Below, one piece after another: positions 1 through 59,051 of a DNA stretch of 59,051 bases (the first letter of the stretch is position 1; the number at the start of each line of letters is the position of its first letter). The position numbers and the translations under genes are program-made. This DNA comes from Opitutia bacterium Tous-C4FEB (GTDB lineage Bacteria > Verrucomicrobiota > Verrucomicrobiia > Opitutales > Opitutaceae). The stretch lies in NCBI GenBank assembly GCA_002304445.1, contig NEVA01000020.1:1-59051 (forward strand), given 5' to 3'. A model generated the notes under the pieces. It was not told the origin of the DNA. It worked only from the letters and a program-made list of their open reading frames with translations, and made no database searches.

Positions 1-149
1 CTGTTTGTCGTCCACTACTTCCGTTGTAATCGATTCCACAACGTCACCCTATCTGACCCTCTCTTCCTTTCATAGTGGGTCCTCGGCCGGCCGTTTACCC
101 TTAAAGGATTCGAAATCCCGAAAAAGGTCGTTGATAGCCAGGAGGAAGG

Positions 150-1400
150 CTAAATCGCGCGAAACACGATCGCCGCATTTTGACCGCCAAAACCCAGATT
201 GTTACTCAAAACTACCCGCACGTTCACTCGCCGGGCGACGTTGGGGACGTAATCTAAATCGCAATCCAGATCTGGTTCCTCGAGATTGATGGTCGGGGCG
301 ATCATCCCCGTTTGAATCGTCTTAACCGCTATAACCGACTCGATTCCGCCGGCAGCCCCTAGCAAATGGCCGGTCATCGACTTTGTCGAACTGATGGCAA
401 CCCGCCGGGCGTGGTCGCCAAATACACGCTTTATGGACATAGTCTCAAATTTATCATTGTAGGGGGTCGAAGTCCCGTGAGCGTTGATATAATCCACCTG
501 CTCCGGCAGTACACCGCCGCTGGCGAGCGCACGCCGCATCGCTAGCGACAAGCCTTTGCCGTCCGGGTCGGGCGATGTGATATGGTAGGCATCGCACGAT
601 GCCGCATATCCGACGAGTTCACAATAAATGCGCGCTCCACGAGCTTGCGCATGCTCCAAGGATTCGAGAACGAGGACACCAGCACCCTCACCCATAACAA
701 ATCCGTCGCGGTTCACATCAAACGGACGGCATGCCCTATGTGGTTCGCCATTTCGTGTGCTCATCGCCTTCATTGAGCAAAAACTGGCGTAAGAAAAGGG
801 CGTTATTGCGGCTTCACTTCCGCCTGCAATCATCACATCGGCGTCGCCGCGGCGGATCGAATGAGCCGCCTCGCCAATAGAGTGCGTGCCCGTCGCGCAC
901 GCCGACACGATCCCGAAGCTTGGACCGCGCGCCCCGAGGTCTATCGCCACCAACCCCGCGCACATGTTCCCAATCAGGGATGGAATCGTAAACGGCGAGA
1001 CCTTACGCGGTCCGCGTTCAGCGAGGACGCGGAGTTGAGACTCGTAGGTGAACATTCCGCCAATTCCCGATCCAATAATCACACCAACCAGATCGCCGTC
1101 CTCCTTGGTCATGTCCAATCCGGCATCTTTAACCGCCTGCCTCGCGGCAACGTAACCGAAATGAGTGTAGCGATCATTCCGTCGGGCCTCCTTCGGATCC
1201 ATATGCTGGGCTGCATCCCAGTCCTTAACTTCCGCCCCAATCTGCGAAGAAAATTGAGCGGGATCAAAAAGCGTCACGCGGTCGATCCCAGATCGCCCGG
1301 ATACGAGAGAGTCCCAGAACGAGTTTACGTCGTGGCCGATCGAAGTAACCGCACCCAATCCCGTTACAACAACTCGACGTGATCGCGAAAACGTGTCCAT
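150..1400 (-). CDS. fabF: Beta-ketoacyl-ACP synthase II (FabF)
   Basis: Condensing enzyme of type II fatty acid synthesis in the cytoplasm: it joins malonyl-ACP to the growing acyl-ACP. The 416-residue length is normal. The thiolase-fold active site is complete: Cys168 in SACATG, His308 in NAHGTST, Lys340 and His345 in STKSMTGHLLGAAG, and the C-terminal NNLGFGGQN glycine-rich loop. The chosen ATG gives the normal N-terminus RRVVVTGLGAVTSIG; no Shine-Dalgarno motif precedes it. It lies downstream of acpP and fabG in the usual fab order, but a hairpin terminator sits in the 106-base gap after acpP. Family and role are very secure. Confidence 0.97.
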   Translation of the reverse strand: MDTFSRSRRVVVTGLGAVTSIGHDVNSFWDSLVSGRSGIDRVTLFDPAQFSSQIGAEVKDWDAAQHMDPKEARRNDRYTHFGYVAARQAVKDAGLDMTKEDGDLVGVIIGSGIGGMFTYESQLRVLAERGPRKVSPFTIPSLIGNMCAGLVAIDLGARGPSFGIVSACATGTHSIGEAAHSIRRGDADVMIAGGSEAAITPFSYASFCSMKAMSTRNGEPHRACRPFDVNRDGFVMGEGAGVLVLESLEHAQARGARIYCELVGYAASCDAYHITSPDPDGKGLSLAMRRALASGGVLPEQVDYINAHGTSTPYNDKFETMSIKRVFGDHARRVAISSTKSMTGHLLGAAGGIESVIAVKTIQTGMIAPTINLEEPDLDCDLDYVPNVARRVNVRVVLSNNLGFGGQNAAIVFRAI

Positions 1401-1435
1401 GCTTTGAAGAACCCGATGAAGGCCAATTCGGGAAC

Positions 1436-1490
1436 AAAAAAGGCGTTCCGCCTACAATTTCCAAAAGGAAACAGACGAAACGCCAAAAAA
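1436..1490 (-). terminator. Rho-independent terminator between acpP and fabF
   Basis: On the minus strand an 11-base-pair stem (arms at 1474-1484 and 1442-1452, two G-T wobbles) closes a loop that contains a second 5-pair stem (TTTCC/GGAAA). It is followed by six Ts, seen as As at 1436-1441. It would stop part of the fabG-acpP transcript before fabF. Confidence 0.75.
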
Positions 1491-1506
1491 TTTGAAAAGT
1501 CGGAAA

Positions 1507-1770
1507 CTAAACCGAACCCGCCTTAGCTTTGATATAATCGATGACTTGGCCGACGGTTTGAAGCTTTTCAGCGTCCGATTCAGGAATCTCGCCTTTGATT
1601 TCGTCCTTAAATTCCTCCTCGAAAGCCATAATCAACTCGACGGTGTCGAGTGAGTCAGCTCCTAGGTCATCTAGGAATGAGGCGGTCGCCGTGATCTGCT
1701 CTTCGTTTACGTTGAGCTGATTCACGATGATCTCTTTTACGCGTTGTTCGATGGTTTTTTGGTCAGCCAT
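1507..1770 (-). CDS. acpP: Acyl carrier protein (AcpP)
   Basis: Small acidic carrier of acyl intermediates in fatty acid synthesis, 87 residues from the ATG at 1770. The phosphopantetheine site is Ser40 in [10 protein letters not shown], followed by the acidic recognition helix II ([10 protein letters not shown]). The frame stays open up to a GTG at 1803 that overlaps the fabG stop, which would add 11 residues (98 in all). The ATG is preferred because the family starts close to the first helix ([11 protein letters not shown]). It follows fabG with a 29-base gap, so the two are probably cotranscribed. A strong hairpin terminator follows at 1436-1490. Confidence 0.96.
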
Positions 1771-1799
1771 TGGAGCAGAAATTGGATTAGGAACAGGCT

Positions 1800-2552
1800 T
1801 CACATCGCCATGCCGCCGTCAACGGCAAAAACTTGCCCGGTGACGTAAGACGCCTCTTCCGAGCAGAGAAAAGCTGTCGCCGCAGCAATATCAGCCGACT
1901 CACCGAATCGCTTCAACGGCACTGCTTCCAGAATTTTCGACGCAACCTCGGGGTTGTTCACAAATTCAGTGGTCATATCCGTCTTTATAAAACCAGGCGC
2001 GACGGCGTTCACCGTTATGTTTCGGCCGGCGAATTCACGAGCCAATGCCTTTGTGAGTCCAATCATACCGGCTTTTGCAGCAGAGTAATTCGCTTGTCCT
2101 GCGTTCCCCAGAATTCCGCTAACGGAAGTAATGTTTACGATCCGACCCCAGCGGGCGCGGGTCATGGGGCGAGCCAGATGCTTCGTCCAATGAAAACAGC
2201 TGGAGAGGTTGGTCGAAATAACATCGTTCCAATCGCCTTCGCCCATTCTGAACAAAAGACCGTCGCGGGTGATTCCGGCATTGTTTACCAGAATATCGAT
2301 CAGCGGATAGGCCTTCAACAGCTCCTCCGAAGCCTTGGCAACGGCCGCACTATCCGCGACATCAACCGCAAATGCGCTAGCCTTGCCGCCGGCAGCAACG
2401 ATTCCCGCGGCTGTTGCCCCGCAAGATTCGGCCGACTTGGATACGCAAATGACCATCACGCCACTACGGGCAAGCGTCTCGGCGATGGCTTTGCCGATTC
2501 CACGGCCGGCTCCAGTTACGAGCGCTGTTCGATTTTTGAACGTCAGATTCAT
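1800..2552 (-). CDS. fabG: 3-oxoacyl-ACP reductase (FabG)
   Basis: NADPH-dependent short-chain dehydrogenase that reduces 3-oxoacyl-ACP in the fatty acid elongation cycle. The 250 residues show the Rossmann motif TGAGRGIG (14-20), NNAG (90-93) and the catalytic Ser143, Tyr156 and Lys160 (YSAAK), plus the FabG-type C-terminus [14 protein letters not shown]. This C-terminus and the placement directly upstream of acpP separate it from other SDR enzymes. The start ATG has no clear Shine-Dalgarno motif. First gene of the fabG-acpP-fabF block. Confidence 0.96.
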
Positions 2553-2663
2553 GCGGACCGAAAGCTGAAGAATCCTTCGACGGAGTAGCGAGGCGAAAAT
2601 CGTCCCTCAAACTGCGTTGGAACGCATATTCGAGCACGGCCGCCAGCGGGAACCGTCGATGAA

Positions 2664-3830
2664 TCAATACACGTCCCGTTGATATCGTTTATCTTTCTTC
2701 AATTGCTTCACGAAATCCACCGCCGAAGCAGGTGTCATCCCGCCTTCGGAGACCGCAATCTCATGGAGCGCCTGATCAACATCCTTGGCCATTCGCTTCG
2801 CATCTCCGCACACGAAGAAGCACGCGCCTCCTTGCAACCACCGCCAAAGTTCGCCGGCACTCTCCCGCATGCGATCTTGCACATAGATTTTTTCAGGCTG
2901 ATCCCGCGAAAACGCCGTGTCTAAACGCGTGAGCTGACCACGTTCAAGATAAGCACTCCATTCTTCTTCGTAGAGAAAATCGGTGGCGGATTTCTGGTCG
3001 CCGAAGAACAACCAATTTCTGCCGGTTGCACCCGCGGCCACGCGATCCTGAAGAAACGCACGGAAAGGGGCGATCCCAGTGCCTGGCCCAACCATAATAC
3101 AATCTTTTGAACCATCTTCCGGAGGGCCGAAGTGCGAGTTCGAAACAAAAACAGGAATCAAGGTTTCCCTCAGTCGAACGCGGTCGGCGAGGAAACTGGA
3201 GCATACGCCCACCCGATCTCGCCCATTCGTCTGATAACGCACCGCCGCGACCGTCAAATGGATCTCCGTCGGATGAACCCGCGGCGAGGAGGCAATTGAA
3301 TAGAGTCTGGGCATCAGACGGCGCTGGTGGTCCACAAATTCTTGAGCAGTCAGTCGCGCGCTTGAGAATTCAACGAGCAGGTCAACAAAATGCCGTTCCG
3401 CAAGAAACGCGGCGAGAGCCTCTTTAGATTCCGGTTCCAATAACTGGGATAGCCGCGTCTTTTGATCGGGTGCCGTCGCTTTCGAAGCCAAAGTTTCAAT
3501 CATCTTTCGGGTGGGCCCCGCTAGCGCCAATTTTGAAAACAGAACATCCCGCAAAGGCTGCGGCGCCGGCAACTTTAGGGCCGGAGGTGCGACCAACTCA
3601 TCCCCTGTCGCGCCAAGACAGTGCAAAATTTCCTCAACCTCCTCCGGTCGGTTGGTCGCAAACACGCCTAAAGAATCCCCCGCCTTGTAGTGCAGATCCT
3701 GCTTGGAAAAATCCACGACGATATGTCGGGTGTCTTTCGCCGAACCTTGCCGATTCAAGACGATGTTATCTGTAATGACCGCTGAGCAGGGATTGTCTTT
3801 GGTGTAGGGAGAGTCCGCTTTAGTCGACAT
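2664..3830 (-). CDS. CysJ-like FAD/NADPH flavoprotein reductase lacking the flavodoxin domain
   Basis: Ferredoxin-NADP reductase-type protein of the sulfite reductase alpha (CysJ) / cytochrome P450 reductase family. It should pass electrons from NADPH through FAD to a partner such as a sulfite reductase haemoprotein. Visible are the FAD motifs RLYSIASSP (175-183) and GVCSSFL (208-214), the connecting helical insert, the NADPH motif GPGTGIAPFRAF (248-259), FFGDQ (275-279), CGD (341-343) and the C-terminal YQRDVY whose last Tyr stacks on FAD. There is no N-terminal FMN domain, so an external flavodoxin or direct transfer is implied. The ATG at 3830 is chosen; the frame opens to 3947 but the extra 39 residues look non-coding and cross the start of the divergent gene. 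No partner gene is visible. Confidence 0.88.
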   Translation of the reverse strand: MSTKADSPYTKDNPCSAVITDNIVLNRQGSAKDTRHIVVDFSKQDLHYKAGDSLGVFATNRPEEVEEILHCLGATGDELVAPPALKLPAPQPLRDVLFSKLALAGPTRKMIETLASKATAPDQKTRLSQLLEPESKEALAAFLAERHFVDLLVEFSSARLTAQEFVDHQRRLMPRLYSIASSPRVHPTEIHLTVAAVRYQTNGRDRVGVCSSFLADRVRLRETLIPVFVSNSHFGPPEDGSKDCIMVGPGTGIAPFRAFLQDRVAAGATGRNWLFFGDQKSATDFLYEEEWSAYLERGQLTRLDTAFSRDQPEKIYVQDRMRESAGELWRWLQGGACFFVCGDAKRMAKDVDQALHEIAVSEGGMTPASAVDFVKQLKKDKRYQRDVY

Positions 3831-3946
3831 TTTGACGAAAGAGAAAGCAAAGCGCCGTTCGAACAGGCAAGTTGCTTTGCAAAGAAAACGAGTGCCAGTG
3901 CTCAGGCTTGCAGCGTCTTCAAAATTACAGCCCACTCCAGCAAACA

Positions 3947-4762
3947 ATGAGCGCCGAACCTATCCGACTGCAAAAATTCTTGGCCGAAGCAGGCGTATGC
4001 TCGCGCCGTGCCGCCGAGGTTCTTATCGCGCAACAGGAGGTGTGGGTCAACGGCAAGGCCGCCACCCTTGGCCAGAAAGTCACACTCGGCATAGACAAAA
4101 TTACGGTCAGCGGAAAGCCCGTGCGAGGAGCTGCCCAAGAGCTGATGACGTTGGCGGTCCATAAACCCCGTGGTCTGGTTTGCTCAAACGACGACCCGCA
4201 CAACCCGGAAACCGTTTTTTCGATGATTCCACGCGAGCTCTCGCATTTACGTTTCTTTTGTGCCGGACGGCTCGACAAGGACAGCGAGGGATTGGTGATT
4301 CTTACGACGGACGGCGAACTCGCCCATCGCTTGATGCACCCCTCCACCGTGGTGGTGAAGCGATATCTTGTGGTGCTAAAGCAACCATTCCCCTCAGCCC
4401 GCCTTCCCTTGTTGATCAAAGGAATCGTAATCGAAGGGGAGCGCTTGAAAGTTGAGCGAGCTGCCTTGGTGAACGCGGGCGTGGCGGGCACGGCCCCCAA
4501 TCTCGATGTTCACATGCACCACGGCAAGAAGCGGGAAATTCGCCTGCTCTTCACCGCTCTCGGCTATGATGTTAAGCGGCTCAAGCGCTACCAAATCGGA
4601 GCGCTTCAGCTAAAAGGTATTCCAATGGGGGCCGGGAAAAAGCTTTCGAACCGTGATATCGGCATGTTGTTTCACTCACCCGCCACTCCCAAGGCACCCT
4701 TTCAGGCTACGCTGAACAAATCTCCCCGAACCGTTAAACCTGTTCCTCTCGATGAAGCTTAA
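3947..4762 (+). CDS. RsuA/RluB/RluE/RluF-family rRNA pseudouridine synthase
   Basis: Converts a specific uridine of ribosomal RNA to pseudouridine. The 271-residue protein has an N-terminal S4 RNA-binding domain (about 5-55, RLQKFLAEAGVCSRRAAE) followed by the catalytic domain with VHKPRGLV (71-78) and the catalytic Asp110 in AGRLDKDSEGL, then HGKKREIRLLFTALGYDVKRLKR. The ATG at 3947 places the S4 domain at the N-terminus; the frame opens 75 bases further upstream without family similarity. It is divergent from the flavoprotein gene and its 3' end overlaps the next gene by 11 bases. The target uridine cannot be decided from sequence alone. Confidence 0.93.
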   Translation: MSAEPIRLQKFLAEAGVCSRRAAEVLIAQQEVWVNGKAATLGQKVTLGIDKITVSGKPVRGAAQELMTLAVHKPRGLVCSNDDPHNPETVFSMIPRELSHLRFFCAGRLDKDSEGLVILTTDGELAHRLMHPSTVVVKRYLVVLKQPFPSARLPLLIKGIVIEGERLKVERAALVNAGVAGTAPNLDVHMHHGKKREIRLLFTALGYDVKRLKRYQIGALQLKGIPMGAGKKLSNRDIGMLFHSPATPKAPFQATLNKSPRTVKPVPLDEA

Positions 4763-5573
4763 ATTCTCGGCGCTTGTAGTTCTCATCAGCACCGCATCGG
4801 CCCTGCTCGCGGCCCCCTTGGGCCAAACAACAGCGGTGCACGTTAAACCCGACGCCTTAGCTCCAGTAGTCACCTATCTCAAAGCGGGATCTGAACCGAC
4901 TTTATCCCCTGATTCGGTGGCGAATACCCCGGCAGGCTGGATGGCGGTCGAGTTGCAGGGTCCATTCGAAGCCTACGTTCTCAACAAGGATCTTACGAAA
5001 GCATTGGATGTGGTTCCGGGTGCTCCACTGACGCTGGAGCCTAAGGCCGGGGCCGGTGTTTTGACGAAGTCCGTTGCAAGCGATAAAGTCACCATCACGG
5101 GGCTTTATGGGAAATGGACCCAAATCCGCCTCGACCGTAAGCTGGTTGGCTACATCGCCGTTAGTGCAATCCCGGGCTATTTGCCGCCGATTGCCACCAC
5201 TCCCGCTTCCACCGGAGGCCGTCCCGCACCGTTGTCACCTCCCCCGTCCTCAGCCGTGGCCTACGGCAGCGGCGCCCCGGGCCGCGCCGCTCCAATGGTC
5301 AATCTTGGCGACGGTGGCACGAGTTCGCTTCCCCGTCAGTTCTCCGGAAAGTTCGTCTCGACTCGTCGGCCCTTCACTCCACGTCGGCCTCACGATTGGG
5401 CTCTAAACGACGACGCCGGTCGTCGATACGCCTTCCTAGACGTGAGCAAACTTCTTCTTACCGAACAAATCGAGAAATACCTGGATCGCGCTGTGATTGT
5501 CTATGGCACGGCAAAAAACACTGCGGACGGCAAAGACCTCTTGATTGAGATCGAGTCACTTCAATTGAAATAA
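4752..5573 (+). CDS. Secreted SH3-like domain protein of unknown function
   Basis: Protein of 273 residues with a clear signal peptide (MKLKFSALVVLISTASALLAA). After it come two weakly repeated beta-rich segments (about 25-85 and 95-145) that end in VELQGPFEAYVLN and WTQIRLDRKLVGYIAV, which resemble bacterial SH3-like folds. A Pro/Ala/Ser-rich linker (about 147-185) and a C-terminal segment of about 85 residues (FSGKFVSTRR onward) follow. No catalytic motif is visible. It overlaps the pseudouridine synthase gene by 11 bases, so translational coupling is likely. Probably periplasmic or cell-wall-associated; the exact role is unknown. Confidence 0.8.
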   Translation: MKLKFSALVVLISTASALLAAPLGQTTAVHVKPDALAPVVTYLKAGSEPTLSPDSVANTPAGWMAVELQGPFEAYVLNKDLTKALDVVPGAPLTLEPKAGAGVLTKSVASDKVTITGLYGKWTQIRLDRKLVGYIAVSAIPGYLPPIATTPASTGGRPAPLSPPPSSAVAYGSGAPGRAAPMVNLGDGGTSSLPRQFSGKFVSTRRPFTPRRPHDWALNDDAGRRYAFLDVSKLLLTEQIEKYLDRAVIVYGTAKNTADGKDLLIEIESLQLK

Positions 5574-5657
5574 TTCTCAAATCAGAATGCTAACTCAGCT
5601 CGTCTATTCTGAATCGCCCGCGCGTTCAAACGCTTTCAGTCCTTTTTCAAACTAGCC

Positions 5658-6542
5658 ATGGAGTTGATCGACGGGAACGCCATCGCCGCCAGTCTCATTG
5701 CCGAGCTGAAACAATCCGTCGCAACCCTCGAAGGACGAGCTCCGTGTTTGGCTCTTGTTCGAATCGGCGAAGATCCGGCGTCGGTATCTTACGTTCGAAA
5801 AAAGGAAAAAACTGCGGCCGAGATTGGCGTTCGGAGCAGAGTAATCTTGCCGCCACCCACAATCACCCAGACGGAATTGGAGGGATTGATTGACGATTTA
5901 AACGCCGATCCCTCCGTCGATGGAATTCTCGTTCAATCACCGCTCCCTCCGACTCTGATCGAGGCCGAAATCTTTCGTAGAATCGCCCCCGACAAAGACG
6001 TCGACGGTTTCCACCCTTTGAACCTCGGGAAAGTCGCTCAAGACGATCCAACCGGTTTCGTCGCGTGCACGCCGGCCGGTGTGATGGAATTACTCTCTCG
6101 AAGCGGCGTTGATCTGGCCGGTAAACACGTCGTCGTGCTCGGCCGCTCGTTGATCGTCGGCAAACCCGTCGCGTTGCTTGCCCTCCAGAAACGCGCCGGG
6201 GCGAATGCAACTGTGACTGTTTGCCATTCGGGCACGCACAATCTTGCCGCCATTACTCGATTGGCCGACGTGCTCATTGTCGCGATCGGTCGACCTGAAT
6301 TTGTGACGGATCAGATGGTAAAGCCGGGGGCCGTTGTAATCGATGTCGGCATCAATCGCGTTCCGGACGATACGAAAAAAGCCGGATATCGCCTGACCGG
6401 TGACGTTCACTTTCTCTCCGTTGCTCCGATTTGCTCAAAAATCACGCCCGTTCCCGGAGGGGTTGGACCGATGACCGTAGCAATGCTGATGCGGAATACG
6501 ATCCGTGCCCGAAAGCGCCGGAACTTAAGCCTCACGCCCTAA
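5658..6542 (+). CDS. folD: Bifunctional methylene-THF dehydrogenase / methenyl-THF cyclohydrolase (FolD)
   Basis: Cytoplasmic enzyme of one-carbon metabolism that interconverts 5,10-methylene-, 5,10-methenyl- and 10-formyl-tetrahydrofolate with NADP. The 294 residues are the usual length. Signatures are Tyr45 and Lys49 in [41 protein letters not shown], the NADP loop GRSLIVGKP and the C-terminal [15 protein letters not shown] short, Arg-rich tail follows. No Shine-Dalgarno motif is seen before the ATG. Confidence 0.97.
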
Positions 6543-6586
6543 CCTTGCACCCGGCTGCGTATCTCCCCCTGTTTGAGGATAACCCA

Positions 6587-6958
6587 ATGGCCGTTTCAAA
6601 AATTTTGGTCGTAGACGATCAACCGATCAACGTCCAGTTGCTCAAACGTAAACTCGAGCGTGAAGGCCTTGTACTGATCACGGCTTACTCGGGACTTGAG
6701 GCCATCGATCTTGTCGCCCGCGAGAAGCCAGACCTGATTCTGCTTGATGTCATGATGCCCGGCATGGACGAAATTGGCGCGTGGCAACGCCTCCAGGCGC
6801 AGGAAGAGCTCCGCTCGATCCCGATGATTTCGCCGGCGGCGGAACCGCTTGTATTACAATTCACCCGCTAGAACGACGAATCCGAAAACAGAGTTGAGCT
6901 CAGTTCTCGGATTAAAGCACGTTTCACCGGACTACCCCAGACCGCAGCCGCTTTTTGA
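6587..6958 (+). pseudogene. Decayed response-regulator receiver domain
   Basis: The reading frame starts like a CheY-type receiver (KILVVDDQPINVQLLKR, acidic pair Asp10-Asp11, phospho-acceptor Asp54 in LLDVMMPGMD) but stops at a TAG (6869-6871) after 94 codons. In the same frame past the stop one reads NDESENRVELSSRIKARF, which fits a receiver alpha4-alpha5 pattern with about 20 residues missing, including the conserved Lys. So the gene has both an in-frame stop and an internal deletion. A short 94-residue product could still be made, but without the conserved Lys it should not signal normally. It sits between folD and proC. Confidence 0.65.
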
Positions 6959-6963
6959 TGCAT

Positions 6964-7761
6964 ATGATCGCCTTCATCGGAACAGGTAATATGGCCTCGG
7001 CCATGATCTCCGGTTTGATTGCAAAAAAAATATCCCCTGCCGATTTGATTTGTATGGGTGGATCGGGCCAATCCGCGCAGATCCTCTCAGAAAAAACGGG
7101 GATCAAGCAGGCCCCTGATCTAGACGCCCTGCTGGCCGACGCCTCTACCGTCGTTGTGGCGTTCAAGCCCCAGCACTTGGCCACAGCCGACCCTCGCCTG
7201 ACGATGCTGACGGCTGGAAAATTGATAATTTCAGTCCTAGCGGGACAACACCTCGCCCGGCTGGCCCAAGTTTTTCCCAACGCTCGGAATATCGTGCGGG
7301 CCATGCCCAACACTCCGGGTCAAATCGGCGCGGGAGTCACAGGATGGTGTTCACTCCAAAAACTATCTTCAGCAGATCATGCCCAAGTCGAAACGTTGCT
7401 GGGTGCACTTGGGAAGCAATTCGAGGTTCCGGAAAACCAAATGGACGCTCTCACGGCGCTCAGTGGGTGCGGCCCAGCCTATCTTTTTGAATTTGCTGCT
7501 GCACTGCGCGAAGGAGGGATCGCCGCCGGCCTCCCCCGCGAACTCGCCCAAGCGCTGACCGTCGAAACACTACTCGGATCCAGCAGATTGCTCGCACATC
7601 GCCAAATCGAGCCGGAGATATTGCGAAATCAGGTAACTTCGCCCAACGGCGTGACATTTTCCGGCCTAAAAAAGATGGAATCCCTCGGCTTCAGAAATCT
7701 CGTTTCAGAAGCCATTATGGCCGCAAAAGCCCGGTCGGCGGAGCTTTCGAAAAGCTGCTGA
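6964..7761 (+). CDS. proC: Pyrroline-5-carboxylate reductase (ProC)
   Basis: Last step of proline synthesis: NAD(P)H-dependent reduction of 1-pyrroline-5-carboxylate. About 265 residues, normal for the family, with the Rossmann start IAFIGTGNMASAMISGL, VAFKPQ, the RAMPNTPGQIGAGVTG loop and the C-terminal dimer signature ALSGCGPAYLFEF followed by NQVTSPNGVTFSGLK. Three starts are possible in frame (TTG 6955, ATG 6958, ATG 6964); 6964 matches the family N-terminus best. The upstream starts overlap the end of the decayed receiver frame. Confidence 0.95.
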   Translation: MIAFIGTGNMASAMISGLIAKKISPADLICMGGSGQSAQILSEKTGIKQAPDLDALLADASTVVVAFKPQHLATADPRLTMLTAGKLIISVLAGQHLARLAQVFPNARNIVRAMPNTPGQIGAGVTGWCSLQKLSSADHAQVETLLGALGKQFEVPENQMDALTALSGCGPAYLFEFAAALREGGIAAGLPRELAQALTVETLLGSSRLLAHRQIEPEILRNQVTSPNGVTFSGLKKMESLGFRNLVSEAIMAAKARSAELSKSC

Positions 7762-7793
7762 AGTCGGGCCATACCAACGCTGATTTTCCTCAG

Positions 7794-7822
7794 AGAACAA
7801 ATTCCGTGTTTTCGTATATAAT
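7794..7822 (+). promoter_or_regulatory. Probable sigma-70-type promoter of hldD
   Basis: A perfect TATAAT at 7817-7822 with a weak -35 candidate (AGAACA, 7794-7799) at 17-base spacing. It lies 20 bases before the hldD ATG, which would give a very short leader. The -35 match is poor. Confidence 0.45.
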
Positions 7823-7842
7823 CTGTAAGAAACTGTTTCAAC

Positions 7843-8841
7843 ATGAGCACTCTTGAAGGGCGGATTTTGGTAACCGGTGGCGCGGGATTTATCGGAAGCG
7901 CGCTTGTTGCTGCGCTTAACCAAAGAGGGATCTCTGACATTGTGATTACAGACCTTCTTGGCTCCGACGAAAAGTGGCGGAATCTGACACCTTTAAAATT
8001 TGCAGACTATCTGGAAGCCGATGATTTCCGGAAAAGAATCGGACAAAACCAAGCGGCACTGGGTGATTTCTCCGCCGTCTTCCACCTCGGAGCCTGCTCC
8101 GCTACAACGGAAAAGAACGCGAGCTATCTGATCGATAACAATTTCAACGTGACCAAAGAGTTGGCCGCTTGGTCACTAGCGAAAAATATCCGCTTTATCT
8201 ACGCGTCCTCCGCCGCGACCTACGGCGATGGCGCCCAAGGTATGGATGACCAAGATCCAAATCTCGGCAGGCTGCGCCCGCTGAACATGTATGGATACTC
8301 CAAACATTTGTTCGACCAACACGCGCAGCGTAAAGGTTGGCTGGATCGGATCGTCGGCGTGAAGTATTTCAACGTTTTTGGCCCAAACGAAGATCATAAA
8401 GGCGATATGCGTTCTTTGGTGAACAAAGCCTACGAACAGATTAGAACGACGGGGCGAGTTGGCTTATTCAAAAGCTATCACCCTGACTTTAAAGACGGTG
8501 AACAAATGCGAGACTTCCTTTACGTGAAGGATGCGGTGGAGATGACGCTGCACTTTGCAGAGGGCGCGACCACAGCGGGTGGCCTTTTTAATCTGGGCTC
8601 AGGCAACGCCAATACTTGGCTGACTCTCACCCGAGCAATTTTCTCCGCGTTAAATTTGCCGCCGAAAATTGATTTTATCGAGATGCCCGAAGCCCTGAAG
8701 GGGAAATATCAATATTACACCAAGGCCGACATCACAAAGCTGCGAAATGCGGGCTATCGACGGGCGATGACGCCGATCGAAGACGCAATCCGCGATTATG
8801 TGCAGAACTACCTGGCAACCAATCGGAGACTTGGTGATTAA
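7843..8841 (+). CDS. hldD: ADP-L-glycero-D-manno-heptose 6-epimerase (HldD/RfaD)
   Basis: Makes the L,D-heptose donor used in the lipopolysaccharide inner core, so it supports a Gram-negative envelope. The 332-residue extended SDR shows the NAD(P) motif ILVTGGAGFIGSAL (8-21), FHLGACSATTE, the catalytic YGYSK (Tyr and Lys) and KYFNVFGPNEDHKG, all typical of RfaD. The C-terminal substrate-binding part (EMPEALKGKYQYYTKADI) is intact. It is the last low-GC gene before the compositional change near 8842. Confidence 0.96.
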   Translation: MSTLEGRILVTGGAGFIGSALVAALNQRGISDIVITDLLGSDEKWRNLTPLKFADYLEADDFRKRIGQNQAALGDFSAVFHLGACSATTEKNASYLIDNNFNVTKELAAWSLAKNIRFIYASSAATYGDGAQGMDDQDPNLGRLRPLNMYGYSKHLFDQHAQRKGWLDRIVGVKYFNVFGPNEDHKGDMRSLVNKAYEQIRTTGRVGLFKSYHPDFKDGEQMRDFLYVKDAVEMTLHFAEGATTAGGLFNLGSGNANTWLTLTRAIFSALNLPPKIDFIEMPEALKGKYQYYTKADITKLRNAGYRRAMTPIEDAIRDYVQNYLATNRRLGD

Positions 8842-9239
8842 ACCAAAACTCAGGCGTGTGGTTACCCGAGCCATCGGCAAATAAGCGCCGACCAGATCAA
8901 CCGCCATAAGCCGACCGGGAGCCAGGAGCACAAAACACACGATTTTCCCGCCGGCGAGAAACAGTCTCCCGATCGTGGAGGCGAATGCATCCCAGCAGGA
9001 GCCGGCCGCCAAAAAAGCGATGAACGCGCCGACAAAGGCGCCGAGTGCATGAGCGGGAAATGAAGCGGAAACGCTTCGCCTCAAACCGAGGCTTGGAGAC
9101 CTTCATGCTCTTGACCTTCGAGCCATCGACGCCGGTGGAGGGATGAGCTGGGGCTGGCCGCGATGACCGCCATAGTGACGATCGACCCGACGATAAAATC
9201 GAGCCGCACGGCCACGATGTTCTTAAAGCCAGCAGTCAT
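8842..9239 (-). pseudogene. Frameshifted small membrane-protein gene
   Basis: Three overlapping minus-strand frames join into one protein pattern that I recognise as a common small hydrophobic protein of unknown function. The pieces are FKNIVAVRLDFIVGSIVTMA (from the ATG at 9239), then LIPPPA and DGSKVKSMKVSKPRFEAKRF in another frame, then HALGAFVGAFIAFLAAG and LMAVDLVGAYLPMA in a third. At least three small indels (roughly 9150, 9130 and 9060) are needed to join them. The family normally has about four membrane segments. No intact product is possible. The 3' end runs to the hldD stop. It lies exactly where base composition changes. Confidence 0.6.
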
Positions 9240-9392
9240 CAGCAGATCCGGTTTGAACGCCGAGGCCTGCATCAAACACCCGGTCCGAAGCGACAAAACA
9301 GGTCCGCATACCTCAGAATCTGATCACCGCGTCTTCGTTCTCGTCTTCCCTGCCGCTTCACCCCCTGCTCCGCGTCCCTCTTCCGCGCGCTC

Positions 9393-10670
9393 ATGGACAC
9401 TTTCATTTACGGCATCGATTTCGGCACCAGCAATTCGGCGGTCACCATCTGGAACGCCACCACGCGCTCGCTCGTCCGCGACCCGCGTATCGCCGGCGTA
9501 GATGCCACGTTGCTGTATTTCCCCGCCACCACGGCTCGGACCGCGCCCGTTATTGGCAACGCCGCCAAACTGCGCTACGTCGAAGACGAGATGCGCGGCC
9601 GCTTTTTTCAGGCGATCAAGACCATCCTCCCGTTCAGCTCCTTCACCGAGACGGTCATCAACAACCAGTCGTTCCAGATCGAAGAACTCATCGCGCTCTT
9701 CCTCCGCAATCTCAAGGCCCGCGCCGACGCCGTCACGGGCCAAGACGTGAAACGCGTGGTCATGGGCCGCCCCGCCGTCTTCTCCACCGATCCCGCCGAG
9801 GACCAACTCGCCGAGACCCGGCTGCACCGCGCCGCCGTGCTCTCCGGGTTCAAGGAGATTCATTTCCAATACGAGCCCATCGCCGCCGCCTTCGCCTACG
9901 AGTCGCGCATCACCCAACCCGAACGCGTGCTCGTCGGCGACTTCGGCGGCGGCACCTCCGATTTCACCGTCGTCCAACTTGATCCCGCCCGCCAAGGCCT
10001 CACCGACCGCATGGCCGACATCCTCGCCACGGGCGGCCTGCCCATCGCCGGCAACAAATACGACGGCGCCACCATGTGGCACAAGGTTACCCCGCTCTTC
10101 GGCCGTGGCGCCACCTACGACAGTTGGGGCAAGCAACTCGAAGTCCCCGACTCGCTTTACCGCACGATCTGCCAGTGGGATCAAATCGTTTTCCTGCGAA
10201 ACGCCAAAAAAATGGACCTGCTTTGGCGCCTCACCGGCCTCTCTAGCGACCCGGCCGCCTTTGAGCGTTTCCAGACTCTCATTCGGGAGAACCAGGGCTT
10301 CGCGCTCTTTCAAGTGATCGAGACCGCCAAGATCGAACTCACCACCAAGGTCACGGCGCCGCTCAAATTCAGCCATCCGCGCATTCCGATCGATCTCCGG
10401 CTCACCCGCAGCGAATTCGAAAAAAACTCCGCCGACCTCACGGATGCGATCACCGGCTACCTCGACGCCTTTCTCGCGAAAGCCCAAATCCCACCCGCAA
10501 GCATTGAAACCGTTTTCCTCACCGGCGGCACATCGCTCATCCACAAACTCCGCCAGGAATTCATTCTCCGCTTCGGGGCGGAGAAGATCCGCGACGGCGA
10601 GGAATTCACGAGCGTCGCCGACGGCCTCGCCCTCAGCGCCCCGTTGTTTTTCCCCGAATCGCACCGATAG
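9393..10670 (+). CDS. YegD-like Hsp70-family ATPase
   Basis: Actin/Hsp70-fold ATPase of 425 residues without the substrate-binding lid of DnaK, like E. coli YegD. Nucleotide motifs are phosphate 1 GIDFGTSNSA (7-16), phosphate 2 VGDFGGGTSDFTVV and the adenosine motif FLTGGTSLIH near the C-terminus. Probably an orphan chaperone-like protein in the cytoplasm; the client is unknown. First high-GC gene of the window. The ATG follows a C/T-rich leader with no Shine-Dalgarno motif. The 136 bases after it hold a 12-base GC palindrome (GGGCCCGGGCCC) but no T-tract before the convergent gene. Confidence 0.88.
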   Translation: MDTFIYGIDFGTSNSAVTIWNATTRSLVRDPRIAGVDATLLYFPATTARTAPVIGNAAKLRYVEDEMRGRFFQAIKTILPFSSFTETVINNQSFQIEELIALFLRNLKARADAVTGQDVKRVVMGRPAVFSTDPAEDQLAETRLHRAAVLSGFKEIHFQYEPIAAAFAYESRITQPERVLVGDFGGGTSDFTVVQLDPARQGLTDRMADILATGGLPIAGNKYDGATMWHKVTPLFGRGATYDSWGKQLEVPDSLYRTICQWDQIVFLRNAKKMDLLWRLTGLSSDPAAFERFQTLIRENQGFALFQVIETAKIELTTKVTAPLKFSHPRIPIDLRLTRSEFEKNSADLTDAITGYLDAFLAKAQIPPASIETVFLTGGTSLIHKLRQEFILRFGAEKIRDGEEFTSVADGLALSAPLFFPESHR

Positions 10671-10806
10671 TCGGTCAACCTAGCGCGGGTTCAGAAATCC
10701 AACCACGTGGAGAGCATTCGGTTGATCCGTGTGCAGCGAGTGAAACCGGGGCCCGGGCCCGATCAAACGCACCTATGTCCTCGCGCGGGCATTGCGGGCA
10801 TGTCCC

Positions 10807-12447
10807 CTACAGGGCCGCGGCCGGGCGCTCGAGTTTGGCTCCCACGACGAGGAGCTTTGACTTCAATGCCGCGTAGTCGACCCGTTGCACGGCGACGTCG
10901 GACTTGATCGCCAGCGCCGCGGCGATGCCGGAGGCCTCGGCGAGCGCCATCCAGACGGGCTCCATCCGGATCGAGGTCATCGCGATGTGGCTCGCCGAGC
11001 AGCAGACGGGGACGAACAGGTTGCGGCATTCCCGCTCGTGCGGAGTTATCGAGCGGTAGGGAATCTTGTAAATCCCGCGATGTTTCTCATCTAGGTAGAG
11101 CATCGAGAATTCGCCGCCTTGCAGCGCGACCTTGCCGTCGAGCGGGTGCATCGCGTAAGGCCAGTCGTCGACGCCATAGGAGGCGAGGCCGACGGAATCG
11201 CTGGGGTCGGTGGTGCCCTCCATGTCTTTCTGCGTGACGACGTAGCTCGAAATCATCCGACGCGCCTCGCGCACATAGAGTTGGTGCGGCCAGCCCGCCG
11301 TGTCGTCGAACTGGCCGGGGGAAAAGCCGATGGCGGCGGCGCGGGTCTTCAGTTTCGCCGGGGCCGACGGGTCGGTGCGCAGGAAGTGGGTCATGCCGCG
11401 CATGAAATCCTGATGGAATTTCCAGATGCGCGCGCGCGTCGGCCAGTCGCCGTCGGGATAGGCGGCATTGGAGCCATAAACCGTGGGCGCGACGAGGCTC
11501 CGGGTCAGATTGCCAGTCTCCGGAGTGTGGACGCCGCCAGCAGCCTCCTCGTAAACGCCGAGCTTCCTCATCCGCCGGCCCTCAATCTTGATCTTACCGG
11601 TGAAGGCGCGGCGATAAACCTCGAACGTAAACGGGTCGTAATCGTCGGGCGGTTCGATGGGCAGTTGGTTCTTCTCCAGCGTAAATTTCCAACGGAAGCC
11701 GTAGCCCATCGTCAGTTTGTCCGCGCTGCCGATCGGGCCGGGCGTGTGGTCCTGCAGCAACGGAAGCAGTCCGCTGCGTGGGTCGCCGGGCTTCACATAG
11801 GGATCGACGCCGTAGACGGCGAGCGGCGGACGGACGCCGGCGAGGTTTTCGCCGTAGTGATCACTTGATTCACGGCCATAGGTGTAGCCCACGCCGGATT
11901 TCGCCATCAAATCCCCCTCGTAAGAACAGTCGATGAACATGCGCGCACTCACGATGACGGCGTCTGCGGTTTTGACCTGCGCGCTGGGACAACCAAGACG
12001 ATCCGGCGGAGCGTGATCGAGTGTGATGGACGTGATCGCGGCGCCGTTTTTCGTGACGGAGGCAACGCGATGTACGTAGAGGATTTCGACCCCGTGCTCC
12101 TTCGCAAGATTGGCGAACATGCCGCGATATTGCGGATCGGCGAGGCCGTCTTTAAGGATTTTCTTCGCCGAGCCGCCGGCGGCTTCCGAGCGGCCCCAGT
12201 CGATGTGGACGAGCCCTCCGCCGGTCATGCCGCCGAGCCAACGACTCGGTTCGATCACGAGCACCCGACAACCTTCGCGGGCGGCAGCCACCGCGGCGGC
12301 GATACCGGCGGCATTGCCGGAATACACGCACACATCGGCGGTGCGCCTGCCGTCTGGATCAGCGGCGCGGAGGACCGACGTGACCGGGACGGCAACGGCC
12401 GCACTTGCGAGCTGGGTCAGAAAAGAGCGGCGGCCAAGAGATGGCAT
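10807..12447 (-). CDS. Tat-exported FAD-dependent oxidoreductase
   Basis: Protein of 546 residues with a twin-arginine-type leader (GRRSFLTQLASAAVAVP) and a dinucleotide-binding start at about 37-75 (ADVCVYSGNAAGIAAAVAA, then WLGGMTGGGL), typical of the PF12831-type FAD oxidoreductases common in Planctomycetes and Verrucomicrobia. The middle carries FIDCSYEGDLMAKSG, the conserved FAD-contact motif of that family, and the C-terminus RNLFVPVCCSASHIA...RMEPVWMALAEASG closes the flavin site. The substrate is unknown; the context suggests a sugar or sugar derivative in the periplasm. It starts 17 bases after the TonB receptor stop, so both are one operon, facing the LacI regulator. Confidence 0.82.
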   Translation of the reverse strand: MPSLGRRSFLTQLASAAVAVPVTSVLRAADPDGRRTADVCVYSGNAAGIAAAVAAAREGCRVLVIEPSRWLGGMTGGGLVHIDWGRSEAAGGSAKKILKDGLADPQYRGMFANLAKEHGVEILYVHRVASVTKNGAAITSITLDHAPPDRLGCPSAQVKTADAVIVSARMFIDCSYEGDLMAKSGVGYTYGRESSDHYGENLAGVRPPLAVYGVDPYVKPGDPRSGLLPLLQDHTPGPIGSADKLTMGYGFRWKFTLEKNQLPIEPPDDYDPFTFEVYRRAFTGKIKIEGRRMRKLGVYEEAAGGVHTPETGNLTRSLVAPTVYGSNAAYPDGDWPTRARIWKFHQDFMRGMTHFLRTDPSAPAKLKTRAAAIGFSPGQFDDTAGWPHQLYVREARRMISSYVVTQKDMEGTTDPSDSVGLASYGVDDWPYAMHPLDGKVALQGGEFSMLYLDEKHRGIYKIPYRSITPHERECRNLFVPVCCSASHIAMTSIRMEPVWMALAEASGIAAALAIKSDVAVQRVDYAALKSKLLVVGAKLERPAAAL

Positions 12448-12464
12448 CTCGGGAGCAGGAGAAA

Positions 12465-15400
12465 TCAGAAGGTCTTGGTGGCCGAGAGCCGGAAGCTCCG
12501 TGGCGTGGTATAGCTGAAATAGCGCGGATAGCTGACCCGGGCGGGCGAGGCTATATTGCCGTCAGCGGCGCGCAGGCCGATCGTGTTGTAGAGCGGGGTG
12601 TCGTAGTTGAAGAGATTCGTGATCGAGAGGTTGAAGTCGATTTTGTGGCGAGCGACTTTGACGGGGTAGCCAATCGTGGCAGTGCCGAGGAAGTAGGCTT
12701 TCTGCCAGACCGCGGTATATGCATCGGCTTTGGGATCGTCGATGGCGAGGAGCGGGTTGGTGGGGCTCACGATGGTGTCGGCACCGCGGTAGCCGATTAC
12801 TTGCGGTCCGCGAAACTGCATGCCGTAACCGACGCGAAGACCGCTGAGTTTACCGCGGCTGAAGCGGTAATCGCTGTAGGCGTTGGCGGTGTATTTCGTG
12901 AGGCGGTTGAGGCGTTGCGTGCCACTGACCCAGTTGGCTCGACTGGCCCGAAGGTTGTTCCACGCATTGACGGTATTCGTGAGATCCGGCGAGTTCGCGG
13001 TGGTGATGTCGGGTTTGGCAGTGGCGACTCCGCCGGCGTCGAGCTGAATACCCGCATCGTCGAGAATCTGTTTTAACGTGGGGGTCTGGGCGTCGACCCA
13101 GGCTCGGGTTTGGCGGTAGGCGTCGGTCTGCGTCGCATCGGCCAGACCGAAGTTGAGCGTGAGGCGCCATTGCGGCGTAAGGTTGGCGACGGTCTCAAAT
13201 TCGTAACCGCGGCTGCGACGGTCCAGGGTGTCGTTCCACCCGATGGGCACATCGCCAAGACCGCGGCGGTTCCGCCCATCGGAGCTGAGGTCGTCGACCG
13301 CGTTGGCGTTGATGAGAGTCTGGATGGCGCTAAAGCCCGACGGCTGAGAGATCGAGGCGTCGTTTTCCTTCGACTCGTAGCGGCTGAGGGTGACGTAGAG
13401 TTTAGGGCCGAAGGAGACGCGGAGGCCGTAGTCCTTGCCTTCGGAGACGGAGGGAGGCGGGGTGCCGTAGTCGATGGTGGTCTTGGAAAAATCCGTGGGG
13501 TTAAAGGTTTGAGCGAAGTTGCCCCAGACCGAGACGCCCCAACCCACATTGAGAATACCACCGGCGGATTTCGTCGGTTTTTTGGTGCTGGTGGGTGGTG
13601 GGTTGAAGTCGTCTTGGAAGCGGTCGCGGGCGTATTGGGGCTGAGCGACGCCGGTGGTCCTGTCGCGGGGCCGAGTGGCGGGGGCGAGTTGCGATGGACC
13701 GGTGGGCGCGCCGGCGGCGTTTTTCGGGACGTAGGTGAGTTTGAAATAATCGGCGGGGGCGTTGGGGCGGTAGATGAAATGGTCGCGGGTGAGCGCGCCG
13801 TAGCCGGACGGATGATCAAGCGGGCGGAGGAAGAGACGCTGGCTGCGGTCGACTTGGTCGGCGCGGTAGGCGCCGAGGAGAATCAGGCGCTTCTGCCAAA
13901 ACGAAACCGTGGCGGACGCCTGGTAATACTTGGTGGTGGCGTCGCTGAACGTGGTCGCGTCATTGCGGTCGGAGCCCAGCACCCAGAGGGGATTGTAAGT
14001 GCGCGAGGTACCGGCCACGGGATCGACGAGGGCAATCTCTTTCATCTCGGTCAGCTCGCGCTCGCGTTGGTCCCAATAGTAGCGGTAACGCAGCGTCTGA
14101 GTGCGCGTGCTCGTGACGAGGCCCCACGCTCGCGGGTCCGCATCGACCGGAATCATGTAGTATTCGCGGGAGCGAAAGAGCTGCTGATTCTCAACCGCGC
14201 CGATGACGTTGGCGCGGAGATCGAACCAGCGCGTGCTCTTCGCGTAGGCGACGGCAAAACGCCCGGCCTTGTTCGTCGTGTCGACTTTCTGACGCTCGGG
14301 GCGGCTGAATTCGTTGTAGGGCTTCAGAAAATTGGAGTTCGTCGCGCCGTCGGGCAGGAGGCGGTTGATGTCGATGTAGGTATTTTGGTAGCCCTGATTG
14401 GTGTAGTAATCGATGAGGCCGTAGCTGAACAGTTTGTTCACGGCGCCGGAGAACTGAACGTTGACCGAGTCGCCGATCCGTTGGTCGAGGAAAACGGTGA
14501 TATCGCGAAAACGGTTAATCGCCGTGGGGTTCGGCCCGATGTTGGTGAACGAACGGCTCGGCACGCGGAAGGAGGAGCCGGCAATCGCGGCGTCGTAGAT
14601 GCCCGGGGTGATCATCGATGTGTCTATGAGCGGACCGCCGTTGAAGCCGAGGTTGCCGCCATTGGCTGCGGCGACGCCGTTGATCGGGCGGTTGCCGCCG
14701 TAGGTAGTGGTCTGCATCATCCCGGTGTAGCTCAGGGCGGTGTTGAAACCACGTCCGGAGGCGGGCGAAACGACCCAGGCGTTGGTGCCCACTCGGGACG
14801 CGCCGAACGCGGACTGGCTCGGGAGGGTCGCAGCCTGAAGACCGGAGTAGACCGTCCTGCCGTCCCATCCGGTGAGGGCATCGTTCAGCGCGTTCATCCC
14901 GGCGGTGGCCTTCTGCTCGTAGTAGTCGCCGATGACCGACACGCGGGTGTTGCGCGTGAACTCGACCGTTAGCGACGGCGAAACGCCACGACGCTGCGTG
15001 CGCTCCCAGTCGCGGAAGGTGTGGGTATCCTGCCACGTGGCCACCACCCGGGCGGCGACTTTGCTTTTCAACGAATAGTTGGCATCGACGGTTGCGCGGT
15101 AGGAATCCCACGAGCCGATTTCGGCGCGCACTTCGGTCGCATTGCGGCCGATGCGGGCGCTTTTCACCACGGCATTGGAGGTGCCGCTGATTGTGCCGGT
15201 GCCAAACAGGATCGAGTTGGGGCCGCGGGCGTAGTCCATGCGCTCGAGGTTGTAGGTCGAAGGATTGGTGCCGCCGGTGAAGAAGTTGCGGTTGACCGCA
15301 TTGGACCCCACCCCGCGGATCGTGCTGCTGCCGGTGCCGCCGAAGAGCTGCCCACCGCCGTCGTCGGGCGTCGTCGTCGCACTCACGGTCCAGTTGATCG

Positions 15401-15710
15401 CTTCGTTGAGATCACTCAGATTGAGCGCATCTAGAAACTCGCGGGTCTGCACCGAATAGGCGACGGGCGTCTCGGCGAGATCGCTGGCGAGGCGACCGCC
15501 GGCGAGCGAACTGGCGGCAACAAAGCCTTCATCCCGGCTCGTATTGACCTCGAAGGGCGAGAGCTTGACCGCCGGGGCTTCCTTCTCCAGCGCGAGGGCC
15601 ACCGGGGCCGGCGCCGTTTGGGCGAAGCCCGCAGCGGCGGCAACAAGCTTGGCGGCAAGCCAAACCACGGGCAGACGCGGCGAGCGGAAAATAAAGCGAG
15701 ATGAGTTCAT
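12465..15710 (-). CDS. TonB-dependent outer-membrane receptor
   Basis: Receptor of 1081 residues with a signal peptide ending near the AGFAQ site, an N-terminal segment VKLSPFEVNTSRDEGFVAAS characteristic of Opitutaceae-type receptors, a plug domain (about 75-190, including RGVGSNAVNRNFFTGG and RMDYARGPNSILFGTG) and a long beta-barrel ending in SFRLSATKTF with the terminal Phe needed for BAM insertion. It should import a glycan or other bulky ligand across the outer membrane with TonB energy. No SusD-like partner is nearby. The gene is first in an operon with the FAD oxidoreductase and is divergent from a LacI regulator across 147 bases that contain inverted repeats. Confidence 0.92.
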   Translation of the reverse strand: MNSSRFIFRSPRLPVVWLAAKLVAAAAGFAQTAPAPVALALEKEAPAVKLSPFEVNTSRDEGFVAASSLAGGRLASDLAETPVAYSVQTREFLDALNLSDLNEAINWTVSATTTPDDGGGQLFGGTGSSTIRGVGSNAVNRNFFTGGTNPSTYNLERMDYARGPNSILFGTGTISGTSNAVVKSARIGRNATEVRAEIGSWDSYRATVDANYSLKSKVAARVVATWQDTHTFRDWERTQRRGVSPSLTVEFTRNTRVSVIGDYYEQKATAGMNALNDALTGWDGRTVYSGLQAATLPSQSAFGASRVGTNAWVVSPASGRGFNTALSYTGMMQTTTYGGNRPINGVAAANGGNLGFNGGPLIDTSMITPGIYDAAIAGSSFRVPSRSFTNIGPNPTAINRFRDITVFLDQRIGDSVNVQFSGAVNKLFSYGLIDYYTNQGYQNTYIDINRLLPDGATNSNFLKPYNEFSRPERQKVDTTNKAGRFAVAYAKSTRWFDLRANVIGAVENQQLFRSREYYMIPVDADPRAWGLVTSTRTQTLRYRYYWDQRERELTEMKEIALVDPVAGTSRTYNPLWVLGSDRNDATTFSDATTKYYQASATVSFWQKRLILLGAYRADQVDRSQRLFLRPLDHPSGYGALTRDHFIYRPNAPADYFKLTYVPKNAAGAPTGPSQLAPATRPRDRTTGVAQPQYARDRFQDDFNPPPTSTKKPTKSAGGILNVGWGVSVWGNFAQTFNPTDFSKTTIDYGTPPPSVSEGKDYGLRVSFGPKLYVTLSRYESKENDASISQPSGFSAIQTLINANAVDDLSSDGRNRRGLGDVPIGWNDTLDRRSRGYEFETVANLTPQWRLTLNFGLADATQTDAYRQTRAWVDAQTPTLKQILDDAGIQLDAGGVATAKPDITTANSPDLTNTVNAWNNLRASRANWVSGTQRLNRLTKYTANAYSDYRFSRGKLSGLRVGYGMQFRGPQVIGYRGADTIVSPTNPLLAIDDPKADAYTAVWQKAYFLGTATIGYPVKVARHKIDFNLSITNLFNYDTPLYNTIGLRAADGNIASPARVSYPRYFSYTTPRSFRLSATKTF

Positions 15711-15792
15711 GGGTCGGGAGACAGGGCGAACGCCTGGAATTAGCGGTAAGTTTCGGGGTTGAAGGGTGATGGTCGCGGGCGACCGATACGAA

Positions 15793-15851
15793 AACGCATC
15801 AAACGCTGGGCGCTCTTGCCCTTCGATCTCTTTGATGCGTTAACGTAACGC
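15793..15851. promoter_or_regulatory. Palindromic operator region between TonB receptor and LacI gene
   Basis: Two arms AACGCATCAAA (15793-15803) and TTTGATGCGTT (15831-15841) are perfect 11-base inverted repeats 27 bases apart. Overlapping the second arm, GCGTTA-ACG-TAACGC (15837-15851) is a second perfect palindrome with the central ACG typical of LacI-family sites. They lie directly before the regulator ATG and about 80-120 bases before the receptor ATG, so self-regulation and control of the receptor operon are likely. Confidence 0.6.
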
Positions 15852-15857
15852 AAATCG

Positions 15858-16880
15858 ATGCCACTCGCCCCACGTCACGCCCCTACGCCGGCCTTCACTT
15901 TGCGCCAACTCGCCGCCGTCTCGGGCGTGAGCCAGATGACGGTCTCGCGCGCCCTCAATGGCCGCGGCCGGATTGCGGCCGATACCCGCGCCCGGATCGC
16001 GGCCTTGGCCGCGCAGCACGGATATCGGCCCGATCCGGAGGTCGCCAAATTGATGTATCATCTGCGCACCCGACGCACCCGGCGTTTTCAAAGCCTGGTC
16101 GTCGGCCTCACGACTAGGCGACCCGACGATCGGGAGACCTATTTCCAAAGTCTCGCCACCGGAGCGCGCGACCAGTTCAAAAGCCGCGGCTACGAATTCG
16201 ACATTCTGCAAGTGACCGCCGATGGCAAAGGGCCGGCCGGTTTGGGCCGCATCCTGCGCACGCGGGGCGTTGAAGGAATTCTGCTGCTGCCGCAGAAACA
16301 GCCCGTCGATCTCTCGGGCTTGCTCAACTGGTCGGAGTTCACCGCGGTCGCCGCCTCCGCGAGCGCGACTGTGCCCGGGGCCCATCGGGTCACGCCCGAC
16401 CATTTTGCGAACGCCTTGCTCTTGTGCCGCTCGCTCGCCGCCGCCGGCTCCACCCGCATCGGCCTCGTCATCGACGCCGATCACGACCGCCGCACGAGCT
16501 TTGGCTTTTCGTCCGCCGCCACCTGGCATGGCCTGAACGAGGCGCGCCATTTCGTGCCGCCGCTGGTCACCTGGGGTGACTCGACCGTCGCCTTGCGAAC
16601 TTGGTTCGAACGCGAGCGACCCGATGCCATCATCACCAACGAATTCTCGTCCGCCCAATCCTGCGCCCGGATCCTTCGGCGCAGCTTGACCGGCGCGGTG
16701 CGTTTCGTCGTCACGAGCCGGACCGGCCCGAACAAGTCGGAGATCGCAGGCATCGACGAACGCCCGTCGTCGATCGGGGCCGCCGCCGCCGATCTGTTGT
16801 CGAACATGCTCGAACGCCGCTCCCGCCACGAAGCCGCCGCCCAAACTTCCACTCTACTCGCCGGCCGTTGGGTCGAGTGA
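15858..16880 (+). CDS. LacI-family transcriptional regulator
   Basis: DNA-binding regulator of 340 residues. The N-terminal helix-turn-helix is clear (TLRQLAAVSGVSQMTVSRAL, about 14-33, then the hinge region), followed by a periplasmic-binding-protein-like ligand domain (LVVGLTTRRPDDRETYFQSL, GILLLPQ, IGLVIDADHDRR). Ligands of this family are usually sugars. It is divergent from the TonB receptor/FAD oxidoreductase operon and the gap carries perfect inverted repeats, so it is probably the local repressor or activator. The 3' end comes within 25 bases of the convergent acid phosphatase frame. Confidence 0.92.
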   Translation: MPLAPRHAPTPAFTLRQLAAVSGVSQMTVSRALNGRGRIAADTRARIAALAAQHGYRPDPEVAKLMYHLRTRRTRRFQSLVVGLTTRRPDDRETYFQSLATGARDQFKSRGYEFDILQVTADGKGPAGLGRILRTRGVEGILLLPQKQPVDLSGLLNWSEFTAVAASASATVPGAHRVTPDHFANALLLCRSLAAAGSTRIGLVIDADHDRRTSFGFSSAATWHGLNEARHFVPPLVTWGDSTVALRTWFERERPDAIITNEFSSAQSCARILRRSLTGAVRFVVTSRTGPNKSEIAGIDERPSSIGAAAADLLSNMLERRSRHEAAAQTSTLLAGRWVE

Positions 16881-16974
16881 CCGCACCGCCCGCGCCCATG
16901 CGTCACTTCGTCTGGTAGAACGGTCCGGGCACCTTATAGGTCCGCTCCGAAAAACCGCCCGCTAGGTCGCTCGC

Positions 16975-17556
16975 TTAATCGCCGACATTGGCGACAATCG
17001 TGCGACCATCGGCCTCAATCCGCCGCCGCGTCTCGGTCTTGAACTGCTCGGTCGAACTGTTCGCGCCGTTTGGTTTGAGCCACAGCGCCGCATAGTCGCC
17101 AAAGCCCGCCGCGCGTAGATTTTTCTCTGAACCCGACCGGTCGCTCTCCCTGCGGCCGGTGATAAAGATCACCTCCACGCCCGCCGCCCGCGCCGCACGA
17201 AACAACTCCAACACCGGCGCGATCGCCGGAGCCTCCCCGCGCGCCACCCAAGCGTCCCATACCGGCGGCACGTAGCCGAAATCCTGCGCACGCATCTGCG
17301 CAAAATTCGAGATCGCCGTCTCGTCGATATCGAGCACCAGCACCAGCCGCTCACCCGGCCTCTTCGCAGCCGCCCGTTCCTTCACGAACGTGACCGCCGG
17401 AGCAATCACCGCCTTGATGTCACGGTCGTAGGCCCCCGACTCGACGTAGGCCACGATCTCCTGCTTCAGCACCGAAAGATTGCGCGGCTCCGCCGCAATC
17501 AGGCACACCCCAAATCCCACTATCGCCACCATTGCCCGCGCCCCTTTGAAAGTCAT
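16975..17556 (-). CDS. HAD-superfamily acid phosphatase, C-terminus cut by an in-frame stop
   Basis: Class B/C-like secreted acid phosphatase (PF03767 type). From the ATG at 17556 it has a signal-like segment (ARAMVAIVGFGVCLIAA), the nucleophile motif LVLDIDETAISN (DxDET), FITGRRE and WLKPN, but the frame ends in NVGD-TAA. Reading past the TAA (16975-16977) in the same frame gives ASDLAGGFSERTYKVPGPFY and a TGA at 16903-16905, which is exactly the normal family end. So one codon, most likely CAA to TAA in the GDQxSD motif IV, removes the last 24 residues and the second metal-binding Asp. The protein is probably impaired unless the stop is read through or is a base error. The frame also opens to 17613 upstream. 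Confidence 0.8.
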   Translation of the reverse strand: MTFKGARAMVAIVGFGVCLIAAEPRNLSVLKQEIVAYVESGAYDRDIKAVIAPAVTFVKERAAAKRPGERLVLVLDIDETAISNFAQMRAQDFGYVPPVWDAWVARGEAPAIAPVLELFRAARAAGVEVIFITGRRESDRSGSEKNLRAAGFGDYAALWLKPNGANSSTEQFKTETRRRIEADGRTIVANVGD

Positions 17557-17672
17557 CAGCCGAGCCAAGCTCCAGCTGCGCCCCGGTTCAAACCCTACAA
17601 CCGGTCCCGCCAAGTCAACACCACCGCCAATCTCCTCTGGTAAATCGGCGCGGCATTTCCCAACTTCCCCTC

Positions 17673-19223
17673 ATGCGTCCACCCCTCCTCCTCGCCTTCG
17701 TCCTTGCGTGCGCCCTCCGCGCCGCCGTTGTCCCCATCCCCACCGAGATCGTCCCCGAGCGCATCCCCGGCGCCAAACCGAAGAACGTCATCCTCATCCT
17801 CACCGACGACCACCGCTACGATGCGATGGGCTTCATGGGCCATCCCGTCGCCGAGACGCCCCACCTCGACGCCCTCGCGCGCAACGGCGTCCACGTCAAA
17901 AACGCCCTCGTCACCACCGCCCTCTGCTCGCCCAGCCGCGCCTCCATTCTCACCGGCCTCTACACCTTTCGCCACCGCGTCATCGACAACAACCGCGCCA
18001 TTCCCCCCGGCACCGTTTACTTCCCGCAGTATCTCCAGCGCGCCGGCTTCGCCACGGCCTTTTTTGGCAAGTGGCACATGGGCGGCGAGGGCGACCAGCC
18101 CCAGCCCGGCTTCGACCGCTGGGTGAGTTTCCGCGGCCAGGGCGAATACCTGCCGCCCACGCCCAACTACACGCTCAACGTCGACGGCCGCCGCGAAAAA
18201 CAAAAGGGCTACATCACCGATGAGCTCACCGACTACGCCGTCGATTGGCTTCGCCGCCAAAAGCCCGCCGAGAAACCGTTCTTCATCTATCTCTCGCACA
18301 AAGCCGTCCACGCCAACTTCACCCCTGCTCCCCGTCACGAGGGAAAATTCGCCCACAAGAACTTCGTTCTGCCCGCCACCGCCGCCAACACCCCGGAGAA
18401 TTACGCCGGCAAACCCCGCTGGCTCCGCGACCAGCGCAACTCCTGGCACGGCGTTGATTTTCCCTATCACAGCGACCTCGACATCACGAATTACTACCGC
18501 CGCTACTGCGAAACCCTCCTCGCCGTGGACGACAGCGTCGGCCGCATCGTCGCCGAACTCAAAACCCTCGGCGTCCACGACGACACCCTCATTCTCTACA
18601 TGGGCGACAACGGCTTCATGTTCGGCGAGCACGGCCTCATCGACAAACGCGTCGCCTACGAACCGTCGATCCGCATCCCCATGCTCATGCAGTGTCCGTC
18701 CCTCTTCCCCGGCGGCCGCGTGATCGACCAGGTCGTCGCCAATCTCGACGTCGGCCCCACCATCATGACGGCCATGGGCCTCAAGCCGCCCGCCCACATG
18801 GACGGCCTGAACTTCCTGCCCCTCGCCCGCGGCGAACCGACGCCTTGGCGCGACGCCTTCCTCTACGTTTACTACTGGGAGAAAAACTTCCCGCAGTCCC
18901 CCACCGTCTTCGCCCTGCGCGGCGACCGCTACAAATTCATCAGCTACTACGGCCTCTGGGATGTCGACGAGCTCTACGATCTCCAAACCGATCCGCACGA
19001 GACGAAGAATCTGTTTTACGATCCCGCCCACCGTAAAACCGCCGAGGCGATGGAAGCCCAACTCTACGCCCGCATGGACGAACTCGGCGGTATGAGCATC
19101 CCGCTCAACGCCCCCAAAGGCGGCATCAACAACAAGCGCCTCCTCGACCGCGGCGGCCAGACCGGCGCCGATTTCCCCGCCCCCTTCGTCGTCGAAAAAC
19201 CGCTGAACCAAAACGCGAAATAG
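17673..19223 (+). CDS. Secreted type I sulfatase
   Basis: Formylglycine-dependent sulfatase of 516 residues with a signal peptide (LLLAFVLACALRAA). Metal ligands are in LTDDHRYD, the modified Cys85 lies in CSPSRASILTG, and FFGKWHMGG and the distal MGDNGF carry further active-site residues. The C-terminus has ELYDLQTDPHETKNL, a family hallmark. It hydrolyses sulfate esters of a glycan in the periplasm or outside; the substrate cannot be named. It needs a formylglycine-generating enzyme, which is not in the window. First of three plus-strand sulfatases within 6 kb. Confidence 0.93.
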   Translation: MRPPLLLAFVLACALRAAVVPIPTEIVPERIPGAKPKNVILILTDDHRYDAMGFMGHPVAETPHLDALARNGVHVKNALVTTALCSPSRASILTGLYTFRHRVIDNNRAIPPGTVYFPQYLQRAGFATAFFGKWHMGGEGDQPQPGFDRWVSFRGQGEYLPPTPNYTLNVDGRREKQKGYITDELTDYAVDWLRRQKPAEKPFFIYLSHKAVHANFTPAPRHEGKFAHKNFVLPATAANTPENYAGKPRWLRDQRNSWHGVDFPYHSDLDITNYYRRYCETLLAVDDSVGRIVAELKTLGVHDDTLILYMGDNGFMFGEHGLIDKRVAYEPSIRIPMLMQCPSLFPGGRVIDQVVANLDVGPTIMTAMGLKPPAHMDGLNFLPLARGEPTPWRDAFLYVYYWEKNFPQSPTVFALRGDRYKFISYYGLWDVDELYDLQTDPHETKNLFYDPAHRKTAEAMEAQLYARMDELGGMSIPLNAPKGGINNKRLLDRGGQTGADFPAPFVVEKPLNQNAK

Positions 19224-19359
19224 CCGGCGCGAGCGCACCCGTACGCTCTACAAACCGCAGAAATCGTAGTGCCGCCACTTCGAGGCGTTCCAACTCCCTC
19301 GCCGCCCCGAGCAACGTTTGCCTCCCTCCCTTCGTCCATCCGCCATCACCTCATTCCCC

Positions 19360-21036
19360 ATGAAACGACTCCTCTCTCGCGCCCCCCTTCGCCTGCTCGC
19401 TCTTGCTTTGATTCTATCCGGCTCGGCTTCGCTCTCCGCCGCTGCCGCCGAAACCGCCAAACGTCCCAACATCCTCTTTGTCTTCGCCGACGACTGGGGC
19501 CGCTACGCCAGCGCCTACGCCAAGCTCGACGGTCCCGGCACCCTCAGCGACGCCGTGCAAACGCCGAACTTCGACCGCATCGCCCGCGAGGGCGTGCTCT
19601 TCCGCAAAGCCTTCGTCTCGGCCCCCAGTTGCACGCCCTGCCGCAGCGCCCTGCTCTCGGGCCAACACTTTTGGCGCACCGGCCGCGGCTCGATTCTCCG
19701 CGGCGCCGTCTGGGATTACACCAATCCTTCCTACGCCCTCCTCCTCGGCGAATCCGGCTACCACCTCGGCGAGACTTACAAGGTCTGGGGCCCCGGCACG
19801 CCCAACGACGCGCCCTACGGCGCCGGCAAACACGCCTACGAAAAGGCCGGCAATCGCTTCAACAAGTTCTCCACCCACGTCACGAACTTGGTCGCCAAAG
19901 GCCAGCCGCTCGCCGCCGCGAAAAACGAAATCTACGCCGAGGTCCGCGCCAACTTCGACGCCTTCCTCGCCGACCGTAAACCCGGCCAACCATTCTGCTA
20001 CTGGTTCGGCCCGACCAACGTTCACCGCAAGTGGATGAAAGGCTCCGGTCTAAAGCTCTGGGGCATCCAACCCGATTCCCTCAAAGGTAAAATGCCCGCC
20101 TTCCTACCCGATGTCCCCGAGGTCCGCGAAGACTTCGCCGATTACCTCGGCGAGGCCCAAGCCCTCGACACCGCCCTCGGCCTGCTGGTCGCCCGCCTCA
20201 CGGAAATCGGCGAATTGGACAACACGCTCATCGTCGTCAGCGGCGATCACGGCGCACCCGGTTTCCCCCACGGCAAGTGCAACCTCTACGATTTCGGCTC
20301 CGCCGTCTCCCTCGCCATCCGCGGCCCCGGCGTCACCGGCGGCCGGGTCGTCGACGACCTGATCACCTTGCCCGACCTCGCCCCCACTTTCCTCGAAGCC
20401 GGCGGCCTCAAACCGCCCGCCGTCATGACGGGCCGCAGCTTAGTGAATCTCCTGCGCTCGCCCAAGTCCGGCCAAGTCGAAGCCGCCCGTGACGCCGTTT
20501 ACATCGGCCGCGAACGCCACGTCGAGAGCGCCCGCGCCGATTTCATGCCGTATCCGCAACGCGCGATCCGCACCCACGATTTCCTCTACATCGTCAACTT
20601 CCGCCCCGACCGCTGGCCCATCGGCGATCCCTACCGGCTCGACGGCGACAACCCACCCACGGTCGAAGAACTCACCGAGGAGACGCGCGTCACGTTGCCC
20701 GATGAAGACGCCGGCCCCACCAAAGCCTGGCTCGTCACCCACCGCAACGACCCGCAGTGGAAACGCCACTTCGAGTGGGCCTATGGCAAACGCCCGCGCG
20801 AAGAGCTCTACGACCTTAAATCCGACCCGCAACAACTGCGCAACGTCGCCGCCGAGCCCGCCTACGCCGCCGCCCGCGCCGCCCTAGAAAAGCGCCTGAT
20901 GGACGAGCTCACGCGCACCGGCGACCCGCGCCTCATCGACAACGGCAAATTCTTCGAAACCCCGCCCATGTCCGGCCCCGTCAACGATCCCGACATCCCC
21001 GCCGCGAAAAAAGCCAAAGCCCCCGTCAAGAAGTAG
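19360..21036 (+). CDS. Secreted type I sulfatase with GxxWGPG-type active site
   Basis: Sulfatase of 558 residues from the ATG at 19360, which gives a good signal peptide (LRLLALALILSGSASLSAAAA); the frame opens 42 bases further upstream. Motifs are FVFADDWG (metal), the formylglycine Cys91 in SCTPCRSALLSG, YKVWGPG in place of the GKWH motif, and SGDHGAPGF. The C-terminus carries ELYDLKSDPQQLRNV and GDPRLIDNG. The WGPG variant and the GDPR tail are shared with the sulfatase at 31073, so these two belong to one subfamily, different from the ones at 17673 and 21861. The gap to the first sulfatase is 136 bases. Confidence 0.92.
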   Translation: MKRLLSRAPLRLLALALILSGSASLSAAAAETAKRPNILFVFADDWGRYASAYAKLDGPGTLSDAVQTPNFDRIAREGVLFRKAFVSAPSCTPCRSALLSGQHFWRTGRGSILRGAVWDYTNPSYALLLGESGYHLGETYKVWGPGTPNDAPYGAGKHAYEKAGNRFNKFSTHVTNLVAKGQPLAAAKNEIYAEVRANFDAFLADRKPGQPFCYWFGPTNVHRKWMKGSGLKLWGIQPDSLKGKMPAFLPDVPEVREDFADYLGEAQALDTALGLLVARLTEIGELDNTLIVVSGDHGAPGFPHGKCNLYDFGSAVSLAIRGPGVTGGRVVDDLITLPDLAPTFLEAGGLKPPAVMTGRSLVNLLRSPKSGQVEAARDAVYIGRERHVESARADFMPYPQRAIRTHDFLYIVNFRPDRWPIGDPYRLDGDNPPTVEELTEETRVTLPDEDAGPTKAWLVTHRNDPQWKRHFEWAYGKRPREELYDLKSDPQQLRNVAAEPAYAAARAALEKRLMDELTRTGDPRLIDNGKFFETPPMSGPVNDPDIPAAKKAKAPVKK

Positions 21037-21091
21037 CCCTCTGAGATCCGAACCTCATTATTCGCAGCCTGCCCCGCCACACTCCCGGCGC

Positions 21092-21328
21092 TTACCGTTC
21101 ATCGCCGTGCATCGGCGGCACATCCGGCGAGGCCGCCAAGAAAGCAGCGTAGTCCTCGCGTACACCGCGTGCGGCCCTCTGCCGGAGGTGCTCGACCGAC
21201 AGTAGCGCGCTCAATTTTTCCCCCGCAGCTGAAGACAGCAGCTGGTCCATCGTCACCCCTTCGCTGGCCGCATACTCGCGGAGCTGCCGCGCGAGACTTT
21301 CGGGCATTTGGATCGTGAGAGTGCTCAT
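21092..21328 (-). CDS. Ribbon-helix-helix antitoxin
   Basis: Protein of 78 residues whose N-terminus (STLTIQMPESLARQLREYAA) is a typical ribbon-helix-helix DNA-binding and dimerisation unit, with an Ala-rich C-terminal tail (LRQRAARGVREDYAAFLAA) that would wrap the toxin. Its ATG overlaps the TGA of the PIN-domain gene by four bases (ATGA), so the toxin gene comes first, the reverse of the common order. Expected to neutralise the PIN RNase and repress the operon. Confidence 0.8.
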   Translation of the reverse strand: MSTLTIQMPESLARQLREYAASEGVTMDQLLSSAAGEKLSALLSVEHLRQRAARGVREDYAAFLAASPDVPPMHGDER

Positions 21329-21744
21329 GACGATTGGGCGAGTTGCTTTAAGAAGTCAGAAGGCGGCAGTGCTGCAACTCCCCATTTCTCGGCGCCGCGG
21401 AAGTCCCGAAGATTGTGGGTGACGATCGTCTTGGCTCCGGCCGCGACCGCAAGCTCCAGCAGCATATCGTCACTTGGATCGGGTAGCATTGGGCGCCACG
21501 TGAAGAAAATTTCCTGAAGGTGGCTCGCCGACAGCAGAAAATCCAAGAAACCCTCGGCCTGCGCCGGCGGACGCCCGAGGAGATTCTCGGGGCGCAGTAA
21601 GACGGCGCGGTATTCGAGAAACAACGGCACCGACACCGCCGGAGTGAAGCGCTCGTCGGGAAGTTGGGAAAGCAGCGCGTGAGACGCTCCATTTCGCGAA
21701 CGGGACGCCGCCACCAATACGTTGGTATCGAGCACCACTCTCAT
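21325..21744 (-). CDS. PIN-domain toxin (probable RNase)
   Basis: Protein of 139 residues from the ATG at 21744. It begins MRVVLDTNVLVAASRS with the first conserved PIN Asp, has an acidic central part (LEYRAVLLRPEN) and the second Asp cluster DPSDDMLLELAVAAGAKTIVTHN, followed by LRDF. This is the pattern of the putative PIN-family toxin components of type II systems. The frame continues upstream to 21957 but that part is low-complexity and overlaps the next sulfatase start, so it is not used. Translationally coupled to the antitoxin by an ATGA overlap. Confidence 0.82.
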   Translation of the reverse strand: MRVVLDTNVLVAASRSRNGASHALLSQLPDERFTPAVSVPLFLEYRAVLLRPENLLGRPPAQAEGFLDFLLSASHLQEIFFTWRPMLPDPSDDMLLELAVAAGAKTIVTHNLRDFRGAEKWGVAALPPSDFLKQLAQSS

Positions 21745-21860
21745 GCCGCGAATTACTCCACCCCTTCGCTCCGTTTTCAAGTCCAGTCGAATGGCGCAGT
21801 CCTTACTGCTGCCCCCACGCTCGACAAGTCGCCGGATTCTGCGTGCATCGGACCACCCGT

Positions 21861-23375
21861 ATGAACTACCCCCGCCTCTTTTCCCTCCTTCGCCCTCTCG
21901 CTTTTTCCCTCCTCCTCTCCCTCGCCCTTTCCGCCGCAACCGCGACTGCCGCCACACCCGCGAAGCGCCCGCCCAACATCGTCTTCTTCCTCGCCGACGA
22001 CCTCGGCCGCCAAGACCTCGGCAGCTACGGCAGCACGTTCTACGAGACCCCGCACCTCGACCGCCTCGCCCGCGAGGGCGCGCGCTTCACCGATGCCTAC
22101 GCCGCCTGCCCCGTCTGCTCCCCCACGCGCGCCAGCGTCCTCACCGGCCAGTGGCCCCAGCGCACCGGCATCACCGACTACATCGGTGCCCCGCAATCCG
22201 CCGCGTGGAAACGCAACACCCCGCTCCTCCCCGCCGACTACACCGACCGCCTCGCCCTCGACGCGCCCACGCTCGCCAAATCCCTAAAAACCGCCGGCTA
22301 CGCCACGTTCTTCGCCGGCAAATGGCACCTCGGCCCCGCGGGCTGGTGGCCCGAAAATCAGGGCTTTGATCATAACTTTGGTGGCATCGACAAGGGTGGC
22401 CCCTACGGCGGAAAACAATACTTCTCCCCCTACGGTAACCCCCGCCTGACCGACGGCCCGCCCGGCGAACACCTCGAAGACCGGCTCGCCACCGAGGCCG
22501 GCAAATTCATGGCCGACCACAAAGACCGCCCCTTCCTCATCTACTTCCCGTTCTACTCCGTTCACACGCCGCTCATGACCCGGCCCGAGCTGAAAAAGAA
22601 ATACGAAGACAAACGCGCCCGCCTCGCGCTCACCGAGAAATGGGGCCGCGAAGCACCGCGCGACGTTCGCCTCACCCAAGCCCACGCCGTTTACGCCGGC
22701 ATGGTCGAAACCATGGACCTCGCCGTCGGCCAGATCCTCGCCCAGCTCGACGCCCTCGGCCTCGCCGAAAACACGATCGTGATCTTCACCAGTGACAACG
22801 GCGGCCTCTCCACCAGCGAAGGCTCGCCCACCTCCAATCTACCACTCCGCGCCGGCAAAGGCTGGATGTATGAAGGCGGCATCCGCGAACCGCTCATCGT
22901 GCGCTGGCCCGGCGTCGCGCGGCCCGGCTCCGTCATCACCGCGGCCGTGAGCAGCCCCGATTTCTTCCCCACCTTCCTCGCCGCCGCCGGCGCGAAGCCC
23001 GCTCCCGGCCAGATTCTCGACGGCATCGACCTCAAGCCCATTTTGCTCGGCGCCGCCGCCCCCGATCGCGCGCTCTTCTGGCACTACCCGCACTATGGCA
23101 ACCAAGGCGGTGCCCCCGCCGCCGCCGTCCGCCGCGGCCCCTGGAAACTCATCCACTGGTTTGAAGGCGACCGCTTCGAACTCTTCAACGTCGATACCGA
23201 CCTCGCCGAAAGCACCGACCTCGCCGCCCGCGAACCCGCCCGCGTCGCAGCCCTCCGCACCGAGCTCGCCGCGTGGCAAAAAAATGTCGGCGCCAAATTC
23301 CCCACGCCCAACCCCGCCTACGACCCCGCCAAACCAAACGGCCGCGAAGCCCCCCGCCCCGCCGCGAAAAAATAG
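21861..23375 (+). CDS. Secreted arylsulfatase A-type sulfatase
   Basis: Sulfatase of 504 residues with a signal peptide rich in Leu/Ser (FSLLRPLAFSLLLSLALSAA). It carries FFLADDLGRQDLGSYG (metal), the formylglycine Cys86 in VCSPTRASVLTG, AGKWHLGPAGWWPENQGFD and FTSDNGG. The sequence CSPTRAS...GQWPQRTGITD resembles S1_16-type enzymes. A GTG 18 bases upstream is in frame; the ATG is preferred. It is divergent from the toxin-antitoxin pair and the last of the three clustered sulfatases. Confidence 0.92.
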   Translation: MNYPRLFSLLRPLAFSLLLSLALSAATATAATPAKRPPNIVFFLADDLGRQDLGSYGSTFYETPHLDRLAREGARFTDAYAACPVCSPTRASVLTGQWPQRTGITDYIGAPQSAAWKRNTPLLPADYTDRLALDAPTLAKSLKTAGYATFFAGKWHLGPAGWWPENQGFDHNFGGIDKGGPYGGKQYFSPYGNPRLTDGPPGEHLEDRLATEAGKFMADHKDRPFLIYFPFYSVHTPLMTRPELKKKYEDKRARLALTEKWGREAPRDVRLTQAHAVYAGMVETMDLAVGQILAQLDALGLAENTIVIFTSDNGGLSTSEGSPTSNLPLRAGKGWMYEGGIREPLIVRWPGVARPGSVITAAVSSPDFFPTFLAAAGAKPAPGQILDGIDLKPILLGAAAPDRALFWHYPHYGNQGGAPAAAVRRGPWKLIHWFEGDRFELFNVDTDLAESTDLAAREPARVAALRTELAAWQKNVGAKFPTPNPAYDPAKPNGREAPRPAAKK

Positions 23376-23396
23376 CGGTTCTCGGATAGGATCATC

Positions 23397-23432
23397 CGTC
23401 ATTGCAAGGAGCGCAGCGGCGAAGCGATCCAG
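23397..23432. repeat. Intergenic repeat, copy 1
   Basis: The core AAGGAGCGCAGCGGCGAAGC belongs to a short repeat that is common between genes of many bacteria. A second copy lies at 23538-23571 in the same direction; the two agree in 28 of 33 aligned bases. No transposase is nearby. Confidence 0.6.
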
Positions 23433-23485
23433 CTCGACTACCACAGCGCGAAGCGCCGCGACAAAGTCATCGATCCCCCGGGTGG

Positions 23486-23504
23486 CACGGGCATTTTGCC
23501 CGTG
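23486..23504. repeat. Perfect 7-pair hairpin CACGGGC/GCCCGTG
   Basis: Arms at 23486-23492 and 23498-23504 with loop ATTTT. It lies between the two intergenic repeat copies and has no downstream T-tract of note, so it is more likely a repeat element than a terminator. Confidence 0.5.
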
Positions 23505-23537
23505 GTTTCATTCCGACCGACCGCTATGCACCGTCTT

Positions 23538-23571
23538 TCATCGTGAGGAGCGCAGCGACGAAGCGGTCCAG
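23538..23571. repeat. Intergenic repeat, copy 2
   Basis: Core GAGGAGCGCAGCGACGAAGC, aligned with copy 1 at 23397-23432. It directly abuts the broken toxin-like frame on the minus strand, which suggests it marks the truncation point. Confidence 0.6.
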
Positions 23572-23579
23572 TTAGCCCG

Positions 23580-23720
23580 GACTGCGCCGCAACAAACTCG
23601 CTCGCCTCCTTTTCGAAGACGACGCGAAAGCGACCCAACTCATTCACGGGCGATCCAGGCTTCGAGGGCTTCCGCGGTCACGAAACGGCCCGACTGAACG
23701 GCTCGAATTTTCCGAGCGCC
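23580..23720 (-). pseudogene. Possible relic of a RelBE/ParDE-type toxin-antitoxin pair
   Basis: On the minus strand a frame ends RAVQSGRFVTAEALEAWIAR-E (stop 23640-23642), which looks like the C-terminal tail of a ribbon-helix-helix antitoxin. It overlaps a second frame starting at the GTG 23647 that reads GRFRVVFEKEASEFVAAQSG, like the N-terminus of a RelE-type toxin, and then runs into the repeat at 23571. Only about 20 residues of each are recognisable, so this is a weak call. Confidence 0.3.
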
Positions 23721-23862
23721 GCAGGAAGTCCACGTTGCGCACCAACCACCCATTTTTCGTAGGCCCGACGCGAGGGGTGGCGAAGGCGGCAACGCCCTTC
23801 GGACGTCAGCCCTCAACATCAAGTCCCTCGGCGAAGACCGGCCCGCCCGGGGACCGCATCCA

Positions 23863-24060
23863 TCCGACAGGTGGAAGCAGTTGTTCATGCCGGTGGACTG
23901 AAAACTCCAACTCAACGTCCACATTCTGATGCAGGAACGTTCGCCGCTTTTGAATGATGCGGTGGTCGGACCCAACAGCACCTCCATTGAGCTGGGGGCG
24001 TGGACCGTCCTTCCGCGTGAAACGGGTTCCTTCAGGCTCGCCAGCACGTTTCGCTTCTGA
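23863..24060 (+). pseudogene. C-terminal remnant of a TonB-dependent receptor
   Basis: The frame reads RWKQLFMPVD, a TGA (23899-23901), then KLQLNVHILMQERSPLLNDA and further to GSFRLASTFRF before the stop at 24058-24060. This is the last barrel strands of an Opitutaceae-type receptor: D-W-K-(I/L)-QLNV-N-L near the end and a terminal aromatic strand. The TGA sits where the family has Trp. The upstream part of the gene is missing. It ends 28 bases before the ATG of an intact receptor. Confidence 0.65.
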
Positions 24061-24088
24061 GCTCCTCCCGCGAACCTCTTACAACCCC

Positions 24089-26872
24089 ATGAAATCCTGC
24101 TTCCCATGCACCCTCGCGGTCTTGCTTGCCGTGACCGCAATTCCGGCGGACGCGCAAAACGCGTCCGCTCCTCAAGCCGACGAGACCCTCGTGCTCAATC
24201 CCTTCACCGTCTCCACCGCCATGGATCGCGGCTACGCCGCCAGCAGCACGCTCGCCGGCACGCGGCTCAACACTTCGCTTCGCGATGTCGCCGCCGCGGT
24301 TACCGTCATCACCCCCGAGTTCATGGCCGACCTCGGCGCCTTCACCCTCCAAGATGCCGTGGGCTTCACCGTTAACGCCGAGCTCAATCCGTCGAACTTC
24401 AATACCGTCAACAACACCGTCGCATCTGCCCGCATCCGCGGCGCGCGCGTCAACGGCAACACTCAGGACTTTTTCAACACGCAGCTTCCGCTTGATATCT
24501 ACAGCCTCGACCAGATCAGCATCAACCGCGGCCCCAACTCGCTGCTCTTCGGCGTCGGCAATCCCGCGGGGACGCTTACCGGCGTGGGCAAACGCGCGAT
24601 CTTCACCAACCGCTACGAGGTCGGCGCGAGCTTTGACCGCTGGGACGGATGGCGCGCCACCCTTGATCTCAACCAGGTGATCGTGCCGCAGCGCGTGGCC
24701 CTGCGCGTCGCCGCGCTTCACCGCGACACCAAGCATTTCCTCCGGCCGTCGTTCTGGGAGGAAGATCGCCTCTACTTCGCCGGCACGGGTCGGCTCTTCA
24801 TGCGCCGCCACTGGAATTCCACGCTCCGCTTCAACGCGGAATTTGCGACGAGCGACCGCGTCGTGCCCGATCTCCGCACTCCGACCGACATCGTCTCCCC
24901 ATGGATCAATGCCGGATCCAACCTCGTCTCCGGGATTCGCGGTGCGACCACCGTCGCGTTACTCCCTCCCGGCAATGTCCGCGCCGCCGGCACCAACCAA
25001 TTGGTCGTCATCGACGGCAGTCCGACGGCCATTCCCGTCCTCAACTGGCTCAATACCGCGCGGGGCGGCGTGACCGGCTTTCAAAACCGTGCGCTCAACA
25101 ATTCGAGCCCGATTCCCATCACGCTTAATTACAACGGCGCAACGCGCAGCAGCGGCTACGACGGCAACAACTTCACCTTTTTCCTCGAACAGGAACTCGG
25201 CGAGGCGACCTCCGTGGAACTGGCCTACGGCCAGTCCGAGCGCGACCTCGATTGGGTTCGCTCCGACGGCGGCGGTCAGATCTTCGTGGATACCAACCGG
25301 CTCCTGCCAAACGGGGAACCCAATCCCAACGCGGGCAAATACTACACGCAGGGCACGAACCGCCTCCAGAAACAGTACGACCTCTCGCGTCAGGTGCGCG
25401 CGACCGTATCCCACGCTATCGATCTCCGCCGCACCAGCGCCTGGCTCGGCCAGCACCGCTTTGGCGCGCTGGCCAGCCGCGAGTTCGGCACCTTTGCACT
25501 CGACGATTATTACGAGACGAACGGCACGCCGCTCGCCGGGTTCCCCTCCCGAATCGACAACGTCCAGAATCGCCTCGTCCGCCGCAGCTATATCTACAAC
25601 GGAGCGGGCAATGTATGGCAGGCAGGCCGCACATTCGACGAAATCCCTGCGGTCAACTCCGGCGGCATCACCTCGCGCTACTACAACGAGCGTCCGCTCC
25701 GCAACGACAGCCGCACCGATTCCCTCGTGCTGGCCTTGCAGAGCAAGACACTGAAAGACCGCCTCGCGACGACGTTCGGCTACCGCTGGGACGACCTCAA
25801 GGGTTACAATCTCGCGCCCGCCACCACGGTGCGCCGCGCCGACGGTGAATTCCCCGGCTGGCGCGCCCTACCGCTCGAAACGTCGCCCAGCAGCACGCTG
25901 AAGAACGGCACCTTCACCGGCGGCATCGTCCTCCACGTCCTCCCCCAGCTGAGTTTTCAGGCGAACCAATCCGAGACCTCCGCGCCTGCACCCGGACTCT
26001 TCGACATGTATGGCCGCACGCTGCCCACACCTGTAGGCACCGGCGAGGACTACGGCGTGAAATTTTCACTCCTCGGCGGACGCCTCACCGGCACGCTCAC
26101 ACGCTACAAGAGCACGCAGGACAACCAGGCCATCTCCTCCATCCAGGCCCTCGGCCCGCGCATCAGTGCCATCGGGACCGTGCTCAACCTCCCGCAGCTC
26201 ATCGCCGTCACCGATCCGCGCGACACGCAGGACGTCGTCGCCAAAGGCTACGAGCTGGAACTGATCTACAATCCCACGGCCAATTGGCGCCTCGCGCTCA
26301 ACGCCAGCCGCAACAACAACGTCCTGAACAACGTCAACTCCCGCGCCGCCGCCTTTCTCACGGAAGTGATCTACCCGCTTGAGACGCAATTCGGCGCCGT
26401 CGTGGTGCCCAGCGGCCAGACCGTGCGCCAAGAGATCAACGATTTCCGCACCAGCATCCGCAACAACAAGACCGCCGTCGAGGGCCAGCAGGCCGAGCTG
26501 CTCCGGGAGTGGAACGGCAACCTCGTGACGAACTACCGTTTCTCAACCGGTCGCGCGAAAGGCATCAACCTCGGCGGCAATATCCAGTATCGCGGTTCCG
26601 CCGTCATCGGGTCGCTCGTAAATCCCACGACCAACCTCCCCGATTTTGCGAATCCCTTAAAGGGCACCGGCTACACGATCGTGGGCGTGCACGTCCGCTA
26701 CGAACGCCGCGTCTTCGGCAAATACGACTGGAACGTCTCGCTCCACGTCCGGAATCTCCTAGATGAAGACCGCCTGATCGAGAAGAGCGCCAGCGCGACC
26801 GACGGCGCGATCCTCATTTACGATCAGCTCGAGCCGCGTACCTGGCTGCTTTCGACTGGCGTGAAATTCTGA
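24089..26872 (+). CDS. TonB-dependent outer-membrane receptor
   Basis: Receptor of 927 residues from the ATG at 24089; the frame opens to 23954 but that part overlaps the remnant of another receptor. It has a signal peptide ending ADAQN, the segment TLVLNPFTVSTAMDRGYAAS, a plug domain with RIRGARVNGNTQDFF and INRGPNSLLFGVGNPAG, the family motif DTNRLLPNGEPNPNAGKYY in the barrel, and the C-terminal strand PRTWLLSTGVKF with terminal Phe. Ligand unknown; its position after three sulfatases suggests a sulfated oligosaccharide. The stop codon lies inside a 16-base palindrome (26871-26886). Confidence 0.92.
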   Translation: MKSCFPCTLAVLLAVTAIPADAQNASAPQADETLVLNPFTVSTAMDRGYAASSTLAGTRLNTSLRDVAAAVTVITPEFMADLGAFTLQDAVGFTVNAELNPSNFNTVNNTVASARIRGARVNGNTQDFFNTQLPLDIYSLDQISINRGPNSLLFGVGNPAGTLTGVGKRAIFTNRYEVGASFDRWDGWRATLDLNQVIVPQRVALRVAALHRDTKHFLRPSFWEEDRLYFAGTGRLFMRRHWNSTLRFNAEFATSDRVVPDLRTPTDIVSPWINAGSNLVSGIRGATTVALLPPGNVRAAGTNQLVVIDGSPTAIPVLNWLNTARGGVTGFQNRALNNSSPIPITLNYNGATRSSGYDGNNFTFFLEQELGEATSVELAYGQSERDLDWVRSDGGGQIFVDTNRLLPNGEPNPNAGKYYTQGTNRLQKQYDLSRQVRATVSHAIDLRRTSAWLGQHRFGALASREFGTFALDDYYETNGTPLAGFPSRIDNVQNRLVRRSYIYNGAGNVWQAGRTFDEIPAVNSGGITSRYYNERPLRNDSRTDSLVLALQSKTLKDRLATTFGYRWDDLKGYNLAPATTVRRADGEFPGWRALPLETSPSSTLKNGTFTGGIVLHVLPQLSFQANQSETSAPAPGLFDMYGRTLPTPVGTGEDYGVKFSLLGGRLTGTLTRYKSTQDNQAISSIQALGPRISAIGTVLNLPQLIAVTDPRDTQDVVAKGYELELIYNPTANWRLALNASRNNNVLNNVNSRAAAFLTEVIYPLETQFGAVVVPSGQTVRQEINDFRTSIRNNKTAVEGQQAELLREWNGNLVTNYRFSTGRAKGINLGGNIQYRGSAVIGSLVNPTTNLPDFANPLKGTGYTIVGVHVRYERRVFGKYDWNVSLHVRNLLDEDRLIEKSASATDGAILIYDQLEPRTWLLSTGVKF

Positions 26873-26886
26873 GCGGCCGGCCGCTC
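26871..26886. repeat. 16-base perfect palindrome GAGCGGCCGGCCGCTC
   Basis: It starts inside the stop codon of the receptor gene. No T-tract follows. More GC-rich inverted motifs (CCGGCCGCCGGCC) follow within 50 bases. The rest of 26887-27165 shows no gene that I can support. Confidence 0.5.
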
Positions 26887-27165
26887 GTTCCATTTGTAGT
26901 CCTGTAGAACCGGCCGCCGGCCGATTGCGGGCCGGCGCTCGCTGCCGCGCCGTTCTGGATCGGGCCCTCCGGCGTGCAGCCGCCCAAAATCTATCCCTCT
27001 CGGGTGATCGGCTTCACGCCCACTCCGCACACAGCAGATTCGCCTGTGCGAGCACGGTCTTGACGGCTTCGTCCTAAAGATCGGGCCGGCTAATCGCCGA
27101 CCGCCGAATATTCCCTCCTCGTTGCCATCAGCGCAGTCCTTCGAGGCAAATTCTATCGTCGGTGA

Positions 27166-27280
27166 ATTCGCGCCCATCCGCGCCCATTCGCGGGCAACTT
27201 TCGCCTTATTCTTCCGTGTAGTCCGTGTGTTCCGTGGGCCCACTCCCCCGTTCGTGGTGTTCGTGTTTTTCGTGGTAACC
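27166..27280. repeat. Short tandem repeat tracts in the gap before the pyruvyl-transferase-like gene
   Basis: Three tracts follow each other: TTCGCGCCCA-type units (27167-27195), TCCGTG-type units (27212-27240) and TTCGTG-type units (27250-27277). Read on the minus strand they are NCACGAA, NCACGGA and GGGCGCGAA units. Similar tracts occur between genes in many Verrucomicrobia and Planctomycetes. They do not encode a conserved protein. Confidence 0.55.
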
Positions 27281-27292
27281 CCTCGCCCACGA

Positions 27293-27318
27293 AGCCGCCG
27301 CCAACCCGGCGGCTTTTT
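27293..27318 (+). terminator. Rho-independent terminator
   Basis: Perfect 8-pair stem AGCCGCCG/CGGCGGCT (27293-27300, 27307-27314) with a 6-base loop, followed by TTTT. It probably ends the receptor transcript and isolates the gene at 27360, whose ATG is only 42 bases on. Confidence 0.65.
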
Positions 27319-27359
27319 GTTGGCCCGCCTCGCCGCTCCGTCCAAACCTGCACCCACCC

Positions 27360-28619
27360 ATGAACCGCCGCACCTTCCTCGCCTCCGCGTCCGCCGCCGC
27401 TCTCGTCACCGCCCTCCGCGCCGCCGCTCCCGCCGGGCGCGCCCCGCGCATCCTCCTCCGCTCCTCGTGGCAAATCGTAAACATCGGCGACATCGCCCAC
27501 ACCCCCGGCGTCCTCACCCTCATCGAGCGCCACCTGCCCAAGGCCGAGGTCCGCCTCTGGGCCTCCGGCGATCTTTCCGAGGAAGTGATCGCCATGGAGC
27601 ATCGCCGCTTCCCGCAGTTGCAGATCGTCAAGGGCTCCATCGGCGCCAACGGCAAGGCCTCTAAACCCGAGCTCGCCGACGCGCTCGCCTGGACCGATTT
27701 TCTCCTCCACGGCTCCGGCCCGTCGCTCGTCGCCGCCAGGGACGTCGCCGCCTTCGCCAAGCACGTTGGCAAGCCCTATGGCGTTTACGGCATCACCCAT
27801 GGCACGAACCCGCCCACCGCCGACGAGCGGACCGTCTTTGACGGCGCGCGTTTCGTTTTCTTCCGCGACGAGCTGTCGTTAAAACTCGCCCGCACGCAGA
27901 ACCTCAAGAGCCCGATCGTCGACTTCGCCCCCGACGGCGCCTTCGCCTGCGACCTGCGCAACGACACCGCGGCCGATGCTTTTCTCGCCGCCCACGACCT
28001 CACCCCCGGCCAGTTTCTCTGCTGCATACCCAAACTTCGCTTCACGCCCTATTGGTTGATTCGAAATTCCCCGAAGGACGAGACCCGCCACGCGCGCAAC
28101 GAGGCCATGAAGGTCGCCGACCATGCTCCGCTCCTCGAGGCCATCAACGCCGTCGTCCGCGAGACAAAAATGAAGATCCTGCTCTGCCCCGAGGACAAAA
28201 CCCAGATGACCGTAAACAAGGAGCAGCTCTACGACCACCTCCCCGCCGACGTGAAACCGCGCGTCGTCTGGCGCGAAAAATTCTGGCTGACCGACGAAGC
28301 CCTCAGCACCTACGTGCGCAGCGCCGGCCTCTTCGGCCACGAGCAGCACAGCCCGATCATGTGCATCGGCGCGGGCATCCCCGCCATCGTCTGCCGCTGG
28401 GCGGAGCAGACGACCAAGGGCGACATGTGGCGCACCATCGGCCTCGGCGACTGGCTGTTCAACATGGACGTGGAAGCCGACAAAAAGAAAGTCGCCCCCG
28501 CCGTCCTCGCGATGGCCAAAGACCCCGCCGCCGCCCGCGCCAAAGCCGAAAAAGCCCGCGCCATCGTCGAGCGCTACCAACGCGACACCATGGCCGTCGT
28601 CGCCCGCCAGTTCGCCTGA
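27360..28619 (+). CDS. Tat-exported polysaccharide pyruvyl transferase-like protein
   Basis: Protein of 419 residues with a twin-arginine leader (MNRRTFLASASAAALVTALR) and a two-lobed fold of the polysaccharide pyruvyl transferase family (PF04230): NIGDIAHTPG near the start (38-51), FLLHGSGPSLVA, YGVYGITHGTNPP, FFRDELSLKLA, and FGHEQHSPIMCIGAGIPAIV followed by KGDMWRTIGLGDW in the second lobe. The family transfers pyruvate from PEP to sugars in the cytoplasm, so export is odd; the protein may do another job on a glycan. A tail of a second copy is seen at 49106-49162. No partner genes in the same operon. Confidence 0.8.
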   Translation: MNRRTFLASASAAALVTALRAAAPAGRAPRILLRSSWQIVNIGDIAHTPGVLTLIERHLPKAEVRLWASGDLSEEVIAMEHRRFPQLQIVKGSIGANGKASKPELADALAWTDFLLHGSGPSLVAARDVAAFAKHVGKPYGVYGITHGTNPPTADERTVFDGARFVFFRDELSLKLARTQNLKSPIVDFAPDGAFACDLRNDTAADAFLAAHDLTPGQFLCCIPKLRFTPYWLIRNSPKDETRHARNEAMKVADHAPLLEAINAVVRETKMKILLCPEDKTQMTVNKEQLYDHLPADVKPRVVWREKFWLTDEALSTYVRSAGLFGHEQHSPIMCIGAGIPAIVCRWAEQTTKGDMWRTIGLGDWLFNMDVEADKKKVAPAVLAMAKDPAAARAKAEKARAIVERYQRDTMAVVARQFA

Positions 28620-28860
28620 ATTCGATTACTCCGCTCGCGCGGCCTCCTGGCTGCACTCCTACTATTTGATAAGAGGTAAACCGCGTCATGTCCTACCTCT
28701 CGACAGATCGCTACGGCCGGCGCTCACGATCACTGCGACTGCTGATACCGAGAGTTCTCAACTCCGCCCGCGAAATTCCTCCATGATCAGGCGCTTGTCC
28801 TACACACCTGCCACAGAGGCGGCGGGGAGACTAACGGCGCCTCCGTCAAAGTCGCTACCA

Positions 28861-29190
28861 TCAGAATACCTCGATTAGAGTCTCGCCTGCTTGGAGCCTC
28901 TCCACGAGTTCCGGCAACAGCGGAACGAGTTTGGCCCGAAGCTCGACTTTTTTGAGATTGCCGATCCGGAGCCAAAGCACCGCGGGTGCGGGCTCGCGCA
29001 GCCGCGACCACTCGGCGAAGTCTTCGTCTTTCGTCACGAGCACATAGCCGGAATCGACTGCAATCCGCCAGATCACCGTGTCCCGCGCGTCCGGAGGCAA
29101 GAGATCGAAAACGTGGGCGGCCTCCTGACCGCATTCCCGCCAGGTCACCGCGAGCGAGGGCGGCAACTGCGCGTCGATCAGGAAGCGCAT
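28861..29190 (-). CDS. DUF5615 PIN-like toxin
   Basis: Protein of 109 residues starting MRFLIDAQLPPSLAVTW, with DVIWRIA-like DTVIWRIAVDSGYVLVTKDEDF in the middle: the Asp residues and the TKDEDF motif are those of the DUF5615 family, a minimal PIN-like nuclease. It comes 10 bases after a DUF433 gene, the usual antitoxin partner. Probably a type II toxin-antitoxin pair on the minus strand. The 241 bases beyond its 3' end (28620-28860) hold only a 7-pair hairpin AGAGGTA/TACCTCT (28672-28700). Confidence 0.85.
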   Translation of the reverse strand: MRFLIDAQLPPSLAVTWRECGQEAAHVFDLLPPDARDTVIWRIAVDSGYVLVTKDEDFAEWSRLREPAPAVLWLRIGNLKKVELRAKLVPLLPELVERLQAGETLIEVF

Positions 29191-29200
29191 GGCCGTCGGC

Positions 29201-29425
29201 TCAGGCCGAGCGCAGGACCGTGTGGTCGGTCAGCCGGGCTGCGTAGAGCTGCGAAGCCCGCAGATCGGCGGCCTCCAAATAGGGGAACTCGGCAAGAATA
29301 TCCGCATCCGTCATGCCGGAGCCAAGCATCTCCAAAATGTCCTTCACCCGAATACGCATCCCGCGAATGCACGGTTTCCCACCACATTGCTCGGGATCGA
29401 CGGTGATGCGCTCGCTGAGATTCAT
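29201..29425 (-). CDS. DUF433 antitoxin
   Basis: Protein of 74 residues with the full DUF433 pattern: ERITVDPEQCGGKPCIRGMRI, VKDILEMLGSGMT and EFPYLEAADLRASQLYAA. The family has a winged or homeodomain-like helix-turn-helix and pairs with DUF5615. First gene of the pair; it probably binds its own promoter and neutralises the nuclease encoded 10 bases downstream. Confidence 0.88.
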   Translation of the reverse strand: MNLSERITVDPEQCGGKPCIRGMRIRVKDILEMLGSGMTDADILAEFPYLEAADLRASQLYAARLTDHTVLRSA

Positions 29426-29561
29426 GCCCGGACGCTGCTCGCAATGCCTCCGCTTGCCAAGCTTTCGCTGTTCTCTCCTTCGCCCTGCGCCGCCTTGCCA
29501 CTCGCCCCGGGCTCAACCCAAAATCGACGGTGTAGCTGACGTTCTTGACCTCTGGTTTCCT

Positions 29562-30851
29562 ATGAAATCCCCCCGTTCACCACTCACCGCGTTTTTCGTA
29601 GTCTGCGCGACCCTCGCGGCTGCGACTGTGTTTGCCGCCACACCCGCCGACCGCGTTGCCACCGTCACCGGCACGCCGGGCTGCGTTGCGTTCTGGGATT
29701 TTGTCCAACGCGAGCCCGCCGCTCCGCACCGCTTCACCGCTCATGTGCCCGCCGGCGCGACCAACCGTTTCCCCCTCGATGCCGGCAACTACGTCCACGA
29801 CTACTGGGGCGAGGGTCGCACCGCCACCTACGCGGATTTCCCGCTCCTCGGCGGCGGTCCCTTCGGCGAGGCGATCCGCATCCGGCAGGAAACCGACGCC
29901 ACGTTTCGCCCGTTCCTCTTCGTCCCGCGCGCCCGCCTGCACGACTCACCCATCGACCTCAAGGGCCCCAACCAATCCGTCACCGTCGTCGTCTGGGCCA
30001 TCCGCGAGAGCGGCAACCACGCCCTCGCCGGCATCTGGCACGAGGGCACGGATCTGAAACGGGCCGAGACCGCCACCGTCAAGAAGGTCGAGCGCGGCCA
30101 GCGCCAATACGCGCTCTTCGCCGGCCTCAACAAGGAAGGCTCTGCCTGCGGCCACGTCTCTGAAAACGGCGCCAGTTCTTTCCTTAACCGCTACGCGTTG
30201 CACAAAAGTAACTCGGCCGACCAGTCACCCAAGGTTCCCGCCGATTCCCCCGCCGCCGTGCTCGACGCCTCGTGGCAATGCTTCGCGATGACCTACAACC
30301 ACGCGACGCAGGAACTCACCGGCTGGCTCAACGGCGTCGCCGGCGACCGTTGGCTGGAGAACCCCAAGAGCGACCGGCTCATCTCATCCGCCTACAACGC
30401 ATGGCTCCAAGGCCGCCTCCACCGCGAGCCCGGACTCCAGCCCGGCGAGGACCCCGTGTTTCCGCCCGACCAATTCTACAACCCGCCCGAGGATCAGCTC
30501 GTCTCCTCCAAAATCATCCGCGAATCCGCCGACGAACGCGTCGAACTCCGCGAGTTCCGCTACACCCGCATCCAGGTCACGCTCCGCCGCGGCGCCGACG
30601 GCACCTTCACCGAGACCGCCCGCGATCTCACCGCGCTGCGCCTGAACCCGTGGTGGTTTTCCCACGACCGCCTCTACACGCCCGCCAACGACGGCACCGG
30701 CGGCCCCTTCACCATCGGCCGCGTGATCCACAGCGGACGCACCGTCGGCTTCACCGGTTGGATCGGCGGCGTCGCCGTCTTCAACCGCGCCCTCACCGCC
30801 GCCGAGCTGGGCGCCCTCCACGCCGCCACCGCCGTCACCACGCCACGTTGA
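29562..30851 (+). CDS. Secreted LamG-like (concanavalin A-type) protein
   Basis: Protein of 429 residues from the ATG at 29562, with a signal peptide ([19 protein letters not shown]). It begins with [12 protein letters not shown], a usual start of secreted lectin-like glycan-binding proteins in this group, and ends [25 protein letters not shown], the last strands of a LamG jelly-roll. Between are [24 protein letters not shown] and [21 protein letters not shown], matching the LamG core. No catalytic residues are evident. It probably binds a carbohydrate at the cell surface. The frame opens upstream to 29313, across the DUF433 gene, and is not used there. Confidence 0.72.
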
Positions 30852-31072
30852 TTTCTTTCGTGGCCCCTGCACCCGAAGACCCTCAAGCCCGCGCCTCCGC
30901 CGCCGAGCGCAACCCCTTCCGCCACCCTTTCCGCCCGACCCTCGACGCGCCCGGTTGGCCCGACATTCGTCCGGTCGATCCGTCTGTCCGCTTCGAGCCG
31001 TTGCGTCGCCGGGCTTGTGCCGTCACCGCCGTTTACCCACCGTCGTCTTCGCCCCTCCCGATACCTCCCATA

Positions 31073-32722
31073 ATGAATCCACCCCGCTCCCGCCCCGCCA
31101 TGGTCACGCTCTCTTTCTCCCCCTCTCTCCTTCTCGCCCTCTTTCTCTCCCTCCTTCTTCCGCTCTCCGCTTTCGCCGCGACTTCGGCGGTCCCCGCGGC
31201 GCCCGCGCCCGCCACGGCCGCGACTCCGCCCAACATCCTCTTCGTCATCGCCGACGACTGGGGCCCGCACGCCGGCGCTTATGGCACGCCCTGGGTCAAG
31301 ACGCCCGCCTTCGACCGCGTCGCCCGTGACGGCATTCTGTTTCAAAACGCCTACACGCCCAACGCCAAGTGCGCCCCTTCCCGCGCCGCCATCCTCACCG
31401 GCCGCAATTCCTGGCAACTTAAGGAAGCCGCCAACCACCTCTGTTTTTTTCCTGTCGAATTCAAGGGCTGGGGCGAGGCTCTCGCCGAAAACGGCTGGAC
31501 CGTCGGCCACACCGGCAAGGGCTGGGGCCCCGGCGTGGCCAAAGACTTCAAAGGCCAAGCCCGCGAGCTCACCGGTAAAACCTTCAACGCCCGCAAACAA
31601 AAATCCGCCACTGCCGAGATCAGCGAAAACAACTACTCCGCCAACTTCGACGACTTCCTCGCCGCCGCTCCCACCGGCAAACCGTGGGCCTTTTGGGCCG
31701 GCTCCCTCGAACCGCACCGCGGCTATGAATTCGGCTCCGGCCTTAAAAAGGGCGGCAAGAAACTCTCCGATATCGACCGCGTCCCCGCCTTCTGGCCCGA
31801 CCACCCCACCGTCCGCACCGACATCCTCGACTACGCCTACGAGGTCGAGAGCCTAGATGCCCACCTCGGCCGCATGTTGGCCTTGCTCGAGCAACGCGGC
31901 CTCCTCGCCAACACGCTCATCGTCGTCACTTCCGATCACGGTCCGCCCTTCCCCCGCGGCAAAGGCGGCGCGTACGCGTTCTCCAACCACGTCCCGTTCG
32001 CCGTCATGTGGCCCGCCGGCATCGCCGGCCACGGCCGCACCGTCACCGATTTCGTGAGCTTCGTCGACCTCGCGCCCACCTTCTTCGATGTCGCCGGCCT
32101 CCCTTGGGAAAAAACCGGCCTCGCCCCATCCCCCGGCCGCAGCCTCACCCCGATCTTTCGCACCCCGCGCTCGGGCCAGATCGACCCGGCCCGCGACCAC
32201 GTCCTCATCGGCATGGAGCGCCACGACATCGGTCGCCCCGGCGATGTCGGTTATCCCATCCGCGGCATCGTGACCGCCGACTCGCTCTACCTCGAAAACT
32301 ATGAGCCCATGCGCTGGCCCGCGTGCAATCCCGAGACAGGCTACCTCAACGTCGACGGCAGCCCGACCAAGACGCTCATCCTCGAAGCCCGCCGCCAGAA
32401 TCCCGCCGACCCGTTTTGGGCGCTCTGCTTCGGCCGCCGGCCCGCGATTGAGTTCTACAATCTCATGACCGACCGCGACTGCGTAAAAAACCTCGCCACC
32501 GCGACCGAGACCGCCACCCGCCGCCTCGTGCTGAAGACCCGGATGGAAGCCGAACTCAAGGCCCAGGGCGATCCGCGCATGTCCGGCCAAGGCTCCGTCT
32601 TCGACCGCTACCCGCACTCCAACGCCGCCAACGTAAACTTCTACGAACGCTTCATGCGCGGCGAAAAAGTCAAAGCCGGTTGGGTCAACCCCACCGATTT
32701 TGAACCCGCCCCGCTCGACTAG
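31073..32722 (+). CDS. Secreted type I sulfatase with GKGWGPG active-site motif
   Basis: Sulfatase of 549 residues from the ATG at 31073 (an ATG at 31100 would give 540). The signal peptide is long and Leu/Ser-rich ([20 protein letters not shown]). Motifs are [15 protein letters not shown] (metal), the formylglycine Cys in [22 protein letters not shown] and [11 protein letters not shown]; the C-terminus has [13 protein letters not shown]. It belongs with the sulfatase at 19360. The open frame reaches back to 30272, but that part reads as a shadow of the LamG gene. The 221-base gap before it holds nothing recognisable. Confidence 0.91.
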
Positions 32723-32733
32723 TAGCCCCGAAA

Positions 32734-32758
32734 GTAGGGCGGGGTCTCCGACCCGCCC
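32734..32758. repeat. Hairpin repeat, copy A
   Basis: Stem GGGCGGG/CCCGCCC (32737-32743, 32752-32758) around GTCTCCGA, preceded by GTA. Copies with the same TC(T/G)CCGA loop lie at 35091-35114 and 35135-35160. The rest of 32759-32909 is a pyrimidine-rich leader of the GntP gene. Confidence 0.6.
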
Positions 32759-32909
32759 CCGCGCCGCACCCCAGCGGACTCCCTGTTGAGGTTCGAGTCT
32801 CCCCCGGAAAAATCGCTCCGCCCCTCTCGATCTCCCCGTCTCTCCCTCTCTCGTTCTCTCCGTCTATCCTACTCCGGCGCCTCCGGCGCCCACTCACCTT
32901 ACCCCGCCC

Positions 32910-34316
32910 ATGGACCCATTTCTTCTGCTGTCGATCGGCATCGTCATCGTCGTCGGAGGCATCGTTTTTCTAAAACTCCACGCGTTCGTCGCCCTGTTCG
33001 CCGCCGCAATTGTCGTCTCGTCGCTGACCCCGCGCGCCACGATCGAACAGGCCGTGCTCGCCCAAAAACGCCCTGCCGCCGAGGCGAAAGCCCGCGCCGA
33101 CGAATCCCTCGGCGCAAAAATCGCCCATAAATTCGGCGGCACCTGCACCAATCTCGGCGTCCTCATCGCCATGGCTTCCATCGTCGGCGTCTGCCTGCTG
33201 CACAGCGGCGGCGCCGACCGCATCGTGCGCTCGACGCTCGGTCTGTTCGGCGAGAAACGGTCGCCGTTCGTCTTCGCCACCAGCGGGCTCGTGCTCGGCG
33301 TGCCGGTGTTCTTCGACACCGTGTTTCTCCTGCTCATTCCGCTCGCGCGCGCCATGGCCACACGCACCGGCAAGGACTACCTGCTCTACGTGCTCGCGAT
33401 CGCCGTCGGCACCACAATGACCCACTCTCTCGTGCCGCCGACGCCCGGTCCGCTCTTCGCCGCCAACGCCCTCGGCATCGACATCGGCACCATGATTCTC
33501 GCCGGCCTGCTGCTCAGCACGTTCACCGCGAGTGTGGGTCTCATGTATGCCTTTTGGGCCAACCGCCGCTGGCCCATCGCCGTCCGCGCACCGTCCGACC
33601 AAGGCGTCGCGGCCCCCGTCGCCGAGCGATCCGACCACGAATTGCCCCCGCTCTGGCTCGCGCTCGCCCCCATCGTTCTCCCGGTGATTTTGATTTCCGG
33701 TTCGACCATCGCCGACCTCTACAAACTGCCGCCACAACTGAACCACCTGATCGACACCTTCGGTCATCCCAACATCGCGCTCGCCCTCGCCGCCGCCATC
33801 GGCCTCATCACCGTCGCCACGCGTCCCGGCCGCGACCCCAAAGCTGTGAAGGACACCGTCCAATCCTCCCTCGCCGATGCGGGCATGATCATCCTCATCA
33901 CGGCGGCCGGCGGCGTCTTCGGCGGCGTGCTCCAGGAGACGGGTGTCGGCGAACGCATCCAGGGCCTCGCCCGCGAATATCGCATCGGCGTGTTGCCGCT
34001 CGCGTTTCTCGTCACCGCGCTCATCCGCACCGCCCAAGGTTCCGCCACCGTCGCGATGGTCACGAGCGTCGGCATCGTCGGCGCGTTTGCCACGCCGGAG
34101 ACCCTCGGCTGTCACCCGGTCTACCTCGCCCTCACGATCGGCTGCGCCTCCAAACTCGTGCCGTGGATGAACGACAGCGGTTTCTGGGTTGTTTCGAAAA
34201 CCGCCGGCCTCACCGAGCGCGAAACTCTGCGCACGATGTCCGTGATGTTTTCGATCATGGGCACCGTCGGCTTTCTCGCCGTGATGGTGGCTGCGAAGTT
34301 TTTCCCATTCGTCTGA
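32910..34316 (+). CDS. GntP-family gluconate/aldonate:H+ symporter
   Basis: Inner-membrane permease of 468 residues with about 12-14 hydrophobic segments. GntP hallmarks are GVPVFFDTVFLLLIPLA, THSLVPPTPGPLFAANAL, AAGGVFGGVLQETGVG, RTAQGSATVAMVT and KLVPWMNDSGFW. The family carries gluconate and other sugar acids. In E. coli the GntP-type gene yjhF stands next to yjhG; here too a YjhG-type dehydratase follows, so D-xylonate or a related aldonate is the likely cargo. The leader is C/T-rich with no Shine-Dalgarno motif. Confidence 0.92.
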   Translation: MDPFLLLSIGIVIVVGGIVFLKLHAFVALFAAAIVVSSLTPRATIEQAVLAQKRPAAEAKARADESLGAKIAHKFGGTCTNLGVLIAMASIVGVCLLHSGGADRIVRSTLGLFGEKRSPFVFATSGLVLGVPVFFDTVFLLLIPLARAMATRTGKDYLLYVLAIAVGTTMTHSLVPPTPGPLFAANALGIDIGTMILAGLLLSTFTASVGLMYAFWANRRWPIAVRAPSDQGVAAPVAERSDHELPPLWLALAPIVLPVILISGSTIADLYKLPPQLNHLIDTFGHPNIALALAAAIGLITVATRPGRDPKAVKDTVQSSLADAGMIILITAAGGVFGGVLQETGVGERIQGLAREYRIGVLPLAFLVTALIRTAQGSATVAMVTSVGIVGAFATPETLGCHPVYLALTIGCASKLVPWMNDSGFWVVSKTAGLTERETLRTMSVMFSIMGTVGFLAVMVAAKFFPFV

Positions 34317-34427
34317 CCGCGAGCGCGGCCGATCGGGCCGCAACAGCGAGCCCTCAATCGGAAATTTTCCTTGGCCTCGCCCGACTGCCGCTGCCAGCGT
34401 CCACCCTTTCCTCCACTCCGTTCCCCA

Positions 34428-35072
34428 ATGAAAAACCTCGTCCGCTCTCTCGTCTCCCTCGCCCTCCTCGGCTCCGCCCTCGTCGCCGCTCCCGCCGCCC
34501 AGCCGGCGTGGAAGGCCCTCTTCAACGGCAAAAACCTCGACGGCTGGCGCAACCCTTACACTTGGGGCGAATCCAAAGTCGTCGGTGACGAGGTCCACCT
34601 CATCGCCGACAAGAAATTTTTCCTCGTCACCGAGAAGTCCTATTCCGACTTCGTGTTCGAGGTGGAAATCCTCCTGCCGGCCGGCAAGGCCAACAGCGGC
34701 GTGATGTTCCGCGCGCAAGTTCAGCCCAATAAAGTCACCGGCTACCAAGCCGAGGTCGACGGCGACCCGGTCCGCCTCTGGTCCGGCGGCCTCTACGACG
34801 AGGGTCGCCGCATGTGGTTCGCCAGCCCGATCAAGGGCGACGCTGCCAGCGAGAAAGCCTTCCGCGACCGCGCCGGCTCCTCGTTCAAGCGCGACGGCTG
34901 GAACACCTACCGCATCACCTGCCAGGGCCAAAGTCTCAAGATCGAGGTCAACGGCGTCGTCACCACCGACATCAAGGACTCCATGGACGCCAGCGGCCCC
35001 ATCGGCCTCCAGCACCACGGCGAAAAAGGCCAGACCTACAAATTCCGCAACGCGCGCATCCGCGAGCTCTGA
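34428..35072 (+). CDS. Secreted DUF1080 protein (3-keto-disaccharide hydrolase-like)
   Basis: Protein of 214 residues from the ATG at 34428 with a signal peptide ([19 protein letters not shown]). The DUF1080 jelly-roll is complete: [13 protein letters not shown] at the start, [21 protein letters not shown], the loop [27 protein letters not shown] and [12 protein letters not shown]...FRNARIREL at the end. Some members act on 3-keto-glycosides; the specificity here is unknown. It is 111 bases after the permease and ends before a strong terminator, so it may be the last gene of the permease transcript. Confidence 0.88.
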
Positions 35073-35090
35073 GCCTCGGTCATTTTCCAG

Positions 35091-35114
35091 TAGGGACGGC
35101 TCTCCGAACCGTCC
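35091..35114. repeat. Hairpin repeat, copy B
   Basis: Stem GGACGG/CCGTCC (35094-35099, 35109-35114) around CTCTCCGAA, preceded by GTA(G). Same family as the hairpins at 32734 and 35135. Confidence 0.55.
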
Positions 35115-35134
35115 GCTGCGATCTGTATTTTCTC

Positions 35135-35165
35135 AGGGCGGGGTCGCCGAACCCCGCCCTTTTTT
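35135..35165 (+). terminator. Strong Rho-independent terminator (hairpin repeat, copy C)
   Basis: Perfect 10-pair stem AGGGCGGGGT/ACCCCGCCCT (35135-35144, 35151-35160), 6-base loop CGCCGA, then six Ts. It separates the permease-DUF1080 unit from the dehydratase operon. The hairpin shares its loop type with the two repeat copies upstream. Confidence 0.85.
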
Positions 35166-35376
35166 GCGCCCGCCGCCGACCGGCGATCCATCGGAAAACG
35201 TTCGTAGCAGCCGGCTCGGCGTCTTGGTTCTTTCCCGCCTCTCCCGCGCGATGCCGGACGCTGTTTTTTCCTTCAGGTCCGCGCTTCAGCTCCCATTGTC
35301 CGATTCTCCTCCGACCGTTTTCCATCCTGCGCCGCTTCTTTCACCCGATCGCCAATCGCCCGTAGCCCTTAGCCCG

Positions 35377-37350
35377 ATGCCGCATCCCGCTTTCCTCGAT
35401 TCCGCCGATCCCTCGATCTACACCCTGCGCACCACCGCGCCCGGCCCCGCCGGCAAACTCCCGCTCACCGCACAGATGCTGCGCAACGCCACCAGCGGGC
35501 ACATCTTCGGCCTGACGCAGAACGCCGGCATGGGCTGGGACCCGCGCAAACTGCTCGGCAAAGAATTTCTCATTCTCAGCACCCAAGGCGGCATCCGCGC
35601 CACCGACGGCACGCCCGTCGCCCTCGGTTACCACACCGGTCACTGGGAAGTCGGCCTGCTCATGGAGGAAGCCGCGCGCACGTTCTCCGCCCACGGGGCG
35701 ACTCCGTTTGCCGGCTACGTCAGCGATCCGTGCGACGGTCGTTCCAACGGCACGCCCGCGATGCTCGACAGCCTGCCCTACCGCAACGATGCCGCCACCG
35801 TCTTCCGCCGTCTCATCCGTTCGCTCCCCACCTGTCGCGGCGTCGTCGGCGTCGCCACCTGCGACAAGGGTCTGCCCGCGATGATGATGGCCCTCGCCGG
35901 CACGAAACATCTCGCGAGCGTCCTCGTCCCCGGGGGCACCACCCTCCGCTCCGAAGAGGGCGAAGACACCGCCAAGGTCCAGACCCTCGCCGTCCGTTTC
36001 GCCCAAGAGGAAATCACTCTCGATTACGCCGCCGAGATGGGCTGCCGCGCCTGCGGTTCCCCCGGCGGCGGCTGCCAGTTCATGGGCACCGCCGCGACGT
36101 CCCAAGTCGTCGGCGAGGCCCTCGGCATGTCGCTCCCCCACTCCGCGCTCAGTCCCTCCGGCGCCCCGATCTGGCGCGACATGGCCCGCCGCTCCGCTCT
36201 CGCCGTCATGGCCATGGAGCAAAAGGGCCTCACCCTCGCCTCGATTCTCACCGAGGATTCATTGCACAACGCCATGGTTGCCCACGCCGCCGTCGGCGGC
36301 TCGACCAACCTCGTCGTCCACGTCCCCGCCATCGCCCACGCCGCCGGCCTGCGCCGCCCCACCGTCGACGACTGGACGCGCATCAACGCCCTCGTCCCCC
36401 GCCTCGTCGACGTCCTCCCCAACGGCCCGACGCACTTCGCCACCGTGCAGGTCTTCCTCGCCGGCGGCGTCCCCGAGCTGATGCTCCACCTGCGCAACCT
36501 CGGCCTGCTCAAACTCGACGCCCTCACCGTCACCGGCCAATCCCTCGGCGAAAATCTCGCGTGGTGGGAAAAATCCGAGCGCCGCGCCCGTCTCCGCGAA
36601 AAACTCCGCGAGCTCGACCGCGTCGATCCCGACCGCGTGATCCTCGCGCCGCCCGCCGCCCGCGCCATCGGCATGACCAGCACCGTTTCGTTCCTCCGCG
36701 GCAACCTCGCCCCTGAAGGCGCCCTCGTTAAGAGCACCGCCATCGATCCCACGCTCCTCGATGCCGACGGCGTTTTTGCCCACGAAGGCCCCGCCCGCGT
36801 CTTCGGCTCCGAGGCCGCCGCGATGGTCGCGATCAAATCCCGCGGCCCCGACGCTCTCCGCCAAGGCGAGATCGTCGTCCTCATCGGGCTCGGTCCCGCT
36901 GCCGGCATGCCCGAGACTTACCAAGTCACCTCCGCCCTCAAATATCTGCCGAAGGCCAAGGGTGTCGTGCTCCTCACTGACGGCCGTTTCTCCGGCGTCT
37001 CCACCGGTCCGTGCATCGGCCACATGAGTCCTGAGTCCGCCGCCGGCGGCCCCCTCGGCAAACTCCGCGACGGCGACGTTCTCCGCGTGCGCATCGACAC
37101 CCGCAAACTCGAGGGCTCGGTCAACTACATCGGCGCGCACGCCACACCCGAACTTGCCGCCGCCGAGCTCGCCGCGCGCCCAGTGAGCGAAAAACTCATC
37201 CCCAATCCCGCCGTGCCCGCCGACACCGATCTCTGGGCCGCCCTCCAGAGCGTGAGCGGTGGCAGCTGGGGCGGCTGCGTCTACGACGCTCCCCGCATCA
37301 AAGAACTCCTCGCCGTCGGTCTCGCCCACTCTTCCACTCAAAAAAAATGA
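35377..37350 (+). CDS. yjhG: YjhG/YagF-family D-xylonate dehydratase
   Basis: Iron-sulfur dehydratase of the IlvD/Edd superfamily, 657 residues from the ATG at 35377, the size of E. coli YjhG (about 655). It removes water from D-xylonate to give 2-keto-3-deoxy-D-xylonate in the cytoplasm. Similarity to YjhG as I remember it runs end to end: [31 protein letters not shown] (Cys119), [14 protein letters not shown] (Cys162), [14 protein letters not shown] (Cys223, 226, 233), [47 protein letters not shown] and [11 protein letters not shown]. The frame opens to 35164, which is not used. The stop overlaps the next ATG by four bases. Confidence 0.93.
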
Positions 37351-38168
37351 TCCTCCTCCACGCCGCCTCCGATCACCTCGTCGCCGTCTCCGCCGGCCGC
37401 ACCGTCCGCCTCGATCTCACGCTCGACGCGCTCTTCGTCGCCGCCGATCCCGCCGCACTCCTGCGCTCGCTGATCGCCGCCGCGCCCACGGCCACGTTGC
37501 CCGCGCACCCGCGCGCGCCGCTGCAATCCCAGGAAGTTTGGGCCGCCGGCGTCACGTATTTCCGCAGCATGACGGCCCGCAAAGAGGAATCCAAAGACTC
37601 CGGCGGCGGCACGTTCTACGACCGCGTCTACCACGCCGACCGCCCCGAAATCTTTTTCAAATCCACGCCGCACCGTGTCGCCGCCCCCGGCACACCCGTC
37701 CGCATCCGCGCCGATTCCAAGTGGAACGTCCCCGAGCCCGAGCTCACCCTCGCGATCAACTCCGCCGGAAAAATCTTCGGTTACACCATCGGCAACGACA
37801 TGAGTTCGCGCGACATCGAGGGCGAAAACCCCCTCTACCTCCCGCAGGCCAAAGTCTACGACCGCTCCGCCGCTCTCGGCCCCGCCCTCCTCGTCACCGA
37901 CGAACCGCTCCCGCCCACCACCGAAATCTCCATCGAGATCCGCCGCGCCGGCGCCGCCGTTTTCTCCGGCGCGACGACGATCAGCCAGATCAAGCGCACC
38001 TTCGTCTCGCTCGCGGAATTCCTCTTTCGCGACAACTCCTTCCCGCACGGCTGCTACCTCATGACCGGCACCGGCGTCGTCCCGCCCGACAATTTTACCC
38101 TGCACTCCGGTGACGAGGTCCGCATCACCATCGCGCCCATCGGCACGCTCATCAACTCCATCGCCTAG
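37347..38168 (+). CDS. FAH-family 2-keto-3-deoxy-sugar-acid dehydratase
   Basis: Fumarylacetoacetate-hydrolase-fold enzyme of 273 residues. Signatures are [64 protein letters not shown] with its metal-binding acidic residues (EPEL), and [14 protein letters not shown]. After a xylonate dehydratase and before a semialdehyde dehydrogenase the expected reaction is dehydration of 2-keto-3-deoxy-D-xylonate to alpha-ketoglutarate semialdehyde (KdaD/XylX role in the Weimberg pathway). The ATG overlaps the dehydratase stop (ATGA) after a run of eight As, so the genes are translationally coupled. A hydrolase role is possible but fits the context less well. Confidence 0.86.
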
Positions 38169-38219
38169 TCCTCCCCCTCCGCCTCTCCTTCTCTCCCTCT
38201 CCTCTTCTCTAACTCTTCC

Positions 38220-39818
38220 ATGTCCTCCTCTCTCCTCGGCCTCAGCCTTCTCGCCGGCCAAACCGGTGCCACCGGCGGCACCGTCTTCCATGCCGTCAAT
38301 CCCACCACCGGCGAAAACCTCGCGCCCGATTTCCACGAGGCCTCTCTCGCCGAGGTCAACTCCGCCCTTAACGCCGCGGCCGCTGCCTTTGAAATCTACC
38401 GCGCCGTCCCCGCCGAGACTCGCGCCCGCTTGCTCGACACCATCGCCGCCGAGATCGAAGCCCTCGGCGACGCTCTCCTCCAACGCGCCCACGCCGAGAC
38501 CGGCCTCCCGCTCCCGCGCCTCACCGGCGAGCGCGCCCGCACCTGCGGCCAGCTCCGCCTCTTCGCCGCCGTCGTGCGCGAGGGCTCGTGGGTCGACGCC
38601 CGCATCGACACCGCGTTGCCCGATCGTCAACCGCTCCCGCGGCCCGATTTGCGCCGCATGTTGATCGCCCTCGGCCCCGTCGTCGTTTTCGGCTCCAGCA
38701 ATTTTCCTTTCGCGTTCTCCGTCGCCGGCGGCGACACCGCTTCGGCCCTCGCCGCCGGCTGTCCCGTCGTCGTGAAGGCCCACCGCGCCCACGCCGGCAC
38801 CGCCGAGCTGGTCGGCCACGCCGTCGTCCGCGCCGTCGCCGCCTGCGGCCTACCCGCCGGCCTGTTTTCCCTCGTGCACGGCGGCGGCTCCACCGTCGGC
38901 ATTGCGATGGTCAAGCATCCCGCCGTCACCGCCGTCGGCTTCACCGGCTCGCACGCCGCCGGCCGCGCGCTCTGCGACGCTGCCGCCTCGCGCCCGCATC
39001 CGATCCCCGTCTTCGCCGAGATGAGCAGCCTCAATCCCGTCTTCCTCCTGCCCGGCGCCCTCCGCGATCGCGGCCCCGCCATCGCCACCGGCCTGTGCGG
39101 TTCGTTCACGCTCGGCGTCGGCCAGTTCTGCACGAAGCCCGGTCTCGTCTTCGCTCTCCGCGGCGCCGACACCTCAGCCTTTCTCGAAAAACTTTCCGCC
39201 GCCGTCCAGGGCGCCGCCTGCGCCACGATGCTTACGCCCGGCATTCGCTCCGCGTTTTTGGAGAACCGCGCCGCCGTCACCGGGCTCGCCGGCGTCACGT
39301 TGCTCGCCGCCGCGTCCGCCGCGCCCGACGCGAAAAAAACCGAAGCCCAGCCCAGCGTCGCCGTCACCACCGCGCAAAATTTCCTCGCTCACCCCGCGCT
39401 CGCCACCGAGGCGTTCGGCCCGTTCACCCTCGTCGTCACCGCGGAAACCGCCGCCGAGCTCACCGCCTGCGCGCGCGCCCTCGAGGGCCAGCTCACGGCC
39501 ACGCTCCACGGCAACACCGATGACCTCGCCTCCGCCGCGCCGCTCGTGGCCCTGCTCGAACAAAAGGCCGGCCGTCTCGTCCTCAACGCGTTTCCCACCG
39601 GCGTCGAAGTCAGCCCGGCGATGAACCACGGCGGCCCGTCGCCCGCCGCGAGCGACACCCGCTTCACCTCCGTTGGCACCGCCGCGCTCCTGCGTTTCGC
39701 GCGCCCGATCTGCTACCAGAGCTTCCCCGCCGCGCTGCTCCCCGCGGCGTTGCAGGACGCCAACCCTCTCGGCCTCATGCGCCTCGTCGACGGTCAGCGC
39801 ACCACGGCGGCCCGATAG
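38220..39818 (+). CDS. Aldehyde dehydrogenase, alpha-ketoglutaric semialdehyde type
   Basis: NAD(P)-dependent aldehyde dehydrogenase of 532 residues. Catalytic residues are Asn161 (GSSNFPFAFSVAGGDT), Glu267 (FAEMSSLNPVF) and Cys304 (GQFCTKPG). The segments ASALAAGCPVVVKAH and EMSSLNPVFLLPGAL are those of the KGSADH group that oxidises 2,5-dioxopentanoate to 2-oxoglutarate. This completes the Weimberg route started by the two upstream dehydratases. The gap from the FAH gene is 51 bases, almost all C and T; no Shine-Dalgarno motif is seen. The fusion gene starts 11 bases after its stop. Confidence 0.9.
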   Translation: MSSSLLGLSLLAGQTGATGGTVFHAVNPTTGENLAPDFHEASLAEVNSALNAAAAAFEIYRAVPAETRARLLDTIAAEIEALGDALLQRAHAETGLPLPRLTGERARTCGQLRLFAAVVREGSWVDARIDTALPDRQPLPRPDLRRMLIALGPVVVFGSSNFPFAFSVAGGDTASALAAGCPVVVKAHRAHAGTAELVGHAVVRAVAACGLPAGLFSLVHGGGSTVGIAMVKHPAVTAVGFTGSHAAGRALCDAAASRPHPIPVFAEMSSLNPVFLLPGALRDRGPAIATGLCGSFTLGVGQFCTKPGLVFALRGADTSAFLEKLSAAVQGAACATMLTPGIRSAFLENRAAVTGLAGVTLLAAASAAPDAKKTEAQPSVAVTTAQNFLAHPALATEAFGPFTLVVTAETAAELTACARALEGQLTATLHGNTDDLASAAPLVALLEQKAGRLVLNAFPTGVEVSPAMNHGGPSPAASDTRFTSVGTAALLRFARPICYQSFPAALLPAALQDANPLGLMRLVDGQRTTAAR

Positions 39819-39829
39819 CCTTTGCCAAA

Positions 39830-42283
39830 ATGTTGCGCCGCTCCCTCGCCCTCGTTCTCGCCTTTTCCGCCACCGCAACCGCTGCCGAACCCGCCCCGCG
39901 CTCACCCGAAACCATCGTCGCCACCTTCTGTACCGCCTGCCACGGCGCGCAGCTCACCGGCGAACGCGCCCCCAGCCTGCTCGACGACCGCTGGCTCCAC
40001 GGCAGTGACGACGCCTCCGTGCTGCGCAGCATCGCCGAGGGCTTTCCGCTCCTCGGGATGCCCGGTTACGGCGCCGTCCTTTCCACCACCGAGCAACGCG
40101 ATCTCCTCGCCTACCTCCGCCGTCAGGCCGCCGAGTTCGCCGCCGGTCGCATCGCCCCGCCACCCCCGCCGCCCGCCGAGCCAGTCGAGAGTCAGCTTCA
40201 CTCGTTTCGCATCGAAACCCTCGTCGAGGGTCTCGAACGCCCGTGGGGTTTCGCCTTTCTCCCCGACGGCCGCGTCCTCGTCACCGAGCGCCCCGGGCGC
40301 CTCCGCATCATTGAAAACGGCCGGCTCCTCCCCGCGCCGGTCGCCGGACTCCCCGAGATCTTCGTCAAACAGGACGGCGGCCTGCTCGACCTTATCGCCC
40401 ACCCCGATTTCGCGAACAACGGCTGGATCTATCTCGCCTACACCGAAGCCGGCCCGGTCGAGCGCACCTCCATGGCCGTCGTCGTCCGCGGCCGCATCTG
40501 GGAAAACCGCTGGACCGATCAGGAAACTATTTTCCGCGCCGACCCCAAATTTTACACCACCGACACCTCGCACTACGGTTGCCGCTTTCTCTTCGATCCC
40601 ACCGGCCATCTCTTTTTCACCATCGGCGACCGCGGCGACGCCGCCCAGGCCCAAGACCTCTCCAGCCCTTTCGGCAAAATCCTCCGCGTCACCGCCGATG
40701 GCCGCATCCCGCCCGACAACCCGTTCGTCAACCGCCCCGATGCCCTCGGCTCGGTTTGGAGTTACGGCCATCGCCACGTGCAGGGGCTGAGTTATCACCC
40801 CGTCACCGGGAAACTCTGGACCACCGAGCACGGCCCCGTCGGCGGCGACGAACTCAATTTCATCGAGCCCGGCCGCAACTACGGCTGGCCCTTGATCTCC
40901 ACCGGTGTCGATCCCACCCGCGTCTACACCGACGCCCGCCCCGGCCTCACCGCGCCCGCCGCGCAATGGACGCCCAGTATCGCGCCTTCCGGCATCGCCT
41001 TCTACACCGGCGACAAATTTCCCTCGTGGAAAAACCAATTGCTCGTCGCCGGTCTCGCCGGCCAACAGCTCCGCCGCGTCGAGACCGAGGGCGACCGCGT
41101 CGTCCGCCAAGAAGTTCTGTTCAAAGGCTTCGGCCGCATCCGCACCGTCACCATCCGACCCGACGGCCTGCCCTACGTGCTCTTCGACGGCACACCCGGC
41201 CGCTTCGCCCGGCTCGTCCCCGTCGCCACCGACCCTGCGCTCGCCGCCGCCCGGCCCGCCGTCCGCCGCGGCATCTTCGGCCGCACCGCCGACGGCATCG
41301 AAGTCGAGAGCTACACCCTCACCAACCGCGCCGGCGCCACCGCGCAGATCATCACTCTTGGCGCCATCATCGCCGATCTCCGCGTCCCCGATCGCTCCGG
41401 CGTGATGTCCGGCGTCGTCGAGAAAATCACCCCCAGCGCCGAGGGCTTTGCAAAAGGTTTCAAAAGCCCGGCCGCCGTCATCGGCCGTTTCGCCAACCGG
41501 ATCGCCAACGCCCGCTTCACCCTCGACGGACGCACCGTCGAGGTCACCCCCAACGCCGGCATCCACCACATCCACGGCGGCCGCCGCGGCTTCGACAAAA
41601 AAATCTGGCTCGCCGAGCCGCCCGCCCCCACGGGGCCCGCGCGCGTGCGCCTCTCGCTCGTGAGCCCTGCCGGCGAGGAAGGCTACCCCGGCACCCTCAA
41701 CGTCTCGGTCACTTACACGCTCACCGAGGCCAACACCCTCCGCCTCGATTACGAGGCGACGACCGATGCGCCCACGCCGGTCAACCTCACCAACCACGCC
41801 TACTTCAACCTCGGTTCCGGCGGCGACGTCACCGACTACGAACTCACCCTCGCCGCCGCCCGCTTCACCGTCGCTGACGACCGCCGCTTCCCCACCGGCG
41901 AAATCGCGCCCGTGCGCGGCACGCCCCTCGATTTCACCACGCCCACCCGCCTCGCGGCCCGCGCCGCCCAGCTCGGCCCCCGCCCGATCTACGATCACAA
42001 CTTCGTGATCGACCGTCCCGCCGGCGACGCCTCGCTCCGTTTTGCCGCGCGGGTCTACGACGCCGCGAGCGGCCGCCAAATGGAGACGTGGACCACCGAA
42101 CCCGGCCTGCAACTTTACACCAGCGTGCTCAGCCTCACGCCCGTGATCGGCCGCGTCGGCTTCTTCTGCCTTGAGACCCAGCACTTCCCCGACTCCGTCA
42201 ACCACCCCCACTTCCCCTCGACGATCCTCCGCCCCGGGGACACGTTCCGCTCCACCACCGAGTATCGCTTTACGACGCGCTGA
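39830..42283 (+). CDS. Exported fusion: cytochrome c - PQQ aldose dehydrogenase - aldose 1-epimerase
   Basis: Single protein of 817 residues with three domains behind a signal peptide (1-19). A class I cytochrome c domain (about 24-105) has CTACH (Cys34, Cys37, His38) and the likely axial Met77 in GMPGY. After a Pro-rich linker (108-118) comes a soluble-type PQQ sugar dehydrogenase propeller (about 124-465) like YliI/Asd: LERPWGFAFLPDGRVLVTER, GHRHVQGLSYHP and TTEHGPVGGDELNF. From about 480 follows a full GalM-type mutarotase with GIHHIHGG, His656 in NLTNHAYFNL, Asp722 and Glu782 in CLETQHFPD. It should equilibrate sugar anomers, oxidise the aldose at C1 and pass electrons to its own haem, in the periplasm. 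It is the last gene of the Weimberg-type operon. Confidence 0.92.
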   Translation: MLRRSLALVLAFSATATAAEPAPRSPETIVATFCTACHGAQLTGERAPSLLDDRWLHGSDDASVLRSIAEGFPLLGMPGYGAVLSTTEQRDLLAYLRRQAAEFAAGRIAPPPPPPAEPVESQLHSFRIETLVEGLERPWGFAFLPDGRVLVTERPGRLRIIENGRLLPAPVAGLPEIFVKQDGGLLDLIAHPDFANNGWIYLAYTEAGPVERTSMAVVVRGRIWENRWTDQETIFRADPKFYTTDTSHYGCRFLFDPTGHLFFTIGDRGDAAQAQDLSSPFGKILRVTADGRIPPDNPFVNRPDALGSVWSYGHRHVQGLSYHPVTGKLWTTEHGPVGGDELNFIEPGRNYGWPLISTGVDPTRVYTDARPGLTAPAAQWTPSIAPSGIAFYTGDKFPSWKNQLLVAGLAGQQLRRVETEGDRVVRQEVLFKGFGRIRTVTIRPDGLPYVLFDGTPGRFARLVPVATDPALAAARPAVRRGIFGRTADGIEVESYTLTNRAGATAQIITLGAIIADLRVPDRSGVMSGVVEKITPSAEGFAKGFKSPAAVIGRFANRIANARFTLDGRTVEVTPNAGIHHIHGGRRGFDKKIWLAEPPAPTGPARVRLSLVSPAGEEGYPGTLNVSVTYTLTEANTLRLDYEATTDAPTPVNLTNHAYFNLGSGGDVTDYELTLAAARFTVADDRRFPTGEIAPVRGTPLDFTTPTRLAARAAQLGPRPIYDHNFVIDRPAGDASLRFAARVYDAASGRQMETWTTEPGLQLYTSVLSLTPVIGRVGFFCLETQHFPDSVNHPHFPSTILRPGDTFRSTTEYRFTTR

Positions 42284-42811
42284 TTTCTCCATCCGAACGT
42301 CCTCTTTGCCGCCAGCGGCCCTTCTGCTCGCTTCATCGATTATGGCCACTCTCGTGATCGAATCATTTCCCTAATCACTCCACGCCCGGCTGGAACAAAC
42401 GGCCGCCGCTCACCGCCGCTCCGTGCCCCAAGAGACCATTCATCTTTTAGAGCGAGCTCTGGCGATTACGCCCCCAAACCCACCCGTGCGCTCCGGCCCC
42501 TCCCATTGGGGCTCGCGCCGCGTTCTGCCCTAGCTTGAGGCAGCTCTCCGTTCGACCCCGTCGGATCACTCCATCGACTCCACCCGTATGATTTCCGACG
42601 AACGTGATGCCCGATGATCGGTGCTTACTACGATTCCAGTTACCTCCTGTAGCTTCAATGCCCGGAGCTTGGCAGCACTGACTCATTTTCCAGCCCGACT
42701 CACTGCGAAAGCCCGGCATTTGCGCTTGAACCTCGTCGCCGCTTTTCCGCACTCTGCGGCGTTCCCCCGGTTTCCCCCGATCAGTCGTCGTCCGGGAAGT
42801 TACCCCCACCC
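42284..42811. other. Gap without a recognisable gene
   Basis: In 528 bases I find no supported gene, hairpin terminator or repeat. The longest open frame (minus strand, 42447-42845, 132 codons) has no recognisable domain and crosses the receptor start. The base composition is lower in GC than the flanking genes. It probably holds the promoter of the receptor gene, but no clear -35/-10 pair is visible. Confidence 0.5.
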
Positions 42812-45800
42812 ATGACAACCCGCTCATCTCCCATCTGCACTGCAATCGCCTGCCTTGCCCTCGTCTTCACGTCCACCGTCTGCTCCGCTGCGGCTGCCAC
42901 GACTGCATTGGCGGCGCAGGCTACCGGCGCGATCTCCGGCCGGGTCCAAAATGTCGCCACCGGCCAGTATCTGAACAACGCCCGTGTCACCGTGAAAGGC
43001 ACCGAAAGCGTCGCCTTCACCGACCAAACCGGCAGCTATCGCCTGACCGGTTTGCCCGCCGGCTCGACCGTTCTCGAGGTGTTCTTCACCGGCCTCGATC
43101 CACTTCAACTTCCGGTGACGATCCGCGCCGGCGAAGTCATCGAGCAAGACGTCAGCCTGACGAGCGCCACGCGCTACGGCACGGACGCTTCCGGCACGGT
43201 CAAACTCGACTCGTTCGTCGTCACCACCGGCCGTGAGACCGACGGCGCCGCCATCGCCATCAACGAGCAGCGCTTCGCCCCGAACATCAAGAACGTCGTC
43301 GCGGCCGATGCGCTCGGCGATGTCATGGACGGGAATGTTGGCGAGTTCCTCAAATTCATGCCCGGTGTCACCGCCGAGTATGACCGCGAATCCGGCGGCT
43401 CCGTCGCCTCGGTGTCTGTGCGCGGCTTTCCCACCGCGCAGGCCGTGGTCTCAGGCGACGGCCTCCAGATGGCCAATACCGGCAACCCCCAAGGCTCGTC
43501 GCGCGTCTTCCAGTTCACCCAGGTTTCCATCAACAACATCTCGCGCATCGAAGTGACCAAGGTGCCGACACCCTCGACCCCCGCCGACTCCATGGCCGGC
43601 TCGATCGACATGGTGAGCAAGAGCGCCTTCGAGCGCAAAGACGCCCAGCTCCGCTACAGCGTGGGGATTTCGGGCAATCACCGCACGGCTAGCGTCCAAA
43701 AAGTCCCGCACACCACCGACGAGCGCGTCTACAAGGTGCTACCGAGTTTCACCTTCGACTACACTCTGCCCGTCACCAAAAACTTCGGCCTCGTCGTCAC
43801 GGGTCAGAGCCAGAATCGCTTCATCGAGATGCAGTGGGTGCCGCGCGGATTTGGTACCACCGCGACCGGCGTTTCCGGCGCCTCGGTCAGCCGGCCCTAC
43901 CTGCAATCCTTTCAGCTGAACAGCGTCCCGCGCGCCAACACCCGCAACGCCGTCGGTCTGAAAGCGGATTGGCGCGCCACGCCCAATGGCGTCCTCTCGC
44001 TCAACCTGGAACGCAGCCGCTTCGTCTCGGACCGCTCCAATGCCTCCATTTTGCTCTCTACCGGCACCAACGGCGTGCCCAATCCCGCCACCGGCTTGCC
44101 GCTCACCTTCGGCGATAACTTCACGTCCGGCGCCACCGGGCGCGGGGCCATCACAATCGGCAATGGCGGTGCCGGCGTCCGCCAGCAACTCGACACCGAA
44201 GCCGTCGGCCTGCGCTACCGTTTCGACGATGGCAACTGGCGCGTCGTCGCCGCCCTCGGCCAGTCGAATTCCTCCGGCGGCTACCAAGACACCATCCACG
44301 GCCGCTTCCGCGCCCTCGTGATCACCAACCGCATCCCCGTCCGCGTGAGTTTCGCCCAGATCGACGACGTCCGCCCGCAATCGATCCAGGTCTTCGACAA
44401 CTCCGACCGCTCCTTCGACATCACCAATCTCGACAACTACCAGGTGAACTCCGCCACCTCCACCCCGCGCGTCATCCGCGACAGTCTTGCCAATGGGAAA
44501 CTGGATGTGCGCAAGACCTTGCCGATGTTTTCGTTTCCCGCCGCGATTCAGGTCGGCGGACTCCGCCGCGTGCAGGTCCGCGACGTGCGCCGCGAGAGCA
44601 TCAACTGGAACTACAACGGTCCCGATGGAAATCCCGCGACGCCCGATTCGCCGTCGCTCTTCCGCAATACCGTCTACGTGAACCAGAGCGAAAACTTCGG
44701 TTTCAAAAACTTGCCGTTCGTCTCCACGGCCAACGCCCTCCGCGCGTTCCAATCCAACCCGACGCTCTTCAGCAAGACCACGGCGCAGACGACCGCCGAG
44801 GAACTTTTCCGCCTGAATAATTCCGAGCGGCTGCAAGAAGCCGTGACCGCCGGCTACGTCCAAGCCGAGCTCGGCCTCTTCCAAAACCGCCTCAAAGTCC
44901 TCACCGGCGTGCGCTACGAACGGACCGACGCCGACGGCCAAGGCATCCGCACCGACGCCAACGCGGTCTGGCTCCGCAACGCCGACGGTTCCTTCGCTCG
45001 CACCGCCGACGGCGCCCGTATCCGCCGCCCCGAGGCCGGCGCCGTCGGCTCGTTGCAAGAGCTCGCCGTCACCCGCCGGGAGCGCGGCACCAAAGCCTCA
45101 CGCACCTACGACGGCTATTACCCGAGCCTGCACCTCACCTACCAGATCCGCGAAAATCTCCTCGTTCGTTTGGCCTACGCCAAGACCTACGGCCGCCCCG
45201 ATTTCGCCTCCATCGTCCCGAATACCACCGTCGACGAAACCGATTTCGGCAACGCCACGCCCGACCCCAACCAAATCCCCGGCCGCATCACGACGCGCAA
45301 TACCGGCCTGCGCCCATGGACCGGCGATAACTACGATCTGTCCGTCGAATACTACACGCCTCAAGGCGGCGTTTTCAGCGCCGGTGCCTTTCGCAAGGAA
45401 ATCAGCAACTTCTTCGGCAACGCCGTGAAGGTCGCCACCGCCGCCGATCTTGAGCTGCTCGAACTCGACCCCCGCTACGTTGGCTGGCAGATCACGACCG
45501 CCTTCAACGTTCCCGGCACCGCCCGCGTCGATGGCGTGGAGTTCAACGCCCGCCACTCGCTCCGGGCCCTCGGTTCGTGGGGTCGCCATTTCAGCGCCTT
45601 CGCCAACGGCACAAAACTCAGACTGCAGGGCGGCACCGACTCCGACTTCAGCGGCTTTATCCCGGAGAGCGCCAACTGGGGCCTCGATTTCAAAAGCAAG
45701 CGTTTCAGCGTAATGGCCAATTGGAACCACCGCGGCCAGCAACGCCTCGGCCGCATCGCCGCCCTCGGTACCGATGCCTACGAATACGCCAAGGCGCGCA

Positions 45801-45988
45801 CCCGCCTCGACCTCAACGTCGACTACCAGCTACGTTCCAATTTCTTTCTCTACGCGAGCGCCCAAAACATCTTCGACGTGCCGGAGACCCTCCTGCGCTT
45901 CGGTTCGCAAACCCCCGGCTACGCCCGCGGCTACCAAGTCCTGACCACCGGCGTCCAACTCACGCTCGGCGTGAAGGGCACATTCTGA
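42812..45988 (+). CDS. TonB-dependent receptor with N-terminal carboxypeptidase-regulatory-like domain
   Basis: Receptor of 1058 residues. After a signal peptide (CTAIACLALVFTSTVCSAAA) comes a CarboxypepD_reg-like beta-sandwich (about 38-110: GAISGRVQNVATGQYLNNAR, TDQTGSYRLTGLPAG), then the region VKLDSFVVTTGRETDGAA, a plug with VSVRGFPTAQAVVSGDG and RIEVTKVPTPSTPADSMAG, and a barrel ending LTLGVKGTF. This architecture is that of the Xanthomonas/Caulobacter-type glycan receptors and differs from the two other receptors here. It follows the oxidative sugar operon after 528 bases, so it may import its substrate; ligand unknown. Confidence 0.92.
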   Translation: MTTRSSPICTAIACLALVFTSTVCSAAAATTALAAQATGAISGRVQNVATGQYLNNARVTVKGTESVAFTDQTGSYRLTGLPAGSTVLEVFFTGLDPLQLPVTIRAGEVIEQDVSLTSATRYGTDASGTVKLDSFVVTTGRETDGAAIAINEQRFAPNIKNVVAADALGDVMDGNVGEFLKFMPGVTAEYDRESGGSVASVSVRGFPTAQAVVSGDGLQMANTGNPQGSSRVFQFTQVSINNISRIEVTKVPTPSTPADSMAGSIDMVSKSAFERKDAQLRYSVGISGNHRTASVQKVPHTTDERVYKVLPSFTFDYTLPVTKNFGLVVTGQSQNRFIEMQWVPRGFGTTATGVSGASVSRPYLQSFQLNSVPRANTRNAVGLKADWRATPNGVLSLNLERSRFVSDRSNASILLSTGTNGVPNPATGLPLTFGDNFTSGATGRGAITIGNGGAGVRQQLDTEAVGLRYRFDDGNWRVVAALGQSNSSGGYQDTIHGRFRALVITNRIPVRVSFAQIDDVRPQSIQVFDNSDRSFDITNLDNYQVNSATSTPRVIRDSLANGKLDVRKTLPMFSFPAAIQVGGLRRVQVRDVRRESINWNYNGPDGNPATPDSPSLFRNTVYVNQSENFGFKNLPFVSTANALRAFQSNPTLFSKTTAQTTAEELFRLNNSERLQEAVTAGYVQAELGLFQNRLKVLTGVRYERTDADGQGIRTDANAVWLRNADGSFARTADGARIRRPEAGAVGSLQELAVTRRERGTKASRTYDGYYPSLHLTYQIRENLLVRLAYAKTYGRPDFASIVPNTTVDETDFGNATPDPNQIPGRITTRNTGLRPWTGDNYDLSVEYYTPQGGVFSAGAFRKEISNFFGNAVKVATAADLELLELDPRYVGWQITTAFNVPGTARVDGVEFNARHSLRALGSWGRHFSAFANGTKLRLQGGTDSDFSGFIPESANWGLDFKSKRFSVMANWNHRGQQRLGRIAALGTDAYEYAKARTRLDLNVDYQLRSNFFLYASAQNIFDVPETLLRFGSQTPGYARGYQVLTTGVQLTLGVKGTF

Positions 45989-46372
45989 GCCGCGCCCCCA
46001 CTGGCCCGCTCTGGGCCTCAAGAAAGTGTCAGGACTTGCACTTTTCGATTTACGCCAAAAGAGCGGCGAGCGGCCGCGCGATTCCGCGAGGACCGTATCG
46101 CGTCGCCGCCGGAGGTATTCGACCCCGCGCGTTCAACGACCACAGACAGCGTGGCCCTATCACTTTTCTGGGGGTTCCGCCGCACAGGGCTTCTGCGAAA
46201 TCCGCTCAAGCGACGGGTACTTTTTGCTGGCCTCCACTCATTTCGGTTTGCGCGGCATGAACGCTATTCCTTAAACGACCACGCCGCTTTCCTCGTCCCG
46301 CACTCCGCAATCGAGCTGCCGAGCTCAGCGAGCGTCAGGATCGAAAATCCAAAATCAAGAATCCCCCATCCC
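45989..46372. other. Gap with short direct repeats before the NHL gene
   Basis: No gene is supported in these 384 bases. A motif GTGTCAGGACTTGCACTTTT lies at 46027-46046, similar to elements I have seen near REP-type sequences. Immediately before the next ATG, at 46339-46366, units of the form ATC-AAAATC are repeated (GATCGAAAATCCAAAATC). The open frame reaching back to 46151 has no family similarity. Confidence 0.4.
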
Positions 46373-47476
46373 ATGCTCACCCGCCGCCACTTCCTAGCCG
46401 GTCTCTCCACCGCCGCCGCCGCCACCTGGCTCCAACCGCTCCGCGCCGCCGCCGGCGATCCCGCCAAAGACCCTCTCCTCGGCCACGGTCGTTTCCGCTA
46501 CCGCGCCAACAAAAACTGGGTCCCCCCCGGCCAGGGCCGTAATCACCCGATCCTAAACTGCCACGAAATGGTCCAGGTCCGCGACGGTCGCCTCTTCATG
46601 GTCGGCGATCATCCCGACCATCAGATGCTCGTCTTCAAGCCCGACGGCACCATCCTCGAATCGTGGGGCAGCGTCTGGCCCGGCGGCCATGGCCTCACGC
46701 TCGCCGACGAAAACGGCGCCGAGTTCCTCTTCGTCACGGATTGCGGCCTGTGGAAAACCGGCACCGGTGCTTATCGCCAAACGGGCCGCGTCACCAAGAT
46801 CGACCTCACCGGTCGTGAGATTTTCTCCCTCAGCCACCCCGCCACCGTCGGCGCGTATGAGCCGAAGATGCCTTTCAATCCCACCGAGACCGCCGTCGCG
46901 CCCAACGGCGACATCTACATCGCCGACGGCTACGGTTCCAACTTCGTCCTGCGCTACGACCGCAACGGAAAGTTCATCGCCCGCTTCGGCGGCAAAACCG
47001 GCGTGCCCGCCGAGCAACGGCTCGACTCCGCCCACGGCATCGCCGTCGATCTCCGCGCCGGCGCCGACAAAGCCACCCTCCTCGTCACTTCACGCAACGA
47101 TCTTTGCTTCCGCCGCTTCTCCCTCGACGGTCGCTACCTCGAAACGCTCCCCGTCCCCGGTTGCAACGTCTGTCGCCCCGTCATCTCCGGCCAAGAACTC
47201 TACGCCGGTGTCTGCTGGTCCAAAGATCCCGTCGCCAGCAAACTCCCCGGCAACCCCTCCGGTTTCACCGTCATCCTCGACGCGGCTGGCAAAGTTATCA
47301 GCGCTCCCGGCGGCACGGAGCCCGTTTACACGGACGGCAAACTCACACCGCTCACGCGCGCCCAACCGATCATCGACCACGGCCACGATGTCTGCGTCCT
47401 CACCAACGGCGACATGATCGTCTGCCAATGGAACGCCTTCCAGACCTACCCGATCTACCTCGAGCGCGTCGTCTGA
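46373..47476 (+). CDS. Tat-exported NHL-repeat beta-propeller protein
   Basis: Protein of 367 residues with a twin-arginine leader (LTRRHFLAGLSTAAAATW). It contains repeated NHL-like blades: MVQVRDGRLFMVGDHPDHQM, GLTLADENGAEFLFVTDCGL, TAVAPNGDIYIADGYGSNFV with LRYDRNGKFIARFG, and HGIAVDLRAGADKATLLVTS. The last blade ends DVCVLTNGDMIVCQWNAFQT. The pattern suits a six-bladed propeller as in peptidyl-alpha-hydroxyglycine lyase-like or sugar-binding proteins; two Cys pairs may form disulfides. No enzyme activity can be assigned. The ATG at 46373 is chosen because the Tat motif follows it directly. Confidence 0.75.
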   Translation: MLTRRHFLAGLSTAAAATWLQPLRAAAGDPAKDPLLGHGRFRYRANKNWVPPGQGRNHPILNCHEMVQVRDGRLFMVGDHPDHQMLVFKPDGTILESWGSVWPGGHGLTLADENGAEFLFVTDCGLWKTGTGAYRQTGRVTKIDLTGREIFSLSHPATVGAYEPKMPFNPTETAVAPNGDIYIADGYGSNFVLRYDRNGKFIARFGGKTGVPAEQRLDSAHGIAVDLRAGADKATLLVTSRNDLCFRRFSLDGRYLETLPVPGCNVCRPVISGQELYAGVCWSKDPVASKLPGNPSGFTVILDAAGKVISAPGGTEPVYTDGKLTPLTRAQPIIDHGHDVCVLTNGDMIVCQWNAFQTYPIYLERVV

Positions 47477-47531
47477 TTCCGCCCCACGCGCCGCAGACGA
47501 CCCACCGAAGTTCGGATCATCCTCTCGCCCC

Positions 47532-47589
47532 GTAGGAGCCCGCTCGCGGGCGATTCCGAACGGTCGCCGCCGGCCGTGCGGGCTCCTAC
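47532..47589. repeat. REP-like palindromic repeat between convergent genes
   Basis: Perfect 12-base inverted arms GTAGGAGCCCGC (47532-47543) and GCGGGCTCCTAC (47578-47589), with inner GC-rich short stems. GTAGGAGC...CG is the typical start of REP-type elements in several bacterial groups. It lies in the 156 bases between the NHL gene and the convergent oxidoreductase and may act as a two-way terminator, though there is no T-tract. Confidence 0.65.
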
Positions 47590-47632
47590 AAGGGTCGCCG
47601 GATGTTCCCGATCTCGCCGACCCGACCACCGC

Positions 47633-48931
47633 TCACCCTCGCGCCGATTTCTTCCAATCGTCGCGCTGCGGCCGCGAGCGCAATGCATTCGCCGCGGCGT
47701 CATCAAATTTTTCCGTTACCGGGTCCCACTTCAACGGCCGCTCCAGCTCCATCGCGATCGCACCCACGTGCAGCGCCGTGCTCAGCCGTTGCAACGCCTC
47801 CGCCGTATACATCGGCTCCCCGCCACCCTTGATCACATCGAGAAAATCCCGCTGCTCCCGCGGGCGCCGCGGCCAAAGCTTGTTCGTCGCCGGATCGTAA
47901 ACCTTGCGAAACACGTTCATATCGCTGCCCGCCACCGGACCGGCCCAACCCTTGTTGCCGACCCAACCGGTGCTGCCTTCGAAACGCAACGCGACTTCTC
48001 CTGCCGTAACTTCCAGTTCCACGCCGTTCGCATACGTGTAGGTGAGATCGTAAGTCTGCGGCACCGAGTTGACCGAGTTCGGCGGAATGAACCCCTTGCC
48101 CCGCACCGCCACCGGCCCGGAGTTTTCGGAGAAATTCGCCACCTGCGCCGTATCCACCAGATGCGCGCCCCAATCCGTCAGCGAACCGCCGGAAAAATCC
48201 CGGATCTGCCGCCACACCTGCGGATCCGTCAGCGTCGGCGTGTAGGGTCGGAACGGCGCCGGCCCCAACCACATCTCGTAGTCCAGATCGTCCGGCACCT
48301 TCACCGGCTCTTCGCGCGCGAAGATCGGTTTGATCGGCAGACTCACCTTCATGCGCTCCAGTTTCCCGATCGCGCCGTTGCGCACCGCCTCCGCGAGTTT
48401 GTGATAATAAATCACCGCGCGGTCCTCGAGGCCGACGGCAAACAACGCCTTTCGCGCCGCCACGTCGTCCGCCAGCTCGCGCCCCTCGGCGATCGTGAGC
48501 GTGGGCTTCTCGCAGAACACTTTTTTTCCCGCCGCCAACGCCATCCGCGCCATCGGCACATGCCAATAATCGGGCGTCGTGATGACCACCGCGTCGATAT
48601 CGGGCCGCGCCAGCAGCGCCCGAAAATCCGCGATCATCGCGCAGCCCGTCGCGCCGTAGTGCTCGTCCACGAGCTTCCGCGCCTCCTCGCGCCGCTTGCC
48701 CCACACATCGCACACCGCGACCACACGGCAATCGTCCTGCTGCAAAAACGACTTCAAATTCACCCCGATCCCGTGCGCGCCCAGGCCGATGAAGCCGAGC
48801 GTCACCTGCTTTGAAGGCGCGTTGGCCCCGAGCAACCGGGCCGAGATCAACTGCGGCCCGACCCCGGCGGCAAAGATGCCGGCGATTCCGGTTTTGATGA
48901 AGTTACGACGCGAGTGAACGGGAGTTTTCAT
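47633..48931 (-). CDS. Tat-exported Gfo/Idh/MocA-family oxidoreductase
   Basis: Protein of 432 residues from the ATG at 48931, with a twin-arginine leader (HSRRNFIKTGIAGIFAAG). The Rossmann domain has LGFIGLGAHGIGVN and VVAVCDVWGKRREEA, then the family motif FCEKPTLTIAEG and the catalytic-type SLTDWGAHLVDTAQVA in the C-terminal domain. Exported members of this family bind NAD(P) before transport and act on sugar or glycoside oxidation. The substrate is unknown. The frame runs upstream to 49039, which is not used. Convergent with the NHL gene. Confidence 0.88.
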   Translation of the reverse strand: MKTPVHSRRNFIKTGIAGIFAAGVGPQLISARLLGANAPSKQVTLGFIGLGAHGIGVNLKSFLQQDDCRVVAVCDVWGKRREEARKLVDEHYGATGCAMIADFRALLARPDIDAVVITTPDYWHVPMARMALAAGKKVFCEKPTLTIAEGRELADDVAARKALFAVGLEDRAVIYYHKLAEAVRNGAIGKLERMKVSLPIKPIFAREEPVKVPDDLDYEMWLGPAPFRPYTPTLTDPQVWRQIRDFSGGSLTDWGAHLVDTAQVANFSENSGPVAVRGKGFIPPNSVNSVPQTYDLTYTYANGVELEVTAGEVALRFEGSTGWVGNKGWAGPVAGSDMNVFRKVYDPATNKLWPRRPREQRDFLDVIKGGGEPMYTAEALQRLSTALHVGAIAMELERPLKWDPVTEKFDDAAANALRSRPQRDDWKKSARG

Positions 48932-49105
48932 GGGTAAAACGGGGCTTAACCTCAAAGCTTGAAAGCCACCCCGTTCACGTCGAGGCGCAATCGCGGGTAT
49001 CTCGCCGAGCATGGGCTTCCTTCTCCTTCGAATCGGCACTCCTCACCTCGCCCCAGAAGCCAAATCTAAAGGTGTCGAAACGTGCCGCCCGGCCGCGTTC
49101 CCACC

Positions 49106-49162
49106 CTCGTCGAAACCTACCGGCGCGACACGGTGGCTGTCCTCGCCCGGCTTTTGAGCTGA
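49106..49162 (+). pseudogene. Tail of a second pyruvyl-transferase-like gene
   Basis: The frame ending at the TGA 49160-49162 reads LVETYRRDTVAVLARLLS. The C-terminus of the intact gene at 27360-28619 is IVERYQRDTMAVVARQFA; 10 of 18 positions are identical and both end at the stop at the same place. The rest of 48932-49269 shows no other gene, so only the tail of the lost gene remains. Confidence 0.5.
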
Positions 49163-49269
49163 ACTTCACGCAGCGCGGGTCGCCTGGCTTCTCTTGCCAC
49201 CCTCGGTCCGGCGATTCGCCTCTCAAAACACAAACTTGCATTTCTTCCATCGTAAGGAATAATCGCAAT

Positions 49270-50454
49270 ATGATCGCTCGTCTCGCCGAAGCTCGAATCC
49301 GCGACCTGCTCGCGCGTTTTCCCGCCGTCGCCGTCTTGGGTCCGCGTCAGGTCGGCAAGACGACGCTGGCGCTCCGCCTCGCCGGGGCAACCGACGCCAC
49401 GTTTGCTTACTTGGATCTGGAGCTACCCTCGCACCGGGCCAAACTTTCCGACCCGGAACTCTACTTCAAAACGCAGGAAGACCGCTTGGTCATTCTGGAT
49501 GAAATCCAACGCGTGCCGGGGCTTTTCGAGATTCTGCGGGGCGTCATCGATGAGCGGCGCAGAAAGGGCCGCCGCAACGGTCATTTTCTGCTGCTCGGAT
49601 CGGCGTCGATCGAACTGCTCAAGCAGTCGTCCGAGACCCTGGCCGGGCGCATCGCCTATTCCGAACTCACGCCGCTGCTGGTGGAGGAAGCCGCCGCCAA
49701 AAAACGGACCGACCGGGATCGGCTGTGGTTGCGCGGCGGCTTCCCCGACTGCTTTCTGGCGCGGGACGATGCCGCGAGCGTCGAGTGGCGCGAGGAGTTC
49801 ATCGGCACCTATCTCGAGCGGGACATTCCTCTGCTCGGCCCGAAAATTCCGGCCGAAACGTTGCGCCGCTTCTGGACCATGCTGGCCCACGAACAAGGCA
49901 CGCTGCTCAACGCGGCCGCCGTCGCCGGCGCCATCGGCGTTAGCGGCCAGACCGTGGGACGCTATCTCGACCTCATGGTCGACCTGCTCCTCGTGCGCCG
50001 TTTGCAGCCTTGGGCAAAGAATGCCGGCAAGCGCTTGGTCCGTTCGCCCAAAATCTATGTGCGCGACAGCGGTTTGGTGCATGCCTTGCTCGGGCTCCGC
50101 GACCTTGACGCTGTGCTCGGTCATCCCGTGACCGGCGGAAGCTGGGAGGGCTTTGTGATCGAAAACCTGCTCGCCGCTGCGCCCGCCGGCACGCAAGCTT
50201 GGTTCTACCGGACCGCGGTCGGCGCCGAGATCGATCTCGTGCTGGAGATTCCGCCGAAGGGACGCTGGGCCATTGAAATCAAACGCTCCTCCGCGCCGGT
50301 GTTGGCCAAGGGATTTTATTTCGGCTGCGACGACATCAAGGCGACCAGACGAATCGTCGTCCACGCCGGCGAAGACTCGTATGGACTCGGTGACGGCGTC
50401 GAAGCGGTCTCGCTACCCGCGGCGCTGGCGACGTTGCGGGAGTGTTCTGAATAA
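49270..50454 (+). CDS. AAA-family ATPase with DUF4143 domain
   Basis: Protein of 394 residues from the ATG at 49270. The AAA_14 domain has a Walker A motif GPRQVGKTTLAL (19-30), Walker B VILDEIQRVPG and the sensor segment FLLLGSASIELLK. The DUF4143 part follows (YVRDSGLVHALLGL, GGSWEGFVIENLLAA) and ends in a nuclease-like core with GAEIDLVLEI and WAIEIKRSSAPVLAKGF (D-x-E-x-K pattern). The function of the family is not established. Unlike most genes here it has a purine-rich stretch AAGGA (49254-49258) before its ATG, which may point to a separate origin. Confidence 0.88.
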   Translation: MIARLAEARIRDLLARFPAVAVLGPRQVGKTTLALRLAGATDATFAYLDLELPSHRAKLSDPELYFKTQEDRLVILDEIQRVPGLFEILRGVIDERRRKGRRNGHFLLLGSASIELLKQSSETLAGRIAYSELTPLLVEEAAAKKRTDRDRLWLRGGFPDCFLARDDAASVEWREEFIGTYLERDIPLLGPKIPAETLRRFWTMLAHEQGTLLNAAAVAGAIGVSGQTVGRYLDLMVDLLLVRRLQPWAKNAGKRLVRSPKIYVRDSGLVHALLGLRDLDAVLGHPVTGGSWEGFVIENLLAAAPAGTQAWFYRTAVGAEIDLVLEIPPKGRWAIEIKRSSAPVLAKGFYFGCDDIKATRRIVVHAGEDSYGLGDGVEAVSLPAALATLRECSE

Positions 50455-50478
50455 GTTCTTACCACGCCGAATTCCCCC

Positions 50479-50830
50479 ATGAACCGCCGACACTCTCTCA
50501 CCCGGAGCGGCACTCTCGCTCCGCGCTCGCCCCGCGTTTTAACCCCTTCGCCCAATGGAGCCCCTGCTCGATCGAAAGCTGGCACGAGCAGGACCAATGG
50601 CGCCGCCGCATCCCGCACGCCGACTTAATGAAACTCCAAGCGCGCTGAAACCACACCAAGTTCAATCCCGACGCCTGCCACCGCCGCTAAGGCCGCCCGC
50701 ATGAGCTATCTCTGCTTCACCGCGAAGCACCACGACGGCTTCTGCCCCTTCGACTCGAAGCACACCGACTACATGTCGGTCAAATCCCACTACGGCAAAG
50801 ATCTCGTCCGCCAATTCCCGCTAAATCTGC
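50479..50830 (+). pseudogene. GH29 alpha-L-fucosidase remnant
   Basis: Two frames together give the N-terminal third of a GH29 fucosidase. The first reads WHEQDQWRRRIPHADLMKL, then QAR, a TGA (50646-50648) where the family has Trp or a similar residue, and NHTKFNPDAC, followed by a TAA. The second starts at 50701 with MSYLCFTAKHHDGFCPFDSK and continues HTDYMSVKSHYGKDLV. TAKHHDGF is the hallmark of the family. A frameshift, two stops and the loss of the remaining two thirds make it non-functional. After about 50815 no similarity remains. It abuts the 3' end of the glycosyltransferase gene on the other strand. Confidence 0.72.
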
Positions 50831-50910
50831 GCACTCACCCAAGCCCTCCGACGTCGCTCTCGCCGACGCTCCGGGGCGCACACTCCGACCGTTCCCGCCA
50901 TACCCGCACC

Positions 50911-52200
50911 TCACACCCCTTCGCCGTAAAGGTTCGCCAGCCGCGCCACGAGTTTCCGCCGGGCCACCGCGTAGGAAAAATATTTCAGGCCCAGCGCGAA
51001 GTTGGTTTCCGCCCACGCTTCGCGCTGCGCCCGGTCGGCCAACAGCGCCCGCGTCTGCGCGACGACGTCGTTGGTCACCAATTGCGTCAACGCGATCACT
51101 TTGAAGCCCAAAGGATCAATGTCGCGCGCGTAAACGGCGTAGCGGTTTACCAAAACCGGCTTGCGAAAGTAGATGGCCTCCAGAAAGGCGTTCCCGAAAC
51201 CTTCGTAGTGGCTCGCATAGGTCACGAGATCGGCGTGCGGATAAACGTCCGCGAGCGTGTAGATTTTTCGGCCCTCCGGCGTCAGCCCGCGCCGTTCACC
51301 CACGCGCTCGGAGATGAAGCGCACATCAATCCGCGCTTCCGCGATGCGTTCGCGCAGCATCTGGATGTATCCGCCGCCCTCGTCGCCGGCTGCATGGGAG
51401 ATCACGAGCTTCGCGTTCGGATGGTCAAGGCGCCGCACGAGCTCGATCGCGTGCTCGATGCCCTTGCGCATCACCACCCGCGTCGGCTGCAGGATAAACA
51501 CGTCGTCGTCTTTCAACCCGATCTCCGCCCGCAGATCCGCGTTATAGGCGTCGATTCCGGTCGGCGGCGTCTCGAAATCGAGCACATTGGGGATCACCAC
51601 CGACGGCAGGCTACACCGCCGCGCGAGTTCTTTCTGCGCCATCGAATTGATCACCACGTGCTCCACCCGCGGCAGCGCACCCGGGAAGGCCGCGCGCAGG
51701 CAGTCGTTGACCGCACTCACCACAAACCGCTCCCGCTCCCACGCAAAATCGTGGTGATGGGCAATCGTCGGCAGCCCTGTCTCCGCGACTACCTCCGTCA
51801 TCGCCAGCCCCAGCGGCACATGCATCGGGATCGCGTGGATGTTCTCGGGGATCAGCAACTCGATCCCGAATTTCTCGATGAACCGGTAGAGCTCATCTTT
51901 GAGCAATTCCTTGATGCGCTGGATTTCGTTCGTCACCGCCCGCGACCGCACCGTGACGCCGAATAATTTCTCCTGCAGCGCTGCGACCTCAGGATGATTG
52001 AAAAACGCGAGCGGAGCCTCGTGGCTGCTTGCAGGCGGGGCATCGAGCTGCCCGGCCATCCAGTAACAGGTGTGTCCGAGGTCGGTAAGAATGTCCGCCC
52101 ACTTCCGCATCTCCAGCGTCACGCCGTCCGACCCGTGAAAACGCGTCGAAATAAATCCGATCCGGCGGGGCGCCCCGGTGGCCAAAATGCAACGTTCCAT
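50911..52200 (-). CDS. GT4-type glycosyltransferase, probable mannosylglucosylglycerate synthase-like
   Basis: Retaining GT-B glycosyltransferase of 429 residues. The N-terminus IGFISTRFHGSDGVTLEMRKWADIL is that of the glucosylglycerate mannosyltransferase (MggS-like) group as I know it. HHHDFAWERERF follows in the first lobe; the donor lobe has VFILQPTRVVMRKGIEHAIE and the EX7E motif YEGFGNAFLEAIYF. In the context of the GT81-like gene and the HAD gene the likely product is mannosylglucosylglycerate or a related compatible solute. Third gene of the minus-strand unit, 53 bases after the HAD gene. The exact sugar and acceptor are inferred. Confidence 0.8.
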   Translation of the reverse strand: MERCILATGAPRRIGFISTRFHGSDGVTLEMRKWADILTDLGHTCYWMAGQLDAPPASSHEAPLAFFNHPEVAALQEKLFGVTVRSRAVTNEIQRIKELLKDELYRFIEKFGIELLIPENIHAIPMHVPLGLAMTEVVAETGLPTIAHHHDFAWERERFVVSAVNDCLRAAFPGALPRVEHVVINSMAQKELARRCSLPSVVIPNVLDFETPPTGIDAYNADLRAEIGLKDDDVFILQPTRVVMRKGIEHAIELVRRLDHPNAKLVISHAAGDEGGGYIQMLRERIAEARIDVRFISERVGERRGLTPEGRKIYTLADVYPHADLVTYASHYEGFGNAFLEAIYFRKPVLVNRYAVYARDIDPLGFKVIALTQLVTNDVVAQTRALLADRAQREAWAETNFALGLKYFSYAVARRKLVARLANLYGEGV

Positions 52201-52253
52201 CTGCCGACGAAAGCCACGCCGGCCGCCTTGGCAACGCCCCCCGCAACTTCAAT

Positions 52254-52961
52254 TCACACCAGCGCCGCGAGCCGCGCCCAGTCGCCCCCGCTCACCCCGT
52301 CGCCCTCGCCCAGCCGCCACGTTTGCCAACCCTGCGCGCACGCCGGTGCGATGTCGTTGTCCGCCCGGTCACCCACCATCAGCGTTTCGCCCGGCGCGAT
52401 TCCCCGCGCACGCAGGCGCGCCGCCAGCACGCGAAACACCCTCGGGTCCGGCTTGCTGTAGCCGTGGTCAAACGACCAAAAGCACAACGCCGGCTCGAAC
52501 CATGTGCGCTCCGCCCCCGTGCCCGCCAGCGACTCGTCGAGCTCGCGCAGGGTATACGGCTGCGCGTTCGACGCGATCCCGAGTACCACTCCGCGCTCTC
52601 TCAACGCCCGCAACACCGGCGCAGCTCCCGCCATCGCCCGCACCGTGTGCCCCAGCGCCGCGTGTCGAAAAGCAAACTCCGCCTGCTCCGCAACATTGAG
52701 CGTCGTCACTTCGGGCACTGCCTCACGCACGATCCCCGCCCAGTCCACCTCGGGAAACGCGATGCCCACCGCCCGCGCCGCCGCATGCTCCCGCGCTACG
52801 GCTTCCTCGGTCGCCACGCGAAATTCGCCCAACGTCAACCGCGCGTTCCCGCCCAACCGCTCGCGCCACAACGCCTCCCACTGCGCCTCCGCGTCCGCGG
52901 GTGCCGGCCCGACGTCGAGGATCGTCCGGTAAACATCGCAGATGACGGCGCGCGGGTTCAT
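52254..52961 (-). CDS. HAD-superfamily hydrolase with DxY motif
   Basis: Protein of 235 residues from the ATG at 52961. HAD motifs are CDVYRTI (nucleophile Asp9), IASNAQPYT (motif II), YSKPDPRVF (motif III Lys) and MVGDRADND (motif IV). Position +2 after the nucleophile is Tyr11 where phosphatases usually have Asp, as in dehalogenase-type members. By position it may be the phosphatase acting on a phosphorylated glycosylglycerate, but the Tyr makes this uncertain. The ATG overlaps the stop of the upstream glycosyltransferase (ATGA), so the two are coupled. The frame opens to 53426 in the same direction but overlaps that gene. Confidence 0.8.
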   Translation of the reverse strand: MNPRAVICDVYRTILDVGPAPADAEAQWEALWRERLGGNARLTLGEFRVATEEAVAREHAAARAVGIAFPEVDWAGIVREAVPEVTTLNVAEQAEFAFRHAALGHTVRAMAGAAPVLRALRERGVVLGIASNAQPYTLRELDESLAGTGAERTWFEPALCFWSFDHGYSKPDPRVFRVLAARLRARGIAPGETLMVGDRADNDIAPACAQGWQTWRLGEGDGVSGGDWARLAALV

Positions 52962-54517
52962 GGGCTGAGATTCCATAACATCGGATATTGATTCTCTCCC
53001 GCGAGCTTGGCGCGGAAAAACTCTTCCGCGATCCGCTCCGCCGCCCCGTCCACCACGGTCCCCGGCGCGGTGGCCACGAGTTCCGCCCATCCGCGCCCAT
53101 AGGCCTCCGCTCCTAAGCGCCGCGCCGCGCCGCTCGGCCAGCGCGACACCGCCAGCGTCCCCGTCTCCGCTCGCCCCCGCCACCGGCGGAGCGCGGGATT
53201 CAGCGGCGCGCAACGCGCCCACGATGTCTCTGCCGGATGGGCGAGCACTTCGAGCTGGGCCGTGAGCGTCAGCCGACTGAACGGCATCGGGCCCTTCGCG
53301 TCCCACCACGGCGGTCGCGTCGCCCAGGCCCGACACGCCCGTGGTAGCCCCGCACGCCACGCCCGCCAGCGCGTTTCCTGCCGCTTCGTCTCCGCCCGCG
53401 CGTCGAGGAGCCCGCGCTCGATCCACACTTCGTCGTAAGCCTGCGGAAACCGGAAACCAAACTCCGCCAGGTCCGGCGCTATGTTCGGCAACGTCCGTAC
53501 GAGCAAGGGCCGCTCCGCCGCCGCCGCCTCGAGATTGGGCAGGCCGAACCCTTCCTGCAGCGATGTGAGCAACACCGCTTCACTCGCCGCCAGCAGCGCC
53601 GCCACCGTCGGCTTGGCGTCTTCCGCTCCCGCCAGCACACCGAATTTTACGCGCCACCCGTGGCGTGTCGCCGCCGCCCGCAACGCCGTCGCGTAGGGCT
53701 GTTCATCCGCCGAGCTCACTCCGCCGGTTGTCACCAGCCACGCCTCGGGCCGCAGCCAGCGCGCGACCAGCAGCGCCTCCGCGAAATTTTTCCGCCGCAG
53801 CATCCGGCACGGGACCAACCACACCGGTGCCCGCCCGCCCAGCAATCCGTCGAGCCATGCCCGCGCCGCGCCCACCACCGCCTTCGCCGGCGCCGCGCCT
53901 GCTACCGCCAAATTGGGCAACCAACCCGCCCGCCTTCCAAGTTCCCCGGCGAGCACGCGCTTATCCGCCCGGTTGATCGTCGCGTGCCGCACGTGGGTTG
54001 CGGTCGAAAAAATCGTCCGCGCCACCGCCGCCAACGAGCGCCCACCCGTCCGCCGCAGTTCCGGCCAGCGCTGCCAGCGATTGTCGAACCACCAATCATG
54101 ATGATGCGCCACCAGCCGCACCCCGCGCCGGCCACATGCGTCCACCCACGCCCGAGACGCCGTCAGATTTCTCCCGAGCCCGAGATTGTGCGCCCACACC
54201 ACCGTATCGGCTCCACTCGCCCCCTCCAAGACCGCTTCGACCCACGCCACCACCGCCGTTTTGAACTGCCCCGCCGTCCAATTTCCTCCGATTTCAGAGA
54301 CGTAGCCCACCGCCGCCTCCGTCGCGATCGTCAGATTCACCCCGGGCAGCCGCCGACGCAGCGCGGCGACCCACGCCGCCGGCGGTGCCTCACCGCCGGC
54401 GAGCACCACCGACGTCACGTCGGGCCGGCATTCACCCACCAACGCGGGCAACGCCAGTTCGATGATCCGACGCACTCCACCCGGACGATAGTGGCTGTGA
54501 AACACGATGAGCCGCAT
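52958..54517 (-). CDS. GT4-like glycosyltransferase
   Basis: Protein of 519 residues from the ATG at 54517. The start MRLIVFHSHYRPGGVRRIIE has the GGV glycine loop of GT-B enzymes; VAHHHDWWFDNRWQRWPEL resembles the HHHD segment of the neighbouring GT at 50911; and LTSLQEGFGLPNLEAAAAER carries EX7E. An unusually long C-terminal part of about 150 residues follows. First gene of the minus-strand unit of three. It probably transfers a sugar in the same solute pathway, but its step is not clear. The divergent gene at 54739 is the GT81-like synthase. Confidence 0.76.
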   Translation of the reverse strand: MRLIVFHSHYRPGGVRRIIELALPALVGECRPDVTSVVLAGGEAPPAAWVAALRRRLPGVNLTIATEAAVGYVSEIGGNWTAGQFKTAVVAWVEAVLEGASGADTVVWAHNLGLGRNLTASRAWVDACGRRGVRLVAHHHDWWFDNRWQRWPELRRTGGRSLAAVARTIFSTATHVRHATINRADKRVLAGELGRRAGWLPNLAVAGAAPAKAVVGAARAWLDGLLGGRAPVWLVPCRMLRRKNFAEALLVARWLRPEAWLVTTGGVSSADEQPYATALRAAATRHGWRVKFGVLAGAEDAKPTVAALLAASEAVLLTSLQEGFGLPNLEAAAAERPLLVRTLPNIAPDLAEFGFRFPQAYDEVWIERGLLDARAETKRQETRWRAWRAGLPRACRAWATRPPWWDAKGPMPFSRLTLTAQLEVLAHPAETSWARCAPLNPALRRWRGRAETGTLAVSRWPSGAARRLGAEAYGRGWAELVATAPGTVVDGAAERIAEEFFRAKLAGENQYPMLWNLSP

Positions 54518-54738
54518 CGTCGGAAGATTCCCCCGCGCACCACCGGGCGCACGAACTTTTTTCGACAAACTTCGGATGCGGCTTGTCTCGTTTCACGGAC
54601 CACTGCTCATTCGCTCCACGCATCGGGCAATTGTGCGCGGTGCCAAGGGTCCGGGACTGGAAAATCCCGGAGGTCACGCGACAGGTCGGGCCACCCGTCG
54701 CAGTAAACGACGACGCGCCCCGTGCGCACCTTTCGCTC

Positions 54739-55950
54739 ATGTCCGATTTCTACCAAACAGGTGCCGTTGCCACCCTCCACCGCCTCGGCACGCCCAATGT
54801 CGCCCGACTCGAACGTGAACTCGGGCTTTTTGCCGCGGAGACACCCATCGCGCTTGTTCTCCCCTGCCATATTCGCGAAGTCGGCACCAAGGCCCTCCGC
54901 GGCATCGCCCGCGAGTTGAAGCAAGTTTCCTACCTCAATGAAATCGTCGTCGGCATCGACGGGGCCAATCTCCGCAGCTGGAAAAAAGCCCGACGCTTCT
55001 TCGCCCAGCTCCCGCAGAAACCGATGCTGCTTTGGAACGACGGTCCGCGCATGCAGCAATTGTTCAAAAAACTCGAGCATGCCGAGCTCGGCGCCGGCCA
55101 AACGGGCAAGGGCCGCAACGTCTGGGCCTGCCTCGGCTACGTGCTCGCCAGCGAGAAGTCGCGTATGGTCGCCGTGCACGACTGCGACATTCTCACTTAC
55201 AATCGCGAACTGCTCGCCCGGCTCTGTTATCCCGTCGCCCACCCAAGTCTGGGCTTCGATTTTTGCAAAGGCTACTACGCGCGCGTCACCGACCGCCTCA
55301 ATGGCCGCGTGATGCGATTGCTCGTCACCCCGCTTCTCCGCGCCCTGAAGAGCATCATCGGCCAACACCCTTATCTGGTTTACATGGACACCTTCCGCTA
55401 CCTGCTCGCCGGCGAGTTTTCCATGGACCTCGATGTCGTCCGCCGAGTCCGGGTCCCGGCGGACTGGGCCCTCGAAGTCGGCATGCTTTCCGAGGTGATC
55501 CGCAATTGTGCGCCCCGCGCGATCTGCCAGTCGGAGCTCTGCGAGAACTACGATCACAAACACCAGGAACTCTCCGCCCGCGATGCCGAACGGGGCCTGA
55601 ACAAAATGGCCGCCGACATCGCCCGCGCCTTTTTCCAACGCATGGCCGCCGAGGGCATCAAACTCGACGCCGGCCTCTTCGATACGCTCATGAGCGCCTA
55701 CATGCGCCAAGCCGAGGACACCCTCCGCTTCTACGCCGCCGACTCCGCCCTCAACGGGCTCAAATATCCCCGCCACGAAGAGGAGACGGCGGTCGCCACG
55801 TTTGTCCGCAGCATCCGCTTGGCATCGAAGCAACTGCAGGATGACCCGCTCGGCGCCCCCCTGATCTCGAACTGGAACCGCGTCGAATCCGCCTTGCCGG
55901 ACTTTCTCGACGAACTCCGAGAAGCCGTTCGCCTCGACAACGAAGCGTAG
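54739..55950 (+). CDS. Glucosyl-3-phosphoglycerate synthase-like glycosyltransferase (GT81-like)
   Basis: Protein of 403 residues from the ATG at 54739. The start MSDFYQTGAVATLHRLG and the segments LKQVSYLNEIVVGIDGANLR, WNDGPRMQQL, GKGRNVWACLGYVLAS, AVHDCDILTY (the metal-binding DxD), FCKGYYARVTDRLNGRV, LAGEFSMDLDVVRR and CENYDHKHQELS match the bacterial glucosyl-3-phosphoglycerate synthase-like family along the whole length. Expected reaction: transfer of glucose from a nucleotide sugar to 3-phosphoglycerate, the entry to glucosylglycerate. The frame upstream to 54583 is not used. Divergent from the other three genes of the locus over 221 bases. Confidence 0.86.
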   Translation: MSDFYQTGAVATLHRLGTPNVARLERELGLFAAETPIALVLPCHIREVGTKALRGIARELKQVSYLNEIVVGIDGANLRSWKKARRFFAQLPQKPMLLWNDGPRMQQLFKKLEHAELGAGQTGKGRNVWACLGYVLASEKSRMVAVHDCDILTYNRELLARLCYPVAHPSLGFDFCKGYYARVTDRLNGRVMRLLVTPLLRALKSIIGQHPYLVYMDTFRYLLAGEFSMDLDVVRRVRVPADWALEVGMLSEVIRNCAPRAICQSELCENYDHKHQELSARDAERGLNKMAADIARAFFQRMAAEGIKLDAGLFDTLMSAYMRQAEDTLRFYAADSALNGLKYPRHEEETAVATFVRSIRLASKQLQDDPLGAPLISNWNRVESALPDFLDELREAVRLDNEA

Positions 55951-56449
55951 CCGTTCGCCGGCCACTATCCAACCCACCGTAGGCCGGTGAAGGCCGATGG
56001 TCGGTATAAAGCCGCTTCAACTCGGCATTCCCATGGCCGATATTCCGGCGGTAACTCCGGTCGGCCCGAACTCCGTCAAGGAATACCCCGGTCCGTCCGA
56101 CCTGCTCGCCTCGATTTTGCTCACCGTTGCCGCCGGGCGACCCAAAGGCGACGCCGTGAAGCTCAAGCACCCCCGCTCTCCTCTCATGCCGAGCGAGCAC
56201 GGGGACTAAGGCCGCTACCTCCACCTCACAAAAGCCCCGCCTGCGCACACGCTAACACCGTCCTCGCCGCCACACTGGTGCTCGGCGCCAATCTTGAGTT
56301 CGACCACGTCTCCGCCAACCTCTGCCCCAGGAAAGATTCCGGCGCCTCGTTTCTCTGACCTCGCTTCCGCGCCGGTACACCCGCCCTACTCCACTCACAG
56401 TCTCTGCTCTGCTCGCCTACTCCATCTGTCTACCCGTCGTTCCCTCACC
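55951..56449 (+). other. Gap with an unassigned 58-70 codon open frame
   Basis: An open frame 55997-56209 (ATG at 55997 or 56033) reads MADIPAVTPVGPNSVKEYPG and continues with SDLLASILLTVAAGRPKGD. It looks more protein-like than a random frame but I do not recognise a family. A second frame ends NTVLAATLVLGANLEFDHVS near 56358. Both may be fragments of one lost gene. No repeat or terminator is seen. Confidence 0.3.
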
Positions 56450-57202
56450 ATGCCCCTTCGCGTTTTCACCCCATTAGTCATCGCCGCTTTTTGCTCCGGC
56501 GGACCGCTCACTACGTTGGCCGCGGCCAACTCTCCCTTGGCTCCCGCCTCCACGGCCGCCGAGCTCACCGCCGAGGAAAAAGCCGCCGGCTGGCGTTCGC
56601 TCTTCGACGGTCAGTCGCTCGCCGGTTGGCGTCTCTACGGCAAACCCGCCGGCACCCCCATCGGTCCCGGTTGGCGCGTGGAAAACGGCATCCTCAAGAA
56701 AATCGCCGGCATCAAAACCGGCGACCTCATCACCGAGCAGACCTTCGACAATTTCGAACTGACCTGAGAATGGCGCATCGAAAAAGACGGCAACAACGGG
56801 ATAAAATACCTCGTCACCGAAAAACGCCCGGGCGCTCCCGGCCACGAATATCAGATGATCGACGACGACTCCCCGAAATGGGCCTCGCTCCACGCCGAGT
56901 CCAAGACCGCTTCCTTCTACGAGGTCCTCCCGCCCGCCGCCGATCGCCCGCTAAACCCAGCCGGCCAGTGGAACCGCTCGCGCGTCGTCGTCCGCGGCCA
57001 GCTCGTCGAGCACTGGCTCAACGAGCGTCTGGTCCTCGCCTACGAACTCGGCAGCCCCGCCGTCAAAGTCGGCATCGCCAAAAGCAAATTCGCGAAACAC
57101 CCCGACTTCGGCCAAAAACTCCGAGGGCACATCATGCTCACCGATCACGGCGACGCCGCCGAGTTCCGCGCCATCAAGCTCCGCGAACTGTCCACCCCTT
57201 AA
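56450..57202 (+). pseudogene. Secreted DUF1080 gene interrupted by an in-frame TGA
   Basis: The frame from the ATG at 56450 has a signal peptide (FTPLVIAAFCSGGPLTTLAA), then GWRSLFDGQSLAGWRLYGKP, GWRVENGILKK and FDNFELT, and meets a TGA at 56765-56767. The same frame continues without a shift: EWRIEKDGNNGIKYLV, GHEYQMIDDDSPKWASLHA, WNRSRVVVRGQLVEHWLNER and AIKLRELSTP to the TAA at 57200-57202. The family has FEL(x)(W/F)EWRL here, so TGG (Trp106) to TGA is the simplest cause. All else is intact, so the change is recent, read through, or a base error. The full-length protein would be 250 residues. Confidence 0.82.
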
Positions 57203-57225
57203 ACCGACAACACCCCTCTCCTTCG

Positions 57226-58257
57226 ATGTTCCTCCGCCCCCTCGCTCTCGCCTTCCTGCTCTCCGCCTCTCCGTCTCTCCTTCTCCCCCTCGCCGCCGCT
57301 CAAGCTCCCGCCCGCACTCCCGCCGACGGCCCGTTTCTGCCCGCCGCCGCGCTACCTGGCGGGATCGTCCTCGCCCTCTACCCACCCGATTCCCCGCTCC
57401 TGAAACGCGAACGGCTCCACGAGGCCGAAGCCTACAACAACACCTCTGGCGGTGTCGCTCCCGGCGGCAAAGTTCAAAGCACGCTCAACGTCCACAACCC
57501 CAGCATCGAGATTCACCTCGCCCCTGACCGCGCCAACAACGGCGCCGCCATCATCGTCATCGCCGGCGGCGGACACAAAATCCTGTGGATCGGCCCCGAG
57601 GGCCACGATTGCGTCCCTCTTTTCGCCCGCTACGGCATCTCCACCATCGTCCTCCGCCACCGCCTGCGCGTCGACGGATACGATGCCAAATTCGACGCCG
57701 TGAACGACGCCTTCCAGGCCGTCCGCCTAGTCCGCGCCAACGCCGCGAAATGGAAAATCGACCCCGCCAAGATCGGCCTGCTCGGCTTCTCCGCAGGTGC
57801 CGAACTCTCCGCGCCCGCCGCAATTTTCTTCGCCGACTTCGCCGCGAAAAACAACGCGCCCGCCGATCCCCTTGCCGCGATTTCCCCGCGCCCCGATTTC
57901 GTCGGCCTCATTTACCCCGGCCCCACGCCGTTCGCCAAGGGCGCGACGCCCGCGATCCCGGGTAACGTGCCGCCGAGCTTCATCGCCTCACCCGGTTCCG
58001 GCGACCGCGTCCATGCGCTGTGGGCCACCGAGTATTTCACCGCGATGCTTCAGCGCGGCGTGCCCAATCTTGAAATGCACATCTACGGCCGCGGCACCCA
58101 CGGCGGCGGTCTGAAAGCCCGCGGCGGCATCCCGCTCGGCACCTGGCCCGATCGCTTCATCGACTGGTTCCGCGACCTCGGCTTCCTCGAAAAACCCGGC
58201 GTCGAAACCAAAGCCGCCGCCGAGTCCGCCGCCTTCGCCGCCAAACCGGCGTCCTGA
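57226..58257 (+). CDS. Secreted alpha/beta hydrolase (carbohydrate esterase-like)
   Basis: Protein of 343 residues from the ATG at 57226 with a signal peptide (LALAFLLSASPSLLLPLAAA). The alpha/beta-hydrolase fold shows NNGAAIIVIAGGGHKIL (oxyanion loop), the nucleophile Ser in LLGFSAGAEL, the acid Asp probably in SPGSGDRVHA and the His in GRGTHGGGL. Related proteins in glycan loci act as acetyl or acyl esterases. It follows the broken DUF1080 gene after 23 bases, so they share a transcript. The open frame reaching back to 56491 is a shadow of DUF1080. Confidence 0.84.
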   Translation: MFLRPLALAFLLSASPSLLLPLAAAQAPARTPADGPFLPAAALPGGIVLALYPPDSPLLKRERLHEAEAYNNTSGGVAPGGKVQSTLNVHNPSIEIHLAPDRANNGAAIIVIAGGGHKILWIGPEGHDCVPLFARYGISTIVLRHRLRVDGYDAKFDAVNDAFQAVRLVRANAAKWKIDPAKIGLLGFSAGAELSAPAAIFFADFAAKNNAPADPLAAISPRPDFVGLIYPGPTPFAKGATPAIPGNVPPSFIASPGSGDRVHALWATEYFTAMLQRGVPNLEMHIYGRGTHGGGLKARGGIPLGTWPDRFIDWFRDLGFLEKPGVETKAAAESAAFAAKPAS

Positions 58258-58378
58258 TTTTTCAAGCCCCGGGACGAGGTTTTTTGGGTCCACACCCACT
58301 TCGCGTTTGCACCGGCGTCGGAGCCGCAAACTCTGGATTCGAGCGCGAGGTTTCCCCCTCCCGCGCCCTTCTTCTCCG

Positions 58379-59051
58379 ATGCCCTCCCTGACCGCTGCCT
58401 TCTGCCTGTCTGCCCTGTTCCTGATCACGTCCGTCCGCGCGGCGGACACGCCGGAGAAAATCCAGTTCAACCGCGACATCCGCCCCATCCTCTCGGAGAA
58501 CTGTTTCTACTGCCACGGTCAGGACGCGAGTCACCGCGAGGCCAAGCTCCGCCTCGACGAACGCGACGACGCCACCCGCGACCGCGACGGCTTTTTCGTC
58601 ATCGCCCCCGGTAAACCCGAGGAGAGCGAACTCATCGCGCGCCTGCTCTCTAAAGATCCCGAGGAGCAGATGCCCCCGCCCAACGCCAACAAACACGTCA
58701 CGCCCGAACAGACCGCGCTGCTCCGCCGCTGGATCGCCGAGGGCGCAACCTACGAAAAGCACTGGTCCTTCGTCGCACCCGTCCGCGCCCCGTTGCCCGG
58801 TCCGGTCGCTCAACCCTCAGCTCTCAACGCTCAACTCTCCCGCAACCCCATCGATGCCTTCGTCCTGGCCCGCCTCGCCCGCGAGAATCTTTCCCCGTCC
58901 CCTCCCGCCGCCCCCGAGACATGGCTGCGCCGCGCCAGCTTCGATCTCATCGGCCTGCCACCGACTCCCGCTGAACTCGACGCCTTTGCCCGCGCCGTAA
59001 TCGAAAATCCAAAATCCGCCTACGAAAACGCCGTCGACCGCCTGCTCGCCT
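58379..59051 (+). CDS. PSCyt1/DUF1549-domain cytochrome-like protein, 3' end outside the window
   Basis: Start of a large protein; 224 codons are visible. A signal peptide (TAAFCLSALFLITSVRAA) is followed by the PSCyt1 domain with NRDIRPILSENCFYCHG (CxxCH haem site), AKLRLDERDDA and DPEEQMPPPNANKHVTPEQT, then the linker and the start of DUF1549 (NPIDAFVLARL, WLRRASFDLIGLPPTPAEL). The normal family goes on with DUF1553. Such proteins are typical of Planctomycetes and Verrucomicrobia and are often paired with DUF1501 proteins; function unknown. The linker contains repeat-like DNA (58810-58840, CTCAAC units). Confidence 0.88.
   Translation, partial: MPSLTAAFCLSALFLITSVRAADTPEKIQFNRDIRPILSENCFYCHGQDASHREAKLRLDERDDATRDRDGFFVIAPGKPEESELIARLLSKDPEEQMPPPNANKHVTPEQTALLRRWIAEGATYEKHWSFVAPVRAPLPGPVAQPSALNAQLSRNPIDAFVLARLARENLSPSPPAAPETWLRRASFDLIGLPPTPAELDAFARAVIENPKSAYENAVDRLLA

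Follow-up and report, generated by a model that had tools for sequence, protein, structure and literature searches.

A predicted exported protein of an uncultured Opitutaceae bacterium joins cytochrome c, sugar dehydrogenase and mutarotase domains

In yeast Gal10 (1z45), a C-terminal mutarotase is joined to a sugar enzyme, UDP-galactose 4-epimerase, and in the fungal dehydrogenase CcPDH of Coprinopsis cinerea (AA8-AA12) the third domain is a carbohydrate-binding module. CcPDH is a naturally occurring quinohaemoprotein of three domains that oxidises sugars, with the cytochrome at its N terminus (PMC4332668, PMC6881789). That cytochrome binds haem b, and a mutarotase is lacking. Its PQQ propeller is less than 20% identical to bacterial aldose sugar dehydrogenases of the Asd type (PMC6881789). 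The E. coli YliI/Asd protein (2g8s) and its P. aeruginosa homologue (7cdy) are single-domain propellers. An aldose dehydrogenase has also been tethered to a haem acceptor by engineering, in a fusion of PaeASD with cytochrome b562 in which electrons pass from glucose to PQQ and on to the haem (PMC12011955). Mutarotases, whose catalytic residues are two His and one Glu, ease the anomer bottlenecks of anomer-specific sugar enzymes (PMC5902678). In the Weimberg pathway of Pseudomonas taiwanensis, xylose is oxidised in the periplasm and the product passes through GntP to XAD, KDXD and a semialdehyde dehydrogenase; the first step belongs to Gcd, which reduces ubiquinone, and the available sections of that paper mention no mutarotase fusion (PMC11252243).

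The gene described here lies in a stretch of 59,051 nucleotides from Opitutia bacterium Tous-C4FEB, referred to as the window, and it encodes haem c, propeller and mutarotase domains in one chain. The features of the gene and its neighbours are as follows.

32910..34316, + strand: GntP family permease
34428..35072, + strand: 3-keto-disaccharide hydrolase family protein (Pfam PF06439)
35377..37350, + strand: YjhG/YagF family D-xylonate dehydratase, above the curated cut-off (ATG start picked by script)
37347..38168, + strand: FAA-hydrolase-fold (FAHD) protein, closest solved relative 2q18
38220..39818, + strand: aldehyde dehydrogenase (ALDH), ending 11 bases upstream of the fusion
39830..42283, + strand: three-domain fusion gene, 817 aa (ORF call and Pfam search)
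39830..39886, + strand: apparent signal peptide, residues 1-19 (by eye from the translation)
39893..40117, + strand: cytochrome c domain, residues 22-96 (Pfam PF13442)
39929-39943, + strand: CTACH haem motif, C34-H38
40145..40195, + strand: proline-rich linker, residues 106-122 (translation)
40232..41209, + strand: GSDH / aldose sugar dehydrogenase propeller, residues 135-460 (Pfam and alignment)
41222..41281, + strand: short variable joint, residues 465-484, stop-free in all 13 aligned fusions
41309..42268, + strand: aldose 1-epimerase (mutarotase) domain, residues 494-813 (Pfam and alignment)
42812..45988, + strand: TonB-dependent receptor, downstream, its membership of the cluster uncertain

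A preliminary description had read the gene as one uninterrupted 817-codon fusion of a haem c domain with a CTACH motif, an Asd-type dehydrogenase and an aldose 1-epimerase, and this reading is borne out by a single frame running from ATG to TGA and by scores above the Pfam cut-offs for all three domains. At the N terminus, PF13442 matches with 33.7 bits (cut-off 27), while PF00034 reaches 19 bits, under its cut-off of 21.3. The CxxCH motif, the distal Met and the HMM match identify this domain, by sequence, as a class I cytochrome c, and M77, nearly invariant in the 16-row alignment, is the likely sixth haem ligand. At the C terminus, PF01263 (Aldose_epim) matches with 262 bits (cut-off 27), and H582, H656 and E782 align with the catalytic His, His and Glu positions of aldose 1-epimerases, in agreement with the two residues, His656 and Glu782, singled out earlier. 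All 14 fused GalM rows keep H582, H656 and D722; E782 is kept in 12, the remaining two being truncated. The domain scores 254.1 bits against the Leloir-pathway GalM equivalog TIGR02636, below the cut-off of 397.65, and is thus best regarded as a relative of Leloir GalM that fails the equivalog test.

The propeller matches PF07995 (GSDH) with 402.4 bits (cut-off 25) over model positions 1-331 of 332, and it scores 251 and 264 bits against 2g8s and 7cdy, respectively. Four residues, H248, R315, R436 and R438, are kept in 15/15 fused GSDH rows; aligned by eye, H248 corresponds to the catalytic His144 of sGDH and the Arg residues to those that bind PQQ (roles partly after PMC6881789). The Asn that stands beside the PQQ-binding Arg in relatives and bonds the O4 of PQQ, present in 2g8s and 7cdy, is His316 in the fusion, and His occupies this position in 15/15 fused rows and in 13 close two-domain rows, whereas the other 17 rows, including two paralogues from the window genome, keep Asn. 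In sGDH, Lys377 forms an ion pair with the C-7 carboxylate of PQQ; the nearest column of the alignment, 410, may be its counterpart, and there the residue of the fusions is A, G, M, I or V. By sequence, then, the propeller is assigned to the GSDH fold family, and with Asn replaced by His316 the assignment makes no claim to PQQ use. An AlphaFold2 model of the fusion (mean pLDDT 61.3) is confident in the propeller and mostly below 50 in the epimerase; built from 16 rows, only 4 of which span the epimerase, it is uninformative on domain geometry.

Two-domain cytochrome c-GSDH proteins, such as C5:33681 of the window genome and L062 of Novosphingobium piscinae, have the same haem c and propeller (42-60% identical) but lack the mutarotase domain; they are many in the phylum, with some in Acidobacteria and Alphaproteobacteria (best 80 of 556 matches in a contig scan), and no characterised member appeared among the literature matches listed. 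Gal10 aligns with residues 487-815 of the fusion at 91 bits and, unlike the fusion, has no redox domain. The PaeASD construct resembles the fusion in its tethered haem acceptor but is man-made, uses b562 and has no mutarotase (PMC12011955). Classification as an AA12/AA8 fungal pyranose dehydrogenase was considered and rejected, as the cytochrome here is of the haem c type (CxxCH) and the best matches of the propeller are Asd types. No characterised enzyme combining haem c, a sugar dehydrogenase and a mutarotase was found among the open-access literature matches listed, and the three-part combination, as the preliminary description had supposed, appears to be undescribed.

The domain order is present in at least 15 of 252 genomes of the family, of which at least 12 have a complete fusion (the match starts near the N terminus, reaches the C terminus and meets no internal stop), these being lower bounds, since the fusion, two-domain, separate-pair and YjhG scans scored the 2-4 best candidates per genome. 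Three family fusions are broken, one (G606) by a single TAG and two (G498 and G502) at contig ends, and one further complete fusion, G985, comes from another order. The records L052, L053 and L054 were taken to be the same as G497, G499 and G206 and do not count as extra fusions; L067 was left out of the alignment because of a stop within its translation, and L116 (Silanimonas), a long match in the scan, proved to be two tandem GSDH genes. The complete family fusions share 59-95% identity, the upper value being that between the window and G010. It had been suggested that an assembly error at about 41,250-41,290, a site that the joint overlaps, might have run two genes together. An artefact of assembly or annotation might be suspected, as nearly all of the fused genomes are draft assemblies and each half also exists separately, but it is reduced to a negligible prospect by the complete fusions in the family and in a second order, and by a frame that is intact in all 13 aligned fusions. 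Purifying selection acts on all three domains: by Nei-Gojobori-type counting, each has a dN/dS of 0.04-0.29 in six closer pairs, and values are about 0.37-0.40 for the window genome against G006. The joint itself varies, and its dN/dS reaches 1.4 in one of the pairs.

In the window the gene order is GntP - YjhG - FAHD - ALDH - fusion. YjhG qualifies as a pentonate dehydratase, with 1037.4 bits against TIGR03432 (cut-off 808.15). The FAHD protein has as its best solved match 2q18, a 2-keto-3-deoxy-D-arabinonate dehydratase (188.9 bits), and stays under the NCBIfam cut-offs. The ALDH, with 1eyy and 3v4c as its closest solved relatives, is a candidate alpha-ketoglutaric semialdehyde dehydrogenase, that being its best NCBIfam model at 101.5 of 770 bits, although it falls far under every NCBIfam cut-off. 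With the pathway of P. taiwanensis (PMC11252243) this run would share oxidation in the periplasm, import by GntP, two dehydratases (the second putative here) and a semialdehyde dehydrogenase (a candidate here). The run reads as a periplasmic Weimberg pathway missing only its first enzyme, with the fusion at its end. Pentonate-degradation genes beside the fusion, on which the preliminary description is silent, suggest its substrate. Four sulfatases and TonB receptors are also encoded in the window.

The wider association is less regular. G010 has the order YjhG-FAHD-ALDH-fusion, and it and the window genome (G000) are the only two in which pathway genes adjoin the fusion, none being present on the stretches read for G985 and the remaining 13 fusions of the family; GntP beside the cluster was found in the window and on no other family stretch read. 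A YjhG match at E<=1e-100 is present in 15/15 fused family genomes (11 above the cut-off, 4 fragments) vs 103/237 others, a co-occurrence with a Fisher p of 7e-6 by genome and only 0.06 by genus, and YjhG is also present in G985. Around YjhG in eight fused genomes, ALDH is near in three, FAHD alone in one (at a contig end), and YjhG stands alone in four. The gene called next to the fusion in G608 encodes an alpha-L-fucosidase.

Separate-gene arrangements also exist. Three genomes of the Novosphingobium family carry the cytochrome-dehydrogenase and an exported mutarotase as separate genes with an ATGA overlap, the pair being present in the named strain Novosphingobium piscinae KCTC 42194, and in five sister species the ALDH known from the window is followed by an exported mutarotase on its own. 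Of these five sisters, G012 alone shows YjhG-FAHD next to its ALDH and mutarotase genes, and G003 and G005 gave no YjhG match at E<=1e-100. The trees suggest that the lone mutarotase came from a fused ancestor. They excluded segments of fewer than 250 aligned residues (thus the truncated GalM of G502 is absent from the GalM trees), the second GalM tree left out L004, a copy of G012, and the p-values of the tree groups are optimistic, as the groups were defined with the first tree already in view.

The reading favoured here, with a probability of roughly 0.55, is that the fusion works in the periplasm as a quinohaem aldose dehydrogenase that carries a mutarotase of its own, and that it catalyses the first step of a Weimberg-type pentose pathway there. 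Its epimerase domain would keep turning the anomer that does not react into the one that does, the sugar being an aldopentose and most probably D-xylose; the propeller would oxidise C1 to the lactone, and the electrons would travel by way of the tethered haem c to the respiratory chain. The lactone would open to the aldonate, GntP would take this up, and YjhG, the FAHD protein and the ALDH would convert it to alpha-ketoglutarate. PQQ, the presumed cofactor, would have to be scavenged by the host. Two contexts support a coupled function, namely the pathway genes adjoining the fusion and the overlapping pair of separate genes. The idea in the preliminary description that mutarotase, dehydrogenase and haem cooperate is supported by these and by conservation, but its term "self-contained" is too strong, as neither PqqC nor PqqE turned up in the hosts, and the enzyme would still depend on lactone hydrolysis, on an importer for the aldonate and on a partner to accept its electrons. 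A xylose isomerase in the host, pathway genes that adjoin just two of the fusions, the low NCBIfam scores of the ALDH, the PQQ-synthesis markers that were not found and His316 count against the favoured reading.

The same tethered enzyme might instead serve another aldose, such as L-arabinose, D-arabinose, L-fucose, galactose, glucose or a sugar from sulfated polysaccharides, with the D-xylonate genes as occasional neighbours. This would fit the 14/16 fusions that lie away from pathway genes on the stretches read, the fucosidase of G608, the sulfatases and TonB receptors of the window, and the likeness of FAHD to a D-arabinonate-pathway enzyme; it is nevertheless an unlikely, if serious, alternative, given the fusion directly after the pathway genes in the window and G010, the solitary mutarotase that follows this ALDH in the five sisters, and YjhG in every fused genome searched for it. 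More improbable still is that the propeller works without PQQ, as a binding domain or with another quinone or a metal cofactor, and that the protein is no PQQ dehydrogenase. The His at the PQQ contact would be in keeping with this, as would the searches with two PQQ-synthesis models: PqqC gave no match in 27 family genomes, and no positive control matched either, while PqqE had none above the cut-off in 12 Opitutaceae genomes, the stronger evidence of the two, as two other bacteria did match. However, the catalytic His248 and three Arg are kept, PQQ scavenging is common in bacteria, including five Verrucomicrobia in which PqqU, an importer, occurs without genes for PQQ synthesis (PMC12124388), and E. 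coli, which does not make PQQ, has YliI (PMC13088180). The favoured reading also has in its support the cytochrome c assembly family PF01578, found in 6/6 hosts tested.

Compatible with the favoured quinohaem dehydrogenase, and quite conceivable though at somewhat less than even odds, is that fusion brings joint export and equal dosage only, with enzymes that act independently and no kinetic gain. The overlapping separate genes in three genomes, the lone exported mutarotases of the sisters and the short, variable joint all agree with this; nothing direct speaks against it, although the fusion has been retained across five genera and two orders. A bolder and rather doubtful extension is that the fusion is a kinetically coupled machine, in which the mutarotase hands the productive anomer directly to the neighbouring propeller and the haem draws off the electrons within one chain, giving full conversion faster than separate domains would. 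On this view it arose once, came to lie behind pentonate genes in one lineage and was later split in the sisters, leaving the exported mutarotase, with hosts living on the PQQ of their neighbours.

If the quinohaem dehydrogenase reading is true, this would be, within the literature searched, the first natural sugar dehydrogenase to carry a mutarotase as well as the acceptor of its electrons. The versions that occur in nature, whether fused, split into overlapping genes or reduced to a lone mutarotase, could then serve to test whether mutarotation limits periplasmic sugar oxidation, and the fusion could provide a scaffold for anomer-blind, mediator-free sugar sensors. For uncultured Opitutaceae it would also indicate a pentose route that runs through the periplasm and depends on PQQ from others.

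The frame at 39830-42283 on the forward strand runs for 817 codons with no interruption, as the preliminary description had stated, and the assignment made there of a haem c domain, a sugar dehydrogenase and an aldose epimerase is borne out by Pfam, where each domain scores over its curated cut-off:

residues 22-96, cytochrome domain
residues 135-460, GSDH domain (Asd-type sugar dehydrogenase propeller)
residues 494-813, aldose epimerase domain (GalM, mutarotase)

Relatives of solved structure agree with Pfam: the N terminus matches CcoP-type cytochromes, the propeller matches 7cdy from P. aeruginosa and 2g8s from E. coli, and the epimerase matches 4rnl and 1snz. The N terminus carries an apparent signal peptide (judged by eye), and in close pairs dN/dS is low across all three domains; an AlphaFold2 model could not position the domains relative to each other. 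The fused GSDH domain retains the catalytic His and the PQQ Arg residues (roles of these and of a neighbouring PQQ-contacting Asn as described in PMC6881789). The Asn adjacent to the PQQ-contacting Arg is replaced by His316 in 15/15 fused rows and in 13 close two-domain rows, the other 17 GSDH rows of the alignment having Asn at this position. Among the epimerase residues, H582, H656 and D722 are present in 14/14 fused rows and E782 in 12/14, the remaining two being truncated; His656 and Glu782 are the pair named at the outset.

The best reading of this architecture is that the mutarotase domain would supply the reactive anomer, the propeller would oxidise C1 of the sugar, and haem c would accept the electrons. 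There are precedents: in an engineered PaeASD-cytochrome b562, the haem receives electrons that PQQ has taken from glucose (PMC12011955), and the glucose dehydrogenase of Bacillus megaterium accepts only beta-D-glucose, a kind of bottleneck that mutarotases remove (PMC5902678). The parts and their logic are known, but the combination is not: consistent with the preliminary description, the matches listed from the open-access literature, a coverage that excludes subscription papers and preprints, include no enzyme with the cytochrome-dehydrogenase-mutarotase architecture.

The genes that precede the fusion, all on its strand, are as follows:

32910-34316, forward, GntP permease
34428-35072, forward, 3-keto-disaccharide hydrolase family protein, between the permease and the dehydratase
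35377-37350, forward, YjhG/YagF family D-xylonate dehydratase (YjhG)
37347-38168, forward, FAA-hydrolase-fold protein (FAHD), closest among solved structures to 2-keto-3-deoxy-D-arabinonate dehydratase
38220-39818, forward, aldehyde dehydrogenase (ALDH), ending 11 bases before the fusion

Together with a permease for aldonate uptake, the set YjhG-FAHD-ALDH would cover the part of the Weimberg pathway that comes after sugar oxidation, and the fusion would provide the absent first step. A comparable order of events is described for Pseudomonas taiwanensis, where periplasmic sugar oxidation and xylonate uptake by GntP are followed by XAD, KDXD and a semialdehyde dehydrogenase (PMC11252243). The host also encodes a xylose isomerase over cut-off (G000:C23:138358-139656), and therefore an oxidative pentose route would be a second one and not the sole one. 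Upstream of the pentonate genes lie four sulfatase genes (17673-19223, 19408-21036, 21861-23375 and 31073-32722) with TonB-receptor plug proteins close by, a stretch that looks like a sulfated-polysaccharide utilisation region. Downstream of the fusion, an AAA_14/DUF4143 ATPase is encoded at 49270-50454, relatives of which (31-32% identity) adjoin YjhG in three genomes of genus g52 (loci L196, L197 and L201), and a 421-aa ORF at 50701-51966 matches alpha-L-fucosidase over residues 1-42 only, and is perhaps a broken or misframed gene.

With regard to cofactors, a cytochrome c assembly family is present in 6/6 hosts tested. PqqE was over cut-off in 0/12 genomes of the Opitutaceae and in none of G616-G618, the positives being two other bacteria (G615 and G619), and PqqC gave no match in 27 Opitutaceae genomes, nor in any control genome. 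The host therefore probably scavenges PQQ, or uses something else; scavenging has been proposed for five Verrucomicrobia that have PqqU without synthesis genes (PMC12124388).

The preliminary description had suggested looking for the same domain order in other genomes, and it does recur: the fusion was found in 3/57 relatives of the window genome (39 contigs, 3.76 Mb), these being the window's own, G010 (95% identity) and G006 (66%), in 15/252 Opitutaceae genomes spread over four genera, in 2/387 genomes of a phylum sample (the window's own and G206) and in 3/384 of a class sample (the same two and G985, of another order), all of which are lower bounds because only two to three candidates per genome were scored. 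Twelve of the 15 family fusions are complete, one (G606) has a single in-frame TAG, and two (G498 and G502) are cut by contig ends. Two-domain cytochrome-GSDH proteins, 42-60% identical, are frequent across the phylum and extend to other phyla; the window genome encodes two.

The order YjhG-FAHD-ALDH-fusion recurs in G010. In five sisters of the same genus (G012, G008, G005, G003 and G009) the gene immediately behind the same ALDH encodes an epimerase (63-65% identity) that bears an apparent signal peptide of its own. Among these, FAHD and YjhG adjoin the ALDH-epimerase pair only in G012; they are absent from the 6-7 kb read beyond the ALDH in G005, G003 and G009, and the G008 contig ends within the ALDH. 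In G009 both genes are located on a different contig, and the YjhG search at E<=1e-100 gave nothing in G003 or G005. In the stretches read, pathway genes do not adjoin the 13 other family fusions or that of G985, and GntP turned up in none of the searched stretches of the family other than the window. Around YjhG in eight of the other fused genomes, three (G503, G497 and G504) show an ALDH nearby, G006 shows FAHD at a contig end, and YjhG is alone in four (G608, G597, G985 and G206). YjhG matches (E<=1e-100) occur in 15/15 fused family genomes (11 over cut-off and four fragments) and in 103/237 unfused ones, and G985 also has YjhG. This co-occurrence is in line with the proposed pathway, but correcting for relatedness leaves it weak, the Fisher p of 7e-6 by genome becoming 0.06 by genus (4/4 vs 25/49 overall).

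The origin of the fusion was approached through trees whose groups were named after the first tree had been seen. In the GalM trees, the five sisters' stand-alone epimerases nest inside the fused group; a fused-only GalM clade is rejected (p-AU 0.012 and 0.005 in two trees), and a clade of fused domains plus the five lone epimerases is not (p-AU 0.218 in the second tree). The fused GSDH domains as a single clade are likewise not rejected (0.404 and 0.418). These results fit a single fusion event after which the sisters, whose lone mutarotases may be products of gene fission, lost the cytochrome-dehydrogenase half. Repeated fusion is still conceivable in place of a single origin. Both domains of the G985 fusion (L187, 8710-11061) fall among those of the g52 fusions, with weak support in the case of GalM and better support in that of GSDH; this placement hints at either horizontal transfer or a binning error.

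Judging from gene order, a separate lineage couples the same two activities without fusion. In Novosphingobium piscinae (G616, locus L062) the ATG of an epimerase gene overlaps the stop codon of the cytochrome-GSDH gene before it (ATGA). Among 249 genomes searched from its family, six have an E<=1e-100 match covering the cytochrome part, and in three of these (G616, G836 and G786) the epimerase is adjacent with the identical four-base overlap and starts with an apparent signal peptide; the others (G729, G801 and G839) lack an epimerase within some 8 kb. Inspection of the translations by eye assigns the other genes of the L062 cluster to an IlvD/EDD-type dehydratase, an FAHD protein, an MFS transporter and SDRs. 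The entire cluster recurs in G786; near G836's pair, the genes found were limited to the MFS transporter and two SDRs.
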